Origin: Clostridiaceae bacterium
Lineage (GTDB): Bacteria; Bacillota; Clostridia; DSM-8532
Assembly (NCBI GenBank): GCA_012840245.1
Contig: DULR01000017.1
Location: 1-64,000, forward strand
Reading direction: 5' to 3'
Length of the DNA stretch: 64,000 bases
The notes under the pieces are model-generated. The model was not told where the DNA came from, did no database searches, and worked only from the letters and a program-made list of their open reading frames with translations. Position numbers and translations under genes: made by a program. Positions 1 through 64,000 of the stretch are shown here, in pieces. Numbering within the stretch: the first letter of the stretch is position 1; every line of letters begins with the position of its first letter.

Positions 1-96
1 CCTGATATGAACCCTATTTTGCAATTTCTTATTGAATTTTTACCAGTATTTAGAGAAAAATCATTGATGTATTTAGAAAAAACGGTTATGGCCTAA
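1..96 (+). CDS. C-terminal end of a gene that begins before the window
   Basis: Frame 1 is open from the first base to TAA at 94-96 and reads PDMNPILQFLIEFLPVFREK...EKTVMA. It is followed at once by a hairpin plus T-run, which supports a real gene end. Only about 31 residues are visible and no family can be recognised. Confidence 0.45.
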   Translation, partial: PDMNPILQFLIEFLPVFREKSLMYLEKTVMA

Positions 97-112
97 AACC
101 ACAACCGTTTTT
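78..112 (+). terminator. Hairpin terminator after the truncated first gene
   Basis: AAAAACGGTTATGG pairs with CCACAACCGTTTTT with one mismatch, and the right arm ends in a T-run. The stem overlaps the stop codon of the partial gene. It could act in both directions. Confidence 0.6.
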
Positions 113-126
113 GTCTACAATCTGAA

Positions 127-146
127 AAGCCCGCATAAGCGGGCTT
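127..146 (-). terminator. Terminator of the 42-residue gene
   Basis: AAGCCCGC-TTAT-GCGGGCTT followed by TT on the minus strand, 13 bases past the stop codon of the small gene at 160-288. Confidence 0.55.
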
Positions 147-159
147 GGTTATGACACTC

Positions 160-288
160 TTATCCGTTCTTTTGCTTGGCCTTTTTAGTGTCATGTCCTG
201 TTCCGGGTACCGGCTCGCCTCTGTTTTCTTTCGTCGGTTCCGGATCGGTAAAGCGTCTTTCTTCATTTTCACGCTTTTTACGAGACAT
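160..288 (-). CDS. Small basic hydrophilic protein, 42 residues
   Basis: This gene is too short for the ORF track, which shows only a longer frame (93-320) in another register. The minus strand has AAGGAGGG five bases before an ATG, then MSRKKRENEERRFTDPEP...KKAKQKNG and a stop, followed by a hairpin. The product is very rich in Lys, Arg and Glu, has no membrane segment, and resembles small spore- or stress-type hydrophilic proteins only in composition. No family is recognised. It is transcribed divergently from the CPBP protease gene. Confidence 0.6.
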   Translation of the reverse strand: MSRKKRENEERRFTDPEPTKENRGEPVPGTGHDTKKAKQKNG

Positions 289-394
289 ACTATCCCTCCT
301 TCGTTATTATGTATGACCATAATTCTGAAAATTTATTTGATATGATAGAATATAAAGAGTATTATTTGTTACAACAGGATGTTTTGGAGGTTAC

Positions 395-1303
395 ATGAAA
401 AAACTGTTAAAAGGTTTGGGCGCAGCGATCGGCTACATTTTGGTATACATAATCGTTTCCATTTTGGTTGCGATCGCAGGCAGCATAGCATATGGAATTA
501 TTGCCGGTATTGCAGCATTTAAAACAGACTCTCCGCTTAACAGCATTTTTGACGGCTTCAGGAACAACATGTCCGATTCACTTGCGATTTTTACTATAAT
601 AGCAGGTTTGATTTCTCTGTTCATATACTGGCTGATCATTATAGCCGGTAAAAAAACCATCAAAGAACGGCTCGACCTCATACCGGTCTCTTTACATAAA
701 TTATGGCCTATAATACCTCTGGGCATATTCTTTAACCTTTTTATCGCCAATTTGCTGGCTGTACTCCCTCTCCCTGATCGTTTGATACAGGACTATGCGG
801 AAGCTTCCAGTGACATACAGGGTATTACACCGGCAATAGTATTGTCAGTAGTATTAATGGCACCCGTTCTGGAAGAAGTACTTTTCCGCGGGCTTGTCTT
901 TAAAAGCCTGCATCGGGGCATGCCACTGATCCCGGCACTGATATTGCAGGCTTTGGTATTCGGACTGCTCCATGGTCAGATCATCTGGATCTGCTATGCG
1001 ACACTTCTCGGAATTGCACTTGGAATTACAAAAGCAAGATATGTTTCGCTTTATCCGTGCATTCTTTTCCATTTGGCTTTTAACGGCTGGAATTACATAA
1101 TGGTTCCTGTCTATAATCTGCTGCCGGACAGCAATTTAGTCAATATCGCAATTTCTGTGGTTTCTGCTGTTATAATCGTATTATTGGGCATACTGATATT
1201 CAGAAAGACAGCAAGGGTGGAACATGCGTATTTGGCTGAATCAGCCGAAGACATACTGTCTTCTGAAGATACCGGACTCCAGAGTTTTGTCGATTATGAA
1301 TAA
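395..1303 (+). CDS. CPBP family intramembrane glutamic protease (CAAX/Abi type)
   Basis: A 302-residue polytopic membrane protein with about eight hydrophobic segments. It carries the family's conserved motifs: EExxxR as LEEVLFRG (E160, E161, R165), a histidine in FGLLHG (H193) and a third motif HLAFNGW (H226, N230), which together form the intramembrane active site in this family. The ATG follows TTGGAGG at normal spacing. Members cleave prenylated proteins, process peptides or confer bacteriocin self-immunity, and nothing nearby tells which. The acidic tail after the last helix (AEDILSSEDTG) should be cytoplasmic. It stands alone between a divergent small gene and pckG. Confidence 0.88.
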   Translation: MKKLLKGLGAAIGYILVYIIVSILVAIAGSIAYGIIAGIAAFKTDSPLNSIFDGFRNNMSDSLAIFTIIAGLISLFIYWLIIIAGKKTIKERLDLIPVSLHKLWPIIPLGIFFNLFIANLLAVLPLPDRLIQDYAEASSDIQGITPAIVLSVVLMAPVLEEVLFRGLVFKSLHRGMPLIPALILQALVFGLLHGQIIWICYATLLGIALGITKARYVSLYPCILFHLAFNGWNYIMVPVYNLLPDSNLVNIAISVVSAVIIVLLGILIFRKTARVEHAYLAESAEDILSSEDTGLQSFVDYE

Positions 1304-1467
1304 ACATGCAAAAATTGAAGTGATGGCTTGCAACTGTCGGGACTGATCGATGTATTAATTTATGAGCAGTGTCATAGGGAATGCACGATTTTTGCCTTTC
1401 TGTCTTTTTTATGTATATTTATCAATACATTCTGTAGTTAAAATTATGAAATATCACATTTCTGCTC

Positions 1468-1496
1468 TTTCAAATGTTAGAGTATTATTGTATAAT
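1468..1496 (+). promoter_or_regulatory. Likely sigma-A promoter of pckG
   Basis: TTTCAA, 17 bases, then TATAAT, about 80 bases upstream of the pckG start. The -35 box is poor and the -10 box is perfect. Confidence 0.45.
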
Positions 1497-1576
1497 AGGA
1501 GTGATCGATTGTCATAAATATATCAATCTTTAGATTTAAATAAATGCAACAATGCATTTCGAAGGGAGAATGGATT

Positions 1577-3361
1577 ATGAACAAAAAACTAGAAGCATGG
1601 GTAAAGGAAATGGCTGACCTGTGCAAGCCTGACAAGATTTACTGGTGCGATGGTTCGGAAGAAGAAAATAATCGTTTGTTAAAAGAAATGGTTGATTCCG
1701 GAATGGCTACGGTATTGCCAAAACGTCCCGGCAGTTATCTTTTCCGCAGCCACCCGTCCGATGTTGCCCGTGTTGAGGACAGGACATTTATCGCTTCAAA
1801 ATCACAGGATGACGCAGGTCCTACAAACAACTGGATCGATCCGGTTGAACTGAAAAAGACCATGACCAAACTTTATGACGGATGCATGAAGGGCCGTACA
1901 ATGTATGTGATTCCTTTCTCAATGGGTCCCGTAGGTTCTCCGGCTTCCAAAATAGGCGTTGAACTGACCGACAGTCCGTATGTCGTAGTAAATATGCGCA
2001 TCATGACCCGTATGGGAAAACAAGTTCTCGAAGTGCTCGGTGATGACGGCGAATTCGTACCTTGCCTCCATTCAGTCGGAGCTCCGCTCGAAGAAGGCCA
2101 GAAGGATGCTGCATGGCCCTGCGCTCCCATCGAACAGAAATACATCAGCCATTTCCCTGAGGAAAGGACGATCTGGTCCTATGGTTCGGGATATGGCGGA
2201 AACGCTCTTCTCGGCAAAAAGTGCTTTGCTCTTCGCATAGCATCTGTCCAGGCACGTGATGAAGGCTGGCTGGCAGAGCACATGCTCATTTTGAAGATCA
2301 CAAATCCTGAAGGCGAAGTAAGGTATGTTTGCGGCGCATTCCCCAGCGCATGCGGAAAAACCAATCTGGCAATGCTGGTTCCTACCATCCCCGGCTGGAA
2401 AGTTGAGACCATCGGCGACGACATCGCATGGCTCAGATTCGGCAAGGACGGACGTCTTTACGCAATCAACCCCGAAGCAGGCTTTTTCGGCGTTGCTCCC
2501 GGAACCTCGATGGAATCCAATCCTAACGCTATGCGCAGCATTGAGAAGAACACAATCTTCACAAACGTTGCATTGACCGATGACGGAGATGTTTGGTGGG
2601 AAGGAATCGGCAAGCCCGCTCCCGATCATCTGATCGACTGGCAGGGCAACGACTGGACTCCCGGATCAGATAAGAAAGCTGCTCATCCCAATGCCCGTTT
2701 CACAGCCCCGGCAAGTCAATGCCCCGTTATTGCTCCCGAATGGGAAGATCCTAACGGTGTGCCGATTTCAGCTATTCTTGTCGGCGGACGTCGTCCTACC
2801 ACTATTCCTCTGGTTCATGAAAGCTTTGACTGGAAACATGGCGTATTCCTTGGCTCCATCATGGGTTCGGAGATAACCGCAGCAGCTATCTCGGACAAAA
2901 TCGGTCAGGTTCGCCGCGATCCTTTCGCAATGCTCCCCTTCATCGGTTACCATGTATGCGATTATCTGCAGCATTGGCTCGATATAGGAGAAAAAGCCGA
3001 CCAGAGCAAGCTTCCGAAGATATTCTATGTCAACTGGTTCAGAAAGAACGAAGAAGGCAAGTTCATATGGCCCGGATACGGTGAAAACAGCCGTGTTCTC
3101 AAGTGGATATTCGAGAGAGTATCCGGTAAAGGCAAGGCAGTCAAGACTGCGATTGGTTATCTGCCTACACCTGACGCACTCGATACCGAAGGCCTCGACA
3201 TAAGCGCTTCCGAGCTGGAAGGCATCTTGTCTGTCAACAAGGAAGAATGGCTCAGGGAAGTAGAATCCATCAAGGAGCACTACAATAAGTTAGGTCCGAA
3301 GCTTCCGAAGGATCTCCAGGATCAGCTGGCTGCTCTTGAGAAGAGACTCAATGAAGCTTAA
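1577..3361 (+). CDS. pckG: Phosphoenolpyruvate carboxykinase (GTP)
   Basis: The enzyme interconverts oxaloacetate + GTP with PEP + GDP + CO2 in the cytoplasm. The 594 residues match the GTP-dependent class, about 600 residues long and unrelated in length and sequence to the ATP class. The nucleotide-binding P-loop FPSACGKTN lies near residue 255, followed by the metal- and GTP-binding stretch TIGDDIAWL. The ORF track begins 11 codons upstream, but GAAGGGAG sits correctly before the ATG at 1577. Codon use is strongly biased, as expected for a well-expressed central enzyme. A strong terminator follows. In anaerobes it can work in either direction. Oxaloacetate made by the citrate lyase encoded at 19-23 kb would be a possible substrate, though the two loci are separate. 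Confidence 0.96.
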
Positions 3362-3385
3362 TGCATAAAGTATTCCTGAGAACAT

Positions 3386-3419
3386 ACGGGATGGTTCGTT
3401 CTGAACCATCCCGTTTTTT
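3386..3419 (+). terminator. Rho-independent terminator of pckG
   Basis: A perfect 12-bp stem ACGGGATGGTTC/GAACCATCCCGT with a 5-base loop, followed by TTTTTT, 25 bases after the pckG stop. Confidence 0.93.
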
Positions 3420-3548
3420 GGTATAATAAGAATATGTCTGCCCGGAAGCAGGCATATTCTTTGACCTTTCGCAATCATGGCAAGGTATGTAACCATTCGA
3501 TTACGGGATAAATATAACTGTATTGAACTGAACAACCCGTTATTGGAT

Positions 3549-3592
3549 ATTCTGAACGATGCTTAAGATCCTTCGCTTCGCTCAGAATGACA
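3549..3592. repeat. Short copy of the GTCATTCTGA/GGATGAC palindromic repeat
   Basis: ATTCTGAaCGA ... AGATCCTTCGCTTCGCTCAGAATGACA, with ATTCTGA and TCAGAAT as inverted ends. It is related to the copies at 6200, 49921, 62463 and 62589, and sits between pckG and the pullulanase gene. Confidence 0.65.
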
Positions 3593-3635
3593 TGGCTCTG
3601 TATTTGCAAATAAACCGCTGATCGGGAGGAGTTTG

Positions 3636-6158
3636 ATGTTAAGGGTACATTATTACCGGTATGATCAGGATTATTCCGGCTGGGAATTGTGGATATGGGA
3701 AAAGGGTCAGGAAGGCTCTTTGCATATGTTCAGCTCTCAGGAATATTTGAACGGTGATACCCAGAAAGTTGCCAAAATAGCCGAAATCGACGTTTCCGGA
3801 TTCAACAGCAGGGAAATAGGCATAATTGTGCGTCGCGGCGGCTGGCATGAGAGAGATTATCTTTTCGACCGCTATTTTATTTTGTCAGATAAGGCTGTAA
3901 CTGAATCAGAGGATATATATCTGGTACAGGATACCGCTGAAATATTCAGTTCCATCGAGGAACTGCTTCTTTCTCCCGGATTTGAAAGAGCGGTGTTCGA
4001 GAACTTCCGCGAGATCTTTGTTTCCCTTCAGGCTCCTGCCCATGAAGGCCACGAAATATTGCCGTTCAAGGTATATGAAGACGGTCTGGAAATCCCTATC
4101 CGGCATGTAACTCCTATAAGAGGAGCAAGGCAATTCATGATTTCGCTGGAAAGGGACATGACTCCCGGCTGTACCTATATGATATACAAACCCGGCTTCA
4201 GGACCGGCTATGTTGACTATGGAATGATCTACGACACTCCCGAGTTTGACGATATGTTCACATATGACGGAGATGATCTGGGAGCCAACTGGAGACCTGA
4301 TTACACAACATTCAAGGTGTGGGCTCCCACCGCTTCGGCTTTGTTTCTGAACCTTTATGAAACCGGGACAGGCCCGACCCTTAAAGATGTCATCGAAATG
4401 AAGCGTCAGGAAAAAGGTGTATGGGAAGTGAGCGTCGGAGGAGATCTTTCCGGAACTTACTACACATACAGCATCATAATCATGGGAAACACCCTGGAAG
4501 CTGCCGATCCTTATGCCCGCTCTTCAGGAGTGAACGGCAGGAGAAGTATGGTCGTAAACCCGTCGCTGGCTGATCCTGAAGGCTGGGAAAAGGTCCGCCA
4601 CATACATCTTGCTAACCCGACAGAAGCGATACTTTATGAGGTCCATGTTCGGGACATCACTATACATCCCAGCTCAGGAGCCGAATACAGGGGCAAGTTC
4701 AGAGGGCTTGCCCAGAAAGACACCCGTTCCCCAGAAAACCTTCCCACAGGATTATCCCATCTGATGGATCTCGGCATAACCCATGTCCATCTGATGCCTA
4801 TAAACGACTTTTTTACAGTGGATGAGAACAAGCCTTTGGAAAACCAGTACAACTGGGGCTATGACCCTACCAACTTCAATGTTCCTGAAGGCTCCTACGC
4901 AACAGATCCCTATGACGGCTATGTCCGCATCAGGGAACTCAAGGAAATGATCAAATCCATAAAGGAAGCCGGTATCGGAGTCGTTATGGATGTGGTGTAT
5001 AACCATACCTACAAATCCAATGATTCGGATTTCAACAAGCTGGTGCCGGGATATTACTACCGCACCGACAGGCAGGGCATCCTTTCCAACGGCTCGGGCT
5101 GCGGCAATGAGATCGCTTCGGAGCGTTCAATGGTAAGAAATTTCATAATAGAGTCAGTCAAAAGATGGGCTTCCGAGTATAAGATAGACGGCTTCAGATT
5201 CGATCTTATGGGACTTATAGACATCGAGACCATGAACACTATCCGCCTGGAGCTTGATAAAATCAGTCCCTCCATATTGCTTTACGGCGAGGGCTGGACA
5301 GGAGGACCATCACTTCTTAAAAGCTACGATGCCGCATTAAAGATCAACGCTCCAAAACTCAACAGGATCGCATTTTTCAACGACAATACCCGAGATGCCA
5401 TAAAGGGCGATGCCTTCCGTCAGAACGCAACAGGCTTTATTACAGGAAACCTGAAATACAAGGAAGGGGTCAAGTTTGGTGTAGTAGGAGCTGTCTACCA
5501 TCCGGGGATCGACTATTCAAAAGTCAATTATTCAAGCTTCGCATGGGCCAGTTATGCATGGCATTGCGTTAACTATGCGGCTTCCCATGATAACCTCACC
5601 CTATATGACAAACTTGTCGCCAGCCGCCCGGACTTGAGCGAAGAGGACCATATCCGCCTGGTAAAGCTGGCTGCCGCAATCGTTCTTACATCACAGGGCA
5701 TACCGTTTTTCCTGCTGGGCACCGATATGATGCGCTCAAAAAAAGGAAACCACAATTCATACAATGCTCCTGATGAGATAAATCAGATAGACTGGTCGTT
5801 GAAATCAAAGTATTATAACGTTTTTAACTACCACAAGGGTCTGATCGCACTTAGAAAAGCCCATCCGGCCTTCTGTATGTATCAGTCCGAGGAAATAAGG
5901 AGAAATATCATATTTCATCCGTGCCCTGACTGGGTGATAGCATTTTCCATCAATAACTATGCCAACAACGATCAATGGAGGGCAATATTTGTTGTTTACA
6001 ATGCGGGGATAGGTCCTGAAACACTGAGTCTTCCCGAAGAAGGGCTCTGGCATGTGGTGGTCGATGAAAACACCGCGGGAAATAAGCCTGTCGCCAGCTT
6101 TACAGGAAAGGAAGTAACTGTCGCAGCCCGCTCGGCTAAGGTATTGTATATGGATTAA
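3636..6158 (+). CDS. pulA: Type I pullulanase (GH13), apparently intracellular
   Basis: It hydrolyses alpha-1,6 branch points of pullulan, glycogen and limit dextrins. The 840 residues show an N-terminal starch-binding PUD/CBM41-like module (VHYYRYDQDYSGWELWIW, residues 3-20), a CBM48-like module near 220-310 and the GH13 barrel. The pullulanase signature YNWGYDP is near residue 405. GH13 regions follow: DVVYNH (~451), GFRFDLMG with the nucleophile Asp (~523), LYGEGW with the acid Glu (~551) and ASHDNLT with the third carboxylate (~651). There is no signal peptide, so a role in cytoplasmic glycogen or imported oligosaccharide turnover is more likely than extracellular starch attack. The track starts at a TTG two bases past the GGGAGGA, so the ATG at 3636 is the better start. 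Confidence 0.94.
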   Translation: MLRVHYYRYDQDYSGWELWIWEKGQEGSLHMFSSQEYLNGDTQKVAKIAEIDVSGFNSREIGIIVRRGGWHERDYLFDRYFILSDKAVTESEDIYLVQDTAEIFSSIEELLLSPGFERAVFENFREIFVSLQAPAHEGHEILPFKVYEDGLEIPIRHVTPIRGARQFMISLERDMTPGCTYMIYKPGFRTGYVDYGMIYDTPEFDDMFTYDGDDLGANWRPDYTTFKVWAPTASALFLNLYETGTGPTLKDVIEMKRQEKGVWEVSVGGDLSGTYYTYSIIIMGNTLEAADPYARSSGVNGRRSMVVNPSLADPEGWEKVRHIHLANPTEAILYEVHVRDITIHPSSGAEYRGKFRGLAQKDTRSPENLPTGLSHLMDLGITHVHLMPINDFFTVDENKPLENQYNWGYDPTNFNVPEGSYATDPYDGYVRIRELKEMIKSIKEAGIGVVMDVVYNHTYKSNDSDFNKLVPGYYYRTDRQGILSNGSGCGNEIASERSMVRNFIIESVKRWASEYKIDGFRFDLMGLIDIETMNTIRLELDKISPSILLYGEGWTGGPSLLKSYDAALKINAPKLNRIAFFNDNTRDAIKGDAFRQNATGFITGNLKYKEGVKFGVVGAVYHPGIDYSKVNYSSFAWASYAWHCVNYAASHDNLTLYDKLVASRPDLSEEDHIRLVKLAAAIVLTSQGIPFFLLGTDMMRSKKGNHNSYNAPDEINQIDWSLKSKYYNVFNYHKGLIALRKAHPAFCMYQSEEIRRNIIFHPCPDWVIAFSINNYANNDQWRAIFVVYNAGIGPETLSLPEEGLWHVVVDENTAGNKPVASFTGKEVTVAARSAKVLYMD

Positions 6159-6199
6159 AATGAAGGATGGCAGGGTGATCTCTTCGAAGAATTATCTTA

Positions 6200-6298
6200 T
6201 GTCATTCTGAGGGAGCGCAGCGACCGAAGAATCTTTTAGATCCTTCGCCAAGAACATGTGAGCGTCTCTCTCCTGCCAGGATATTCCCCGGAATGACA
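6200..6298. repeat. 99-bp repeat with TGTCATTC inverted ends
   Basis: TGTCATTCTGAGGG at the left is matched by CCCCGGAATGACA at the right, with AAGAATCTTTTAGATCCTTCG inside. This is a fuller copy of the interspersed palindromic repeat family. The rest of the gap to 6394 holds a weaker hairpin-like GCGGGCGC...GCGCCC-type stretch and the ribosome site of the next gene. Confidence 0.7.
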
Positions 6299-6394
6299 AT
6301 TTGGGGTGTACATGATAAAATAATTACAAGTCTTGCGGGCGCTAATTGCACGCCCCTGTATCAAGCCTAATAAACATATGAGGAGATAAACGAT

Positions 6395-8005
6395 ATGAAG
6401 AAAAACAACCTTATTCTTTACATTACCTCCTTCCTCTCAGGCATGACGGTCATGGCTGTCGAGCTTTCCTGCTCAAGGCTTCTTGCGCCGTATTTCAGTT
6501 CGTCACAAATAGTCTGGACGGTTATCATCGGACTTATCATGATATGTATGAGCATAGGCAACGTTTTGGGCGGAAGAAGCGCTGACAAGCACAGGAGCCT
6601 GGGACGTCTGTATTTCTACATCTGGATCGCATCTGCCTGGATAGCTCTGATCCCTTTTGTCGGGAAATATCTGATATCGGGTATAGCAGGTTTCCTCATG
6701 CTCTTCCTGCCCGGAGGGAATCTTGTGCTGATGGGTTCCGCCCTGTCATGCATCGTTATCTTTTCCCTGCCAATGACGCTTCTTGGCATGGTTACTCCCT
6801 ATCTGGTCAAGCTTGGTGTTGAAGATACAGAAAACAAAGGACGGATAGCGGGACAGATCTATGCCATGGGTACCGTCGGAAGCATCATAGGAACATTCGT
6901 GCCGACATTCTTTACGATCCCCTATATAGGCACGAGCAAGACCTTCCTGCTCTTTGCACTGCTTTTGAATGTGGTGTGCGCCCTGTATTTTCTCTTTTCG
7001 CGCAAAAATGCGCTCAGGAACACCGTAACGGCTATCGTCCTGCTGGTTTTGCTGTTCACCCCCTTCAATGACTCACTGGCTTTCTGGAAAACAAACATAT
7101 TATATGAAGGGGAATCATTGTACAATTACCTTCAGGTAGAAGAAACCGATGACTCTGTGATCCTTTCGACCAACGTGGCCTTCGGAGTTCAGTCCATATA
7201 CAAAAAAGACGGATCACTTTCCGGATATTATTATGAATACGCCCTTATGGCACCCTATTTCATCAAGGATATGTCCCCTGAGAAAAAGCTCGATGTTCTG
7301 GTGCTGGGTCTTGGCACAGGCACTTACCCGAAGCAGTTGAAAAAATATATACCCAATGTAACCACTGACGCAGTTGAAATAGACGCTAAAATTGCCGACC
7401 TTGCGTCAAAATACTTCAACCTCAGGGAGGATGAAGCCATTGTCTATATCAACGACGGCAGGAGCTTTTTCTCGACCCCTGACGCCAAACAATATGACAT
7501 TATCCTGGCTGACGCATATCAGGATATAACCGTGCCTTTCCACATGTCCACCGTGGAATTTTTTAAGATAGTAAAAGATCATCTGAAGCCCGGCGGAGTA
7601 CTGATCGTGAATGTCAATATGAAATCAGGAAGCTTTACAGGTGTCCCCGAATATCTTGCGAACACCGTAAAAAGCCTTTTCAATAAGGTATACAGGGCCG
7701 ATCTGTCGGTTGTCACCAACTCGCTGCTTTTTGCAAGCGATGACAATGATATGATCGAAAATTATAAAAACAATACTGCAAACCAGATCCCTCTGGATCA
7801 TGACTTGTATAATATTTCCCGATATATCAGCAGTCATCTCGTTGAAATCACCGATACAAAACTTGTTTTGACAGACGATCTCGCGCCTGTTGAAATCCTT
7901 GGTCAGAAAGCATTGAGTGAGATAGTTCAGTCGGAAGTCGAAAGAGTCAGCGGTATGCTGAAAGGGAAAAGCCTTCAGGAGATATTTGAGTATTTGGCAA
8001 ACTGA
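6395..8005 (+). CDS. Membrane protein fused to a spermidine-synthase-like domain
   Basis: The 536 residues fall in two parts. Residues 1-225 are hydrophobic, with about seven membrane helices, starting LYITSFLSGMTVMAVELSCSRLLAPYF as is usual for this fused family. Residues ~230-536 form a polyamine-synthase/methyltransferase fold with LVLGLGTGTYPKQL near 305, the acidic DAVEIDAKIA, and LADAY near 370, where the Asp matches the catalytic residue of aminopropyltransferases. Whether it makes spermidine is unproven. Fused members are widespread and mostly uncharacterised, and may act on membrane-linked substrates. GAGGAGA precedes the ATG. It is a single gene converging on a small minus-strand gene 7 bases away. 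Confidence 0.85.
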   Translation: MKKNNLILYITSFLSGMTVMAVELSCSRLLAPYFSSSQIVWTVIIGLIMICMSIGNVLGGRSADKHRSLGRLYFYIWIASAWIALIPFVGKYLISGIAGFLMLFLPGGNLVLMGSALSCIVIFSLPMTLLGMVTPYLVKLGVEDTENKGRIAGQIYAMGTVGSIIGTFVPTFFTIPYIGTSKTFLLFALLLNVVCALYFLFSRKNALRNTVTAIVLLVLLFTPFNDSLAFWKTNILYEGESLYNYLQVEETDDSVILSTNVAFGVQSIYKKDGSLSGYYYEYALMAPYFIKDMSPEKKLDVLVLGLGTGTYPKQLKKYIPNVTTDAVEIDAKIADLASKYFNLREDEAIVYINDGRSFFSTPDAKQYDIILADAYQDITVPFHMSTVEFFKIVKDHLKPGGVLIVNVNMKSGSFTGVPEYLANTVKSLFNKVYRADLSVVTNSLLFASDDNDMIENYKNNTANQIPLDHDLYNISRYISSHLVEITDTKLVLTDDLAPVEILGQKALSEIVQSEVERVSGMLKGKSLQEIFEYLAN

Positions 8006-8012
8006 ATGATGA

Positions 8013-8180
8013 TCAAAGAATGAAAGGCTCTATCTCGATGGCATCGTCGGTCTTGCCTTTCAGAGCATAGCAATATTGCTTGCATGCGATAATCAGATCG
8101 ATTATATCGCCTATTATCGCTACCAGCGCGGCTAAAATGACCAGCCTGTATATTTCGGCCTCAAAATTGCTTTTGCGCAT
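8013..8180 (-). CDS. Small single-helix membrane protein, 55 residues
   Basis: This gene is missing from the ORF track. It begins at an ATG preceded by GGGGAG and reads MRKSNFEAEIYRLVILAALVAIIGDIIDLIIACKQYCYAL...EIEPFIL. One hydrophobic segment spans residues ~13-33, with a short acidic tail. Its stop lies 8 bases from the end of the convergent membrane protein gene. It lies downstream of the large secreted protein gene on the same strand, with a long hairpin between them whose base touches its ribosome site. No family is recognised. Confidence 0.55.
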   Translation of the reverse strand: MRKSNFEAEIYRLVILAALVAIIGDIIDLIIACKQYCYALKGKTDDAIEIEPFIL

Positions 8181-8188
8181 AACACTCC

Positions 8189-8237
8189 CCGGGGAAAGTC
8201 TTTGTACTGATATACTATTCCAAAGACTTATCCCCGG
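8189..8237 (-). promoter_or_regulatory. Long intercistronic hairpin at the ribosome site of the 55-residue gene
   Basis: CCGGGGAAAGTCTTTG pairs with CAAAGACTTATCCCCGG (16 pairs, one bulged base, 16-base loop). It begins 17 bases after the stop of the 1096-residue gene, and its base overlaps the GGGGAG of the small gene. No T-run follows on the minus strand, so an RNA-stability or translation-control hairpin fits better than a plain terminator. Confidence 0.6.
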
Positions 8238-8254
8238 TTCTATTATGTCCTTCG

Positions 8255-11200
8255 CTATTGTCCCAAAATTATAGCTTTACTGATCTGCCCATCCTTTTTG
8301 GCTCTGATCTTCAGAGGCTCACGTTCAAGCATGGGAGCGATAAGGTTGGTGACCACCTGTCCGTTCTTATCGGTCTTCCAGAAAGGATATGATATATCAT
8401 TGAGATAGATGTCGGCGTTTTCTACAGGATTTCCGCTCTTGTCGGTAACAGTTATGACAGTGGTCTCTCCCGGCCTGATCCCTTCAACCTTAAGCGACAG
8501 CGCATATTCCATGGTCACGTTCATATCAGGCAGGTTGAACCTCTGGCTGGAGGGATTGCTTCCTACTATCATGGCTCCCAGACGAAGCTTGATCTGGGTA
8601 TTATCCTGGAATCCGGGCTTTGCCTTAAATGTTATGGTTCCAAGCTTAGCAGTGGCTTCAGCCGACAGATTGGTCAGATTGTCTATCTCAAGTGTAATGC
8701 GTCCGTTGGTCGCATCCACTCTATGAGTAATGACCTTGCCCTTCGATACCCAGGGCTCCAGCGCCACCTGAAGACCTGCTGTTTTGCTGTCGGCATCCAC
8801 TACTTCAACAGCATTTGTGTCATATATGATATCTGCATATATTTTTCTCAATGTTTTCGGGTTCTTGATCTCCAGCGCGGTCGTGAAGCTGCCTCCCTCT
8901 GTCACAGTGGGCGTCGTGGTCGCGATGACCCTCGGCGCTCCCGTATCTACCGTAAAGGTAATTGCTTTCGACCCGTTCTTGCCGGAGAAGTCGGTGTAGC
9001 TGACCACAAGGGTGTGGTAGCCATCGGCCAGAGGCAGCTCGGTACCCAGCTCACCTTTGATCGATATATTACTGTTGCCGGTAATGGTCAGTCCCGACAA
9101 AACGACTCCGTCGAGCAGCACCTGTATGCTGTTCGGATCGACGCCGGTTCCTTTGGGATCAGTGATGATTTCTGCCGTCAGCGGTATCCTGCCGGTATTG
9201 ATAACAGCATTGTCAGCAGGCGAGGTTATTTTGACTACTGTCTCCTGAACAGCTTCTTCGCCTGAGTAGACGGCTCTTAACTGGTCAAAGTACAGTGTTC
9301 CCTTCGTTCTCATTTCGTCTCTTGAACACATCACTCTTATAGGTGTCTCTAGAACGAACGGCCCTTTCCTGCCTGAAGGTATCTTCGCTTCGACATATCT
9401 CCAGCCCGTCCAGTCTATTCCGCCTGTTCCGGTGTTCGGATTGTAGTCAGGTGTGAAATCGATATAGAAGCTCTGGCCGCTGCCATCACGGACGCTTGCA
9501 CGCAGCCACGACTTGCTGTTGTCACCGTAGACCCACATGCCTATGGCGACAGGATTTCCATTCAAGGATAACTCGGTCTTTGTTTTGGTATTTGGATTCA
9601 GTGTATATGCGTAAACTCCTGCAACACCTTTTTCAACGCCGTTTCCAAGGGTAAAATCATAATCCATCTTCAGAACGCCGCTGCCCGATCTTGCCAGTGA
9701 AGGATCCTGAACGACAGATACATTGGCAGACTTAGCCCTGACCGTAGTGTATCCCCAGCCGAATGCGCCTTCGAAATCCTCGATAGCATTCGGTGTGGCA
9801 GGAACTATCACATTTATATATGCGCTGCTGTTTCCATAGCTGACCCTGATACGTCCGCTTCCCTGGGCATCCTTCGACATGGTGAAGACTCCTTCAGGGG
9901 TGATAGTCCCGATATTTCCTTCGACCTCCCAGGTAAAGGAGCTGTCTGTGCTTACAACTTTCATGTTCTGGTAATAGGCTTCGCAGCTTAAGTCGATGAC
10001 ATCCCCCGGAAGAAGAGTTATAACGCTTTTGGACGGTTTTAATGAAGTTATTTTATCAGGTATCACTATCTCCGAGGCACCTGCAATGAGGCCGCTGACA
10101 GCCAGAACCGCATATTTGCCAGGATTGTTTCCAACTGTGAGCCTGCCCTGAGAGTCTATCTTCCCGGCGCTGCTGGCCCATGTTATCTGCTGTGGCACAG
10201 CTGTGGGCAGATAGCTTTCATCGGTCGCCAGAACTGAAAACTCTACAGTGGAGCCAGGAAGTGCATAGACAATACCCGGATATGTGTGCAGCTTTGCCGC
10301 GTTGGGATTTTTGGTTGCCTGTCCTTCTTTTATTGCAATACTGGCTTTTGAAACCAGCAAAAGTCCGTTGGAATTATGTCTTTCTGTACCGTCCGAAGGG
10401 TTGTTCAGAAGCCCGGGGCTGCTGTGTCCGGGCATTCTGGCTATAATAGCCGACGACCCGCCGCCATCGAGCTGAATGGCCTTTATGCAGCCTGCTTTAT
10501 GCAGGAACTGGGCTATCTCCATGCTCGAAACGCCCTGGCTTAGCGTACTTCTTCCGTCTACCTGGAAGAATACGACTTCACCATTTGCCTTTACCCCTAC
10601 AGCTGTGGAAGGAGCATGATTGGTAGTTGAAAGCCCAGATACGATGGCTCCGTTGTTTATCAGTATTTTGTCTCCGCCGACTGCCTGTTCGACATTTGTC
10701 CATTTGTTCTCAACGTCGCGGAAAGTAAATGTCACCTCATCGCCTATTATGAAATTGGCAAGTATGCTGAAACCGGGTTTGTTGTTCCTTGCCGACAAAA
10801 CGAGCTGGTTCGGTCCTATGGGGGTGGCTTTCGAGTTGGCCTCTATAGCCGATACTCTGGCTGTTACCGTTCCACCGACTTTTATTTCACCTGAAATGAT
10901 ATCGAGCACGACCTCCAGACTGGGAACAGCACTTGCCGTGTTGGGGCCGAAATCACTGGTGTAGAGGTAAGGCCCCCAGTCGTTCTGAGCTTTGTTCAGA
11001 TTTCCGAAATTGTATTGCTTTCCTTTATGGGTAAAATTCATATCTATATTGGGGGTGTCTATAACGACTGATCCGTCACTGTTGAAGCCAATGGCATTCC
11101 ATTTGGTATTGCTGTAGCTTACAAGCCTGCCGTTCTGTATCAGCAAACCGATGGGCACGCCGTTTTCGAGGTAATAGAAGTCTCCGTTAATCCCTCCGAT

Positions 11201-11545
11201 TATGGATACCCCAAGTCTGTTTTCTTCGATTTTAGAAGTGCTGCTCAGGGACACCCTGCTGTTTACACTGTTCCCGTATGCAGCCAGTACTTTGGCATCC
11301 GAGGTAACGGGGTTGAATGTTATCATGTGGCCCGCTTTATAGGCATTGGACCCGTTCATTCCCTTCCAGCTATTCAAGGTAACCCCCGGTGCGATAACCC
11401 GCTCCTCATCGTAATATATTCTGGTAGAGCCAAAGTCCTGGACAACTGCGAAAGCACTGTCTCCTACCATGAATGAAAATATCAAGGAGAAGCAAAGGAA
11501 TATGGCAAAAAGTTTCTTAAGTGACCTTGAAATCTTTTGTCTCAT
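8255..11545 (-). CDS. Secreted multidomain phosphodiester glycosidase-like (NAGPA) protein
   Basis: 1096 residues with a cleavable signal peptide (KKLFAIFLCFSLIFSFMVGDSAFA). Residues ~60-400 form an NAGPA-type domain with GGINGDFYYLENGVPIGLLI, FQVDGRS and the conserved QLDGGGSSAI. Homologues remove GlcNAc caps from phosphodiesters, and bacterial ones are linked to exopolysaccharide turnover. A BIG2-like Ig domain follows (~425-590), then a carbohydrate-binding-like beta-sandwich (~590-770) and a further Ig-like region. A cohesin-like module (~865-1000: TPTVTEGGSFTTALEIKNPKTLRKIYADIIYD) and a C-terminal prealbumin-like domain (GNPVENADIYL) complete it. There is no sorting signal, so retention at the surface is presumably by binding. 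GGGGG precedes the ATG. Confidence 0.82.
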   Translation of the reverse strand: MRQKISRSLKKLFAIFLCFSLIFSFMVGDSAFAVVQDFGSTRIYYDEERVIAPGVTLNSWKGMNGSNAYKAGHMITFNPVTSDAKVLAAYGNSVNSRVSLSSTSKIEENRLGVSIIGGINGDFYYLENGVPIGLLIQNGRLVSYSNTKWNAIGFNSDGSVVIDTPNIDMNFTHKGKQYNFGNLNKAQNDWGPYLYTSDFGPNTASAVPSLEVVLDIISGEIKVGGTVTARVSAIEANSKATPIGPNQLVLSARNNKPGFSILANFIIGDEVTFTFRDVENKWTNVEQAVGGDKILINNGAIVSGLSTTNHAPSTAVGVKANGEVVFFQVDGRSTLSQGVSSMEIAQFLHKAGCIKAIQLDGGGSSAIIARMPGHSSPGLLNNPSDGTERHNSNGLLLVSKASIAIKEGQATKNPNAAKLHTYPGIVYALPGSTVEFSVLATDESYLPTAVPQQITWASSAGKIDSQGRLTVGNNPGKYAVLAVSGLIAGASEIVIPDKITSLKPSKSVITLLPGDVIDLSCEAYYQNMKVVSTDSSFTWEVEGNIGTITPEGVFTMSKDAQGSGRIRVSYGNSSAYINVIVPATPNAIEDFEGAFGWGYTTVRAKSANVSVVQDPSLARSGSGVLKMDYDFTLGNGVEKGVAGVYAYTLNPNTKTKTELSLNGNPVAIGMWVYGDNSKSWLRASVRDGSGQSFYIDFTPDYNPNTGTGGIDWTGWRYVEAKIPSGRKGPFVLETPIRVMCSRDEMRTKGTLYFDQLRAVYSGEEAVQETVVKITSPADNAVINTGRIPLTAEIITDPKGTGVDPNSIQVLLDGVVLSGLTITGNSNISIKGELGTELPLADGYHTLVVSYTDFSGKNGSKAITFTVDTGAPRVIATTTPTVTEGGSFTTALEIKNPKTLRKIYADIIYDTNAVEVVDADSKTAGLQVALEPWVSKGKVITHRVDATNGRITLEIDNLTNLSAEATAKLGTITFKAKPGFQDNTQIKLRLGAMIVGSNPSSQRFNLPDMNVTMEYALSLKVEGIRPGETTVITVTDKSGNPVENADIYLNDISYPFWKTDKNGQVVTNLIAPMLEREPLKIRAKKDGQISKAIILGQ

Positions 11546-11771
11546 GTAAAAAACCCCCTGAAATAAGTGAAAACTATATTAGCCCGTATAGGAAAAGCTT
11601 AGCATAAATCGACCGGATAAGACAGGGTAATTATGTTAACAGTGTATTTCGCTTTTGTTACAAGATCGGCTTATATTCTTGATTTTATTTATTCAACCCT
11701 GACTGGTAATATGCTAGAATGGTATACAAATAAGTATATTGTTCTCACCGTTTTAGGATTCAGGAGGAGTC

Positions 11772-13430
11772 ATGGATAACAAAAGAGGGTTGATCATAAG
11801 GCTGGCTGCTGTCGTATTTATTGCGATTCTATCGGTATCGGGGATCCTGGTTCTTGGTTACCATACTTTTTTCCCGGCAAAACTGACCCTAATGACCGCA
11901 AGTTACATAAATAACCGTAAACTTTATGATACTCTCGATAAAAACATAACACTTTACGAGGAAAAGTATATCAAACCCCTTCTGGAAAGCACCATCCAAA
12001 AGGAGATAACCGCAGGGCTCAATGTCGATAAAGAGTTGCTTTCGCTTTTTCTTCCCGAAGGATCGGCCGATGAGATCCGCAAGCATATCAGAAACATAGC
12101 CCTGAAGTACGATCACAAAATAGACATGGAGAATAAGAAGCAGTCTGTCCGGATAGGGTTGAATTATTTGCTGAATCCCATTCTTACCTTGAGAATGTCA
12201 TTGGAGGACAAACGATTCGCTGTCGGAATAGATGAACTGACCAATAAAACCGTTACAGGAAATATAAAGGATCTGGGCAGCCTTTCCAGATTCCTTCCCG
12301 ATACCCGGTTTTCTGGTCTCTGGAACTACCTTGAAAACTTAGATCCTTGGATTGTAAAAGAGATCATGGAAGAGGTCAGAATAGACAGAAAAGATCTGAA
12401 AGAAGTTGTTGTTGGGTACTCCCGCGATATTTTCAAAGCCATCGACCCGGAGGATATGACCATAAAGAGATCTCAGGCAACTACTGTTCTGGATGAGGAA
12501 GTAAAATGTCATGAGATAACCATCAGACTGGATGGCAAAGATCAAAGAAGATTAGCTTCTGTTTTCCTGGAGAAGCTTAAAAGCAATGATGCATTTTATA
12601 ACCTGTTCTATGGAAATCTGAATAAATATCTGTCCATATTGATCCAAAATCCGTTCTTTAAGGATTATTTCGATTCCGGCGAGCTTGAGGACCTGTTCAG
12701 CAAAGGCAGCTTGCTTTCTGCATTTGAAAAAGAACTCGACAGCATCGAAAAAAATCCTGATGCTACCATAAAAATATACATAGACGGGTTTGATATCGTA
12801 AAATATGAAGTGACCACCCATATCAACGATGACCCTGAGCCTTTCGTCATAACGAACGAACTGCGCCTGAAAGGCTGCTCATTTGACTTAAGAATGACTG
12901 CCAAAGGCAACCTGAACGGAAACGGAGAATTTAAATTCAGGATCACCAGGGACTATGATGAGCACAATGATCTGAGTGATTTGACGATGAAATTCGGTTT
13001 GGTACAGGATGATCCGGATAATATGCTTAATTTCTCTTTTTCCATCGACTCAAAGGAAGAATCGGCAGGCAAGAACGAAGTCGGGCATACGATCGATTTC
13101 ACAATGAAAGCTGAATCACCAGCTTCATTGACTGATGATATGGAATTAAAAATTACGCTGGATGGCACAAAGATAAGAAATGCCAAAAAGCAGGTCATCG
13201 AAAGCGATTATGACGGCGATATATCCATATCGATTCCATTCATGAACCCGGATCATCTCAGCCTGGGCTTCTATTTCAAAACAGAAAGCATATACGGAGA
13301 AGAATTCGAGATTCCGGAACCCGACGAGGTTTTTGATATAAAAACAGCCACACAGGAAGAATTCGATCAGCTTATCGATGAAATAACCTCGAGACTTGAA
13401 GCCCTGCAGCAATTTTTAGGCGCATTTTAA
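11772..13430 (+). CDS. Membrane-anchored extracellular protein of unknown function
   Basis: 552 residues. One N-terminal helix (LIIRLAAVVFIAILSVSGILVLGYHTFF, ~9-36) anchors a long charged region with repeated beta-strand-like stretches such as FAVGIDELTNKTVTGNIKDLGSLS and FKFRITRDYDEHNDLSDLTMKFG. The helix lacks a lipobox cysteine and a clear cleavage site, so the protein probably stays tethered with an external C-terminal domain. The composition is rich in Asp, Lys and Glu and low in Cys. I recognise no family. CAGGAGGAG precedes the ATG. The gene is divergent from the NAGPA-like protein gene, and a MITE-like element starts at its stop codon. Confidence 0.8.
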   Translation: MDNKRGLIIRLAAVVFIAILSVSGILVLGYHTFFPAKLTLMTASYINNRKLYDTLDKNITLYEEKYIKPLLESTIQKEITAGLNVDKELLSLFLPEGSADEIRKHIRNIALKYDHKIDMENKKQSVRIGLNYLLNPILTLRMSLEDKRFAVGIDELTNKTVTGNIKDLGSLSRFLPDTRFSGLWNYLENLDPWIVKEIMEEVRIDRKDLKEVVVGYSRDIFKAIDPEDMTIKRSQATTVLDEEVKCHEITIRLDGKDQRRLASVFLEKLKSNDAFYNLFYGNLNKYLSILIQNPFFKDYFDSGELEDLFSKGSLLSAFEKELDSIEKNPDATIKIYIDGFDIVKYEVTTHINDDPEPFVITNELRLKGCSFDLRMTAKGNLNGNGEFKFRITRDYDEHNDLSDLTMKFGLVQDDPDNMLNFSFSIDSKEESAGKNEVGHTIDFTMKAESPASLTDDMELKITLDGTKIRNAKKQVIESDYDGDISISIPFMNPDHLSLGFYFKTESIYGEEFEIPEPDEVFDIKTATQEEFDQLIDEITSRLEALQQFLGAF

Positions 13431-13477
13431 GGGGCTGTCTCAAAAGCATGCCAATAATAGTATTCTGAGAAAGCCCC
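13431..13477. repeat. Short MITE-like copy (47 bp) with GGGGCTnTCTCA ends
   Basis: GGGGCTGTCTCAAAAGCATG...TATTCTGAGAAAGCCCC. The ends pair over 12 positions with one mismatch. The right half, CATGCCAATAATAGTATTCTGAGAAAGCCCC, matches the right half of the copy at 19421-19531. It begins directly after the TAA at 13428-13430 and may also serve as a terminator between convergent genes. Confidence 0.7.
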
Positions 13478-13485
13478 GACAGTTT

Positions 13486-14670
13486 TCATATCCTTCTGAG
13501 TGCTCTTTTCATACCATAGTAGGAAAATACAATAAACCCAACAGAAGCTGCTCCAAGGACAAAAATTGCCGGGAGCGCGGACTCTATTCTGTCTGGCACG
13601 CCATACAGGTCGGTCAATGCTTTCAAAGCCCATCCCTGTGGTGTCAGCAATGCGATCGACATAAGGGGTTTTGGCACTCCGGCCAGATTCCAGAGGCAAC
13701 CTCCCATGATCCCGGTCACAAGGGTAAGGACCGGAGCAGATGCCTGCAGCTGATGTGATGATTGGAAAACCGCTGACAAGAACAGGCTGACGGAGGATAC
13801 GCAAAGTATATATAAAAACATGATCATGAAAGGCAGCGGGCCTTTTATCAAAAGCACGCCAAAGAATACCCATTGTACCAGGGTAAAAACAACGGTAAGG
13901 AACAAGCCCATGATAAACAGGGCGGCGATGTTGCCCATGAAGAGCTGGCGAAGAGCACCTTTGACCGACATGGCCCTTTGTATGGTCCCGTTTACTTTCT
14001 CCTCACACAGCCATCCGCTGCCAAAGAGAAGCCCCAGCATTATAAAGAGGATCAAAAGCCCCAGCGATGCGGCCGCAAAAGGCGGTATCGATATATTTCC
14101 GTCCTCTGTTGCCTTGACCTCTATCTCTTCATAGATGATGGTCATGACAGGATCAGGCTGCCATTTTTCTTCCAGTCTTTTGGCTACATCTTCGCGATCT
14201 GTATCGTCAAAATTTCTGCTAAGCCAGTCATAGGTAAAATCGGTCGAGTATATCCTCAATACTTCTGATGCGATGATCTCCTTTATAAGCTCGGCAGAGT
14301 ACGTTGAGGGGGACTTTACAATGGTGATCGCTCCTTCGATATTTCCGGTATTAAGTTTCTTCTCAAAACCTTTCCCGATGACGATCAATGCTTCGGCATC
14401 GTTATTTCTGACTTCTTTCTCCCCAACATCCAGAAGCCCTGTTTTAACGCTGAGTCCTTCCTTGTTCATAAGACGCCTGGCCAGAAGCTCTGAGCTTTCG
14501 GTTCTGTCCTCATCTGCCAGAAATATGGGAACATATCCGAGTTTCTCCTTTCTCTGGGCATAACCGGATATGGATGAAAGAAGGACCGGCAGGATCAATA
14601 TGGCAAGGACGAACAGCTTATCTGCAAAATGGATCCGAAGGCGGTTTTTTAAAATGCTCCAGAATCTCAT
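13486..14670 (-). CDS. ABC-2 type transporter permease
   Basis: 394 residues. The arrangement is one N-terminal helix (FVLAILILPVLLSSISGYA), a large extracytoplasmic region (~35-195) and then five to six helices in the C-terminal half, as in ABC-2/NatB-like exporter subunits. It overlaps the upstream permease gene by four bases (ATGA), and the ATPase gene lies just before that, so the three form an export complex with two different permeases. The substrate is unknown. Homologous systems export Na+, drugs, antimicrobial peptides or lipid-linked molecules. Confidence 0.85.
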   Translation of the reverse strand: MRFWSILKNRLRIHFADKLFVLAILILPVLLSSISGYAQRKEKLGYVPIFLADEDRTESSELLARRLMNKEGLSVKTGLLDVGEKEVRNNDAEALIVIGKGFEKKLNTGNIEGAITIVKSPSTYSAELIKEIIASEVLRIYSTDFTYDWLSRNFDDTDREDVAKRLEEKWQPDPVMTIIYEEIEVKATEDGNISIPPFAAASLGLLILFIMLGLLFGSGWLCEEKVNGTIQRAMSVKGALRQLFMGNIAALFIMGLFLTVVFTLVQWVFFGVLLIKGPLPFMIMFLYILCVSSVSLFLSAVFQSSHQLQASAPVLTLVTGIMGGCLWNLAGVPKPLMSIALLTPQGWALKALTDLYGVPDRIESALPAIFVLGAASVGFIVFSYYGMKRALRRI

Positions 14671-15881
14671 CCCTCAACCCTCCTTCTCCTGATGCTGAGG
14701 ACGACCGAGGCACCTGCAAGGTAAAGCAATGCCATTGCCGCCAGTATTCCGGTACAGGTAAGGGTCTTATTCATATCCCCATCGTAAATGACATTCAGAA
14801 AACCTTGCGCTGACCATCTGTTTATGGTAAGTACGCTTAATTTCCGGCATATTGCCGGAAGCGAGGAAAGCGGATAAAGGCTTCCCCCCGCTATGGCCAT
14901 CAGCAAAATAGACAGGTTCGCGATAAGATCGGCAGCGCTTCCCGTTGACGAAATGCTTGCGACGAAAACGGAAAACGCGCCTGAAGCAAACGAGGTGGCC
15001 AGGAATACAGGGATCATGCCCGTTATGGACGAAGCAACACTGTTTCGGTCAACTATACTTACAAATATCAGAATAATGATAAACTGAACTGCTGATATGA
15101 GGAATGACAGAAGCAGCTTCGATGCCGCTGTCTGAAAGCTCTTTACCGGAGAAGCGTTAAGCCTTGAAAGAATGCCCAGCCGCCTTTCATCGGTCAGGAG
15201 CTTCATGCACGGAATGGAAGAAAACATTATGAATACCGACATAAGTGACATGGCATAGTAGATCACAGGATCTGTATCGTGTTTATCAGACTTCTTTTCA
15301 GATATCACGGCTTTCCTGTTCAAAACCAGGTCAACGAAGGCGTCAAAAGCTTTGTTTATCTCACCCAGCGCTTCTTCGAAGGCATAACCTTTTTCTGTTT
15401 CGATATCATAGATGACACTTAAAGACGCCAGCCCTGAGGATACGGTGTCGGAACCCACCAAACCGATATTTTTGACCAGTCTGGACTCAAGATATTTGGT
15501 ACTGGATCCCAGCACTTTCCCTGCCTGGGGTTCCCAGTAATCAATGCTCTCGGACAGATTCTCAGGGATTATTATGGCCGCGGCTGCCTCATCTTTTTCG
15601 ATCAGCCTTCTTGCCTCTTCCTCATCTGCGAAAATGATCTTCTCAATAATATCAAGATTTCGAAGCTGGGAAGCCAGAAGCCCCGTCCATGGCGATTTGT
15701 CGTTGTCCACCAATACTATCCTGAATGGTTCAATAAATTTATTGTGTTCGATTATGGGAGCCAGAGCTGTGGCAAATATGAGTATGATGATGACAGGCAT
15801 GACAAGGAGCATCAAAAGAGCCTTTATATCTTTGACCATTATTTTCAGATCATTTTTGAAAATGGTTATAAATCCTGACAT
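14667..15881 (-). CDS. ABC-2 type transporter permease (YhaP/NatB-like)
   Basis: 404 residues with the same plan as its neighbour: a first helix near 22-42 (LLMLLVMPVIIILIFATALAP), an external loop to about 215, then six helices. The sequence is clearly different, so the exporter is probably a heterodimer. It starts directly after the stop of the ATP-binding protein gene (15882) and overlaps the next permease. The tail ends with a basic IRRRRVEG. Confidence 0.86.
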   Translation of the reverse strand: MSGFITIFKNDLKIMVKDIKALLMLLVMPVIIILIFATALAPIIEHNKFIEPFRIVLVDNDKSPWTGLLASQLRNLDIIEKIIFADEEEARRLIEKDEAAAAIIIPENLSESIDYWEPQAGKVLGSSTKYLESRLVKNIGLVGSDTVSSGLASLSVIYDIETEKGYAFEEALGEINKAFDAFVDLVLNRKAVISEKKSDKHDTDPVIYYAMSLMSVFIMFSSIPCMKLLTDERRLGILSRLNASPVKSFQTAASKLLLSFLISAVQFIIILIFVSIVDRNSVASSITGMIPVFLATSFASGAFSVFVASISSTGSAADLIANLSILLMAIAGGSLYPLSSLPAICRKLSVLTINRWSAQGFLNVIYDGDMNKTLTCTGILAAMALLYLAGASVVLSIRRRRVEG

Positions 15882-16613
15882 CTAGACCTCCTCCAGCTTA
15901 AGCATGAGCTGTTCAAGGTCATCATTGCCGGTGGACCTTAGGATCTCTTCCACTGAGCCGGAATAAAGAAGATCGCCCTCACGCAGGACCAGGATCCTGT
16001 CGCACAAATGCTCCAGCTCATCGATATGATGGCTGGTTATCAATATGGTGCGGCCTGACTTTTTAAGTTCCAGTACAAGCTCTGCGATAGTTGCCCTTGA
16101 CAGTATGTCCACTCCTGCGGTCGGCTCATCCATTATCAGGAGCTCTGGATCATGAAGAAGGGAGGCTGCAATATTAAGACGTTTTTTCATTCCTCCGGAA
16201 AAGGTCTTGACTTTGTCGTTTTTTCTGTCTTCCAGTCGAAGAAGCTGAAGAGTCCTGTCGATCTTTTCTTTCTTCAGCTTATTATCCACGCCGTATATCC
16301 CGCCCCAGAAATCCAGGTTCTCATACGCTGTGAGCATGGGGTAAAGGGCAGTCTCCTGCGGGACATAGCCAAGATTAGCTCTCACTTTTTCAGGATTTTT
16401 AAGGATATCCTCTCCGAATATATGTATCTTGCCTGATTCAGGTTTATTTATGGTCGCAAGCAGCGATATCAGTGTGGTTTTTCCGGCTCCGTTAGGGCCG
16501 ATGATCCCCAGGACCTCGCCTTTTCCGACATCAAAGGAGATATTTTTAAGGGCTTTTCTTCCTTTGTAGTTTTTATTTACATCACGAACCTCAATCAAAT
16601 AATTCTGCTCCAT
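15882..16613 (-). CDS. ABC transporter ATP-binding protein
   Basis: The 243 residues make a complete nucleotide-binding domain. It has Walker A GPNGAGKTT, a Q-loop in VPQETALYP, signature FSGGMKKRL, Walker B LLIMDEPTAG and the switch His in ITSHHIDELEHLC. It powers the two downstream ABC-2 permeases. The track start at 16652 is a TTG with no ribosome site. The ATG at 16613 follows GGAAGG and begins MEQNYLIEVRDVNK, the normal length for this class, so it is chosen here. Confidence 0.92.
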   Translation of the reverse strand: MEQNYLIEVRDVNKNYKGRKALKNISFDVGKGEVLGIIGPNGAGKTTLISLLATINKPESGKIHIFGEDILKNPEKVRANLGYVPQETALYPMLTAYENLDFWGGIYGVDNKLKKEKIDRTLQLLRLEDRKNDKVKTFSGGMKKRLNIAASLLHDPELLIMDEPTAGVDILSRATIAELVLELKKSGRTILITSHHIDELEHLCDRILVLREGDLLYSGSVEEILRSTGNDDLEQLMLKLEEV

Positions 16614-16741
16614 CGAAATCTTGCCTTCCGCCTGATTCTTGATTAGTATCAATTACAATTTTACATGAAACATTATGTTTAGGACAGCCTGTTTATCAAT
16701 TCCTCATGATTTCCCAGTCCTTCATTCCGGTTTTGGACATG

Positions 16742-16773
16742 AAAAAAGCAGCCATCGCTGACTGCTTTTTTTT
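16742..16773 (-). terminator. Terminator of the HU gene
   Basis: On the minus strand AGCAGTCA-GCGA-TGGCTGCT followed by TTTTTT: 8 pairs including one G-U, with a GCGA tetraloop. It is 13 bases beyond the HU stop. Confidence 0.85.
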
Positions 16774-16785
16774 ATCGATTATGTC

Positions 16786-17079
16786 TTATTTCTTCTTGCC
16801 CTTGGATGCTGCAACTTTTTCCTTCAGCTCTTTGCCTGCCTTGAATACAGGAGCCTTGGAAGCAGGAATCTTGATCTTAGCCTTTGTGCGAGGATTTACA
16901 CCGGTACGAGCCTTACGATCTCTTACGTCGAAGGTTCCAAAACCAACCAATGTAACCTTCTCGCCTTTAGCTAATGCTCCGCTGATGCTCTCGATGATAG
17001 CATCCAATGCGATGCCTGCATCCTTCTTTGTCATTTCCGCCTTCTTGGCAATTGCATCAATAAGATCCGCCTTATTCAT
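16786..17079 (-). CDS. hup: DNA-binding protein HU
   Basis: A 97-residue histone-like protein that binds and bends DNA as a dimer. MNKADLIDAIAKKAEMTKKDAG starts the helical body, GFGTFDVRDRKARTGVNPRTKAKIKIPASKAPVFKAGKELK is the beta-arm signature, and a Lys-rich tail SKGKKK follows. The track frame is longer by ten codons (MPEISERRVD), but GAAAGGAG stands in the right place before the ATG at 17079. It is a single gene with its own terminator. Confidence 0.96.
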   Translation of the reverse strand: MNKADLIDAIAKKAEMTKKDAGIALDAIIESISGALAKGEKVTLVGFGTFDVRDRKARTGVNPRTKAKIKIPASKAPVFKAGKELKEKVAASKGKKK

Positions 17080-17557
17080 GTCAACTCTCCTTTCGGATAT
17101 TTCTGGCACTATATGCCATCTAGTTTATACCCATATTATTTCATAAAGCAACATAAAAAGCCATCATTTTTCTAAATTTTTTTTAAAAAATTTTCAAGAA
17201 AAGTGTTTGCCTCAGCAGTTTATACATTCCTTGTAATTCAAATCAATTTTACCATGCTTATTTTAGAATGTTGTTATTTTTTGGGAATACATTTTAATTC
17301 CCAATTTTTTTATGCTGACATCCCCTTGTTTTGGGGCTTTGAAGGGTATCGACCTATATCGCCAAATCCAATTTTGTTAATTTCTATTTTATTTTTAAAC
17401 TATAATCCAGTAATTATGCCAATGCTTTTTGTTTAAAGGCTTATGTGATTTGGTCACAGAAAAGCAACGACATTCTCAGTTATGATAATTCAAAATACAA
17501 TATATTAAAACTGGACAAATTAAAATATATCGAAATTACTGAGAGAAGGGTGGTTAT
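17080..17557. other. AT-rich intergenic region with no recognised gene
   Basis: 478 bases between divergent hup and the rhodanese gene. It contains a run AAATTTTTTTTAAAAAATTTT (near 17173) and otherwise plain AT-rich sequence. The only frame in the track (17203-17436) has no ribosome site and a composition that simply reflects T-rich DNA. It must hold both divergent promoters, but no box pair stands out enough to mark. Confidence 0.5.
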
Positions 17558-17959
17558 ATGATTATAAAGAAAATCAAAAAAATACTGCCTGGTATTTTTG
17601 CCATGATTTTATTCTCCTCTGCCGCCTGCACAAAATCTCTTTCTTTTACAAAAATAACGCCCAAGGATGCCCTTGAGCTTTTAAAAGGTGAAAAGAAAGC
17701 AGTTCTTATTGATGTACGTACTGAGGAAGAATACCGCCTTATAAGAATACCCGGAAGCATTCTGATCCCTGACTATGAAATAAAGGATAAGATCGAAAAG
17801 ATCGTACCGGATAAAAATACACCCATAATCCTATACTGCAGGACCGGAAACAGAAGCGCCAGGGCAGCCAAAACGTTAGCTGAAATGGGATATACCATGG
17901 TTTTTGACCTTGGAGGAATAGTTGACTGGCCTTTCGACACCGAAGGTGATGAAATATAA
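17558..17959 (+). CDS. Rhodanese-domain lipoprotein
   Basis: 133 residues. A short lipoprotein signal with lipobox SSAAC (Cys24) points to anchoring on the outside of the membrane. The rest is a single rhodanese module with DVRTEEEYRLIRIPGSILIP and the active-site loop YCRTGNRSARAA, whose Cys94 is the persulfide-carrying residue. Extracytoplasmic single-domain rhodaneses are thought to handle sulfane sulfur or redox damage, and the partner is unknown. GAGAGAAGGGTGG precedes the ATG. It converges with citXG. Confidence 0.88.
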   Translation: MIIKKIKKILPGIFAMILFSSAACTKSLSFTKITPKDALELLKGEKKAVLIDVRTEEEYRLIRIPGSILIPDYEIKDKIEKIVPDKNTPIILYCRTGNRSARAAKTLAEMGYTMVFDLGGIVDWPFDTEGDEI

Positions 17960-17980
17960 CAAAATATGCAAGGCTGACTT

Positions 17981-19378
17981 CTATAGCCCTGACGGTGATT
18001 TGAACAGAAAATACAGCATGAAGGTAATTGCAAGTAAATCGGCACAGCCACCGGGACTTACATTTATCAGGATAAAAATATCATCCAGCTTTTTTGAAAT
18101 CACTTTAATATCCCAGGCTTCGGGCTCTCTGTCTCTGATGAGCTCCCGGATCGTGCTCCGCAATTCCATCAAAGTTTCAGGGCATGAGCGGCCAATTATA
18201 TTCGTGTCATCAACATGTGCCATCAGATTGATCAGTACGGCAACCCCCGCGTCATTCAGCGAAAAGCCTCTGTCTATAAGCCTGCACATCAGGGGAAGAC
18301 CATATTCGGTTACAGATGTAAAACCGCCGGCCGCCTCACCTCTGGCTCCGGTTATGCCATATTGAACAAATATATTCTCTCCCTTTGTTTTTACAGGCTT
18401 TGGTCCAGACTTCCCGAAATCATTGTCAAGCGCAACAGTAGCCATTTTTGCGCACATGTCCCTCAGGTTCTCCAGATTTTCGGTCTTATTCCATCTATGC
18501 AGATATCCCATTGCGACACATACGAGCCCAAGTGAGAAAATCGCGCCCTTGTGGGTATTGACGCCATTTGTAGCCTCAAGCATAGCCTCCTCGGCTTCAA
18601 TGCCAAGATGCCTTGCACGGACAAACAGCCTCTCAGGGTCATTGCTCTCATCGCTCAGGCCGAGCATCGTGAGTCTGTAGAAATATTTATAAAGCGCTGA
18701 GGCACTGTTCATGAAGGTGAAGATATCCATATCCTCATGTGCCCCCTGATTGCAGCAGTCAACAAGGCCAGGCTTAGGTGTCACACATACCTCATACAGT
18801 ATGGATCTCTGGGCAAGTGAAGCTATCCTGTGGGAATATTCATCGTCAAAATAGCCCTTGAGCCTTTTTATAGTCTCTTCCTTAAGCGTTTCCAGGGAAT
18901 GATTTCGGCTTCTTGCGCACAATGCTGCCGGAGCATCACATATAATGCAGCGACGGGCTTCCATTCCCAGATCCGTACGTGATAGTTTTCTCCCATCGGG
19001 TGAAATAACATCTATATCAAAAAAACGTCCCAGAGGGTGGTGATCCTCAATTACAGCCATTTGTGCCTTGATTTTGGATGCGTCACCCGTTACGACAAAA
19101 AACGCCTCGCAGCCTGTATCGGAGATTTTCTCCTCAAAGGCAGCCAGAACATCCGAATTCATCTCAAGTCGCTTTTTTATTATTCCCTTACCTATGTCAA
19201 AGGCCTTTCGTGACAGGGTGAATGATTTGACCGGTCCTGCTATATTCAGGGTAAAGCAGATGACCGGAAGACCATATTGCTTTATAAGCCTTTCCTGAGC
19301 TTCCACCCTCTCCTCTCTGGCCTGGAGCATCTGTTCAAGAGCAACAGTCCTGCCATCAAAAAAAGCGTCGATTTCCAT
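17981..19378 (-). CDS. citXG: Fused CitX-CitG: citrate lyase holo-synthase / triphosphoribosyl-dephospho-CoA synthase
   Basis: The 465 residues combine two activities that make and attach the citrate lyase prosthetic group. The N-terminal ~180 residues are CitX (LGRFFDIDVISPDGRKLSR, then RRCIICDAPAALCARSR), which transfers phosphoribosyl-dephospho-CoA to the acyl carrier. The rest is CitG (TPKPGLVDCCNQGAHEDMD, GVNTHKGAIFSLG, GITGARGEAAGGF), which condenses ATP with dephospho-CoA and releases adenine. AGGA precedes the ATG. It is the last gene of the cit run, separated from citC by a 157-base gap that holds a MITE-like palindrome, so read-through into it may be reduced. Confidence 0.93.
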   Translation of the reverse strand: MEIDAFFDGRTVALEQMLQAREERVEAQERLIKQYGLPVICFTLNIAGPVKSFTLSRKAFDIGKGIIKKRLEMNSDVLAAFEEKISDTGCEAFFVVTGDASKIKAQMAVIEDHHPLGRFFDIDVISPDGRKLSRTDLGMEARRCIICDAPAALCARSRNHSLETLKEETIKRLKGYFDDEYSHRIASLAQRSILYEVCVTPKPGLVDCCNQGAHEDMDIFTFMNSASALYKYFYRLTMLGLSDESNDPERLFVRARHLGIEAEEAMLEATNGVNTHKGAIFSLGLVCVAMGYLHRWNKTENLENLRDMCAKMATVALDNDFGKSGPKPVKTKGENIFVQYGITGARGEAAGGFTSVTEYGLPLMCRLIDRGFSLNDAGVAVLINLMAHVDDTNIIGRSCPETLMELRSTIRELIRDREPEAWDIKVISKKLDDIFILINVSPGGCADLLAITFMLYFLFKSPSGL

Positions 19379-19420
19379 AGTTTAATCCTCATGCTTCTAT
19401 TCCCTGATCCATTAATGCCA

Positions 19421-19531
19421 GGGGCTTGCCTCAGCATATTATTGTTGACATGCTGTTCAGTATATTCCTGTGTCCTCGTCGCAGGAATATACTGAACAGC
19501 ATGTCTTAGTATGAACTTCTGATACAGCCCC
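19421..19531. repeat. Complete MITE-like palindromic element, 111 bp
   Basis: The ends are GGGGCTTGCCTCAGCA and (opposite strand) GGGGCTGTATCAGAA. Inside them lies a perfect 23-bp inverted repeat ACATGCTGTTCAGTATATTCCTG around an 11-base spacer TGTCCTCGTCG. It sits between citC and citXG. Related copies lie at 13431-13477 and 60839-61085. It encodes nothing. Confidence 0.85.
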
Positions 19532-19535
19532 TTAT

Positions 19536-20609
19536 TTATGCTCCGGGTTTTAAGCCCGGTGAAATAAGATAATTGTTCCTCAAAGTCTCTGCAAGCTTTC
19601 TTCCCTCTTCAGAAGTAATATAGCTGTAGGTAACAGGCGGCACCAGCGATTTGAGCCCCTCATAATCACCTGCCGCCATCAGCCTCCTGACTCTTGAAGC
19701 ACTGATCGCCTCACCGCCGGATGTGACCCGGGGCACTTCGATTATTTCTATTCCGCTGCCTTTAAAAAACTCCTTCATCTGCGAATTATATGCAGCTGTT
19801 ACGGGGCATAAGGGCTCGGTCCCTACAAAGCGCTTCCTGATTCCCAGCTCTCGGGCAAAATGATCCCTGAACATGGCAAGATCCAGAGTGCAGTTGATTT
19901 TATCAGCATCTGCGCGCTCCTTGATAAAATAGGATGGAAATGTTGCCGATGAAATCAGATAATCTGAGGTTGAATGCACTGTTACATTTTTGATATGTGA
20001 AACGCCCTCTCTGACCAGACGGTGGCGGACCTCCGCCCTGAAAACGCTTTTATCCTCGGCAAGAACAAAAATATGAAGCCATTGGCAGGCGCTGGCTGCT
20101 TTTTCTATAAGATACAGATGACCGTTGGTAAAGGGATTGCAGTTCACTACTATTGCACCCACATCTGTGATGCCCTCGGGTCTCGGCAGAGATTTAAGAT
20201 AATTCTGCAGACCATCCCTTACATTCTCCATCAAAACTGCTTCCCGGGTCGCAGCGACAGGATAGAACCCCAGCCCTGAAAAAAGAGCTTTATTTTCTGG
20301 TTTTGTGAAAATAAAAAGATGATCGAGTCCCTTTTGCAGGGCATATGTCATGAGATGAGTCATAACCGAAGCGCTCAGTCCCTCACCCTGATATTCTTCC
20401 GAAATGGCGACACATTTGATGACATTGCTTTCCAATGATCCGGTAGCGATTATTTCGCCGTCATGGTCGTACAGATTGACGGTAAACTGTATACCCTCAT
20501 CATATTGGAGGCCGTTTTGCCCTAAAAACTCCCTGGTCAGTTTAAGGCTAATGCCCTTGAAAGGATAACCGTACATAAAGCTGAAAGCGCCATAGGCCAT
20601 AATATGCAC
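19536..20609 (-). CDS. citC: [Citrate (pro-3S)-lyase] ligase
   Basis: It acetylates the prosthetic group of the citrate lyase acyl carrier with acetate and ATP, switching the enzyme on. The 357 residues have an N-terminal GNAT-like part (~30-130: EEYQGEGLSASVMTHLMTYAL) and a cytidylyltransferase-like ligase part whose nucleotide-binding motif NCNPFTNGHLYLIEKA lies near residue 155. The ribosome site is weak, and MAYGAFSF three codons further in is another possible start. It follows citF by 38 bases. Confidence 0.94.
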   Translation of the reverse strand: MHIMAYGAFSFMYGYPFKGISLKLTREFLGQNGLQYDEGIQFTVNLYDHDGEIIATGSLESNVIKCVAISEEYQGEGLSASVMTHLMTYALQKGLDHLFIFTKPENKALFSGLGFYPVAATREAVLMENVRDGLQNYLKSLPRPEGITDVGAIVVNCNPFTNGHLYLIEKAASACQWLHIFVLAEDKSVFRAEVRHRLVREGVSHIKNVTVHSTSDYLISSATFPSYFIKERADADKINCTLDLAMFRDHFARELGIRKRFVGTEPLCPVTAAYNSQMKEFFKGSGIEIIEVPRVTSGGEAISASRVRRLMAAGDYEGLKSLVPPVTYSYITSEEGRKLAETLRNNYLISPGLKPGA

Positions 20610-20647
20610 ACCATTCTTTTTCTATATTTTGATTCTGCTGTTTAAGA

Positions 20648-22192
20648 TCATTCTGCTATCTGGTATATAAGATCGATAACCGACCCGTCACGGTATGTAA
20701 CTACACCGACAACTTTATCCGTATACCTGACTGGCTCAGGACAACCGGCAAGCCGCTCGGCGCTTTCCTGAAGCTCTTCTATCCTTCTGACATGAAGGCC
20801 GGCTTTTGTCAGCCGTTCATATAGCTCAGGCCTTTGCGGATTGACAGCTATACCCTGGTCGGTAACCACAACATCTATGGTTTTTCCCGGAGTTACGATC
20901 GTATTCAGCCTTTTGACGATCGTGGGTATTCTGCCCCTCATCAATGGAGCCACGACTATTGCCATGCCCGCTCCTGCGGCAGTATCGCAATGTCCTCCGA
21001 TAGCTCCTCTTATAACACCATCCGAGCCTGTCAGAACATTTACATTAAAATCTGTGTCGATTTCCAGAGCCGACAGGACCACAACATCAAGCTGATTGAC
21101 TGCTGAGCCTTCATTACCGGGACTGGCGTAGTAGGATGCGTCGATTTGCTGGTGGAAACGGTTATTTTTAAGGGATTCAGCCGCAATTAAGTCGAATGAC
21201 TGCACATCGAGCAGTTTCTTTACAAGTCCTTCCTCATGAAGCTTTACTACCTGACCGGTTATTCCGCCAAGTACAAAGCTGGCCTTGATTTTTTCCTCCA
21301 GCATTTTTTCTCTTAAAAAACGGGCTGTGGCCAGAGATGCTCCCCCGGTACCCAGCTGAAAGGAAAAGCCGTCATAGAAATAGCCGCTGGCTGCAATGAC
21401 CTCGGTGGTCGTCTCGGCTATCAAAAGCTCCTTTGGATTTTTTGTGTAACGGGTGGCCCCGCTCATTATGCCCTGGGGATCTCCGATTGCATCGACCTTC
21501 ACAATATAGTCGACCTGCGATTCGGGGATACCAAAGGGTGCGTTGGGATAGGGCACTATATTATCAGTAATGATGACCACTTTGTCGGCATAAAGGGCAT
21601 CCAGCTTGGCATAGCCCATGGAGCCGCAGGATATGCCCGTATCATGGTCACGGGAATAGCCGTTGGCATTTCCGTAGGGGTCACAGGATGGAGCGCCCAG
21701 AAAGGCCACATCTATTTTAAGCTGACCGCTTTCAATAGCATATGCCCGACCGCCATGAGAGCGGAAGGTAACAGGAATATCCATGAGCCCCCTGGATATC
21801 GCATCAGCAAGCTTACTTCTCATTCCGCTTGTTTCAATACGTTTGACCACACCACTTTTGATATGTCCGACCAGGGGATCATGTATTTCAGCAAGAGAAC
21901 TGGCTGCTACCGTAAGGTCCTTTATTCCCATTCTGGCGATGGTCTCCATGACCATATTGAGAACATAGTCACCATTTCTGAAATGATGATGGAATGATAT
22001 GGTCATGCCATCCTTCAGTCCGCACATCTCAACTGCCTTTTCTATACTGGGAAGAACCTTGTTGTGAACTGCGCTTCTCTCTTTAAGGCATATGATATCC
22101 TTTTGCATAGCCCTGCAGCCATCACGGAATGGTTCTTTTATTCCACTCAGGCTGTTTATATATGGTATCGAGCTTATATCTGTTTCTTTCAT
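20648..22192 (-). CDS. citF: Citrate lyase alpha subunit (citrate:acetyl-ACP transferase)
   Basis: It exchanges the acetyl group on the acyl carrier for citrate, giving citryl-ACP. At 514 residues it is the usual family length. Features include GMTISFHHHFRNGDYVLNMVM near 60 and the glycine-rich runs FQLGTGGASLATARF and GAIGGHCDTAAGAGMAIV typical of CoA-transferase-type folds. It overlaps the end of citE by four bases (ATGA), which indicates translational coupling. Confidence 0.95.
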   Translation of the reverse strand: MKETDISSIPYINSLSGIKEPFRDGCRAMQKDIICLKERSAVHNKVLPSIEKAVEMCGLKDGMTISFHHHFRNGDYVLNMVMETIARMGIKDLTVAASSLAEIHDPLVGHIKSGVVKRIETSGMRSKLADAISRGLMDIPVTFRSHGGRAYAIESGQLKIDVAFLGAPSCDPYGNANGYSRDHDTGISCGSMGYAKLDALYADKVVIITDNIVPYPNAPFGIPESQVDYIVKVDAIGDPQGIMSGATRYTKNPKELLIAETTTEVIAASGYFYDGFSFQLGTGGASLATARFLREKMLEEKIKASFVLGGITGQVVKLHEEGLVKKLLDVQSFDLIAAESLKNNRFHQQIDASYYASPGNEGSAVNQLDVVVLSALEIDTDFNVNVLTGSDGVIRGAIGGHCDTAAGAGMAIVVAPLMRGRIPTIVKRLNTIVTPGKTIDVVVTDQGIAVNPQRPELYERLTKAGLHVRRIEELQESAERLAGCPEPVRYTDKVVGVVTYRDGSVIDLIYQIAE

Positions 22193-23079
22193 TGCATTGC
22201 ACTCCTTAAAGCATTTGTCGCGCCGGCAAGCTCAAGAAGATGCAAGGCCCTGTCCAGAACAGGCTTGTCGATCATTTTGCCGTTCATGCTCACAACACCT
22301 GAGCCCCTTTTCCTGGCTTCCTCCATTGCTTCAACGATAGCAAGGGATTTTTCAATTTCATCTTTCGTTGGGGTAAACACAGCATGAAGAGGTTTTATCT
22401 GACTTGGATTGATCACTGATTTTCCGTCGAAGCCAAGCTGCTTTATAAGCTTTGCTTCTTTTATGAATCCTTCTGTATCGTTAACATCTGAAAAAACAGT
22501 ATCCAATGCGTCGATCCCGGCGCTCCGGGCAGCCATGACGATCATACTTCGGGCTGTCAGAAGCTCAATACCGTCAGCAGAGCGGGTGGTTTTAAGATCT
22601 GCGGTAAAGTCCTCTGCTCCCAGCGCGATACCGACCAGCCTTTTGCTGGCGTGGGCAATTTCCCTGGCATTGAGAACCCCCTGTGCGCTTTCAATAGCGG
22701 CTATCATTTTTGTCTTTCCGACAGGAATGCCGCAGGCTGCCTCGATCCTTTCGATTTCCTTCTCACATGCTATTACGTCCTGCTCAGAATCGGTCTTCGG
22801 CAGGCGTATGACATCAGGCTGCGCCCGTACGACCGCTTCGAGATCCTTCAAACCGAAATCGGTGTCCAGCCCGTTGATCCGTACAGCTACTTCCTTGCCG
22901 CCGAAATCCAGGGTTTTCAGCGCGTTATAAACAAGAAACCGGGCTGCATCCTTTTCTGTCATGGCCACCGAGTCCTCAAGATCGAGCAGGATCACGTCAG
23001 ACCCGTAAATGTGCGCATCACGAATCATACCGGGATTGTTGCCCGGAACATACAGAATGCTCCTTCTGAGCCTTTTCAT
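22189..23079 (-). CDS. citE: Citrate lyase beta subunit (citryl-ACP lyase)
   Basis: It splits citryl-ACP into oxaloacetate and acetyl-ACP. The 296 residues show the HpcH/HpaI-type TIM barrel, with RSILYVPGNNPGMIRDA at the start, DVILLDLEDSV (Mg ligand region), VAVRINGLDTDFG, and the later metal and substrate motifs AAIESAQGVLNAREIA and GAEDFTADL. It starts on the base after the citD stop, so translation should be coupled. Confidence 0.95.
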   Translation of the reverse strand: MKRLRRSILYVPGNNPGMIRDAHIYGSDVILLDLEDSVAMTEKDAARFLVYNALKTLDFGGKEVAVRINGLDTDFGLKDLEAVVRAQPDVIRLPKTDSEQDVIACEKEIERIEAACGIPVGKTKMIAAIESAQGVLNAREIAHASKRLVGIALGAEDFTADLKTTRSADGIELLTARSMIVMAARSAGIDALDTVFSDVNDTEGFIKEAKLIKQLGFDGKSVINPSQIKPLHAVFTPTKDEIEKSLAIVEAMEEARKRGSGVVSMNGKMIDKPVLDRALHLLELAGATNALRSAMQ

Positions 23080-23379
23080 TTATGCATTACTTCCTTCCCA
23101 GATGTAATCGTCCGACTGGCCGGCTCTGTAAATGGCAGCAGCGGTTCTGGCCCTGATGGTGCAATCCAGCGCCCCCTTATCAATGGCGGTTATGCGGGCT
23201 CCTTCAACACCCAGCTCACAGGCCGTGTCCATGATCACCTTTCTGATCTGATTGCCAAATTGCTTTATAACCAGGCTGTCCAAAGAAATGGTTATTTTGT
23301 TGTCGTCAGATGGCTCAACTTTTATCAGGATATCGCTGGACTCCAGTGTTCCAGCGATACCTACCTCTTTTATTTTCAT
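23080..23379 (-). CDS. citD: Citrate lyase gamma subunit (acyl carrier protein)
   Basis: The 99 residues carry the phosphoribosyl-dephospho-CoA arm of citrate lyase. The N-terminal GIAGTLESSDILIKVEP contains the modified serine region of the family. GAAGGGAC precedes the ATG. It lies 32 bases downstream of a DraG-family gene on the same strand with no terminator between, so the cit genes may be read as part of the longer run that begins at the ribokinase gene. Confidence 0.94.
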   Translation of the reverse strand: MKIKEVGIAGTLESSDILIKVEPSDDNKITISLDSLVIKQFGNQIRKVIMDTACELGVEGARITAIDKGALDCTIRARTAAAIYRAGQSDDYIWEGSNA

Positions 23380-23411
23380 ATTTGTCCCTTCAAATCAAAT
23401 GCATCGGTGTG

Positions 23412-24575
23412 TCAAATGATCCGGCTGATATTGTTCCTGACCTCTTCAGCCCTCTTAAGATCCTTTGCGATTATCTCTTTTGCAGTCATTATGAATTCAT
23501 CAACGCATCTGTCTATATCGAGCCTGCTCTTCTTATCTACTATTTCTATCTCATTTTTATCGAAGATCTCATATCCATACAGAGCACCAGCGATAACTCC
23601 GGCCATGACTCCTACCGAGTCTGCGTCTCTTCCTGAGTTGACACCGTCTATGACAGCCTGGATGGGTCTGTCCTCGTACAGTGTCACATAAGCGATGGCT
23701 ATGGGCAGCTCCTCGATCGAGTAGAGACGGCTGGGAGTATAATTATGAGTAGGCTGTCCCACTCTTTCGATGGATCTTGCGAACTGCTCTGCCACAGGCG
23801 AATATGGAAGGATAGCTTTGAAGAATTCTTCTATGATGAACGCCTTCTCCTCTCTTCTGGAGCGAAGTTCCATAGCCTTTTGATAAAGGTCACGTATAGC
23901 GTTCCTGGTACCGTCCTTGGCAAGCTCAAGAGCTGTTTTTACTACATCATGGATAGTTGCTCCAGGTTCAAATGCCTTGGATATAATCGCTGCGAGAACT
24001 CCTGCAGCCTCCAGCCCATAGCTGAGCTGATGACCGACTGCAAAATCAATTGCTTCATCATAAGCCGCTTTCGGATTGCATGCGTTGACAACTCCCACGG
24101 GAGATATATACATTGCCGCTCCACAGTTGACCATGTTTCCCATGCCGCCTTCCCTGGGATCGCAGTTGGCAAGTCCATGGCGGTTGAATATATGCTTTTC
24201 GGGATAGAACAGCCTTTCCACTATCATGGCTTCCCTGCCGAATTCGGCTATATATCTGGGCCTGTATGCAATTTCCTTTATGAATTCATCTGCCATATCA
24301 TAGGCATCTATATGATCTTTTTTCGCTTTGTAAACATTCAAAAGAGCAAGGGTCATAAGAGTATCATCGGTGATGGTGCCATAACCCCTCATCCTGTCGG
24401 CTCTTTCCACTACGCTCTTGTCTGCTTTCCACCATTTTGTGTTGACGGTGGTTACAGGTCCTCCATAGAGATCAAGGATCTGCTGATGCGTCAGCCTTTC
24501 AACGGGAGCTCCGAGAGCATCTCCAAAGGCTGTTCCGTATATAACGCCACGGGTTTTTCTTTCAAAGTCGGTCAT
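23412..24575 (-). CDS. ADP-ribosylglycohydrolase (DraG) family protein
   Basis: 387 residues. Family members hydrolyse ribosyl-linked substrates using two Mg or Mn ions. The motifs are GTAFGDALGAPVERL near residue 15, TITDDTLMTLALLN (metal-binding Asp pair, ~68) and GRDADSVGVMAGVIAGALYG near 315 (second Asp pair), so all expected metal ligands are present. There is no signal peptide. It lies 20 bases after the 700-residue DraG gene and 32 bases before citD. Proteins of this family in sugar loci often act on small ribosides rather than ADP-ribosylated proteins, and the ribokinase upstream fits that reading. Confidence 0.9.
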   Translation of the reverse strand: MTDFERKTRGVIYGTAFGDALGAPVERLTHQQILDLYGGPVTTVNTKWWKADKSVVERADRMRGYGTITDDTLMTLALLNVYKAKKDHIDAYDMADEFIKEIAYRPRYIAEFGREAMIVERLFYPEKHIFNRHGLANCDPREGGMGNMVNCGAAMYISPVGVVNACNPKAAYDEAIDFAVGHQLSYGLEAAGVLAAIISKAFEPGATIHDVVKTALELAKDGTRNAIRDLYQKAMELRSRREEKAFIIEEFFKAILPYSPVAEQFARSIERVGQPTHNYTPSRLYSIEELPIAIAYVTLYEDRPIQAVIDGVNSGRDADSVGVMAGVIAGALYGYEIFDKNEIEIVDKKSRLDIDRCVDEFIMTAKEIIAKDLKRAEEVRNNISRII

Positions 24576-24595
24576 GATGAAGTACCTCCGCGTAT

Positions 24596-26698
24596 TTATA
24601 ATTCTTCAAAAGTTACATCAGAAAACAATGTTCTTCCCATATAGAGCTTGGCAAATCCGAACATACCGTAGGCAAAATCACTGTCCCTGGCCTCAAGGAG
24701 TTTTTCACCGTCAATATACAGAGTTATCTGATCTGCCACTGCCTTCAGTGAAACAGTATAGGTCTTTCCGTATTCCCATGGAAAATCGGCTTCGCAAAGC
24801 TTCTCAAACCCGAAGTTATTCTTGTAGATGGCGATCTTGCCGGGCTTGTCGAATCCTGCATGATAACCGCGTTCGATTCCCTGGGATCTGGCAGTGAGCA
24901 TGTGCCCGCTGCCGTTTTCAGCAGTTATTTTGGCTGTTACCATATAATCTCTGGCAAAATAGTTGCCTGAGAATGACTGGGCATAGTCGCAGCACATGGC
25001 ATCCAGCTTCCCGTCTTCAATGGACCATGCTCCGTGATTGTGTGAGAATGGCGTAACTGAACCGAAGTTTTTGAGCTGCTTGCTGAAATCGATGCTGTAT
25101 TTGGCCTTTCCATAGATCCTGAAGTCGTCTATGAAGATCCTTCCAAGGCTTTTGACCTTTGCAGAATAACCTTCGACAATGATACCTACCTCGTCGATCA
25201 TTTCCCCGTCTGTATCGGGTATTGTAAATTCTACCTTCGTCCATTCGTGCTGTGCCGGTCTGATATATCCCTGCACAAGATCCTTTTTTGATTTTGCCAG
25301 TCTTACGAAAGGAGCGATGCCTATGGTCTCATTTCCTTCCCATTGGTCGAGATATACCTGAAGGCTCACCTTCTGTCCGCTGTATGCCTTTGGCGAAAAT
25401 ACAGGCATGTACCGCTCATCGCTGAAGTCATCGCGGGTATAGAAGGGCTTGTAGAAGACCTTGCATCCCTGATATCTTTCCAGCCTGTCGAAAAGCACTT
25501 CGATAGAACCCTTGCTTTGGAAAGCTGTCTCATCAGAATGCTTTATTCTGCAAAGGAACGGATCCGACACCCTGAAATTGTGGGTGGAACCCGGCAGTTC
25601 AAAGTCAAAGTATATTTCATCCTCTTTAAAGCTGTATTTCAGCCACTCCGGAGCTTCCTCCCCCGCCATGCGGTAGCCGAGCAAGGCCAGCTCTTTGGCG
25701 TAGGTCGGGATATCGACTATATTGAGATATCCGGATACACCGGACAATACGATAGAATCGTTTATGGGATCACGGTACCTTGCAGCCAGGCCATCGAGAC
25801 CGCACATTACACCCAGTACGGTCCCAACGTTTCCTGCATTGCAGTCGGTATCCCATCCGCACATGGTAGCAATTTCAACGGTGCGGTTGAAATCGCCTTT
25901 CCCATACATCATGGCAAGCGCGCATACACCCGCATTGGGTATGATGTGGCAAACACCCTTGTACTTGTCATAACCCCAGTCTCTGATGAGCATATCCATG
26001 CATAGCCTGAAATCATCAGGATGCTCATCATAGAAATCCATAACCGCACGCACGACCCTGCTGTATGTGCTGTCTTCGGGTATAAAGGTAAGAGCCTTTT
26101 CTATTATGGCCCGGATGTCATTGCAAACAAAAGCTTCGGCTATAGCCGCGCAGAAAAATCTTGCGCCGTTCAGTCCTTCGCCGTCATGGGATACGCTTGC
26201 AGCAGTCGCTCCCAGCTTTGCTGCCTTTTCAGGATCGCCCGGGCATATCAATCCCCATGTGTCTATGAATATCTGACCACCTATCTGTTCGGCGATGGTT
26301 CTGCCGTTCTGGGCAATCGAACCTGACTGAGGAGGTTTTATACCGGCCTTAAGATTAAGAAATGCGGTGTGTTCGGTACTGACCCCATAGCCTCCCCACC
26401 AGAACATGCCTACCCCCTCCCTGGCATAGTTGAGCCATGCCCGGCCTACGTCTTCGGGAGTAAGTTCTCTGTCCTTTGCATCATCATAGAGTGCTCTTAA
26501 GAAATAAAAAGGGCCGTTTGCGTCATCATCTGCCGCAAAGTTCTTGTAATCCTTCACATATGACGTTATATCCCCATAAGTTTTCCTTATTCTCTCATAA
26601 GTCCATATAGTGGGCTCGACCGGGGCACCAAGCCTTATTCCGATGTTCATTCCCAGAAATCCGGAATATACTTTTTCCAGATAATTTTCCTGAATCAT
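24596..26698 (-). CDS. DraG-family hydrolase fused to C-terminal lectin-like domains
   Basis: 700 residues from the ATG at 26698, which follows GGCGG. The track start is a TTG six codons earlier. Residues ~1-350 form an ADP-ribosylglycohydrolase domain: GFLGMNIGIRLGAPVEP, the metal site FAADDDANGPFYFL and CGWDTDCNAGNVGTVLGVMCGL. Residues ~370-520 look like a galactose-binding beta-sandwich. Residues ~530-700 resemble a LamG/concanavalin-like domain (YTVSLKAVADQITLYIDGEKLLEARDSDFAYGMFG). No signal peptide is seen, so the lectin-like part would work inside the cell. That is odd and suggests recognition of a larger glycosidic substrate. Confidence 0.85.
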   Translation of the reverse strand: MIQENYLEKVYSGFLGMNIGIRLGAPVEPTIWTYERIRKTYGDITSYVKDYKNFAADDDANGPFYFLRALYDDAKDRELTPEDVGRAWLNYAREGVGMFWWGGYGVSTEHTAFLNLKAGIKPPQSGSIAQNGRTIAEQIGGQIFIDTWGLICPGDPEKAAKLGATAASVSHDGEGLNGARFFCAAIAEAFVCNDIRAIIEKALTFIPEDSTYSRVVRAVMDFYDEHPDDFRLCMDMLIRDWGYDKYKGVCHIIPNAGVCALAMMYGKGDFNRTVEIATMCGWDTDCNAGNVGTVLGVMCGLDGLAARYRDPINDSIVLSGVSGYLNIVDIPTYAKELALLGYRMAGEEAPEWLKYSFKEDEIYFDFELPGSTHNFRVSDPFLCRIKHSDETAFQSKGSIEVLFDRLERYQGCKVFYKPFYTRDDFSDERYMPVFSPKAYSGQKVSLQVYLDQWEGNETIGIAPFVRLAKSKKDLVQGYIRPAQHEWTKVEFTIPDTDGEMIDEVGIIVEGYSAKVKSLGRIFIDDFRIYGKAKYSIDFSKQLKNFGSVTPFSHNHGAWSIEDGKLDAMCCDYAQSFSGNYFARDYMVTAKITAENGSGHMLTARSQGIERGYHAGFDKPGKIAIYKNNFGFEKLCEADFPWEYGKTYTVSLKAVADQITLYIDGEKLLEARDSDFAYGMFGFAKLYMGRTLFSDVTFEEL

Positions 26699-26785
26699 AA
26701 CAGCACCGCCTTTCAATCATCAAACAGATGGCAAATCACATAATGCAATCAATATATTTACCCAATTAAAATGTCTTGATAATCT

Positions 26786-27688
26786 TCAGCATATTTCAGA
26801 CCTTGAGGGAATGGAAGACTGGGCTCCGTTACGTGAAACACAGATCCTCGCAGCCTTGTTCGCAAAAGCGATGGCTTCATCGATACTCATGTTTTCCGAT
26901 AAACCCACAGCAAATGCCGCATTGAAGGTATCCCCCGCGGCAGTGGTGTCAACGACCTCAATATCTTCAACCTTGAAGACTTTCGAACCGTCTTTGTTTA
27001 CCCAGATAGCCCCTTCCCTGCCGAGAGTTGCGATGACATTTTTCGCGCCTTTCTGAAGCAGTATATCAGAAGCCTTTTTCGCCGTATCCACATCCTTTAC
27101 CGGCGTGCCCGACAGCTTTTCCAGCTCAGATTCATTCGGAGTAAGATAATCCACAAGCTTAAGGATTTCATCGGGAATACTGTCAGGTGCGGGAGCAGGA
27201 TTAAGCATCACTGTACAGCCATGCTTATGTGCCAGGCGTATTGCAAGATATGCCGCTTCAAGAGGGATCTCAAGCTGAATGAGAATGATTTTGCTTTTTG
27301 ATATCACTTCTTCGTTGTTTGCGATAAAGTCTGTGTCGCAGGCTGAGTTCGCAGCCGGAAGAACAACGATGCTGTTGTCTCCTTCTTCATTTATATAAAT
27401 GATCGCGATTCCGCTGGTTTCATCCTGCTGACATGAAATGTTCGAAACATCGACCCCGACATTGGACAAATTATCTATAAGCTGTTTGCCTAAATCGTCG
27501 TTACCCACTTTGCCGAGCATTGAAACCCCATGTCCAAGCTTGGCCGCTGCATATGCCTGATTGGCGCCCTTCCCTCCGGGTACATACCCATGGAGTTTGC
27601 CCATAACAGTTTCACCAACTCGAGGTATTTCTTTCAAATGGATTACCATATCCATGTTCAAACTGCCAATTACTAATATGTTTTGCAC
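26786..27688 (-). CDS. rbsK: Ribokinase
   Basis: A PfkB-family kinase that phosphorylates ribose at C5. At 300 residues it has full length. It shows GSLNMDMVIHLKEIPRVGETV at the start, the sugar-binding GGKGANQAYAAAKLG, and the ATP and catalytic motif TTAAGDTFNAAFAVGL with the base Asp. It uses a GTG start preceded by GGAGG. It is first in a run of same-strand genes (two DraG-family proteins, then cit genes) and has a near-perfect promoter with a LacI-type operator upstream. Confidence 0.93.
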   Translation of the reverse strand: MQNILVIGSLNMDMVIHLKEIPRVGETVMGKLHGYVPGGKGANQAYAAAKLGHGVSMLGKVGNDDLGKQLIDNLSNVGVDVSNISCQQDETSGIAIIYINEEGDNSIVVLPAANSACDTDFIANNEEVISKSKIILIQLEIPLEAAYLAIRLAHKHGCTVMLNPAPAPDSIPDEILKLVDYLTPNESELEKLSGTPVKDVDTAKKASDILLQKGAKNVIATLGREGAIWVNKDGSKVFKVEDIEVVDTTAAGDTFNAAFAVGLSENMSIDEAIAFANKAARICVSRNGAQSSIPSRSEIC

Positions 27689-27763
27689 GTCACTACCTCC
27701 GATGAATCAATTCGGTTGATGGTATTTTGTTGAATTCAGCATAGCAATTAAAATTGTAAGAGT

Positions 27764-27771
27764 AACCGGTT
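27764..27771 (-). promoter_or_regulatory. LacI-type operator at the ribokinase promoter
   Basis: AACCGGTT, within GAAACCGGTTAC on the minus strand, about 15 bases downstream of the -10 box of the ribokinase promoter. It is the same core as at 29241-29250 next to the importer genes. Confidence 0.7.
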
Positions 27772-27784
27772 TCGTTCAATAACA

Positions 27785-27813
27785 ATTATATTAATTGTAA
27801 CTACCATTGTCAA
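27785..27813 (-). promoter_or_regulatory. Sigma-A promoter of the ribokinase-DraG-cit run
   Basis: On the minus strand TTGACA, 17 bases, TATAAT: a consensus promoter with the operator immediately downstream. Confidence 0.85.
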
Positions 27814-27941
27814 CAGCCCAATCATCGTTTTGTGACGGTAAAGCATGACAGTTGACTATGCCTGTATTATCAAGTATAATAGGCCTTGGAACGATTCTGC
27901 GATCGATCGGGAAATATGATGAATGTCAATTAAATAGCAAA

Positions 27942-27954
27942 GAAACCGTTTTAC
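27942..27954 (+). promoter_or_regulatory. Partial LacI-type operator upstream of the regulator gene
   Basis: GAAACCGTTTTAC resembles the GAAACCGGTTT sites. It lies about 30 bases upstream of the -35 box of the lacI promoter and may allow autoregulation or looping. Confidence 0.4.
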
Positions 27955-27984
27955 ATAAAATATAACATATTGAGAGAAACCTTG

Positions 27985-28013
27985 TTGATTTTTTGCAAAT
28001 CAATATTTATAAT
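27985..28013 (+). promoter_or_regulatory. Promoter of the LacI-family regulator gene
   Basis: TTGATT, 17 bases, TATAAT, ending 35 bases before the proposed start. Confidence 0.65.
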
Positions 28014-28048
28014 ATTTTAGAACAATTATCGGATTGGAGATGGCCGAT

Positions 28049-29068
28049 TTGAGATGCACCATATCAGATATCGCCCGGATCGCGAAAGTTTCAAAAGCTA
28101 CAGTTTCACGCGTTATCAACAACAAGAGCGAAGGGGTAAGCCCTGAGACAGCGCAAAGGATCCGTGAAATAATAGAAGAGCTTGGATACCGGCCCAACTC
28201 ATTGGCCCGCAGCATTGCAAACTCCAGGGCTAAGATGCTCGGTCTGGTCATTCCGGATATCACCAACCCATTCTTCCCCAACCTTGTCCGGGGCATCGAG
28301 GATTATGCCAATTCCTGCGGCTATACGGTTTTTCTCTGCAATACCGACAACAACCCCGAAAAGGAAGAACAGTACCTTCTGTCTCTCATAGACAAAAGGG
28401 TAGACGGGATAATACTCGTTTCTACTACCTCTCAGAGCTGTACTCTGGAACAGCTCAACAAGTACAATATACCCTTTGTCCTTGTGGACCGTCCCCTTAC
28501 CAATGAATATATAGACCTGGGCGTGTATGCCAACAACTATAAGGGAGTTTATACAGCCGTCGAGTACCTGATAGGCTGCGGGCACAGGGATATAGCCTTC
28601 CTGGGAGGAACCAGGAAGGTCATCACTACGACAGAGCGGTTCGAAGGCTACAGGGACGCTCTGAGGGATGCCAACATCCCTTTGGACAAGTCGCTCGTCA
28701 AGTTCGGAGATTATTCCATCGCCTCGGGGATAGCAATGATGGAGAAGCTTATTGAAGAGAAAGCCGGATTTACCGCTGTCATGGCAGGCAACGATCTTAT
28801 TGCCATAGGAGCAGTAAAAGCTCTCAGGCATCACCGCATCAAGGTTCCGGACCAATGTGAGATAATAGGGTTCGACGGGATCGAACTGACCGAGATCTTC
28901 GATCCGGCTATTTCTACCGTAGTCCAGCCCATCTATGAAATCGCCATCGAGTCAGCGAAGCTTCTGATTGGTAAAATCAACGGAGAAATAACCTCATCCA
29001 GAAAGATCATAGTGGAACCCACCCTTGTATTGAGAGCCACGACAAGAAACAATAAGACTCAGGAATAA
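28049..29068 (+). CDS. LacI/GalR-family transcriptional regulator
   Basis: About 339 residues. The N-terminal helix-turn-helix reads CTISDIARIAKVSKATVSRVINNKSEGVSPETAQRI, followed by the hinge RPNSLARSIANSRAKMLGLVIPDI and a periplasmic-binding-protein-like sensor domain (LGGTRKVITTTERFEGYRDAL, GFDGIELTEI). The ATG at 28040 directly abuts GGAG, too close to work. The TTG at 28049 has nine bases of spacing and gives a normal LacI start (MRCTISDIA), so it is preferred. It is divergent from rbsK and upstream of a sugar importer, and likely represses both through AACCGGTT sites. A ribose or riboside effector is inferred only. Confidence 0.9.
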   Translation: MRCTISDIARIAKVSKATVSRVINNKSEGVSPETAQRIREIIEELGYRPNSLARSIANSRAKMLGLVIPDITNPFFPNLVRGIEDYANSCGYTVFLCNTDNNPEKEEQYLLSLIDKRVDGIILVSTTSQSCTLEQLNKYNIPFVLVDRPLTNEYIDLGVYANNYKGVYTAVEYLIGCGHRDIAFLGGTRKVITTTERFEGYRDALRDANIPLDKSLVKFGDYSIASGIAMMEKLIEEKAGFTAVMAGNDLIAIGAVKALRHHRIKVPDQCEIIGFDGIELTEIFDPAISTVVQPIYEIAIESAKLLIGKINGEITSSRKIIVEPTLVLRATTRNNKTQE

Positions 29069-29202
29069 TGCCGATACTACAACATGGTTTTCTGTTTATG
29101 AATATTCAATTATTGGTATTTTCTCTAAATAAAACGGCTTAAGATGCCTGTCCTTTATGCAATTCGCACAATAATGTCAGGGATTTTTGTTCAAAATATC
29201 AG

Positions 29203-29232
29203 TTGCTAATTGCACAGAGGTTAACCTATAAT
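29203..29232 (+). promoter_or_regulatory. Promoter of the ribosyl-compound importer operon
   Basis: TTGCTA, 18 bases, TATAAT, about 85 bases before the first permease start. The operator at 29241 covers the expected transcription start. Confidence 0.6.
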
Positions 29233-29240
29233 AAGTTAAG

Positions 29241-29250
29241 AAACCGGTTT
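29241..29250 (+). promoter_or_regulatory. LacI-type operator at the importer promoter
   Basis: AAACCGGTTT, a perfect palindrome, directly downstream of TATAAT at 29227-29232. It shares its core with the site before rbsK. Confidence 0.72.
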
Positions 29251-29314
29251 AGTTATTTTGAATTCAGCAGGCCTCCTTGACCCTGAAACCATATTCAACA
29301 TCGGAGGTAGTCTT

Positions 29315-30244
29315 ATGACCACACTCGGAAAGGGATTAGAACTTAATAAACATGCAACGTTCCGTAAACTGAAGGCAGACTCCATACTGTATTTGATGAT
29401 AGCGCCCACGATCATTTATTTCCTAATATTCCGTGTATGGCCTATCGCAAATATGAGGCTTGCTTTTTATACTTTCCGCTCAAAGGGACCGTGGGAATTC
29501 GTAGGTTTTAAATACTTCAAGCAGCTTTTCGGATCTCCCGCGTTTTACAGCATTCTCAGAAACACTTTAATAATCAGCTTCATGAAGTATATACTCATGT
29601 TTCCCCTGATTGTGCTGTTTGCTATCCTCCTCAATGAAATGAGAAGCCATTCGCTGAGGAGATCAGTGCAGGTTATTTCATATCTGCCGCACTTTCTGTC
29701 ATGGGTAGTTATAGCAGGTATCTGGCTTTCCTTCCTGTCACCTTCGAATGGTGCTGTCAACCAGATCCTCGGTCTTTTCGGAATGGAACCGGTCGATTTC
29801 ATGACAAGCAAGAAAGCCATAAGATGGGTGTTGTTCTTCTGCGAGCTGTGGCGAAGCATAGGCTGGGACTCCATAATCTATTTCGCCGCCATCATCGGGA
29901 TCGATGCTGAATTGTATGAAGCTGCGGATATCGACGGGGCAGGCCGCCTGAATATAATCAGGTATATCATACTTCCGGCGCTGTTTATCCCAATGGTCAC
30001 CGTATTCATACTGAATCTGGGATTCTTCCTGAACGCAGGTTTTGACCAGGTACTGAATTTTGCTAACGACTCTGTTTTGAGCACCATAGACATTCTGGAC
30101 ACTTACATCTATCGTTTGGGTCTGGTCAATGGTCAATATTCACTAGCGACCGCACTCGGACTTATAAAAGGCGTTGTCGGCGTGTTCCTGGTGCTTGGGA
30201 CCCATGTAGTGTCCAAAAAATATACCGGAGTCGGTGTTTGGTAA
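29315..30244 (+). CDS. Sugar-type ABC importer permease (LplB/YtcP class)
   Basis: 309 residues with six membrane helices (the first is SILYLMIAPTIIYFLIFRVWPI) and the EAA loop ELYEAADIDGAGRLNIIRYIILP that contacts the ATPase. The track frame starts 19 codons upstream, but CGGAGG sits correctly before the ATG at 29315. It forms the transmembrane pair with the next gene and works with the lipoprotein at 31265. No ATPase gene is nearby. Confidence 0.9.
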   Translation: MTTLGKGLELNKHATFRKLKADSILYLMIAPTIIYFLIFRVWPIANMRLAFYTFRSKGPWEFVGFKYFKQLFGSPAFYSILRNTLIISFMKYILMFPLIVLFAILLNEMRSHSLRRSVQVISYLPHFLSWVVIAGIWLSFLSPSNGAVNQILGLFGMEPVDFMTSKKAIRWVLFFCELWRSIGWDSIIYFAAIIGIDAELYEAADIDGAGRLNIIRYIILPALFIPMVTVFILNLGFFLNAGFDQVLNFANDSVLSTIDILDTYIYRLGLVNGQYSLATALGLIKGVVGVFLVLGTHVVSKKYTGVGVW

Positions 30245-30257
30245 GGAGAGATCACAG

Positions 30258-31142
30258 GTGAAACCTAAAAAGAATATATTGGCTCAGGTAATAATATCGA
30301 CAGTAATGATACTGATAATCCTGACTATGATAATTCCCATACTGAATATATTTGCCAAATCATTTTCCGACCCGGCGCTCTCTCCCTCGATGAGTGGTCT
30401 GCGCATTATACCTGTCGGCTTTGACCTGATAAATTATCAGATTATTTTCAGCCATCCGGTGCTGATCCCGTCAATATTCAACTCATTGCTGATAACCATC
30501 GCAGGTACTTGCCTGAACATTTTCATGACCACCTCGGCGGCTTATGTGCTTGTAAGGCCGAATCTGATCGGCAAAAAGGCGATCATGGTATTTCTCATCT
30601 GCATGATGCTTTTTGATCCGGGATTCGTGCCGGAGTATCTGGTAGTGAAAGATCTTGGTCTTATGAACTCCAGATGGTCTGTTATCCTGGTCACGGCTGT
30701 CAACGTTTTTTACCTTGTCATCATGATGCGGTTCTTCGGGGAGGTTCCCAACGAAATGCATGAGGCCGCCACGATCGACGGCGCAGGACATTTCAGGATC
30801 TTCTGGCAGATCTATATGCCGCTTGCCAAATCGGGTATCGCAACTTTGACGATGTACTATGCAGTTTCCAGGTGGAACGAGTATTTCAGATCAGGTATAT
30901 ATCTGCTCGATTCAAAGAAAACTACATTACAGGTTATCCTCAGACAGTTCGTCGTTATGAATTCAACCGAAACCATCGTACGGGCACAGGATCTTCTGGA
31001 CTACAATGAGTTTGCCAAGATCGACGTCAACGCCCTCAAGGCTGCGACGATCGTTGTTGCTATCGTTCCCATAATCATCTTCTACCCGATCATATTGAGA
31101 TACATCAAGGGCGGAGTCATGACAGGCGCTGTAAAAGGATAG
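30258..31142 (+). CDS. Sugar-type ABC importer permease (YtcP class)
   Basis: 294 residues from a GTG start at 30258, preceded by AAGGAGAG. The track start at 30234 is a GTG inside the previous gene. It has six helices (QVIISTVMILIILTMIIPILNIFA first) and the EAA loop EMHEAATIDGAGHFRIFWQIYMP. It partners the preceding permease, with 13 bases between them. The C-terminus GGVMTGAVKG is typical of the class. Confidence 0.9.
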   Translation: MKPKKNILAQVIISTVMILIILTMIIPILNIFAKSFSDPALSPSMSGLRIIPVGFDLINYQIIFSHPVLIPSIFNSLLITIAGTCLNIFMTTSAAYVLVRPNLIGKKAIMVFLICMMLFDPGFVPEYLVVKDLGLMNSRWSVILVTAVNVFYLVIMMRFFGEVPNEMHEAATIDGAGHFRIFWQIYMPLAKSGIATLTMYYAVSRWNEYFRSGIYLLDSKKTTLQVILRQFVVMNSTETIVRAQDLLDYNEFAKIDVNALKAATIVVAIVPIIIFYPIILRYIKGGVMTGAVKG

Positions 31143-31264
31143 TATCTATTGCCCTTTCCAGTTCGTTTAGAATCATCGGAGCATACGGATCTTCTTTAAC
31201 AGCTCTGATGGTTATAATATACGCTTTCGTTTTTCGAAAGTAATCTATTTATAGGAGGAATTAC

Positions 31265-32773
31265 ATGAAAAAGACATTATCAATTCTATTGGCAGTCTTG
31301 ATGATCGTTTCTGTGTTTGCAGGATGCGGCAAGCAACAAACAACCCCGCCTGCAACTACATCAAGCAACCCACCCGCTCAGACAGGCTCTGAACAGCCTA
31401 AAGGAATCGGAACTCCGGAAAACCCCGTGAAGGTTACAATTCTGGAGAAGGACGTCTCCATGTCTGAAGAAGACGTCGTCAAAATGGTCGAAGCCATTGA
31501 AAAGGGAATGGCAGCTGAAGGCAACTATGTTGACATCGAGTATCTTGAGCCTCCTGCAGGCAAGTACGTCGAAGTTGTACCTATCGCCATCAGAACAGGC
31601 CAATATACACCCGATATCGTATACTTCCAGAATGGCGTAGAGCTTCCTCTTGTACAGGAAGGCCTTCTTGAGGACCTGACACCTTACATCGAGAAGTCCA
31701 CCCATATCAAGGCCAATATGGAAGATTACAACTGGGAAAGACTGAAGAACTATCCTTATCTTTTGTGGATAGCACCTCCGATGACTTATGTTCCTTACAT
31801 CAGAGGCGACTGGTTCAATCAGCTCTCTATAAAGGATGAGTTCCTTGCAAATCCGACTGTTGAAAATTACTACAAGATGTTCAAGGAAATCAAGGATAAA
31901 GGTTTGGCTGAATACCCGCTTACCACCGACAACAACAAGCTCCGTCTTGACGGTGTATTCAATCACGCTTTCGGTATTACTTCCACCATCATGAAGGAAG
32001 GCGACAAGTATATCTTCTATCATGTATCACAGGGCGAAAAAGCTAAGCTCGAATGGCTCAACAAGCTCTACACGGAAGGTCTGTTCGATCCTGAGTTCAT
32101 CACAAATACATGGGATGTTATGGAACAGAAGTTCTACGAAGGAAAGAGCGCTTTGATCTCCGGCAGAGCAGGCGACGTTGGACAGATCCATGACACAAAG
32201 ATGATCCAGACCAATGGTGAAGGTGCAGCTCTTGTTGTTCTTCCTCCTGCAAAAGGTGTAAGCTGGGCATATGCTTCAGTTGACGTTACAAGAGAACCCC
32301 GTGGATTTGCTATCACCGCTGACTCCAAGGTCAAGGATGCTGCTTTCGCAGTTCTTGAGTTCATCAACAGCCCTGCAGGAAGAACAATTGACAAGATCGG
32401 TATCGAAGGAATCCATCACAAGGTTGAAAACGGAAAGACCGTTCTCACTGACAAATATTCATCATGGTGGTCACGCTTCTTCGAATCTCTGAACGGATTC
32501 AATCCGAATCCTCCTCTGGAAGGCTCCATATACACTCCTGCAGCACAGGATTCACTCAAAAAGGCTATGGAGTTCTATGCTGAGGATGTGAACATAATCG
32601 TTCCGGAAGAGCTTGCTCCGAAATGGGACGCTATGATCAATCTCTACAATGAGTACTATGCTGACATTATACGTGGTGTCAAACCCGTCAGCGCATTCGA
32701 CGATTTCGTCAAAGAATGGAATGCTGCAGGCGGCGATGAATTCAGCGAATATCTTGCTGAAGTGCTTAAATAA
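31265..32773 (+). CDS. Extracellular solute-binding lipoprotein
   Basis: 502 residues. The lipoprotein signal KKTLSILLAVLMIVSVFAGC (Cys20) is followed by a Thr/Pro-rich linker (TTPPATTSSNPPAQT) and a family-1-type binding fold of the LipO/YtcQ kind. It delivers its ligand to the two permeases upstream. The ligand is not identifiable from sequence; the context of ribokinase and DraG-family hydrolases under the same operator suggests a ribosyl compound. Biased codons suggest strong expression. AGGAGG precedes the ATG. Confidence 0.91.
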   Translation: MKKTLSILLAVLMIVSVFAGCGKQQTTPPATTSSNPPAQTGSEQPKGIGTPENPVKVTILEKDVSMSEEDVVKMVEAIEKGMAAEGNYVDIEYLEPPAGKYVEVVPIAIRTGQYTPDIVYFQNGVELPLVQEGLLEDLTPYIEKSTHIKANMEDYNWERLKNYPYLLWIAPPMTYVPYIRGDWFNQLSIKDEFLANPTVENYYKMFKEIKDKGLAEYPLTTDNNKLRLDGVFNHAFGITSTIMKEGDKYIFYHVSQGEKAKLEWLNKLYTEGLFDPEFITNTWDVMEQKFYEGKSALISGRAGDVGQIHDTKMIQTNGEGAALVVLPPAKGVSWAYASVDVTREPRGFAITADSKVKDAAFAVLEFINSPAGRTIDKIGIEGIHHKVENGKTVLTDKYSSWWSRFFESLNGFNPNPPLEGSIYTPAAQDSLKKAMEFYAEDVNIIVPEELAPKWDAMINLYNEYYADIIRGVKPVSAFDDFVKEWNAAGGDEFSEYLAEVLK

Positions 32774-32786
32774 ATAACAGCTCTCA

Positions 32787-32823
32787 ACACAACAGGTACA
32801 GGCCTCGGCCTTACCTGTTGTGT
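32787..32823 (+). terminator. Stable hairpin after the binding-protein gene (attenuator or weak terminator)
   Basis: ACACAACAGGTA pairs with TACCTGTTGTGT, with a nested AGGC-CTCG-GCCT. No T-run follows, so it may protect the abundant upstream mRNA or reduce read-through into the DraG-family gene rather than stop all transcription. Confidence 0.7.
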
Positions 32824-32860
32824 ATTTAAAACTGATTTTGAGAATAGAAAGGATACCCAG

Positions 32861-33847
32861 ATGATATCAAGATCTGAATTTATCAAAGACAGAAATAAAG
32901 TATTGGACAAAGCATTAGGCAGTTTAAGCGGCCTTGCCATCGGGGACTCCTTCGGTGATGCTTCGAGGAAACCCGACAACCAGCAGAATTATGGGATCAC
33001 GACAGATTTTCACAAGGGTGCATCCTGGAGTACTGATGATACCGAATTCGCATTGCTTACCGCAAAGATACTCATAGATTGCAGAGGAAATCTTACAAGT
33101 GACGATGTGGTAAATGCATGGCTGACACATGTAGCGACTCAGGATGAGCTCAAGAGAGGCGGAGCCAGCGAGTTTGAAGCCTCAAAGAATCTGCGCCGCG
33201 GTTTGCGCCCACCCCTTTCGGGCAAATACAACAGCTATTTCACCAGCGATGGAGCTGCGATGCGCATAGCTCCCATAGGGATAATCTGCGCAGGTGATCC
33301 TGAGAAGGCAGCAGCTATGGCTGAGATAGACGCCAGCATCAGCCATTATGAAGACGGTATCTGGGGCGCACAGGCTGTTGCTGCAGCAGTATCTGTCGCC
33401 ATGGTGGATGGTACCATCGACGAGATAATCGGTGCCGCATTGAACGCTATCCCTTCCGACTCATGGTTCTGTTACACACTCAATAAGGCTCTTGAGATAG
33501 GAAACAGGACAGGAAAATCTCTTATAGATTCATGGATGCCTCTTCACGACGAGCTTTGGGCAAGCTATCGCGCAACTGTGGCCGAGGCTGTTTCAGAGGC
33601 ATTCGGCGTGCTCAATATAGTCAATGATACCTTTAAGAACGGCGTTATAGCCGCAGGCAATTTTGGACGCGACGCTGATACAATAGGAGCTATTGTTGGC
33701 GCTATTCTTGGCGCGAAATACGGCGCTTCCCAGATACCTGAGCATTGGATCGAAAAGACCAGGTATCCGACAGGAACATGTCTTCTCTTTACAAAGGGAA
33801 TCGATATCCGGGAAATGGCCGAAAAACTGGCCGACTTGATCATTTGA
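32861..33847 (+). CDS. ADP-ribosylglycohydrolase (DraG) family protein
   Basis: 328 residues. It has [19 protein letters not shown] at the N-terminus, the metal site [18 protein letters not shown] near residue 60 and the second Asp pair in [23 protein letters not shown] near 270. The metal-binding set is complete and there is no signal peptide. It follows the importer genes on the same strand after a strong hairpin, and is the third DraG-family gene in 10 kb. It probably hydrolyses the compound brought in by the importer, which is inference from context. Confidence 0.9.
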
Positions 33848-33881
33848 TCGCAGCTTCCCCTGGATTGGAGGATAAAAGGGA

Positions 33882-34973
33882 ATGACATGGTTTTTGGCCA
33901 CCTTTCTGGTTGGCTTGATTGGTGCTTTGATCTGCTTCAAATTAAAAGTTACAGGCGGATTGATGATCGGCTCGCTTGTGGCGGTTGCTTTGTTTAACAT
34001 AATCACCGGACTTGCATATTTTCCGTTGCCTGCGAAAATTTTCGCTCAGATAATATCAGGCGCGTTCATCGGAATGCAGGTTAACAGAAAGAATGTTTCG
34101 GATCTTAAGAAAATGGCGAAACCCACGGTTTTTCTTGTTGGGGGGTTACTGATCATAAATATAATAATGGGCTTCGTCATATACGCTTTATCCGATTGCG
34201 ATCTGATGACAGCTTTATTTGCGGCAGTTCCCGGCGGAGTTGCAGATATAAGTATAATAAGCAGCGATATGGGTGCGGATACATCGAGAGTTGCCGTATT
34301 CCAGCTATTCCGCATGATCACTGTCCTTACCTTTTTCCCTGTTCTGATCCTTCCTGTAACAAAATATATAACCAAAAAGCAACCGCCCTCCAATAATTCT
34401 ATGCAGGAGCAGACCGAAACACAGGCTTCTCCGGAAGCAACCGGCAACAGAAAGACCGTTGATAAACCCGTTAAGAAAACAGTTCTTACTCTTTCAATAG
34501 CTTTTGTCTTCGGCGTATTGGGAGCGATACTTAACATACCGGCAGGTCCGCTTCTATTCTCAACCCTTTCGGTATCGGTCCTCAGTTTATGGACCAATAA
34601 TGCCTATATGCCTTTTGCGATCAAGCGCTTTGCCATGATAATCGCCGGATCTTATGTAGGAAGCAGCTTTATAAGAGAGAATCTTGACGGAATTGTCCGG
34701 CTGATTTTCCCGATGATACTTCTCGTAGCAGGATATATGGTTTTCTGTGTGCTTTTGGGGATCCTTATGAGCCGCCTTTTCAAGATCGATATAACTACCG
34801 CTTTATTCTCCTGCACCCCGGCCGGTGCCAGCGATATGGCTCTGCTGGCAACCGATCTGGGTGCCGCAGGCCCTCAGGTAGCGCTATTGCAGATCGCAAG
34901 GCTGTTCTGTGTCATAACCATCTTCCCGAGGGCAATAGAACTGGTGCTTTGGCTTTGGGGCATGGTTACATAA
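33882..34973 (+). CDS. AbrB-family duplicated membrane protein
   Basis: 363 residues with about ten membrane helices in two homologous halves separated by a polar linker (QPPSNNSMQEQTETQASPEATGNRK, ~165-190). Both halves show the family's glycine motif (AVPGGVADISIISSDMGAD and CTPAGASDMALLATDLGAAG). This is the AbrB-type membrane duplication, not the AbrB DNA-binding regulator. Members are thought to be transporters or to regulate transport, and the substrate is unknown. GGAGGATAAAAGGGA precedes the ATG. It is 34 bases after the DraG-family gene and probably co-transcribed. Confidence 0.85.
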   Translation: MTWFLATFLVGLIGALICFKLKVTGGLMIGSLVAVALFNIITGLAYFPLPAKIFAQIISGAFIGMQVNRKNVSDLKKMAKPTVFLVGGLLIINIIMGFVIYALSDCDLMTALFAAVPGGVADISIISSDMGADTSRVAVFQLFRMITVLTFFPVLILPVTKYITKKQPPSNNSMQEQTETQASPEATGNRKTVDKPVKKTVLTLSIAFVFGVLGAILNIPAGPLLFSTLSVSVLSLWTNNAYMPFAIKRFAMIIAGSYVGSSFIRENLDGIVRLIFPMILLVAGYMVFCVLLGILMSRLFKIDITTALFSCTPAGASDMALLATDLGAAGPQVALLQIARLFCVITIFPRAIELVLWLWGMVT

Positions 34974-35048
34974 TACGGCAGTATACTTATGCCGGTAAAG
35001 CATCTGCCGGCGGGCCTTTGCCCCAAATATTGGCCTGTTCATATTTTC

Positions 35049-35078
35049 TTGACTTCTCATTTATGACTGTGTTACAAT
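35049..35078 (+). promoter_or_regulatory. Promoter of tRNA-Ser
   Basis: TTGACT, 18 bases, TACAAT, about 46 bases upstream of the tRNA. Confidence 0.65.
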
Positions 35079-35124
35079 ATTCAAGCATGCTGGTCAAGTG
35101 CCGGCAAAGCGAATAGAGCAGCGT

Positions 35125-35216
35125 GGAGAGATGGCTGAGCTGGTCTAAGGCGCACGACTGGAAATCGTGTGTACGTTAAAAGCGTACCGAGGGTTCGAAT
35201 CCCTCTCTCTCCGCCA
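35125..35216 (+). tRNA. tRNA-Ser(GGA)
   Basis: Class II tRNA. The acceptor GGAGAGA pairs with TCTCTCC, followed by G and an encoded CCA. The anticodon loop CTGGAAA carries GGA. The long variable arm (GTGTACGTTAAAAGCGTACC) is typical of serine tRNA, and the T arm GAGGGTTCGAATCCCTC is canonical. Confidence 0.97.
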
Positions 35217-35223
35217 TTCCCGA

Positions 35224-35253
35224 GGGGATTCGCCATTAAGGTGAATCCCTTTT
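35224..35253 (+). terminator. Terminator of tRNA-Ser
   Basis: GGGATTCGCC-ATTAA-GGTGAATCCC followed by TTTT, 8 bases after the tRNA. Confidence 0.8.
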
Positions 35254-35270
35254 AATAATTAGTCATCCAT

Positions 35271-35699
35271 TCAAGCCAATTCCAGCATCTCGGTCGATAA
35301 AATCTTTGGTATAAGCCCAAATCTGCCTATATTAATTATTTTTACTTTATCTCTTCCCATATAGAACCTGTAATTGCTTATGTTCTCAGGTGGTTTACAA
35401 TATGTGATCAATAATGACTCTGCATCAGCCAACTTATTTGAGGAGAACTTTTTCCTATCTCCGAAGGACAATACTCCAAATCTAATAAACAACTGACCTC
35501 GATAATAATGCAACCATTGCTTAGCGTGCTCATTAATCCTATGGATAAAAGGTCTTTCCGTTTTTCCTATATACAGAAGTGTCATATTATCGCCAAATTT
35601 TCTATATATCGCATAAATACCGAACTCATTCGATATATCATATTTGATGATGTTGTTAATTTTATACGGACCATACCATTTTATTATTATTTCCTCCAT
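35271..35699 (-). CDS. GIY-YIG-like domain protein
   Basis: 142 residues. GIYAIYRKFGDNMTLLYIGKTERPFIHRINEHAKQW matches the GIY...YIG core of this nuclease fold, with the Arg of RINEHAKQW in the expected place. A later Glu (ADAESLLITYC) could be the metal ligand. AGGGGG precedes the ATG. The gene is more AT-rich than its neighbours and abuts the 3' end of tRNA-Ser, which suggests acquisition. It could be a homing-type or restriction nuclease remnant; the stand-alone domain gives no further clue. Confidence 0.68.
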   Translation of the reverse strand: MEEIIIKWYGPYKINNIIKYDISNEFGIYAIYRKFGDNMTLLYIGKTERPFIHRINEHAKQWLHYYRGQLFIRFGVLSFGDRKKFSSNKLADAESLLITYCKPPENISNYRFYMGRDKVKIINIGRFGLIPKILSTEMLELA

Positions 35700-35863
35700 T
35701 TTAGATTCCCCCTGATCTTAATATACAAAATCATTATATACAATCTCAGAAACATTTTTTTAATTTATATTTTTATATTAATAAGTATAATGCCATGAGG
35801 TTTTCGATGCTCGAGGCAGGTGAAATTTTGGCGGAAGCCGGAAAAGGTGAGAAATGATAAATA

Positions 35864-35892
35864 ATAAAAAAACCCGGTTTTTAAGCCGGGTA
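35864..35892 (-). terminator. Terminator of the AraC-type gene at 35905
   Basis: On the minus strand ACCCGG-CTTAAAAA-CCGGGT followed by TTTTTTT. Confidence 0.85.
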
Positions 35893-35904
35893 CAATTTTA
35901 AATA

Positions 35905-37395
35905 TCAAAGTGTTTGCTCCAGATCCTTGAGCAAATGCAGGGCTTCGGAATCAGCAGCTTTGCACTTATCGATCAATTCAGCTATTTTTCGCCGGTTTTC
36001 TGTTTCCGAAAACAACCTCAATTGTTTTTCATCCCTCTGCCAGCCACCCAGTATGTTATACATACTATAAGCGTTTTGCTTAACTGTCTCAAATTTGCCC
36101 GCAATTTCCCTGAACAATGGCTGCGCAGGATTTTGTTCGGCCAATTTCTTAAAAAACTTCGCGGCATTATCCCTTCCGTCGGCAAGGCAGTCCATTGCAT
36201 CGCCCTGGCACATCAGCCTTTCAACGAGAATAGGAATGACAGGCTCTCTGGGGAATTGGCTTTCATCTGTAATTGCTCTTTTCCATGCATCATATGCCAT
36301 AATTCCCTTGGCATAATTGCCATCTTTGCGTCCGGAAATTACAGTAACAGCATTTTGTATCAGTTTCTTCAAGGGCATTTGAGTAGGGATCTTTTGTCCC
36401 ATCGACATGACAGCAATGGTATTCTGATTCTCCCACCATGAGTCGGTTATAAAATATCCTGAGTCATCAAACCTTATGCTGGAAGCGAATTCAGGATTGT
36501 CCTGAAAGAAATTCCAGCCAAGAAGTGTCTTCCCGTCATTGCGGTAACCGGTAATCAGGCAGGCTTCGGGCGGGCCTATAAAACCAAGACCGATACAAGG
36601 ATAACCTTTATCTATCTGTTCCCTGATAAACTTGATAAAGTCTTCTTTTGTCGCATTTGACAGGATTGATGAGGAATCGGCCAGATCACTGCACTCCTGC
36701 CAGTTTCCTCTGCATAACATTTTGAAAGCACGCCCGATACCTTCGATCCCGTTCTTATATACCATAATCGGGTCGTCAAACGTAAATATTACATCAACAT
36801 TGCCGCCGTTCCAGCAGGTTTCATCCCATACAAGACGAAACGCAGCACCGCTGGAAACCATAGCATAATCATAATCGATATCTTCACCGAGATAATTCGC
36901 CGCTGCTTTCAGACAAATCGGAAAAGGGGTACAGCCATATACACCATATCCAACCTTAGGAACACCATATAATATCGTGCTTCCTTTTACAGTTGCTTTA
37001 TCATTATTCACCTCAACCATCCTTTCTGAAACACCATAGACACCTGCGCAAAGCTTTATGCGGCCGACCATACACCTGCGCTTTCGGAAATCCTGTGGTG
37101 TTAGTCCTGTGACACGTTTAAATGCGCGAGTAAATGTATCGGGATTACTAAAGCCATATTTTACAGAAATGTTCATAATGCTTTCTTCACTATGGATGAT
37201 ATCAAAAGCTGCATGTGCAATTTTTCGGCTCAATACGTATCGTGCAAGAGATTTGCCTGTATATCTGGCAAATATAGAACGAATGTGGGAAAGTGAAAAT
37301 CCGGTCGCTTTTTCAAGCTCTGAATATTGAAAGCCGGACTGGAGCCGATTTTCCACGAACACAACAACTGACCATATGACAATAAAGTAATCCAT
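35905..37395 (-). CDS. AraC-type HTH fused to a cysteine-peptidase-like (BtrH/C39-like) domain
   Basis: 496 residues from the ATG at 37395, which follows GGGTGAT. The earlier ATG in the track has no ribosome site. Residues ~1-105 contain two AraC helix-turn-helix units (YSELEKATGFSLSHIRSIFARYTGKSLARYVLSRKI, then ISVKYGFSNPDTFTRAFKRVTGLTPQDFRKRR). The remainder resembles the papain/C39-like fold of BtrH-type proteins (YGCTPFPICLKAAANYLGED; PPEACLITGYRNDGKTLLGWNFFQD), but the usual catalytic His position reads Ala (EACLITGY). It may therefore sense rather than cleave. A 26-bp palindrome lies just upstream, so autoregulation is likely. Confidence 0.78.
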   Translation of the reverse strand: MDYFIVIWSVVVFVENRLQSGFQYSELEKATGFSLSHIRSIFARYTGKSLARYVLSRKIAHAAFDIIHSEESIMNISVKYGFSNPDTFTRAFKRVTGLTPQDFRKRRCMVGRIKLCAGVYGVSERMVEVNNDKATVKGSTILYGVPKVGYGVYGCTPFPICLKAAANYLGEDIDYDYAMVSSGAAFRLVWDETCWNGGNVDVIFTFDDPIMVYKNGIEGIGRAFKMLCRGNWQECSDLADSSSILSNATKEDFIKFIREQIDKGYPCIGLGFIGPPEACLITGYRNDGKTLLGWNFFQDNPEFASSIRFDDSGYFITDSWWENQNTIAVMSMGQKIPTQMPLKKLIQNAVTVISGRKDGNYAKGIMAYDAWKRAITDESQFPREPVIPILVERLMCQGDAMDCLADGRDNAAKFFKKLAEQNPAQPLFREIAGKFETVKQNAYSMYNILGGWQRDEKQLRLFSETENRRKIAELIDKCKAADSEALHLLKDLEQTL

Positions 37396-37411
37396 CGCAT
37401 CACCCATTTAT

Positions 37412-37437
37412 TCAAAATACTTCATGAAGTATTTTGA
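37412..37437. promoter_or_regulatory. 26-bp perfect palindrome, likely operator
   Basis: TCAAAATACTTCATGAAGTATTTTGA reads the same on both strands. It is 17 bases upstream of the AraC-type start, within the probable leader or promoter, and has no T-run of its own. Confidence 0.75.
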
Positions 37438-37653
37438 TTGTATCACAACAATTTCCAATACTCTCGACTTTTTTAATGATAGTTCTTTCTCATCATTGTC
37501 ACCAGTTCAATTAACCAGAAAATATACTATAATGTTTTCTAAAGGTATAACTTCAGGCGTAATGAGATTCCATACCATATGGTTCATAATGCGCAAAGCG
37601 GACAGGGTAGTGATGGGTTAAATCGCGGAGAATATATGAGAGATAAAACATCA

Positions 37654-39177
37654 TCACAGCTTCAGGTCCGCCCCTAGCACTCCTGTGACGGACCCGGACT
37701 CGTCAGTTATAGGTACCGACAGTGTAAGGCAAGGCCTTTTCGTGATGGCCGATATATAAACCTTTGAGCAGAATTCCTTCCCCTGAATGCTTTCCCGGAA
37801 CCAGTCCCTGATTTTTGCATTTGCTATGCCCGCTTCAGGAATGGAGCATATGAACCTGCCCTTTGTATCATTGCTCCATATGGCTTCTATGAAATCATTT
37901 TTCTTAATAAACCGGGAAAGTTCTTCCCTGTGGCTTTCCTTGTCCATCTTTTTGATCTCAGGAAGAGCGGCAAGTTCCCTTATCATAATAAATGCGTCAT
38001 TTATTCTCCCGGAGTATCTGGAGCTTTCAGAAATCAGGTCCTCCAGCCCCGTGTTATCCTGCAGTTCCATCAGTCCCTTAGAGGCATCATTCAGACGGCT
38101 GCCCAGCTCGGCTACCTCCATTATGCCCTGCATCTGTTTATATACTGATCTTTTCACGCTTTCAACGCTTTCTTCAGCAACACCTATCAGATTTTCCACC
38201 TCGCATATTTTATCCACTACATTGCCAGCGCTTCTGGCCTCGGTTTCAGATAACATGATGATTTTTTTCGCCATATCCAGTAAGCCATGAAACGATCGGT
38301 GAATCATGCCGAGCTTATTTTCAATATTGACAGCACTCTTTACGCCATTATCGATCTTTATACCAATTTCACCGACAGCCCTGTGAACACCTGTGATCTC
38401 TTCGTTGATAACTGATATAAGGTGCTTGATCTCATCCACTGATTTTTCACTTTCCATCGCAAGCTTCTGCACATCTTCTGCCACAACGGCAAAGCCTCTG
38501 CCATTTTCCCCTGCTCTGGCCGATTCGATTTTAGCATTCAGGGACAAAAGCCGGGTCTGCCTGGCGATATGGCTGACTGTCTCCAGAATCTTCACTATAT
38601 CTCCTGATGCGTTTGACAATTTATCCATATAATCAGTAGTTTCCCTGAAGGTTGATTCTATTTCGCCAATGATGTCCGCAACCTCGAGTATTTCCGATTT
38701 ACTTGTATCCAGGACTGTTTCCGAGCTTTTACCCACGGATTCAAGCTCAAGAGTGGTGCTCCTTGAATCCTCCAGAAGCCGGATCATCTCCCTTACTTCC
38801 ATAACCGTTTCATTGATCTTTTCATTGACTTTATCGTTTAAATGAGCCATCTCTTCAGTCTGAGCATATACCTGCTGTGCAAACCCGTTATTCTCATCGA
38901 GATTTATTTGCAGCTGTTCTGAAACAGCCCAGATTCGGTTCGATGTAACGTGCAGCTCAAGCTTAAGCCTTGCCAGTTCGCTTATCAGGTCAGCGATTGT
39001 CTTATCCTTTTGAGCATTGGCTTTGAAACTGCTTTTCACCAGTAAGAAGCCGGCTGGAAAACAAACTGACAGGTAAATAATCAGATTTATCAGTTTCAAC
39101 GGAAAGGGCAGCAAGAATATTACAGAGCCCAAAATACAGCCCAACGCAACAGTCACCGAAACCATTTTGTTACTCAT
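37654..39177 (-). CDS. MCP-like signalling protein with C-terminal sensor domain
   Basis: 507 residues. Two adjacent N-terminal helices (VSVTVALGCILGSVIFLLPF and LINLIIYLSVCFPAGFLLV) have almost no external loop. A chemoreceptor signalling domain follows, with the hairpin tip motif [35 protein letters not shown] near 215-250. The last ~100 residues (FIEAIWSNDTKGRFICSIPEA...RPCLTLSVPITDESGSVTGVLGADLKL) look like a Cache/PAS-type sensor placed on the cytoplasmic side, after the signalling domain. This order is the reverse of classical receptors and suggests sensing of an intracellular signal. GGAGGG precedes the ATG. Confidence 0.85.
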   Translation of the reverse strand: MSNKMVSVTVALGCILGSVIFLLPFPLKLINLIIYLSVCFPAGFLLVKSSFKANAQKDKTIADLISELARLKLELHVTSNRIWAVSEQLQINLDENNGFAQQVYAQTEEMAHLNDKVNEKINETVMEVREMIRLLEDSRSTTLELESVGKSSETVLDTSKSEILEVADIIGEIESTFRETTDYMDKLSNASGDIVKILETVSHIARQTRLLSLNAKIESARAGENGRGFAVVAEDVQKLAMESEKSVDEIKHLISVINEEITGVHRAVGEIGIKIDNGVKSAVNIENKLGMIHRSFHGLLDMAKKIIMLSETEARSAGNVVDKICEVENLIGVAEESVESVKRSVYKQMQGIMEVAELGSRLNDASKGLMELQDNTGLEDLISESSRYSGRINDAFIMIRELAALPEIKKMDKESHREELSRFIKKNDFIEAIWSNDTKGRFICSIPEAGIANAKIRDWFRESIQGKEFCSKVYISAITKRPCLTLSVPITDESGSVTGVLGADLKL

Positions 39178-39194
39178 ACCTGCATCCCTCCTGA

Positions 39195-39235
39195 ATAAAA
39201 AAAGCGTTAATACAGGATTTTCCTATATTAACGCC
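39195..39235 (-). terminator. Terminator of the GT51 gene
   Basis: On the minus strand GCGTTAATA...TATTAACGC, with inner AGGA/TCCT pairing, followed by TTTTTTT. It lies between the GT51 gene and the MCP-like gene. Confidence 0.85.
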
Positions 39236-39303
39236 GTTGTTAAGCCGCTATTGAAAATTTATTTTTGATTTTAGCACATAAAGATTGCGATGGCAATCGT
39301 TTT

Positions 39304-40032
39304 TTATTTATCTCCTTCCGGGGCTTTGTCAATATTCGCCATAGCCATAATAGCCTGAGCTTCTTCTTCAGTTATTAAATGGCAGCCGACCATTCTGTCA
39401 AGAACCTGCTGGTGCCTTTGCGCAGCGAGCTCAGGATTTACATCAGGAGAGTAAACAGATGGCGCATTGGGGATCCCTGCAAGCAAAGTGCACTCGTAAT
39501 CATTCATTCCAGACGGGATTTTGCCGAAATAACCCTGGCTGGCATCATAGACCCCGTAATATCCGCTCCCAAAATAGATGGTATTGACGTACAACTCAAG
39601 AATATCATCTTTCGAATATTGCTTTTCCAAAACAAAGGCCATGAAGGTTTCGGCAATTTTACGCTCCAGCTTTTTCTCCTGAGTGAAATAGATGTTCTTT
39701 GCCAATTGCTGAGTGATGGAGCTTCCTCCTTCAGCCAGGCTCAAAGAGGTCAAATTCACCCATACGGCCCTTCCGATGGAAATTATGTCTATTGGTCCAT
39801 GATCGTAAAAGCGGTGATCTTCAACGGCCACTACCGCGTCTATATACATCTTTGGCAATTGTTCAAGGGGCGTGTAGTTTTCCCGGGACCTTATACTTTG
39901 TACCTTATCCGTCAGACTGCATTCCTTAAGAGCATCCTTAAACATCACATACCCTTTACCGGTATAAAACATTCCTGTAAGAATGCAGACAGCAAATATA
40001 GCTGTTATGATCCTAACGATCCACTTTTTCAT
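39304..40032 (-). CDS. Monofunctional peptidoglycan glycosyltransferase (GT51)
   Basis: 242 residues. One N-terminal helix (WIVRIITAIFAVCILTGMFYTGKGYV) anchors an external glycosyltransferase-51 domain that polymerises lipid II into glycan strands. Motifs are VAVEDHRFYDHGPID with the catalytic Glu near residue 70, GGSSITQQLAKN, ERKIAETFMAFVLEKQYSKDDILELYVNTIYFG and GIPNAPSVYSP. It ends after the glycosyltransferase domain, with no transpeptidase half, so it is the monofunctional type rather than a full class A PBP. GGAAAG precedes the ATG. Confidence 0.9.
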   Translation of the reverse strand: MKKWIVRIITAIFAVCILTGMFYTGKGYVMFKDALKECSLTDKVQSIRSRENYTPLEQLPKMYIDAVVAVEDHRFYDHGPIDIISIGRAVWVNLTSLSLAEGGSSITQQLAKNIYFTQEKKLERKIAETFMAFVLEKQYSKDDILELYVNTIYFGSGYYGVYDASQGYFGKIPSGMNDYECTLLAGIPNAPSVYSPDVNPELAAQRHQQVLDRMVGCHLITEEEAQAIMAMANIDKAPEGDK

Positions 40033-40174
40033 TATTGCTTTCCAGCCTTTCTATTCCATGCCCGCTGTTCCTTCCAATTATACAGCCGGGCCTGTACACA
40101 AATATCCTATTCTATTCATATTGTAACTGGGAAAGGTGACGACTCGGTGACTTGAAGATAACAAAAATGTCACA

Positions 40175-40206
40175 TTAAAAAAGCGAACACCTTTATATGT
40201 TCGCTT
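40175..40206 (-). terminator. Terminator of the AraC-type gene at 40245
   Basis: On the minus strand AAGCGAACA-TATAAAGG-TGTTCGCTT followed by a T-run. Confidence 0.85.
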
Positions 40207-40244
40207 AAGGATTTGGCTCACAGATGAGTGGTCTGTCATAACGC

Positions 40245-41300
40245 TTATCTTTGATTCATTTTTTCTTCAATTGCTTTGACCCGATCAGGGCGATTGAAAT
40301 TCAGGTTGTCCTGTTTCAGCATTTCCAGGCTTGAGACATATACATCTGTTCCTTTGAAACTGATTTTTCCGAGTTTATTCATATCATAAGGTTCGAGCTC
40401 TTTATTGTGGAATGCGATACTAATTACAGCTTCCATAAATACCTCTCCAAGCCCGCTCATTACCCAGTCCTCGCAGCGTTCTATGGGTCTTATTGCAAAT
40501 CTGCAGAAATGATCTCTGACTTTATCAAAATCAGAGTAGTTCGGGATAATGATATTGACATCTTTGGGCTCCACATCGATCCCCCAGAGCTTCATGGCTG
40601 TGCTGCCGTGAATATACCAGTCTACGCCAACTTTTTGGATTTCCGAAATAAATAAATCCAGTGCTTTCTCCCAGGGAGCCGGGATCAATCTTAGCTTTTG
40701 CTTTATAGCTGTCTCGCCGTATTTCGTGAAGTTCTCGGCACAGTACTCAAAGTCTCTTACGTTGTCGAATGATTTTATAAAACTATTGCCTATCTGCCAC
40801 CACAGATTCTCTTTAAAGTAGTCCCAGTATTTTTCGTCAACATCTTCAGCAAAGAAGGCATAATAGTTCCAGTCATACATCTGTTTCACATAGATCTTCA
40901 TATCCTTACCTCCAATTGGTTTTGTGAAGCCGACAGAGTGCAGCAGCCGGCTTCTTACGGAATTCGGAGAAGGCTTTTGCAGTTTCCGGTATGACCAGGG
41001 AGTTATACCGTATACTTTCATGAATGCTCTTGTAAACGCTTCCTGAGATGAATAGCCATGTCTCATGGCTATATCGGTTATTCTGTAGTCAGTCTCAATA
41101 AGTTGTCTGGCAGCATGCTGGATCTTTGAAATCAATAAATATTCTTTTAATGATATTCCTTCGAGCTCGTGGAACTTCCTGGACAGATAGAACGGTGAAT
41201 AGCCGCTGTAATCAGAAAGCCGCGACAGCGAGATATCTTCTTCCATGTTACTGTCTATCCATGATTTTATTTTTTGTATCTCGTCATACCATGAAAACAC
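40245..41300 (-). CDS. AraC-type HTH fused to a nucleotidyltransferase-like domain
   Basis: 351 residues with a GTG start. Residues ~8-108 are an AraC DNA-binding domain (LSRLSDYSGYSPFYLSRKFHELEGISLKEYLLISKIQHAA, ITDIAMRHGYSSQEAFTRAFMKVYGITPWSYRKLQ). A linker with GGKDMKIYVKQMYDWNYYAFF leads to a C-terminal region carrying the nucleotidyltransferase-fold start GSTAMKLWGIDVEPKDVNIIIP, in which the second acidic residue of the usual DxD is Asn. It resembles aminoglycoside/MNT-type nucleotidyltransferases. The domain could be catalytically weak and serve ligand sensing. It has its own terminator. Confidence 0.75.
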   Translation of the reverse strand: MFSWYDEIQKIKSWIDSNMEEDISLSRLSDYSGYSPFYLSRKFHELEGISLKEYLLISKIQHAARQLIETDYRITDIAMRHGYSSQEAFTRAFMKVYGITPWSYRKLQKPSPNSVRSRLLHSVGFTKPIGGKDMKIYVKQMYDWNYYAFFAEDVDEKYWDYFKENLWWQIGNSFIKSFDNVRDFEYCAENFTKYGETAIKQKLRLIPAPWEKALDLFISEIQKVGVDWYIHGSTAMKLWGIDVEPKDVNIIIPNYSDFDKVRDHFCRFAIRPIERCEDWVMSGLGEVFMEAVISIAFHNKELEPYDMNKLGKISFKGTDVYVSSLEMLKQDNLNFNRPDRVKAIEEKMNQR

Positions 41301-41600
41301 AAAAGCACCTGCCTTCCAGACTTATATTAACTCAAGCGGAAGTACGAATCTTGATATATGTTGTTATCTTCCATTTTGTCCTTTGAGGGTAAAACATGTC
41401 AATCGAAAAATGTCCTGAGCAATACACGGGAAATACTGGAATAGCCGCGATCCCCCGTGAAATACTAATATTAAATAGTTTAAGCAAGTTCGGGGATTTC
41501 CGGCTTGTCTTAATCCTCATGCTGAAGATATAATTACCTTGCGCAAACAGGGTTTAATCTTTTTATATAAATAACTACTGCTTATTTCATGGAGGTAGCC

Positions 41601-41924
41601 TTGATTAATCATATATTCAGGATATCAGGCATCGAATCTAAAAGGTCCGAACTTAAACGAATATTGATTTTTTTCAGATATATCTCCTTTGTGGTGACTT
41701 CGTTATTCTTCATGCTTGGCGGTACACCCCGCAATCTGCTGAGGAGGTTGTTCATTGTAGCCTGTATAGGTGTATCGGCAATCATAGTCACATACCTGTA
41801 TGATCATCTTTGGGATAAAACACGATTAATAGCTCATATCCTGCTTATCGAGACGATCTTTAACTCGATTATAATAATCCCTTCAGGAGGCCCTATCTGG
41901 AGCTATGTGGCAGATATTGGATGA
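41601..41924 (+). pseudogene. Truncated membrane input domain of a sensor histidine kinase
   Basis: 107 residues from a TTG start that follows GGAGG at six bases. The track ATG at 41589 overlaps that ribosome site. FFRYISFVVTSLFFMLGG...LLIETIFNSIIIIPSGG resembles the N-terminal multi-helix domain of a common Clostridia sensor kinase group, where the sequence would continue past the Gly-Gly into more helices and a kinase core. Here it stops within ten residues and no kinase follows in any frame. It overlaps the next frame by ATGA. Confidence 0.5.
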
Positions 41925-42241
41925 TCGTACCTGTAAAGCGCCATTTTGAGATATATGGTGTTATAGGTGCTCAAATATCTCCCGTCAATACTGATTACGA
42001 AGAAAAGGAAAGACAGCTCATATTTTTTTCAGATCTGAGTACCATTGTGCGGATATCAGATGAGCTTGGAAAACCGATCCTTTATCATTATCAGTCGAAA
42101 AAAAGCGGTATATGCAAATTTTATGTCCTTCATGACAGAGAGATGTATGTATTTGATATAAAAGCGAATCAGGACTCCGGAACGAATGATTATTCGACTG
42201 AAACCAAAGATTTGCTGGAATCAATAGGTCACTTCGTTTAA
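41921..42241 (+). CDS. Hypothetical protein, 106 residues
   Basis: It begins in an ATGA overlap with the truncated membrane frame, so it may be translated by coupling. The sequence (YGVIGAQISPVNTDYEEKERQLIFFSDLSTIVRISDELGKPILYHY...VFDIKANQDSG) is soluble, beta-rich and acidic at the end. No family is recognised. Its stop overlaps the stop of the convergent sortase gene by four bases. It could be a genuine small protein or a leftover of a larger decayed gene. Confidence 0.5.
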   Translation: MIVPVKRHFEIYGVIGAQISPVNTDYEEKERQLIFFSDLSTIVRISDELGKPILYHYQSKKSGICKFYVLHDREMYVFDIKANQDSGTNDYSTETKDLLESIGHFV

Positions 42242-43863
42242 TTATTACTATCTGTATCCGGCGGTTCTGAGGTTGTCTCAGGTGTTTGCTCAGGCTGAGG
42301 TGCAGGAGATGCAGGTGATGGCTCCCTTAAGACATTTATGGTATATTTTCTTGAAAAGAGGCCGTCGGCAGATAAAACATGTACGATGATCACGTTTTCG
42401 CCTTCGGTCAGTTCTATCTTGTCAGGGTCTGTTTTTTTATCGTTGACCGTATAGCTTATACGTACCTTTTCATCGTAGGGTTTCAGGGTTATTCTGGCAT
42501 ATGCTGCGTAAGACGGTACCTTTGCTGAAAACAAAGCGTTGGCAGTATTGAATGGAGGACTTAGAACCATGTTGTTCCATTCCGCATTCGGGCTTATTTG
42601 CATCTCGCCTGTATTCTTCTCAGAAGCTGCAGTCTGAGTCGAACTCGCGGGAGCTGGAGCCGGTGTCGGCGATGCGCCGGGTGCAGGTGATGTTTCAGTA
42701 TCGGTCGTTGTGTCTGAACCTGAAGGCTCTGCAGCATCGGGATTCTGACCGGTTTGCTCTGATGCCGGACTTTCCCCGGGCGGCAAGAGCACGTATTGAA
42801 GCTGCAGCTTTTCAAGATAAACATTCGATGTCACGATCTTCTTATCGCCATTCTCTTCTGTTTCTGCATACTCACCGTCTATGCCGCTGTTATCATAAAC
42901 GATCTGTTTCACCAGTTTTGCATGGATGGCTATACGCCCGTCATCTCCCCGGCTCTTGTCGCATGTGGACAGCGTGATGATCTTGTCCCGGGGTGAGAGA
43001 GAAACTCCGAAATCATGCTCCGATCTGCTTTTAATAATATTAAGAAAGCTCATGAAGTCCTCATCATCTGAAAACACCGTTCTTCTGTAGTCGAAGTCGG
43101 CTTCGGTCGAATAGGCTGAAAAAACCTTGTATTCAAGGCGAGTGTAAAGCAAATCCAGATATATGGTGGTGATATTTCCGTATTTCTCTTCATCGGTGGG
43201 ATAGCCTCTCAGATTTCCGAACATGGAATTGTTTCTCATGGCATGGCCGTAAATGACTATATTTCTGTCGGGTTCTGCGCTGAGATTGGCCGCGTCCATG
43301 AATATCGAACCTGAATTTGATTTGTTTTTATAAAAGTCGTGGGTCATGTAATAGTCATTGTCGAAATACTGCATTACGGGATAATCGATGGGTTTTTTGA
43401 ACCCTGGCATGGTGATCCACCCCACCAGATCATCATTCTGGGCTTTCAGATCCGCATATATCTTTAAAATGCCGTCGGAATTCAAATCATCGGGATCGCC
43501 GTTGAAAACGACATATGGAAGTGGCTCTTCATTTTCATTTTTTGAGGTATCAGGCTCATCCTTGGTATCCGACGGAGTAAGATTCTGAAAATCAGGCGAT
43601 ATATGACCGGACTGGACCGAAGCCCGGATCTCATTGTAAACCTTATCCTCTTTATGGTATGCATAGAGCTTGGCTATAAGCATTGACAGGGAAATCAAAA
43701 AGGCAGCGATGAGAACATAGAAAAGCAGATTCCTGACCAAATCGTCAGAAAAAATCTGCTTTTTTATCGGTTTATCCTTTTCTTCCTTTGGTCCATTTTC
43801 ATGGGTCAAATTTTCTTCCATAAGCCAATAAATCTCCTGCAGCAAGCCGTTGTCCATACCCAT
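42238..43863 (-). CDS. srtB: Class B sortase with C-terminal cadherin-like domain
   Basis: 541 residues. A cytoplasmic N-terminus is followed by one helix (~44-66), then a sortase domain with the catalytic triad His207 in VIYGHAMR, Cys301 in TLSTCDKS and Arg310 in DGRIAIHAK. The TLSTC motif and the inserted helices are typical of class B. A Pro/Thr/Ser-rich linker (~370-425) and a cadherin-like beta-sandwich (KVRISYTVNDKKTDPDKIELTEGENVIIVHV) extend it well beyond the usual ~250 residues. The start is uncertain, and the ATG at 43821 is an alternative. A likely substrate ending NPKTGD is encoded at 48573. Confidence 0.88.
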   Translation of the reverse strand: MGMDNGLLQEIYWLMEENLTHENGPKEEKDKPIKKQIFSDDLVRNLLFYVLIAAFLISLSMLIAKLYAYHKEDKVYNEIRASVQSGHISPDFQNLTPSDTKDEPDTSKNENEEPLPYVVFNGDPDDLNSDGILKIYADLKAQNDDLVGWITMPGFKKPIDYPVMQYFDNDYYMTHDFYKNKSNSGSIFMDAANLSAEPDRNIVIYGHAMRNNSMFGNLRGYPTDEEKYGNITTIYLDLLYTRLEYKVFSAYSTEADFDYRRTVFSDDEDFMSFLNIIKSRSEHDFGVSLSPRDKIITLSTCDKSRGDDGRIAIHAKLVKQIVYDNSGIDGEYAETEENGDKKIVTSNVYLEKLQLQYVLLPPGESPASEQTGQNPDAAEPSGSDTTTDTETSPAPGASPTPAPAPASSTQTAASEKNTGEMQISPNAEWNNMVLSPPFNTANALFSAKVPSYAAYARITLKPYDEKVRISYTVNDKKTDPDKIELTEGENVIIVHVLSADGLFSRKYTINVLREPSPASPAPQPEQTPETTSEPPDTDSNN

Positions 43864-43964
43864 TCAAAGTCATACAGGCTTTTTGGAGCATTCTGCTGAT
43901 ATTATACCATAATTGCAGGCAACGGCACTGATACCCTCTGTGCAGCGCGACCACAGTACGAATA

Positions 43965-46085
43965 TCATACCTTGAAAATGCTGATGGCAGCTTTAAGACG
44001 CTGAGCCTCCTTTTCAAGCTGCTCGGCATTTTTCTGATAAGCTTTCATTTCGTGCATCTGCCTATCGAACGAAGCCGTGACCTCCTGAGTCGTAGCAGCT
44101 GTCTGCTGGGAAACTGATGAAATATTCTGGATGGTGCTGAGAACCTGGTCCTTATGTCCGACCATTTCTTCGGTGCTCAATTTTATTGCATGGACCTTTT
44201 TCACCAGTGCCTCCATGGATTCTGAAATCTCATTGAAGGACAAAATGGCTTTTTCAAGCGCTTCGTTCTGCTCCGATATGGTCATTTCGGTCGAATCTGC
44301 CTTCCGGACCATCATTTCGGTTTGCTGTTCATTTTCTTTTACTATTTTCGCGATATCCTGAGCTGAGGCAGCGGTCTTTTCAGCCAGCTTCTTCACTTCC
44401 TCGGCGACGACTGCAAACCCGCGTCCCGCTTCTCCTGCCCTTGCTGCTTCAATTGAAGCGTTGAGCGAGAGAAGTCTGGTTTGCTCGGCAACTCCGGTTA
44501 TGACCTTGACTATTTTAGTGATATTTTTGCTTCTTTCGCTGAGATTATCGATATCGCTCCGAACTTCCCTTATGATCCTGTTTGTCTGGGCAGCCTTCTC
44601 TTCAAGGTCCCTTATGGATGAAAGACCGTTTTTGGTAAGCCGGAAGGTTGAATCCGATACCTGTTCGATCTGTTTTGCGTTATCAGAGACAACACCGATG
44701 GCAGCTGCAAGCGAATTGGATTTTTTGACCCCTTCTTCGGTATCCTGCGCCTGCGCATTTGCTCCTGAGGCTATCTCTTCCACCGCTGCGGTTATATCCT
44801 CAGCAAAAGCCACGATATTGGCTGTGGATGAGTTTACGAGCGAAGCCGAATCAAAAACTGCCCCTGCGATATCGGCAGCCTCGAAGATTAGCCGCCGCAT
44901 GCTTTCCATCATCTGGCCTATGCTTGCAGTCAGCATACCCAGTTCATCGCTCCTGTCGCTTTTCAGCTCCTGGCGCAGATCGCCTGAAGCCGCTGCTTTG
45001 GCGGCAGAAACGATCTTTTTGATTCCTGCGCTGAGCTTACCCGATATCATTAGAGCTATCGTTATTGAGATCACCACTGCAGCCGCTACTACGACCAGTG
45101 TCGTTCCAAGTATACTGTTGGCCGCAGCATTCAAAACCTTCAGTGGGATTTCAGTACCGATAATAACAGCGTTCTTCTCAGCCTTTTCAAGGATAAAGAT
45201 CTTGTCTTTATCCTCCTTTACCATAACAGGTTCGGAGCTTTTCACAAAATCGGCATATACCGGATTTTTCGAGAATGAATAGCCCGATTCGATGTTGGAA
45301 AGATCGGCTTCAAGTTCAACAGCATTATCGAACTCGTCCTGGGTTATGATATGGCTCACGCCCCTTAGCGTACCCATCCTTTCGATCATGCTGCCGACAA
45401 CCGTCGGATCTATTTCGATTATGATCACTCCCATCATGGAACCGGAGTAAGTGTCGATATACTTGGTGATATATGCAAAAGAAGATTTCCCTGCTCTGGC
45501 GTTCCCACCGTAAAGCTCCAGCAAAACCGACTTGTCTCCTACCCACATACTCCTTTCCTTGCCCGACAGGAATGAGTCAAAAAAAGGGATGGCTTTAAGC
45601 TGGTCAAGGTTTTTTACCGTCATACCGGTCGATGTCATGCTGGGAGATATGAAAATACCATTGTTTTTACCGATGATGGCATAGTTTTTTATGTATTTGT
45701 TCGACGCAGTAAAAGACAGCATCAGCGAATTTATCCTGTTCTGCACCTCTATCCGCTCTTCCGGATCTATATCCATAAAATCCGGTTTCAGCGAAGTTTT
45801 GATATCCTCATTTGTAATAAACTGCGCCGCCTGTGATTCAACGATGTTTCCGAGCATATTGAACATCGAGATCTCGCCGCTTATTACGCCTTTGGAGGAA
45901 TCGGCGGCAATTTTGATCATCTCTGATCTGGCCATCGAAAATGAAAATACGCCAATGATTATGATCGCAAATATGGGAACCAGATACGAGACAATCAGTC
46001 TTGTACTTAGTTTGAGCTGCGGAAATTTGAACTTAACGGGTCTGAGGTTGGGCCTGACGGATTTTCCTTTTTTGATATCCATCAT
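43965..46085 (-). CDS. Methyl-accepting chemotaxis protein
   Basis: 706 residues. ACAGGAGGCGTTGTT places the start at 46085, 14 codons inside the track frame. Layout: TM1 near 35-55 ([21 protein letters not shown]), an external dCache-type sensor region (~60-320), TM2 ([21 protein letters not shown]), HAMP, and a cytoplasmic signalling domain with the tip [38 protein letters not shown]. It lies downstream of the beta-helix hydrolase and discoidin-like genes, which suggests taxis or signalling toward the same glycan. Confidence 0.92.
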
Positions 46086-46150
46086 AACAACGCCTCCTGT
46101 AATTAATATTTGCTTGAAACAAGCCACCTCAAAATTAATATCACTACTGC

Positions 46151-46792
46151 TTACTCATATATACAAATCTCAGCAGCCTGTCCTCCTTTTTCGAAGGTTC
46201 CCGAATTCTGCGTAAAAATAAATTGTACATAGGCAGCATCGGTTGGGGTAAACTCAATGATAACCAGATTCCCTGTCTGGGGATCGAACTGGTATTGGGT
46301 TGACGGGACAACCGTTGTAAATTCCTCTCCGTCTGTACTGACCTGAATCTCGAAAGTCTGGGTACGAGGACCCCAAATTGCTGCGGGGTTCAGCATGATG
46401 ACCGCGGTCCTGATCTTATAGGTCCCATCAAGATCTATCTTCATGTAGTTAGGAAAATCAGCGCCCTCCCAATATGTCAGAACGTTGCCGTCATTTACAT
46501 TCTTAGGCTTGTATACATCAGTATGAAGACCGCTTTCGACTTTTTTGTTCAGCGCTACATTTTCGCCTGTTGGAAGCTCCGGCACTACCGGCTCGGGTTT
46601 TTCAAAGCCGGCCGGAACCTCCACTTTTGACTGCTCAGGAGTTGCAACACGGTTGACGATTGGCGTGGGCTTTGCATTTTTGGCTGTTTCGGAACCGGAA
46701 GTTTCCGCAGGTGTCATGAAAATCGTATAAATGCTGACAGCACTGCATATAACGATGATGGCAATCAATATGTAAGAAATCGTCTTTTTCAC
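46151..46792 (-). CDS. Membrane-anchored discoidin-like (F5/8 type C, CBM32-like) protein
   Basis: 213 residues with a GTG start after GAGG. One N-terminal helix ([21 protein letters not shown]) without a lipobox, a Pro-rich spacer (~30-75), then one discoidin fold ([50 protein letters not shown]...AAYVQFIF). Such domains bind galactose-type or uronic sugars at the surface. It is 9 bases after the stop of the beta-helix hydrolase gene, so the two should be made together. Confidence 0.85.
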
Positions 46793-46801
46793 AACAGCAC
46801 C

Positions 46802-48343
46802 TCATTCCACAATAATATTGGCAGTGTAGGAATTGATCTTCAGCTTAAGATCCTTTTCATTCGTTATCCTGTTGCCGTTTATGACAACATTTCTTATCGT
46901 TACGTTCTCGACCATATGCTCTTCATCATATCCGTAGATACGGGACGGGGGCGTCACACCGGCATCTGAATTGAGAACGGTAAGGTTCTCGACCAGAACA
47001 TCCTTTATTTTGCCGCGGTTTGGTGTTGTTGACCATCCGCTTGCAGCTATGTTGAAATCTATGAGCTGATTGTTGTCCCCTGCATCTCCCCTGCCCATAA
47101 AGGCATTCTCAACAACAATGTTGCTGTATGTAATATTCTGGACAAGAGCGTCATCCGAGTTGTGGATTGAGATGACCGGCTTATGGAAGTTATAGAGGAC
47201 TGTGATGTTTTTAAATGTTATATCTGTGATTTTTGAGTTCTTAAGCTGACCTTTGTTGGTTTCATATCCTATCTCACAGGACTGCGCCAGGTCTGTCCAG
47301 ACCTGGATATTGTCAAAGGTAATGTTGTTTGAGTTTATACCGTAGTTTTTAACAACGAGTGAGTCATCCCAGCTTCGTACAAAACTGTCTTTGACATAAT
47401 AATTCAGACAGGACTGGAAGGTAAAGCCGTCACCGTTGGGACGGGCTGAAATTATTTTTACGTTGGAAATCTCGGCGCCGTCGGACTGGAAGGAATTGAA
47501 GCACCATGCGTTGGAGTTGTGGATTATTATGCCTTCCACCTTGATGTTGAAGCAGTTGCGGAAATCTATAGGCACTCTTGCGTATTCTCCTTCTTTTACC
47601 CACGATTCATATATAGAACCATCGATCATTCCCCTGCCTCTGATGCTTACATTCTTTGCGTTGTCTGCCACCACCGAACCGTGCAGTATAGCACCGCCGG
47701 AGATATAAAGCGTTTGATTGTCCTTTAATGTCAGGCTTTCGATCTCCCATTCTCCCGGTTCGATAAATATAACGTTAGGATCATTCTTATCGGGAATATC
47801 CTTTTCAATGGGGTTTGCAAAAATATGAAATGCTTTGTTGGGCGATCCGTTGAACTGTACGGTATATTGTCCGGGCTCAGTAAGCGTAAATTTGACATGG
47901 CCGTCTGCCACTTCAGCCTGTACACCTGCCGAAAGGGGTGAAACCACTGCCGATTCGACCGGTTTGTCCAGACCTGTCATCAAAATGTCCACTTTCACTT
48001 CTCCTTCAAAATCAAAGTATGCCATAGGAGTCGAGGAAAGCTTGGGCGTTTTGCTCCAGGAATGGGTATTGTTTACTACTGCATCGTAAACGAATACGGG
48101 TTCTCCTTCAACGGTCAACTTGGCATCATCAGAGGCTTTTATTGTCTTTGGAGCATCATAAAGTGTTAGTGTTGCCGGTGATTTCCCAGACACATCAGCA
48201 TTTCCTTCGATGCTTTGTACCGGACCGGAATTTGCTCTAATGGCTAAACTCGGCACAAAAAGCTGAATTACGGTAAACGCTACGGCAATAAGGGCTAAAA
48301 TCCCCAGAAAAATAAGTGAAAAATTATTATTTTTTTGCTTCAT
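46802..48343 (-). CDS. Right-handed beta-helix glycoside hydrolase (GH28/GH49-like)
   Basis: 513 residues. An N-terminal helix (FSLIFLGILALIAVAFTVIQLFV) anchors it outside. Residues ~50-190 form a beta-sandwich ending in KAFHIFANPIEKDIP, as in dextranase-like enzymes. The rest is a beta-helix with repeated strand turns (LYISGGAILHGSVVADNAKNVSIRGRGMIDGS). ARPNGDGFTFQS and SWDDSLVVK contain Asp residues in the places where GH28/GH49 enzymes have catalytic acids. The substrate (pectin, rhamnogalacturonan or dextran type) is not clear. A promoter with a downstream operator precedes it, divergent from the sorted surface protein. Confidence 0.8.
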   Translation of the reverse strand: MKQKNNNFSLIFLGILALIAVAFTVIQLFVPSLAIRANSGPVQSIEGNADVSGKSPATLTLYDAPKTIKASDDAKLTVEGEPVFVYDAVVNNTHSWSKTPKLSSTPMAYFDFEGEVKVDILMTGLDKPVESAVVSPLSAGVQAEVADGHVKFTLTEPGQYTVQFNGSPNKAFHIFANPIEKDIPDKNDPNVIFIEPGEWEIESLTLKDNQTLYISGGAILHGSVVADNAKNVSIRGRGMIDGSIYESWVKEGEYARVPIDFRNCFNIKVEGIIIHNSNAWCFNSFQSDGAEISNVKIISARPNGDGFTFQSCLNYYVKDSFVRSWDDSLVVKNYGINSNNITFDNIQVWTDLAQSCEIGYETNKGQLKNSKITDITFKNITVLYNFHKPVISIHNSDDALVQNITYSNIVVENAFMGRGDAGDNNQLIDFNIAASGWSTTPNRGKIKDVLVENLTVLNSDAGVTPPSRIYGYDEEHMVENVTIRNVVINGNRITNEKDLKLKINSYTANIIVE

Positions 48344-48380
48344 ATTCGATTCTCCTTGCCAAAAACAAATAGAGACTTTA

Positions 48381-48396
48381 AGTTGAGCGTTTAACT
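48381..48396 (-). promoter_or_regulatory. Operator of the beta-helix hydrolase promoter
   Basis: AGTTGAGCGTTTAACT agrees at 13 of 16 positions with AGTTTAGCGATAAACT and lies just downstream of the -10 box. Confidence 0.65.
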
Positions 48397-48403
48397 TGTT
48401 AAT

Positions 48404-48432
48404 ATTGTACCATATTATATTTTACAAAGCAA
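48404..48432 (-). promoter_or_regulatory. Promoter of the hydrolase-discoidin-MCP run
   Basis: On the minus strand TTGCTT, 17 bases, TACAAT. Confidence 0.7.
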
Positions 48433-48473
48433 CCATTTTAGTTTAATGTAACTAAAAAAACTCGCCTTTGGTA

Positions 48474-48502
48474 TTGACACCATTGCCTATATTTGCTATA
48501 CT
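48474..48502 (+). promoter_or_regulatory. Promoter of the sorted surface protein gene
   Basis: TTGACA, 17 bases, TATACT, about 70 bases before the start codon. Confidence 0.85.
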
Positions 48503-48510
48503 GATGACAA

Positions 48511-48526
48511 AGTTTATCGCTAAACT
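48511..48526 (+). promoter_or_regulatory. Operator 1 of the sorted protein gene
   Basis: AGTTTATCGCTAAACT, placed over the expected transcription start. It is the exact reverse complement of the site at 53651-53666. Confidence 0.78.
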
Positions 48527-48532
48527 TTATTG

Positions 48533-48548
48533 AGTTCAACGATAAACC
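48533..48548 (+). promoter_or_regulatory. Operator 2 of the sorted protein gene
   Basis: AGTTCAACGATAAACC matches 13 of 16 positions of the same motif, 22 bases (two helical turns) from operator 1. Confidence 0.5.
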
Positions 48549-48572
48549 AAATTATTTAAGGGAGGCACATCC

Positions 48573-49424
48573 ATGAAAAAAGTTATTTTTACCGCTTTCT
48601 TAGCTGTTCTGCTGGCAGTATCAATGACTGTATTAGCTTCTGCCGGCACTATTCCATCTGATGCTTTTCTGTTCGATGATTTCTCTCAACCCCGTGGCAT
48701 GAACACCAACGACAAGCCCGCTCATAACGGAGCCGGTCTGCAATGCTGGTGGCACAACTTCAATGCAGGCGAAGTAAAAAATAAGGAATGCGAACTCAAA
48801 GACGGCATCCTGAAGATCGTTTACGGCTTCGATATGGAAGATGACGTAGTTTATACCTGGGGTAACTGGGGCGAAGCATTCGACATCCATTGTACTGATT
48901 CAACAGGAACAAGGGGCGACCCGAATTGCCAGGATTATAAGTATTTCCACATCACAATCAAGGGCGCTAAAGGCGGCGAAGAGAAGGTTCTGATATTCAA
49001 TCCCGCTCCCGAAGATGATGACAACTATTCATTATTCTTTGATCAGCTCGTTCTTGCAGATGGTTCACATCCGAAAATCACAACCGAATGGCAGACTCTG
49101 AAGATCGACCTTGCTGCATCAGGAATGCCTCAGGTATTCAACCGTTTCCACATCAGATCCATCAAAGACGGCGTTACCATTTATCTTGACGAGCTGTACT
49201 GGACAGAGCCCGATGGCAACGGCAAGAAGCCTGTTCCTAACCAGAACTTCACCAAGCTTGCAACTCCTGAAGTAATCAAGCAAAGAGTTGCTGCATTCGA
49301 AAAAGGCACATCCGCTTCAGCTAATCCTAAGACCGGCGACAGCGGCATCTTCGCTCTGGTTGCTGTTATGATGGTTACAGCTGCTGGTATAGTTGCTCTT
49401 AAGGTTAAAAAAGCAAAAGTATAA
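48573..49424 (+). CDS. Secreted surface protein with NPKTGD sortase signal
   Basis: 283 residues. Signal peptide KVIFTAFLAVLLAVSMTVLASAG, then a ~190-residue beta-rich domain with many Trp, Tyr and Asp (GLQCWWHNFNAGEVKN, YTWGNWGEAFDIH, GVTIYLDELYW) that looks like a carbohydrate-binding module. The C-terminus is a classical sorting signal: NPKTG (251-255), a hydrophobic span (258-276) and KVKKAKV. NPxTx motifs are class B sortase substrates, and such a sortase is encoded 5 kb away. Codon bias and a consensus promoter suggest high expression. AAGGGAGG precedes the ATG. Confidence 0.88.
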   Translation: MKKVIFTAFLAVLLAVSMTVLASAGTIPSDAFLFDDFSQPRGMNTNDKPAHNGAGLQCWWHNFNAGEVKNKECELKDGILKIVYGFDMEDDVVYTWGNWGEAFDIHCTDSTGTRGDPNCQDYKYFHITIKGAKGGEEKVLIFNPAPEDDDNYSLFFDQLVLADGSHPKITTEWQTLKIDLAASGMPQVFNRFHIRSIKDGVTIYLDELYWTEPDGNGKKPVPNQNFTKLATPEVIKQRVAAFEKGTSASANPKTGDSGIFALVAVMMVTAAGIVALKVKKAKV

Positions 49425-49456
49425 TCCCAGGATTTGACGGACTTATACTTCCTTAC

Positions 49457-49490
49457 ATAAATGCCGCTCCGAATACGGGGCGGCATTTAT
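49457..49490 (+). terminator. Terminator of the sorted protein gene
   Basis: ATAAATGCCGC...GCGGCATTTAT with additional inner CCG/CGG pairing. The T-run is weak. Confidence 0.7.
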
Positions 49491-49511
49491 TATTGTCATA
49501 TTTTCACAGGG

Positions 49512-50080
49512 ATGTGAGTTTAGTGAGTTTAGGGGACGGACACTTTGACTCATTGTAATATTTGATATATGCTGACGAAGTCAAAACTCACATTCCGTGC
49601 CTGTACTGTCAAGGATGACATCACTGCGGCATATATTGCTTTAGTGCTGAGCAAGAGCGTGTACTTCACGTCCGCATTCATGTACTAGATAAACGATTTA
49701 AATTTGTTAGGCAACCGCTCGGTGTCATTTCTTCGAAATATTCCGTATTATCAAAACAAAATATACGCAAACGAAATTCCGCTTACGAGGGACCTTGCTC
49801 CCACCGTAGGGATCCGCACACATCATCCTGATCAAATGATCTTGCAGAGGCATTCATCACACGACATTTAATGTCATCACCGCATAACTCGTATCTTCAT
49901 GAGCAAGCGAAGGAACTATAAAGATTCTTCGTCGCTTTCGCTCCTCAGAATGATATATATATTGGTAACCCAAGCACTAAGGGTGAGCTACAGATTGCGA
50001 AATTAAAATGAGTCAAAGTGTCCGTCCCCTAAACTCAAAATGAGTCAAAGTGTCCGTCCCCTAAACTCACTAAAACTCAT
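49512..50080. mobile_element. Non-coding element bounded by ~42-bp inverted repeats
   Basis: The left end ATGTGAGTTTAGTGAGTTTAGGGGACGGACACTTTGACTCATT is matched, inverted, by AATGAGTCAAAGTGTCCGTCCCCTAAACTCACTAAAACTCAT at the right. The right end also holds a 32-bp unit AAAATGAGTCAAAGTGTCC... twice in tandem (50005-50036, 50037-50068). The ~450 bases between contain no frame over 60 codons. This accounts for most of the gap between the sorted protein gene and the importer operon. It may be a relic or a non-autonomous element moved by a REP-type (Y1) transposase. Confidence 0.7.
49921..49955. repeat. Fragment of the GTCATTCTGA/GGATGAC repeat
   Basis: AAGATTCTTCGTCGCTTTCGCTCCTCAGAATGA, nested inside the inverted-repeat element. 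It corresponds to one arm of the copies near 62.5 kb. Confidence 0.6.
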
Positions 50081-50087
50081 AAAATAA

Positions 50088-50128
50088 AAAAACAGATGGA
50101 TCGGGGGTTTCTGGATCCATCTGTTTTT
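50088..50128 (-). terminator. Terminator of the first 50-kb importer operon
   Basis: A perfect 15-bp stem AAAAACAGATGGATC/GATCCATCTGTTTTT with a T-rich flank on the minus strand. Confidence 0.9.
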
Positions 50129-50192
50129 ATGTCGAGCAAAAAGGTCTGTCCTGTGCACTGATGTGCATGAAGGACCATCCCGGATATGCTTT

Positions 50193-51095
50193 TTAACCTT
50201 TTATACCTGAAGTCATGATGTTCTCGGTGAGCTTCTTCTGGAAGAAGAAGAACAGGATTATCGGAGGCAGTATGGAGAATACCACTGCACGGAGAACATC
50301 GAGATCGTTCGTATTATTGGCCCCCCTGTATTCAAAAAGCTTGACCATAACTGTCCTGTAATTATTGTCGAGAACCAGATAGGGCAGCAGGAAATCCGAC
50401 CATGCGCCGTTTATAGTATAGATGGCAACAACCACCAGTATGGGTTTGGAAAGCGGCAACACAATACGGGAGAACACCTGAAGAGGCCCGCAGCCGTCAA
50501 TACGTCCGGCTTCTATCATGGTCATCGGGAAGGAATCGAAAAACTGTTTGAACAGGACAACATAGAATGCATTAGCTCCCGCGGCAAGCCAAAGGGGAGT
50601 AAAAAACCCGGTCATCTTCAATCTGGTCAGATTCGCAAACAACGGAGTGATGAAAGTCGTTGCCGGAATGAGAAGAGAGAACATAACCAATGAATATACG
50701 ACCTTATGTCCTTTGGGTTTGAGTATCGACAGACCATAGGCAAGCAGACCGTTGAAAAGCAAAGCAGTAACGATGCTTCCTGTCACCGACCAGAGCGAAT
50801 TTATGTAATATTTATGGAATTTCATGTCTTTCCATGTATCGATATAGTAGTCTATGTTGAAAGCCTTTGGTAAAAAGCTTTTATTCCCTAAGAACTGCAT
50901 CGTGCCGTAGAACTCCTTGAGTTCCTTGAATCCGGCCAGGAATACCCATACTATCGGGAAAACCGATACTACCAGAATCACCGCACACGCCAGGTATATA
51001 AAAACCAATCCTATTTTTACACTGCTTGACCGAAGATCATAATCCCGTATAACGCCTGTTCGCTTGATACCGTTCATATTTTCCACACTCCTCAT
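50193..51095 (-). CDS. Sugar ABC importer permease (MalG class)
   Basis: 300 residues with six helices (VKIGLVFIYLACAVILVVSVFPIVWVFLAGF first) and the EAA loop MIEAGRIDGCGPLQVFSRIVLPLSKP. The ATG overlaps the stop of the upstream permease gene (ATGA). A second ATG at 51077 has AGGAG ten bases before it and is also possible. It is the last gene of a three-gene importer operon without an ATPase. Confidence 0.92.
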   Translation of the reverse strand: MRSVENMNGIKRTGVIRDYDLRSSSVKIGLVFIYLACAVILVVSVFPIVWVFLAGFKELKEFYGTMQFLGNKSFLPKAFNIDYYIDTWKDMKFHKYYINSLWSVTGSIVTALLFNGLLAYGLSILKPKGHKVVYSLVMFSLLIPATTFITPLFANLTRLKMTGFFTPLWLAAGANAFYVVLFKQFFDSFPMTMIEAGRIDGCGPLQVFSRIVLPLSKPILVVVAIYTINGAWSDFLLPYLVLDNNYRTVMVKLFEYRGANNTNDLDVLRAVVFSILPPIILFFFFQKKLTENIMTSGIKG

Positions 51096-51997
51096 TCAAG
51101 ACTCTCTCTGCGCTTATTCAAAGTGTTGTATATGACCGTGAAGGTAAGCAGCATCAAAGCTATGATGACAGATACCGCTGATGCCCTTCCATAGTCGATG
51201 CTGGACGCATTCTGTATATAATTGAACAGAAGCTGCATAAGCGAAATCGATGCGTTGTCGGGTCCTCCGTTCGTAAGTACAAGCGGTTCATACAGGATCT
51301 GGAATACGGCGATGATCTGCAGGATGAGCAATGTGCTTCCAAGGTTGAAAATCTGGGGCAACGTAATGTGCCATGTGCGGCGCCAGATGCCTGCGCCGTC
51401 GATAGTAGCTGACTCATACAGCTCCGGGTTGATCCCCGCAAGTCCTGCCATATATATGAGAGCTGTGGCTCCTGCGCCTTTCCATGTCAATATAACGACG
51501 ATAAGAGGGATAATGATATCCGCATTTGACAGCCATGCTCTGGCATCCATTCCTAAATAACTGATCAGTACGTTGAAAGCTCCTGAAGGTTTTGCGGAGA
51601 AGAAACTTCTCCACATCAAGACTGTTGCAAGCCCAGGCATAATATTGGGAAGATAAGACGCTGTCCTGAACAGTCCCCTCAGACGTGTCGTCTCGCCTAT
51701 CAGAACAGCTATTATTATAGGCATCAAAAATCCTATGACAAGGGACCAAAGCACATATGATACGGTATTTCTCAAAGCCGCTGTAAAATTGGGGTCTTTG
51801 AAAACCGCTATGTATTGATCCAGTCCCACGAATTTTTCAAGGCTCACGCCTTTTGTTTTAAAAAGGCTCATTACAATGCTTTCACCCATCGGGACCCAAA
51901 CGAAGAAGGCGAATAAAATCACCGACGGCAGCATTATGAGCCAGGAATTGATATTGTTTTTCAGATTCCAATACTTGCCTGAGTTTTTGTCAATCAT
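51092..51997 (-). CDS. Sugar ABC importer permease (MalF class)
   Basis: 301 residues with six helices (SWLIMLPSVILFAFFVWVPMGESIVMSLF first) and the EAA loop ELYESATIDGAGIWRRTWHITLPQI. It pairs with the following MalG-class permease. It is separated from the binding-protein gene by 109 bases containing a strong hairpin, so it is probably expressed at a lower level than the binding protein. Confidence 0.92.
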   Translation of the reverse strand: MIDKNSGKYWNLKNNINSWLIMLPSVILFAFFVWVPMGESIVMSLFKTKGVSLEKFVGLDQYIAVFKDPNFTAALRNTVSYVLWSLVIGFLMPIIIAVLIGETTRLRGLFRTASYLPNIMPGLATVLMWRSFFSAKPSGAFNVLISYLGMDARAWLSNADIIIPLIVVILTWKGAGATALIYMAGLAGINPELYESATIDGAGIWRRTWHITLPQIFNLGSTLLILQIIAVFQILYEPLVLTNGGPDNASISLMQLLFNYIQNASSIDYGRASAVSVIIALMLLTFTVIYNTLNKRRESLE

Positions 51998-52052
51998 TTT
52001 TTCACCGCATTCTGTCTAAATTTTGGCTCATAGGTTCCGGATAATTATGAAT

Positions 52053-52088
52053 CTGCCTGGCAGCCGAAATGGATCGGCTGCCGGGCAG
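52053..52088 (-). promoter_or_regulatory. Intercistronic hairpin between binding-protein and permease genes
   Basis: CTGCCTGGCAGCCG pairs with CGGCTGCCGGGCAG with one G-U or mismatch and an 8-base loop. No strong T-run follows in the direction of transcription. It probably stabilises the upstream mRNA or attenuates read-through. Confidence 0.75.
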
Positions 52089-52106
52089 TCTCTTTAAGTT
52101 TACTTA

Positions 52107-53591
52107 TTATTGAGCATCATTCACATATTCGTCAATCAGCTTCTGGAAGTTATCCTGTGCTTTGTCGAGAAGTTTTTGGATATCGGCATCCTTGTTCGTA
52201 AGAACTCTCTGGATTACCTTTGTCAGCTCAAGGTACATTTCCTGGGCCATGATGGGCTCTTCAGCACGGAGAGCGCCTTTGTTGATGGTATCAAAGTAAT
52301 CCTGATAGAATCTCATATCTATGTTCTGATATTGATTTACAACTTCCAGCTCAGCTTCTGTGTATTCAGGATTGTTCCATGCCTGTATGCGAGGGATAAC
52401 GGGTATGCCATCCTGTACGCGTCTTGCGGCATCCTGCTTCATACCTTCTATGCTGTCCGGAGTAAGAACAGGAGCTTTGCCCATCAGCTCAAGATATGCA
52501 AGGCAGGCTTTGATCTGATCCGAGGTTGCATTGGGAGCAAACATATATGCGGTACCGCCTGCGAGCATATACTGATCGCCCTTTGGTCCTGCCGGGAACG
52601 GAACGAGTGCCAGTTTGTCAACAGGAAGACCGTTGATCGCAGTGGGGTTATCAACTGCGTCGTTAGCACCGAAGTACATTGCTGCTCCGCCTGTTCCCAG
52701 TTGTGTCATACCTGATCCCCAGTTCTCCTGAGTCGGGTCAGCTGTGAGACAGTCATATTTCCATTTGAGATCTCTTACGAATTCCATGGCCGCAACAACT
52801 TCAGGAGTGTTGAGATGTGCATACCATCTGCCGTTTTCATATGTTTCAAGCGTTGCTCCATAGTTCCATGCTATATTTGAAAAATGCCATCCGCCGGCGC
52901 CATCCATAGCAAGGAGGCAGAATCCTGGAGTGCCTGTTCTCTCTTTTATAAGGGCTGCAGTTTCAGCAAGTTCCTGAAGTGTCTTGGGATACTTGGGAGT
53001 TCCGTCTTCATTCATCAGGTCGGCTGCTTCGAACAGTTCGACGTTTATCATTAAACCTAAACCGTAAGAATCACGAGGAATACCATAGATCCTGCCTTCT
53101 GCATCAGAAAGCATCCTCTTGTATCCCGGATTCATGTATTGTTCCCAGCCCTTTTCCTTAAGTTCATTGGTTATCTCTGCCACCAGACCGGCATTAATAA
53201 GCCTTTGGGGTTCGGTGAACCATGGCTGGAATATGGTAGGTGCGTTGCCTGCCGAAGCCATAGTTACGTACGTATCAACAGCGTATTGATAATGGAATGG
53301 CTCGATCGTAACATTTGGGTACAGTTCCTTCATCTTAGCAACAAAGCCTTCATGCATGGCTATTTCAGATTCTGCAGCAGTATCAGAAGGCCAGACACCA
53401 AGCTTGATGGTTGCTGTAAGATTCGGGTCGCCCTGAAGGCCTTCACCTATAGGAGTGATCTCTACTTCGGAAGTTGACGAAGGTGTTGCTGTTGGTGTTG
53501 CTGTCGGTTGGTTATCGTTGTTCGATGGCGCTCCGCAGCCTGCCAGGAGCAGGATAAACGCCAGGGTTAAGGTAAGAATTGACTTTTTCAT
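52107..53591 (-). CDS. Sugar-binding lipoprotein of an ABC importer
   Basis: 494 residues from the ATG at 53591, placed by AAGGAGG. The track frame is 16 codons longer. Lipoprotein signal KKSILTLTLAFILLLAGC, a Thr/Pro/Ser linker (TATPTATPSSTSEV), then a family-1 binding fold (DSYGLGLMINVELFEAADLM, GGTAYMFAPNATS). It has the same operator as the sorted surface protein and the beta-helix hydrolase, so it probably binds oligosaccharides released by them. Confidence 0.92.
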   Translation of the reverse strand: MKKSILTLTLAFILLLAGCGAPSNNDNQPTATPTATPSSTSEVEITPIGEGLQGDPNLTATIKLGVWPSDTAAESEIAMHEGFVAKMKELYPNVTIEPFHYQYAVDTYVTMASAGNAPTIFQPWFTEPQRLINAGLVAEITNELKEKGWEQYMNPGYKRMLSDAEGRIYGIPRDSYGLGLMINVELFEAADLMNEDGTPKYPKTLQELAETAALIKERTGTPGFCLLAMDGAGGWHFSNIAWNYGATLETYENGRWYAHLNTPEVVAAMEFVRDLKWKYDCLTADPTQENWGSGMTQLGTGGAAMYFGANDAVDNPTAINGLPVDKLALVPFPAGPKGDQYMLAGGTAYMFAPNATSDQIKACLAYLELMGKAPVLTPDSIEGMKQDAARRVQDGIPVIPRIQAWNNPEYTEAELEVVNQYQNIDMRFYQDYFDTINKGALRAEEPIMAQEMYLELTKVIQRVLTNKDADIQKLLDKAQDNFQKLIDEYVNDAQ

Positions 53592-53650
53592 TATATCCCT
53601 CCTTAAAAAATTCCCGTCAAAAATGTGCATGTTGCACAAATATTTAATTT

Positions 53651-53666
53651 AGTTTAGCGATAAACT
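53651..53666 (-). promoter_or_regulatory. Operator of the importer promoter
   Basis: AGTTTAGCGATAAACT, seven bases downstream of the -10 box. It is identical (inverted) to the site at 48511. Confidence 0.78.
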
Positions 53667-53672
53667 AACCTA

Positions 53673-53701
53673 ATTATATACAAATACTTTCTAAGTGTCA
53701 A
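53673..53701 (-). promoter_or_regulatory. Consensus promoter of the importer operon
   Basis: On the minus strand TTGACA, 17 bases, TATAAT. Confidence 0.88.
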
Positions 53702-53795
53702 GCGAAAACTCCAAGAAAATATGCCTTTCTTCAAAGCTCTTTCTGCAAGTGATCATAGCTTTTATATCCTTATCGGAAGACAATCATAAACTAAT

Positions 53796-53835
53796 AAAAA
53801 ACCTGAACCAGGCAAAATGCCCGGTCCAGATTTTT
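53796..53835 (-). terminator. Terminator of the second importer operon
   Basis: On the minus strand CTGGACCGGGCATTTTGCCTGGTTCAG followed by a T-run. It separates the two importer operons. Confidence 0.8.
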
Positions 53836-53897
53836 GATAGGAGAAATTTGATGTATGATGATAAACTGCAGGCTGCAGCCCATATTATTTCCCGAAA

Positions 53898-54770
53898 TCA
53901 GCCTTTTACCGAACCTGCCATTATTCCTCTCGTTATATGCTTATTGAGAATTATATATACGATTAGCGTCGGCAGAGCGCTTAAGGTCATCACTGCAAAC
54001 TGAGCCGAATAATTGGACGTGTACTGTCCCGCAAAATTATAGACTGAGAACGGGAGAGTTCTGAATCTGTCGCTTGACAGGAATGTGGCAGCCATTATGA
54101 ACTCGTTCCAGATGCTTATGAACGACATGATTATTACAGTCATGATCGCAGGCTTGAGAATGGGAAAAATGATCTGGAAAAGAAGTCTGAATACACTGCA
54201 CCCATCCATGAAGGCCGATTCCTCAATGGCTTCAGGAACCGTGTCCATAAAACCTGTAAGGATGAAGGTTGCCTGCGGAAGACCGAACGCTACATAGGGT
54301 ATTATCAGCGCGAACGGCGAATCTTCTATATTGAGGCTTGTAAACGTCAGGAAGTTTGGAAGCAGCGTGGCGTGAATAGGGATCATAAATCCCAGGAGAA
54401 CTATGTTCAGGAACATCCTGCTGAGCTTCCACTTCATCCTTGTAAAACCATAGGACATCATGACTGAAAGGATCACTATCAATATCAGGCTGACAGTGGT
54501 TATGATTATGCTGTTCAGGAAGTATTGCGGAACCTTACCTGCTGTCAGCGCAAGTTCATAGTTCTTCCAGTATGGCGGATTCGGCCATTTGAGAACATTT
54601 TTACCGAAAAGCTCATTACTTTGCACAAGCGAGAAATCTGTAAGCCAGACCAGCGGAAATATAGCCCCTATGGCAATGACCGAGCACAGAAATATATTTA
54701 AAAACCTGAAGATCGATGGTTTTGCTTTCAATCTCATACCTGAAATATTCTTATCTGCAAACTCTTTCAA
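53898..54770 (-). CDS. Sugar ABC importer permease (MalG class)
   Basis: 290 residues with six helices (IFRFLNIFLCSVIAIGAIFPLVWL first) and the EAA loop AIEESAFMDGCSVFRLLFQIIFPILKP. It ends HITRGIMAGSVKG, as usual for this class. It is the last gene of the second importer operon and is followed by a terminator. The paired permease gene ends 12 bases upstream. Confidence 0.92.
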   Translation of the reverse strand: MKEFADKNISGMRLKAKPSIFRFLNIFLCSVIAIGAIFPLVWLTDFSLVQSNELFGKNVLKWPNPPYWKNYELALTAGKVPQYFLNSIIITTVSLILIVILSVMMSYGFTRMKWKLSRMFLNIVLLGFMIPIHATLLPNFLTFTSLNIEDSPFALIIPYVAFGLPQATFILTGFMDTVPEAIEESAFMDGCSVFRLLFQIIFPILKPAIMTVIIMSFISIWNEFIMAATFLSSDRFRTLPFSVYNFAGQYTSNYSAQFAVMTLSALPTLIVYIILNKHITRGIMAGSVKG

Positions 54771-54782
54771 AATACTCTCCCC

Positions 54783-55664
54783 TTAAACTTCTTTATTTCT
54801 GAACAGCTTCTGAACGATGATCGTTATGATCACGCATATCACTACAAATACCAGTGAGATGGCGTTCGCATAACCATATTTTTTCGCATTGAAGGCCTGA
54901 GTGTACAGATAATTCGCAACGAACTGGGTCTTTGTCCCCGGTCCGCCGTTGGTCATTATGAAGATCGGCTCCATCTGTTTCAATGAAGCTGTTATAGCTA
55001 TCGAAATATTAACGAAAATAACAGGTTTGAGCATGGGCAATGTAACTTTTACAAACTGCTGCCATGCGTTGGCTCCGTCTATCCTGGAAGCCTCGTACAA
55101 TTCATCGGGTACGCCCTTGATACCCGAATAATAAATCAAAAATGCATAGCCAAATCCCTGCCACATTATGACAAAGATAACCGAACCCAGGGCGATATTC
55201 GGGTTCCCCAGCCAGTCACGTTTGAGAAAACCTAAATTGACCAGCTCCAAAAATTTATTTACAAGACCATAGCTGGAATTGAACAGGTTCACCCACATCT
55301 TTGATGTTATAACGATCGAAATAACGCACGGAATAAAAAATACCGCTCTGAAAAACGTTTCAAGCCTGCCCTTCAGCTTATCTACCGCTATTGCATAGAA
55401 CATTGCGATCGGGTGTTGTATAAAAACCGTGGCAGCAGCCAGCAATGCCGCATTCAGAAGAGATGTCCTGAACACCTTGTCATTGAATATTACCGTTTTA
55501 TAATTTTCTGCTCCTACAAAATTATACTCGCCTATTCCCTTCCAATCGGTCATACCATAGAAAAAGCTTTTCACGATAGGGAAAAGTACCGCAAACGAAA
55601 AAACCAGTAGACCAGGAAAGACAAGCATAAATATTGTGCTTTTCCTTCGTCTGATTAGATCCAT
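54783..55664 (-). CDS. Sugar ABC importer permease (MalF class)
   Basis: 293 residues from the ATG at 55664, placed by GGGGGA. The track begins 14 codons earlier without a ribosome site. It has six helices (STIFMLVFPGLLVFSFAVLFPIVKSFF first) and the EAA loop ELYEASRIDGANAWQQFVKVTLPMLKP. It partners the MalG-class gene downstream. Confidence 0.92.
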   Translation of the reverse strand: MDLIRRRKSTIFMLVFPGLLVFSFAVLFPIVKSFFYGMTDWKGIGEYNFVGAENYKTVIFNDKVFRTSLLNAALLAAATVFIQHPIAMFYAIAVDKLKGRLETFFRAVFFIPCVISIVITSKMWVNLFNSSYGLVNKFLELVNLGFLKRDWLGNPNIALGSVIFVIMWQGFGYAFLIYYSGIKGVPDELYEASRIDGANAWQQFVKVTLPMLKPVIFVNISIAITASLKQMEPIFIMTNGGPGTKTQFVANYLYTQAFNAKKYGYANAISLVFVVICVIITIIVQKLFRNKEV

Positions 55665-55710
55665 ACTGCTGTCCCCCTGCAAGATTTTTTTCCTGAAATG
55701 ATCCAATATT

Positions 55711-55740
55711 GTCTGAGCAGGGTCTTCGCCCTGCTCAGAC
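55711..55740 (-). promoter_or_regulatory. Intercistronic hairpin after the second binding-protein gene
   Basis: A perfect 12-bp stem GTCTGAGCAGGG/CCCTGCTCAGAC with a 6-base loop and no T-run. The position corresponds to the hairpin at 52053. Confidence 0.8.
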
Positions 55741-55752
55741 GTGATAGTTCAA

Positions 55753-57105
55753 TTATTTTGCAGCTGCTTCGTCAAGTTTGCTCAGGAATTCGTCGATTGA
55801 AACGGCACCTGCCGAGAACTCCTGGATAATGTTCTCAACGTCAGATTTCCATTCACCGGGTTTGAAGTCGTTCCAGGGTGTACCGCTCATCGATGTGGCA
55901 GTATTGAGGATATTTGTTACACCTTTCTGGAGTATGTTCTCATTGCCTGTCAGATATGATGAGTAGTTCTGGCCAGGCACAACAAGTCCTTCCTGCCATC
56001 CGATCTTAGCCCAGTTATCGGGATGCATCATGTAGTTGAGCAGCTTGATGGCTTCTTCTTTTACGGGTGAAGATGCAGATACTGCGTAGCCGCCGCCGTT
56101 CCATGCCACGATGTCGGTTGCTTTGCCCTTACCATCTTCAACCACAGGGAACGGGATCAGATCTACATTCTTTCTGAAGCTTTCGGAGTTGTCAGGATTG
56201 CTTGCCATACCGACTTCCCATGCTCCCATGTAGAACATGGCTGCCTGTTCCTGCAGGAAGAGGTTCATGGCTGCGCCATAATCGGCCGATATGAACGAAT
56301 CCTGGAAAAGACCGGCGTCTATAAGGCCTTTATACAACTCTGCCGCTTTTCTGATATCCGGATCGGATGCGAAGTTGGTATCGCCCTTTGATGCGTTGTA
56401 AATGGTGCGCTGATTTCCGCTGACTTTTAGCAGCAGATCCTGGAAGAACAGGTTGAGTATCCATTTGTCCTTGCCGTTGATGGTAAGAGGCTGAATGCCT
56501 TTTTCTCTGAATGCTCTTGCAGCATCCAAAAGCTCATTGTATGTAGTGGGTATTTTGACGCCGTTTGCTTCAAACATTCCCTTGTTGATGTACAGTGTAG
56601 TCATGTCCTGGTTTCTGGGAAGTCCATAAAGTTTTCCGTTGTAGCTGAAGTCTGTAGTTGCGCCTTCGAAGAATCCGTAATCCTTGTAGTCATCGGGGTT
56701 CAGTTCGGCAACATATCCTTTTTCCATAACTGCTTCAAGGAATGAAGGCTGTCCCCATACGCTGAGGAAATCAGGCAAATTATTACCTGCCACATATGAC
56801 TGGAATTTCTGCTTGTAAGGCTCATCCTGAAGCGCTTCCACTTTTATCGTCACATGCGGATTTTCTTTCACGTAGTTGTCCAGCAGCATTTGCTCAAGCT
56901 TGCCCTGACCGGCCGAACGGTCTGAAAGGTTCGTGAACACATTGATCGTTACAGGATCTTTTCCGGGTTCGCTCGACGGACTCTGGCTTGCTGCCGGTGA
57001 AGAAGTTCCTGGTGTATTCGTTGTTTCTTTCCCGCCACAAGCTGCAAGACTGACCAGAATAGCTATCATAGTCAGAAAAACGAGCACTTTTTTAAAAGTT
57101 TTCAT
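55753..57105 (-). CDS. Sugar-binding lipoprotein of an ABC importer
   Basis: 450 residues. Lipoprotein signal FKKVLVFLTMIAILVSLAAC (Cys23), a Ser/Pro linker, and a family-1 binding fold (GLPRNQDMTTLYINKGMFEANGVKIP, AMFYMGAWEVGMA). AAGGAGG precedes the ATG. It is the first gene of the second importer operon, divergent from the YesM/YesN pair, which probably controls it. The AGTTTAnCGnTAAACT operator is absent here, so this system has separate regulation from the one downstream. Confidence 0.93.
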   Translation of the reverse strand: MKTFKKVLVFLTMIAILVSLAACGGKETTNTPGTSSPAASQSPSSEPGKDPVTINVFTNLSDRSAGQGKLEQMLLDNYVKENPHVTIKVEALQDEPYKQKFQSYVAGNNLPDFLSVWGQPSFLEAVMEKGYVAELNPDDYKDYGFFEGATTDFSYNGKLYGLPRNQDMTTLYINKGMFEANGVKIPTTYNELLDAARAFREKGIQPLTINGKDKWILNLFFQDLLLKVSGNQRTIYNASKGDTNFASDPDIRKAAELYKGLIDAGLFQDSFISADYGAAMNLFLQEQAAMFYMGAWEVGMASNPDNSESFRKNVDLIPFPVVEDGKGKATDIVAWNGGGYAVSASSPVKEEAIKLLNYMMHPDNWAKIGWQEGLVVPGQNYSSYLTGNENILQKGVTNILNTATSMSGTPWNDFKPGEWKSDVENIIQEFSAGAVSIDEFLSKLDEAAAK

Positions 57106-57356
57106 TTCGAACTCCTCCTTGAAATTACTTAATTTTGGTAGCTACACTGTTAATATAGCATCTTCAGTGTTCATTATAAGTAGACAAATTTTTAAAATGG
57201 TTTTCTATTTTTATACATTGTGCTATACTTACGTTATAAGATTTTCCCATTTCATGAAAATGACTATAAGCGAAAGCTTTCTATATAACAGTTTTCTTAT
57301 ATATCGGGTATCGTCCCAGCAGATTTTACACAGGACATGTTTCGCAGAGGTTGGCT

Positions 57357-59219
57357 ATGATTCAGGCTTTTTTCAATAAAATAAAGGTCTCTTTCATGAA
57401 CTTGAGCATAAGAAGCAAATTAATAATAGCCAATTGCATCATCATCTCGATCGTTGCTTTTTCCATAGGCATCACAGCCTATTCCCTTTATCGCCAGACC
57501 GTTACGAACCGCCTGTCCACTGTCAATTTAAGAGATCTGAAACAGGTAGCCAACAGCATAGATTATCTGCAGAAAGACATTATAGAGCTTTCCAATTTCA
57601 TAGCGTCCGATTACACTGTCCAGAAAGCCATTTCATACTCTCCCGAAGAGCTGATCATGGCCATCCAGGAACAGAGCTACGTCAGGTATCTTATCAACAA
57701 CCTGCTCATATCAAAGGAATATGTAAGTTTTATAAGCGTCATCGCCGGCAACGGTTTCAGCCATTATGCCGCTTCTGACAGAAGCTTCGGTATACCGACA
57801 TTTCAGATGCTAAGCGAGACCGAATACTACAAGAAGGCTTATGACGGCAAGGGTTCCCCCTTATGGGCATATCTCCCCATAGACAACACCGACTATATAA
57901 CCAGCAATAAAGGCAATAAAATAATCATGTTCAGGACCCTGCTCAAGATGAACGATTATTCCACCAAAGGATTCATAATGATATCCATCAATCTTGACAA
58001 ACTTAAAGAAATATACAGGAGCATGCTGGAAATCGATCAAAGCACTCTGATCCTGCTTGATGAAAATGGCCTCCCCATTTTTTATGACACCAATAAGCCT
58101 ACCGATCCGGGTTTCAACGGTGTCAGCGATATTTTGGACAGTATACCCGAAAAAGCTTTAAATGACGGCGAAGGCACAGAGATCTTCACTTACAACGGCA
58201 AACAGCTTCTTTTGACCTTCGCGCCACTCAAGAATGTCAGCTGGAAGCTTGTAAATATTGTTCCTTTGCAGAATTTTGCGGTCAATGTCCAGTTCATACC
58301 TGTAATCGTCATTATAGTTCTGGTATTCGCTCTGTTTCTCGGCTTTTACTTTACGACCTTCACCTCTTCCATGCTGATAAAGCCCATCAAAAACCTTCTT
58401 GCATCGATGACCCGTGTTAAGCAGGGCAATTTTAAGGAAACTGTCCGGGTCAAGTACAACGATGAGGTCGGAGAGCTTTGCCTGCACTATAACGATATGA
58501 TAGCCAACATCAACAGGCTGCTGAATCAGGTCTATACTCTTGAGATCGAGGAGAAGATCGCAGAGCTTAAGGCACTCCAGGCACAGATAAATCCCCACTT
58601 TTTGTATAATACCCTTGACACTATCTACTGGAAAGCGGTATCGGGCGATAACAAAAGTGTCCAGGAAATGATCCACGCTCTGTCCAAACTGTTCCGACTT
58701 GCCCTCAACGTGGGCAAGGATTTTCTGTACGTGCGTCAGGAGAGAGAGCTCATCAGCTACTACCTGCTGCTGCAGGAAAAGAGGTATAAAAACAAGCTGG
58801 TTTATAACCTGGATTTCAGCCCCAACATCCTTTATTATCAGATACCCAAGCTGATTCTCCAGCCGTTTGTGGAAAATGCCATCGTTCACGGTATCGAGAC
58901 CGAGGATAAACCCACCAATGTAGACATACTGGGATTCATGGATGATGAAAGACTTCATTTCATAATCCGGGATAACGGGAAAGGCATGCCGCAGGAAGTT
59001 CTGGACAAACTGCTCAATCCTCAGATCGACGCAAACAGCACTCCCGACAGAGGCGGCTATGGTATCAAGAATGTAATAAACCGTCTGTCCATTTATTATG
59101 GCAGTAAATATTCGATAGATATAAAAAGCGAGCTGGGAAATGGCACCGAGATCGATATCTTCATACCGCAGACACCCGAAATCAATATAGAGAAAGGAAA
59201 TCTGAAGGGCTATGTATAA
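57357..59219 (+). CDS. YesM-type sensor histidine kinase
   Basis: 620 residues from the ATG at 57357, two codons inside the track frame, preceded by AGAGG. Layout: TM1 near 20-42 (IIANCIIISIVAFSIGITAYSLY), an extracytoplasmic dCache-like sensor, TM2 near 305-325 (VIVIIVLVFALFLGFYFTTF), HAMP (IKPIKNLLASMTRVKQGNFKETV), the His_kinase motif QINPHFLYNTLDTIYWK with the phosphorylated His near 412, and the ATP-binding motifs QPFVENAIVHGIE, RDNGKGM and GGYGIKNV. It acts with the overlapping response regulator on the divergent importer operon, by analogy with YesMN systems. Confidence 0.93.
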   Translation: MIQAFFNKIKVSFMNLSIRSKLIIANCIIISIVAFSIGITAYSLYRQTVTNRLSTVNLRDLKQVANSIDYLQKDIIELSNFIASDYTVQKAISYSPEELIMAIQEQSYVRYLINNLLISKEYVSFISVIAGNGFSHYAASDRSFGIPTFQMLSETEYYKKAYDGKGSPLWAYLPIDNTDYITSNKGNKIIMFRTLLKMNDYSTKGFIMISINLDKLKEIYRSMLEIDQSTLILLDENGLPIFYDTNKPTDPGFNGVSDILDSIPEKALNDGEGTEIFTYNGKQLLLTFAPLKNVSWKLVNIVPLQNFAVNVQFIPVIVIIVLVFALFLGFYFTTFTSSMLIKPIKNLLASMTRVKQGNFKETVRVKYNDEVGELCLHYNDMIANINRLLNQVYTLEIEEKIAELKALQAQINPHFLYNTLDTIYWKAVSGDNKSVQEMIHALSKLFRLALNVGKDFLYVRQERELISYYLLLQEKRYKNKLVYNLDFSPNILYYQIPKLILQPFVENAIVHGIETEDKPTNVDILGFMDDERLHFIIRDNGKGMPQEVLDKLLNPQIDANSTPDRGGYGIKNVINRLSIYYGSKYSIDIKSELGNGTEIDIFIPQTPEINIEKGNLKGYV

Positions 59220-60816
59220 ACTTGCTATTATCGATGATGAACATGAGCATGTGAACGGCGTGAAGGACTATATCCCCTGGGAAAGATACGAAATCGAGGT
59301 ATGCGGAGTTGCGTATAACGGAAGGGACGGGCTTGAGCTTATAAAGGAATGTCGCCCTGAGATCGCTCTCGTAGACATTCAGATGCCATTCATCGACGGT
59401 CTGTCCCTTATAGAGGAAGTGAACAAACTCGGAATAAACACACAGATGATCATAATGAGCGGACATGATGATTTCGAATACGCCAGACAGGCCATAAAAC
59501 TCAAGGCCAGCAATTATCTTCTTAAGCCTTGTTCTGCCGAAGAGATCATCCAGGCGGTGCTGAAGGCAAAAAACACCTATCTGGAAGAATCGAACAAAAA
59601 AAGTCTGATAGAGCAGTACCAGTCTGTTTTCCCGCAGTACATAAACCTTCTGAAGGAGAAGTTCCTGATAAGCCTTCTGGATAACAACCTTCAAAACCCT
59701 TCATCCTTTTTCAGGGATATCTCAAGCTATGGGATCAACCTGACAGACAACCCCTGCTGTGCCGCTGTATTCAGGCTGGAGGACAAGGACAGGCTTTACA
59801 CCCAAAGCACCAGCAGAGAATTCGACTTTCTGATAATAAGCATCATAGAAGAGATAAAAAAGGTCTCTGCAGACAAATATCCGTTTGAACTGGTCATTAA
59901 GGGCAATGACATCGTCCTGTTATCTTCAGGCGAACTGGCCGATTATGAAGCGTTCGTAGTCTATATCCAGAAAATATACCACAGACTGTCTGAGGTCTTT
60001 GAATACCAGTTCACCGTAGGTATAGGGCAGGTGGTCTCTACTCCTCTTTTTATACATAAATCATACAGCCAGGCTTTGGCTGTCCTGGAAAACAGCATTT
60101 TTTTAGGCGAGAAAAAAGTAGTCGTCTATGACGACAGGATCCTGGAAGAAAGCTTCCATTATCTTTATCCCTTCAATGAAGAGAAAAAGCTCCTGCATGC
60201 CATTGAGGCGGGAGATGTCTCAGCCATAAGGGAAGAAGTAGACAACTTTTTTGCTACCTTTGAACAGTGCTCCAACATAGACAACAATATACTGAAGAAG
60301 ATAGGAATAACGCTTTTGAACAGCATGATGAGGTTCTGCTCCGAAAAAAATCTGTACAACGATGCTTTGCACCAGCTGATTTTCAGCAGCTTCGACAAGA
60401 TCATCAAAGCCGTGTCCTTCGAATCCATGAAGGCTGAAATAAATAGAACCATTGACAAAATAATCGAGCATATCCATAGTACTGCGCCAATAAACAAGCT
60501 GGTCCAGCTTGCCCTCAACTATATCCATCAGAACTATGCCCGTGAAATAAGCCTGAAAACAGTGGCTGATGAGCTTTTCATCTCGGCATCATATTTAAGC
60601 TTTCTTTTCAAACAGGAGCTCAAAAAGAATTTCGTGGATTATCTCAACAATTACAGGATCAACATTGCAAGGGAGTTATTCAAGGATCCCAGGCTCAAGA
60701 GCTATGAGATAGCATACCAGGTCGGTTTCCAGGACGAAAAATACTTCTACAAGCTGTTCAAGAAATACACTGGTCTTACTCCTTCCCAGTACAGGGAAAG
60801 CGTTCAGGTTTTTTGA
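59212..60816 (+). CDS. YesN-type response regulator with AraC output domain
   Basis: 534 residues. The start overlaps the kinase stop by eight bases and follows GAAGGG. The receiver domain (1-120) has IIDDE, the phosphorylated Asp55 in LVDIQMP, and K105 in LLKPCS. A central helical region (~150-410) precedes the AraC DNA-binding domain (~425-534: ISLKTVADELFISASYLSFLFKQELKKNFVDYL, SYEIAYQVGFQDEKYFYKLFKKYTGLTPSQYRE). It is expected to activate the sugar importer genes on the opposite strand. Confidence 0.94.
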   Translation: MYKLAIIDDEHEHVNGVKDYIPWERYEIEVCGVAYNGRDGLELIKECRPEIALVDIQMPFIDGLSLIEEVNKLGINTQMIIMSGHDDFEYARQAIKLKASNYLLKPCSAEEIIQAVLKAKNTYLEESNKKSLIEQYQSVFPQYINLLKEKFLISLLDNNLQNPSSFFRDISSYGINLTDNPCCAAVFRLEDKDRLYTQSTSREFDFLIISIIEEIKKVSADKYPFELVIKGNDIVLLSSGELADYEAFVVYIQKIYHRLSEVFEYQFTVGIGQVVSTPLFIHKSYSQALAVLENSIFLGEKKVVVYDDRILEESFHYLYPFNEEKKLLHAIEAGDVSAIREEVDNFFATFEQCSNIDNNILKKIGITLLNSMMRFCSEKNLYNDALHQLIFSSFDKIIKAVSFESMKAEINRTIDKIIEHIHSTAPINKLVQLALNYIHQNYAREISLKTVADELFISASYLSFLFKQELKKNFVDYLNNYRINIARELFKDPRLKSYEIAYQVGFQDEKYFYKLFKKYTGLTPSQYRESVQVF

Positions 60817-60838
60817 TCAAAAAATCAGACCAATTATA

Positions 60839-61085
60839 GGGCTGTCTTAGAAGTCTATTTTATGACATGCTGTTCGGGGATGAACTGCCTTCCACAGAAG
60901 CAGTTGAATGTTGTAATGAGAACAGTGCAGCTCGAGATTCACATGCTCTGGACAGTGCGAAAATTTCGCACTGCGATTGCCAGCGACCTCGTGAGATCAA
61001 ACTTGAGCATTAACAACTTCCTGCGACGAGGACAGCAGGAAGATCTGAACAGCATGGCAACATATTGTTTTGAGACATACTCTGT
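60839..61085. repeat. Longer, partly decayed MITE-like copy (~247 bp)
   Basis: The left end GGGCTGTCTTAGAAG...TATGACATGCTGTTC and the right part CTTCCTGCGACGAGGACAGCAGGAAG...GAACAGCATGGCAACATATTGTTTTGAG match the copy at 19421 in order, with about 130 extra bases between. It contains AGTGCGAAAATTTCGCACT, another palindrome. The ORF at 60862-61110 inside it has no support. This fills most of the 360-base gap before the SPFH gene. Confidence 0.75.
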
Positions 61086-61176
61086 TCATAATTTGTATGG
61101 AATATATTGACATATGTTTTCTTGCATGATATCATTATGATATCAGTTTAGTATTGTACTGATAAGGAGGTTTTAT

Positions 61177-62193
61177 ATGGAAGCCAAATATACTCAGGAG
61201 ATAGAATTGAAAGCAAAAAACGGTATGGGTATGCTTATACTGAGTATCTTTCTCCTGATTGCATCGATTGCCGTGATAATATGGGGAGCAATACTCATGA
61301 GCGGCAGCAGGCTGGCAACGTTAGGTACCATCATGTTCATCCTTGGACTTGTCTACCTGTGCCTGAGCTGGATCCCGTTTATGGGACTTAAAATTCTCAA
61401 ACCCCAGGAAGCCCTTGTTCTCACTTTGTTCGGAAAATACATCGGTACGTTGAAAGGAGAAGGATTCTTCTTTGTAAATCCTTTCGTTTCTGCAGTCAAT
61501 CCGACTGTCGGGCGCGGTGCCGCAACAAGTACCGAGGATCAGAATCCGTTTTTCCAGTATAACAGCCAGACCGGCAACGTCAACGTCAACCTCTACAATC
61601 AGAAGAAAACCATATCCCTTAAAGCCATGACCCTTAACAATAACAAGCAAAAAATAAACGATGCTCTCGGAAATCCTGTGGAAGTGGGAGTCGTAGTTAT
61701 CTGGCGCGTCGTAAATACTGCGAAGGCAGTATTCAATGTAGACAATTACAAAGCTTTTCTGTCCATACAATGCGACTCTGCATTAAGGAATATTGTAAGA
61801 CTTTATCCATATGATAAGTCTGATATCGGAGAGGAAATGACCCTGAGAGGCAGCAGCCAGGAAGTTGCCGATAAACTTAAGGCCGAACTCCAGTCAAGAG
61901 CCGATATAGCCGGTCTGGAGATCATCGAGGCCCGAATCACGCATCTTGCCTACGCTCCCGAAATAGCTGCCGCCATGCTCCAAAGGCAGCAGGCTTCTGC
62001 TATAATCGACGCCAGAAAGATGATCGTCGACGGAGCGGTAGGAATGGTCGAGATGGCACTCAGCAGGCTGAATGAGACCGGTATCGTCAATCTTGACGAA
62101 GAGAGGAAAGCGGCAATGGTAAGCAATCTTCTTGTTGTGCTCTGCGGCAACAAAGACGCACAGCCGGTCGTTAACAGCGGGTCGATTTATTGA
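61177..62193 (+). CDS. SPFH/Band 7 (stomatin-like) membrane protein
   Basis: 338 residues. Two N-terminal helices ([25 protein letters not shown] and [22 protein letters not shown]) are followed by the SPFH domain ([98 protein letters not shown]). Such proteins form large oligomeric membrane scaffolds. AAGGAGG precedes the ATG. The stop overlaps the next gene, which encodes a small ribbon-helix-helix protein, a pairing that suggests a functional link. Confidence 0.9.
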
Positions 62194-62378
62194 TGCCTAT
62201 GGATAAGAAAGCTGATCAGGAAAAAAAGCAAGTACTGCTGCGCCTGTCCCCCACATTATGGAAGGAGCTTGCAGCGTGGGCTGAGGATGAATTCCGCTCC
62301 ATAAACGGGCAGATCGAGTATTTGCTCACCGAATGCGTCAGAAAACGGAAAAAGATATCTTCAGAAAAATCCGATTAA
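62193..62378 (+). CDS. Small Arc-type ribbon-helix-helix protein
   Basis: About 61 residues. [44 protein letters not shown] has the strand-helix-helix pattern of Arc/MetJ repressors, with [11 protein letters not shown] typical of Arc-like members. The ATG overlaps the SPFH stop (TGATG), so translation is coupled. The track begins at a TTG one codon earlier. It probably binds DNA or regulates the SPFH protein; no toxin gene is adjacent. A terminator follows directly. Confidence 0.82.
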
Positions 62379-62380
62379 TA

Positions 62381-62417
62381 AATGTGCAGAAGGGACGATC
62401 CTTTCTGCACATTTTTA
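62381..62417 (+). terminator. Terminator of the SPFH-RHH operon
   Basis: AATGTGCAGAAGG-GACGAT-CCTTTCTGCACATT followed by TTT. Confidence 0.9.
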
Positions 62418-62462
62418 TTAAAACGATTAATAAACGTAAATTTCTACTGCGAAGCCAAGCTA

Positions 62463-62551
62463 TGTCATTCTGAGGAGAAGCGACATAAAGTCGCTGCGAC
62501 GAAGAATCTTTTATAGATCCTTCGACTTCGCTGCACTTCGCTCAGGATGAC
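62463..62551. repeat. GTCATTCTGA/GGATGAC palindromic repeat, 89 bp
   Basis: TGTCATTCTGAGGAGAAGCGAC...GACGAAGAATCTTTTATAGATCCTTCG...CGCTCAGGATGAC. The two halves are imperfect inverted repeats that could fold into one long stem. Confidence 0.75.
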
Positions 62552-62588
62552 GCGGGTTATGCGCTGGAGAAGCCTCATGGCCTGACTA

Positions 62589-62657
62589 TGTCATTCTGAA
62601 CGGAACGAAGTGTAGTGAAGAATCTTTAAAAGATCCTTCGACTTCGCTCAGGATGAC
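62589..62657. repeat. GTCATTCTGA/GGATGAC palindromic repeat, 69 bp
   Basis: TGTCATTCTGAACGGAACGAAG...GAAGAATCTTTAAAAGATCCTTCGACTTCGCTCAGGATGAC. It lies 37 bases after the previous copy in the same orientation. Together with the hairpin at 62726 these fill the gap before the tlpA-like gene. Confidence 0.75.
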
Positions 62658-62725
62658 GCAGTAAGGCTAAGCAGCGGAAAACCCTGCTTATAATTTGCAT
62701 TAATAAAAATGTTCACGGGCGAGGA

Positions 62726-62746
62726 GTCGGGGACGCCGTCCCCGAC
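62726..62746. repeat. Perfect GC-rich hairpin
   Basis: GTCGGGGAC-GCC-GTCCCCGAC, 9-bp stem, 29 bases past the tlpA-like stop on the minus strand. It has no T-run and could act as a weak terminator or be a short interspersed repeat. Confidence 0.55.
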
Positions 62747-62774
62747 AACGTATCCATCAAATTACACGAAATTA

Positions 62775-63434
62775 TTATTTTCCCAGAATCAATGAAATGC
62801 CGTATCTTAATGTCTCCTCATCTATCCCTCCGGTTATGCCTCCGATGACGTATCCGTCCCTGTCGATGAACAGGGTGCTCGGTATTGACCTGATTCCGTA
62901 GGTTATGGCCGCATCCTGCTGTGTATCAAAGAGAACCGTGAAGGTAAATCCATTCTCCTCGATGAATTTCTTCCCTGATTCAACAGTTTCCCTGCTTCCT
63001 TCGGCCAGATCGACCATCAGGAACAAAAGCTCATCTTTTTCAAACTCTTCGGACACCTTGTTGAAATGAGGCATCTCCTCCCTGCATGGAGGGCACCAGC
63101 TTGCCCAGAAGTTTAAAACGATAGGTGTTCCAAAAAAGTCAGAGAGCCTGACCTCGTTGCCGTCATAATCCACGACCGTAAAATCTGGAGCTTTGATTTT
63201 TTTCTCCGGCTCATCATCACCTGGTGTTTCTGTTTCTGTATCAGGGGTATTGTCAGTTCCGGCACCTGGACTCAGGGACTCGGAGGCCAGGGTTTCGGTT
63301 TTAGTAGAATCAGCAACGTCATTGCGCCCCGGAGCCCTATAGTTTTTACTCAGGTAATCATAGCCCACGACCGCTGCCGCAATAAATATCACAAAACCTA
63401 AAATGTACAGCAATAATTTTAATTTCTGATTCAT
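62775..63434 (-). CDS. TlpA/ResA-like thiol-disulfide oxidoreductase
   Basis: 219 residues. An N-terminal helix (LLLYILGFVIFIAAAVVGYDYL) anchors it outside, a Thr/Glu/Pro-rich spacer (~35-80) follows, and then a thioredoxin fold with FWASWCPPCREEMPHF (Cys114, Cys117) and the cis-Pro in IRSIPSTLFIDRDG. It reduces extracytoplasmic disulfides. GGGAG precedes the ATG. It lies 16 bases after the ccdA-like stop, and CcdA would pass electrons to it across the membrane. Confidence 0.92.
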   Translation of the reverse strand: MNQKLKLLLYILGFVIFIAAAVVGYDYLSKNYRAPGRNDVADSTKTETLASESLSPGAGTDNTPDTETETPGDDEPEKKIKAPDFTVVDYDGNEVRLSDFFGTPIVLNFWASWCPPCREEMPHFNKVSEEFEKDELLFLMVDLAEGSRETVESGKKFIEENGFTFTVLFDTQQDAAITYGIRSIPSTLFIDRDGYVIGGITGGIDEETLRYGISLILGK

Positions 63435-63450
63435 CCTGCTTTCTCCCTTA

Positions 63451-64000
63451 TCAAAACGATAAAAGTCCTATAACTTTTCCCAGATACCCTGTCATCATGG
63501 CTATACCCAGAATTATAAGCATGATTCCGGACACAAGGTTGATGGTCCTATAGTTGCGTTTGATAAAATCAAATACGCTCTTCAGTTTGTCCAGAATCAG
63601 CGCAGATGCCATAAAAGGAAGACCAAGGCCTGTTGAGAAGCTGAGCAGCATAAGTATCCCCTTATGGCTTTCCTGGGAAGATGCGGCAAGCATCAGAGCT
63701 GAGCCCAAAAATGTTCCTACACATGGAGACCAGCCTACGGAAAAGACTACCCCGAACAGCAGCGAGGACAAAAATCCTGGTTCTGACAGACTTTTGCCGG
63801 TACGACCATGATTTTTATTGAGTATTGATATATTTATGATCCCTGTATAGTTCAGGCCAAGGAGCACGATAACTCCTCCGGCCACAATATTCACCCATTT
63901 TGAATATCTGACGAGAAAGCTTCCAAAGAATCCCGCAAATGCGCCCAACAGGACAAACACAGTGGTAAAGCCCAGCACAAATCCCAGGGCGTTTACAAGC
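63451..64000 (-). CDS. ccdA: CcdA-type electron-transfer membrane protein (N-terminus beyond the window)
   Basis: The frame is open through the window end (LVNALGFVLGFTTVFVLLGAFAGFFGSFL), so the ATG in the track is internal and the first part is cut off. About 183 residues are visible, with five helices. VVFSVGWSPCVGTFLGSALML contains the conserved Pro-Cys of the second cysteine motif. CcdA takes electrons from cytoplasmic thioredoxin and hands them to membrane-anchored thioredoxin-like proteins, here the TlpA-like neighbour. Confidence 0.88.
   Translation of the reverse strand, partial: LVNALGFVLGFTTVFVLLGAFAGFFGSFLVRYSKWVNIVAGGVIVLLGLNYTGIINISILNKNHGRTGKSLSEPGFLSSLLFGVVFSVGWSPCVGTFLGSALMLAASSQESHKGILMLLSFSTGLGLPFMASALILDKLKSVFDFIKRNYRTINLVSGIMLIILGIAMMTGYLGKVIGLLSF

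Follow-up and report, generated by a model that had tools for sequence, protein, structure and literature searches.

Members of the DraG family are known for stripping ADP-ribose from proteins, and the question raised by this locus is what three proteins of this fold are doing among genes for sugar uptake. Gene calls and profile matches within the window (the entire 64,000-nucleotide stretch that was analysed) place three PF03747 DraG-fold genes, a ribokinase, a LacI regulator, two permeases and a binding lipoprotein all at 23412–33847. A preliminary description had put the LacI-type gene, RbsK, the permeases and the lipoprotein in these same places, and profile matches confirm their identities; its gene positions are correct, although the span that it gave to the module truncates the unit, to which citDEFCXG and an AbrB-like gene also belong. 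We think it rather probable that the locus is a salvage unit for a ribosyl hydroxy-acid conjugate, which would be imported, cleaved by the DraG proteins and processed by RbsK and a lyase.

The three hydrolases, DraG1 (23412–24575, minus strand), DraG2 (24596–26716, minus strand; the marker gene of the module) and DraG3 (32861–33847, plus strand), match PF03747 (ADP_ribosyl_GH) with 148.7, 185.6 and 175.7 bits respectively, all above the curated cut-off of 26.2 bits, and both Asp-rich metal-binding motifs of that family are present in each. That all three carry full metal-site Asp sets, as described earlier, is borne out by these scores and by the invariance of the residues in orthologues: D70, D71, D317 and D319 of DraG1 in 17/17 aligned sequences, D63, D64, D65, D289 and D291 of DraG2 in 24/24, and D59, D60, D271 and D273 of DraG3 in 26/26. 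The AlphaFold model of DraG2 (mean pLDDT 88.6) is divided into three parts, a DraG domain, a beta-sandwich in the middle and a C-terminal domain resembling CBM66, the last of these aligning in the predicted structure with CBM66 at TMt values up to 0.82 and an rmsd of 2.3–2.4. The DraG3 model (mean pLDDT 91) has MJ1187, DraG and ARH3 as its top Foldseek matches. Against TIGR02662 (dinitrogen reductase hydrolase DraG, cut-off 337.05 bits) the locus proteins score only 66.6 and 63.6 bits, and against NF041672 (Tri1 ADP-ribosylarginine hydrolase, cut-off 490 bits) only 37.1 and 52.1 bits, with no match of DraG2 to either model.

The citDEFCXG genes (17981–23379) follow DraG1 at a distance of 32 nt and share its strand, running from 23379 down to 17981, and no terminator is predicted in the 32-nt gap. 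A single-stranded enzyme arm thus reads rbsK-draG2-draG1-citD-citE-citF-citC-citXG, with successive gaps of 69, 20, 32, 0, −4, 38 and 157 nt. Its citrate lyase system is complete (CitD, CitE, CitF, CitC, CitX and CitG are all found), and comprises on the minus strand the acyl carrier subunit CitD (23080–23379; PF06857, 104 bits), the beta subunit CitE (22189–23079; PF03328, 268 bits), the alpha subunit CitF (20648–22192; PF04223, 731 bits), the citrate lyase ligase CitC (19536–20609; PF08218, 251 bits) and a CitXG fusion (17981–19378; PF01874, 246 bits; PF03802, 179 bits). CitXG synthesizes the phosphoribosyl-dephospho-CoA group and transfers it to the lyase. The CitF at 20648–22192 is the only CitF match in the genome (99.99 % complete), in which a search for 2HCT and DASS citrate carriers found none; the only citrate lyase of this genome is therefore not accompanied by either of two main carrier types for citrate. 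The lyase of the window groups with the citrate lyase of E. coli K-12 in trees of CitF and CitE, and DraG-linked lyases are scattered over several separate positions, citrate lyase having been recruited repeatedly.

The kinase is a ribokinase: RbsK (26786–27688, minus strand) scores 362.9 bits against TIGR02152, for which the cut-off is 299.65; five of the seven module kinases tested in relatives also exceed that cut-off, and the PfkB kinases of gut-type modules are under it. The divergent LacI-family regulator (28034–29068, plus strand) has RbsR as its best NCBIfam model, under the cut-off of that model. Pattern matches alone predict a promoter for the enzyme arm (27785–27813, minus strand; TTGACA-17-TATAAT, 12/12) and another for the importer arm (29203–29232, plus strand; TTGCTA-18-TATAAT, 10/12). 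A LacI-type operator-like site, GTAACCGGTTTC (27762–27773), lies just downstream of the first; a motif that was derived from these same sites has only two matches with one mismatch across the 64 kb, and this is one of them. GAAACCGGTTTA (29240–29251) lies directly downstream of the second promoter, and a weaker site with two mismatches, GAAACCGTTTTA (27942–27953), is found between the divergent genes. Both arms would be controlled by LacI.

The importer arm encodes two sugar-type ABC permeases, PermA (29258–30244; PF00528) and PermB (30234–31142; PF00528), and a solute-binding lipoprotein (31265–32773; PF01547), all on the plus strand, the PDB relatives of the lipoprotein including AlgQ1 (1e-8) and AlgQ2. 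No importer ATPase gene is found within the cluster; the sole OB_MalK match of the genome lies at about 101.5 kb of this contig, beyond the 64-kb window, and presumably serves this importer. With it the CUT1-type set would be complete, consisting of two permeases, a binding lipoprotein and a MalK-type ATPase encoded outside the cluster. An AbrB-duplication membrane protein gene (33882–34973, plus strand; TIGR03082, 206 bits) begins 34 nt after DraG3 and is probably an accessory of this arm; with 77 % identity it also follows DraG3 in L205, a genome from the same family.

A search of other genomes for a conserved DraG-rbsK-importer neighbourhood, with the gene content of each locus mapped by tblastn, found that it is retained across phyla, with orthologous modules in 61 other species of Paenibacillus, Clostridia and Spirochaetes. 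DraG2 and a second DraG are kept in 59 of the 61 loci, as are PermA and the lipoprotein, and PermB is kept in 60, so the grouping does not arise by chance. DraG1 and DraG2 are absent from 13 other genomes of the window's genus, and from the lack of DraG2 there the locus appears to be patchily inherited. The lyase varies: AtuA/DUF4387 is present in 47 of the loci and CitE/CitF in six, never together (P=1.3e-5 for AtuA-DUF4387 versus CitF, with the window included and relatedness ignored), and one module (L053) has a CitE-like lyase and an ADP-forming acyl-CoA synthetase. Seven have none of these alternatives, and at least four of the seven end at contig edges. Three loci (L061, L064 and L086) have the window-type rbsK-draG2-draG1 arm with AtuA-DUF4387 downstream where the window has cit, preceded by DraG3 in L064 and, within the module of L086, by an AbrB gene. 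No cit or AtuA matches occur at generic DraG loci of related genomes. Conversely, two of 20 CitF loci from a 300-genome search (L184 and L186) are operons of four DraGs and citrate lyase that are unrelated to the window module and have a different sugar importer, with no kinase within the stretches examined. The linkage of DraG, importer and lyase genes is well supported.

We infer the substrate, the bond cleaved and the enzyme activities from these gene contents. Two divergent arms, permA-permB-binding protein-draG3-abrB for import and rbsK-draG2-draG1-citDEFCXG for breakdown, would together form a single catabolic unit governed by a LacI repressor. A C–C lyase in the module, which would handle the part that is not sugar, suggests a riboside of a citrate-like hydroxy acid, and the imported compound would be such a conjugate, most likely citrate ribofuranoside and perhaps oligomeric. 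The DraG hydrolases would cut ribosyl bonds inside the cell, RbsK would phosphorylate the freed ribose, and citrate lyase would split the released acid into acetate and oxaloacetate, a step that may fall to AtuA-DUF4387 in most relatives and to a CoA ligase with a CitE-like lyase in L053. The import, DraG cleavage and ribose phosphorylation envisaged in the preliminary description fit the conserved neighbourhood, the ribokinase equivalog match and the scores under the DraG and Tri1 cut-offs, but its substrates (ADP-ribose products, alpha-ribazole and O-acetyl-ADP-ribose) are unsupported, because the C–C lyase had been overlooked. No citrate riboside was found in our literature search, and the proposed substrate is thus without a known natural source.

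AtuA-DUF4387 occurs in 92 of the 399 genomes examined from this phylum. Mutual exclusion and shared position suggest that it is a second hydroxy-acid:acetate lyase that would need no CitD-type acyl carrier. A parallel is seen at methylaspartate ammonia-lyase (Mal) loci, where 20 with Mal-AtuA-DUF4387 have no cit, four of 20 others are Mal-CitDEF, and none has both. The AtuA proteins linked to DraG and those linked to Mal fall into two clades with no overlap, which suggests that they act on different acids. AtuA has tentatively been named a hydroxyacyl-CoA:acetate lyase of a terpene pathway (PMC4847356), and our literature search on DUF4387 found nothing relevant; in E. coli O157 the pair is mis-annotated as methylaspartate ammonia-lyase and acyl-CoA synthetase. 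The broader proposition, that citrate ribosides, or those of similar hydroxy acids, form a new nutrient class that many Bacillota and Spirochaetes salvage by means of DraG-fold glycohydrolases, and that AtuA-DUF4387 represents a further citrate/citramalate lyase not homologous to the first, seems to us evenly poised.

A possible though clearly less likely reading keeps the same architecture with another acid (citramalate, a substituted citrate or one like 3-hydroxy-3-methylglutarate) or another furanose. It draws on the substitution of AtuA-DUF4387 for citramalate lyase in methylaspartate clusters, on the PF00756 esterases or sub-cut-off kinases of some modules and on the CBM66-like domain of DraG2; the sugar may indeed differ, given the gut-type kinases and the L184 and L186 stretches without a kinase. 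Against another acid stand the clustering of the window's CitE and CitF with E. coli citrate lyase rather than Mal-linked lyases, and the separation of the AtuA clades. It is unlikely that this is an ordinary nucleoside or ribose uptake operon adjoining citrate lyase by coincidence: such operons typically have a LacI, a ribokinase and an importer, and the lyase is canonical in type, but the DraG-lyase link is found again with citrate lyases from separate places in the trees, as well as with AtuA-DUF4387, and only 32 nt without a predicted terminator separate the two here. In another reading the importer takes up citrate itself and the DraGs act in turnover of the prosthetic group of citrate lyase. 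The adjacency of DraG and cit genes would suit this, as would the alpha 1-2 ribosyl bond in phosphoribosyl-dephospho-CoA, which is of the type found in poly(ADP-ribose) and cleaved by ARH3; we regard this reading as very improbable, since the 47 AtuA-DUF4387 modules have no CitF and therefore no such group to remove, the ribokinase and several DraG paralogues are left unexplained, and no DraG gene lies beside E. coli citCDEFXG. Regulatory reversal of protein ADP-ribosylation among unrelated sugar genes, for which the DraG/ARH3 fold and metal site speak, is rejected as scarcely credible on the scores far under both equivalog cut-offs and on gene context, there being, as noted before, no ADP-ribosyltransferase among annotated neighbours and the importer and lyase linkage being stable in 61 species.

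If salvage of a ribosyl hydroxy-acid conjugate is correct, proteins of the DraG fold, for which ADP-ribosyl hydrolase is the usual annotation, gain a nutritional role as riboside hydrolases, and a type of metabolite is predicted that has seemingly never been sought. AtuA-DUF4387 would likewise gain a function, supplying the step after citramalate in glutamate-fermentation clusters, for example in E. coli O157. What becomes of citramalate in the enterobacterial clusters of this kind, a question raised in the literature (PMC4682846), could then be tested directly with two purified proteins.

The papers that we searched contain no description of the module, and searches on DraG with ribokinase and importer, or on ribose utilization systems with DraG, gave nothing relevant. 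The reported neighbourhood of the Salmonella STM3547 ribose kinase (PMC13432705) is without DraG and is not analogous. E. coli yegTUV with yegW (GgaR) likewise combines a DraG-family protein (YegU) with a kinase of the PfkB family (YegV), a transporter and a regulator, but has a single DraG, a nucleoside:H+ symporter rather than an ABC importer, a GntR regulator and no reported hydroxy-acid lyase (PMC10819704); the glycogen/ADP-glucose link proposed for it has a regulatory published basis and no support at this locus. The methylaspartate (glutamate-fermentation) clusters of E. coli O157 and Clostridia have AtuA-DUF4387 in the position that CitDEF takes elsewhere (PMC4682846), although there it concerns the step after methylaspartate ammonia-lyase, with no DraG matches and AtuA in its separate clade. 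DraG, ARH1 and ARH3 have the fold and metal-binding Asp sets in common with the locus proteins, which differ in sequence (at most 26 % identity for the structural matches of DraG3, and scores below equivalog cut-offs) and in sitting in a catabolic operon with an importer. E. coli K-12 citCDEFXG matches the cit genes of the window in subunits and accessory enzymes (CitF is 59 % and CitE 56 % identical) but adjoins citT and dpiAB, in place of the DraG hydrolase and ribokinase genes found here. The rbs ribose operon shares the ribokinase, LacI-family regulator and ABC importer; this locus departs from it in an importer with two permeases and an AlgQ-like lipoprotein, and in the addition of hydrolases and a lyase.

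The gene list of the preliminary description corresponds exactly to the genes present in this region. On the minus strand, rbsK, draG2 (24596..26716) and draG1 (23412..24575) run outward from the centre, and the plus strand carries lacI, permA, permB, the binding lipoprotein gene and draG3 (32861..33847). The extent it assigned holds for the named genes but overlooked a continuation of each arm. The minus-strand arm is extended without interruption by citD, citE, citF, citC and a citXG fusion (17981-23379), the spacings from rbsK through draG2, draG1 and the cit genes to citXG being 69, 20, 32, 0, -4, 38 and 157 nt, and the plus-strand arm continues into a gene for an AbrB-duplication membrane protein (33882-34973, plus strand). 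The latter, possibly an exporter or accessory transporter, accompanies the module in three loci (the window, L086 and the same-family locus L205). No ATPase for the importer is encoded in the module; the sole OB_MalK match in the genome is at ~101.5 kb on the same contig. Near-identical operator-like sites (27762-27773 and 29240-29251) lie just downstream of the predicted promoters of both arms; since the motif was derived from these same sites, they are only suggestive of control of both arms by one LacI protein.

When 85,462 species genomes were scanned with DraG2, 61 loci were found in Paenibacillaceae, Clostridia and Spirochaetes, with identities mostly of 50-69 %, and the conserved DraG-kinase-importer neighbourhood that the preliminary description had proposed to look for is indeed there, with most parts kept: a second DraG in 59 loci, each importer component in 59-60 and a PfkB kinase in 39. 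The module is coherent yet patchily distributed, since DraG2 is absent from the searched genomes of the window's own genus, and L205 retains permA-permB-binding protein-draG3-abrB (77-87 % identity), where its contig stops. At the head of seven modules (L038, L045, L047, L050, L071, L075 and L096), the LacI regulator and a ribokinase-like domain form a single protein, 651 aa long in L038. An esterase gene lies between module genes in L065 (PF00756; 12117-12884), as also in L066 and likely in L051 and L089, which suggests acylated substrates in some lineages.

DraG1, DraG2 and DraG3 all score far over the cut-off for the DraG family domain, their metal-site aspartates are invariant in alignments of orthologues, and none comes near the curated models for Tri1, an immunity hydrolase, or for the DraG that regulates nitrogenase. 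The AlphaFold model of DraG3 (mean pLDDT 91) best matches MJ1187, DraG and ARH3; that of DraG2 (pLDDT 88.6) is three-part, with a beta-sandwich between the DraG domain and a C-terminal domain that resembles CBM66, a fructan-binding module (TMt up to 0.82, plus a sequence match). A fourth DraG-like open frame elsewhere in the genome (contig C59, 16051-16368; L214), of ~160 aa, corresponds to the C-terminal half of the family alone and is possibly a gene remnant.

The next conserved neighbour is an AtuA (PF07287) and DUF4387 (PF14330) pair, present in 47 of the 61 loci and in none of the six bearing CitF; the window lacks the pair, and its whole genome lacks DUF4387. Three loci sharing the window's divergent layout (L061, L064 and L086) carry AtuA-DUF4387 in the rbsK-draG2-draG1 arm, in the position held by citDEFCXG in the window, and L053 has a third alternative, a CitE-like lyase with an ADP-forming acyl-CoA synthetase. 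These would be three ways of splitting a hydroxy acid beside the hydroxyl carbon. FCD domains often sense organic acids, and GntR-FCD regulators matching an L039 query (e.g. L039:1847-2557) occur in 30 of the 61 loci; apart from the truncated L085 these are AtuA-type modules, and no cit-type module is among them.

A CitF search in 300 genomes of the phylum provided an independent check: in two of the 20 contexts read (L184 and L186), citrate lyase shares an operon with four DraG genes and a sugar importer unlike that of the window, a distinct second architecture built on one idea. Where generic relatives of DraG occur in related genomes, no such lyase neighbours were seen. DraG-linked lyases fall at several separate positions in the CitF and CitE trees, so the association looks to have been repeatedly acquired; the window lyase falls in the E. 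coli K-12 group with moderate support (91/83 for CitF).

From its gene content, the candidate substrate would be a ribosyl hydroxy acid brought in by the importer. The DraG enzymes are predicted to free ribose, ribokinase to convert this to ribose 5-phosphate, and the lyase to cleave the hydroxy acid to acetate plus an oxo acid, which for citrate would be oxaloacetate. Of the citrate carrier families 2HCT, DASS, CitMHS and TTT, the search covered the first two and found neither in the genome, which fits citrate arising intracellularly. The components are already known, and their combination and the predicted substrate class appear to be new; a literature search, with most subscription journals outside its scope, linked DraG to neither citrate lyase nor AtuA-DUF4387 and found no mention of DUF4387, and an earlier description elsewhere is possible.

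A second independent check comes from methylaspartate clusters, where the same exchange of AtuA-DUF4387 and CitDEF is seen. AtuA-DUF4387 lies beside Mal, with no cit genes, in all 20 loci selected for nearby DUF4387, CitDEF lies beside Mal in four of 20 selected without it, and neither set has a locus with both. In E. coli O157 the pair sits between mal and fumD, in a cluster whose authors did not find the enzyme acting on citramalate (PMC4682846). The DUF4387 and AtuA proteins of strain Sakai (ECs_0759 and ECs_0760; L098:31934-33618) carry the labels acyl-CoA synthetase and 3-methylaspartate ammonia-lyase in their annotation, neither of which Pfam supports. DraG-linked and Mal-linked AtuA proteins form separate, fully supported clades, which fits their acting on different acids.
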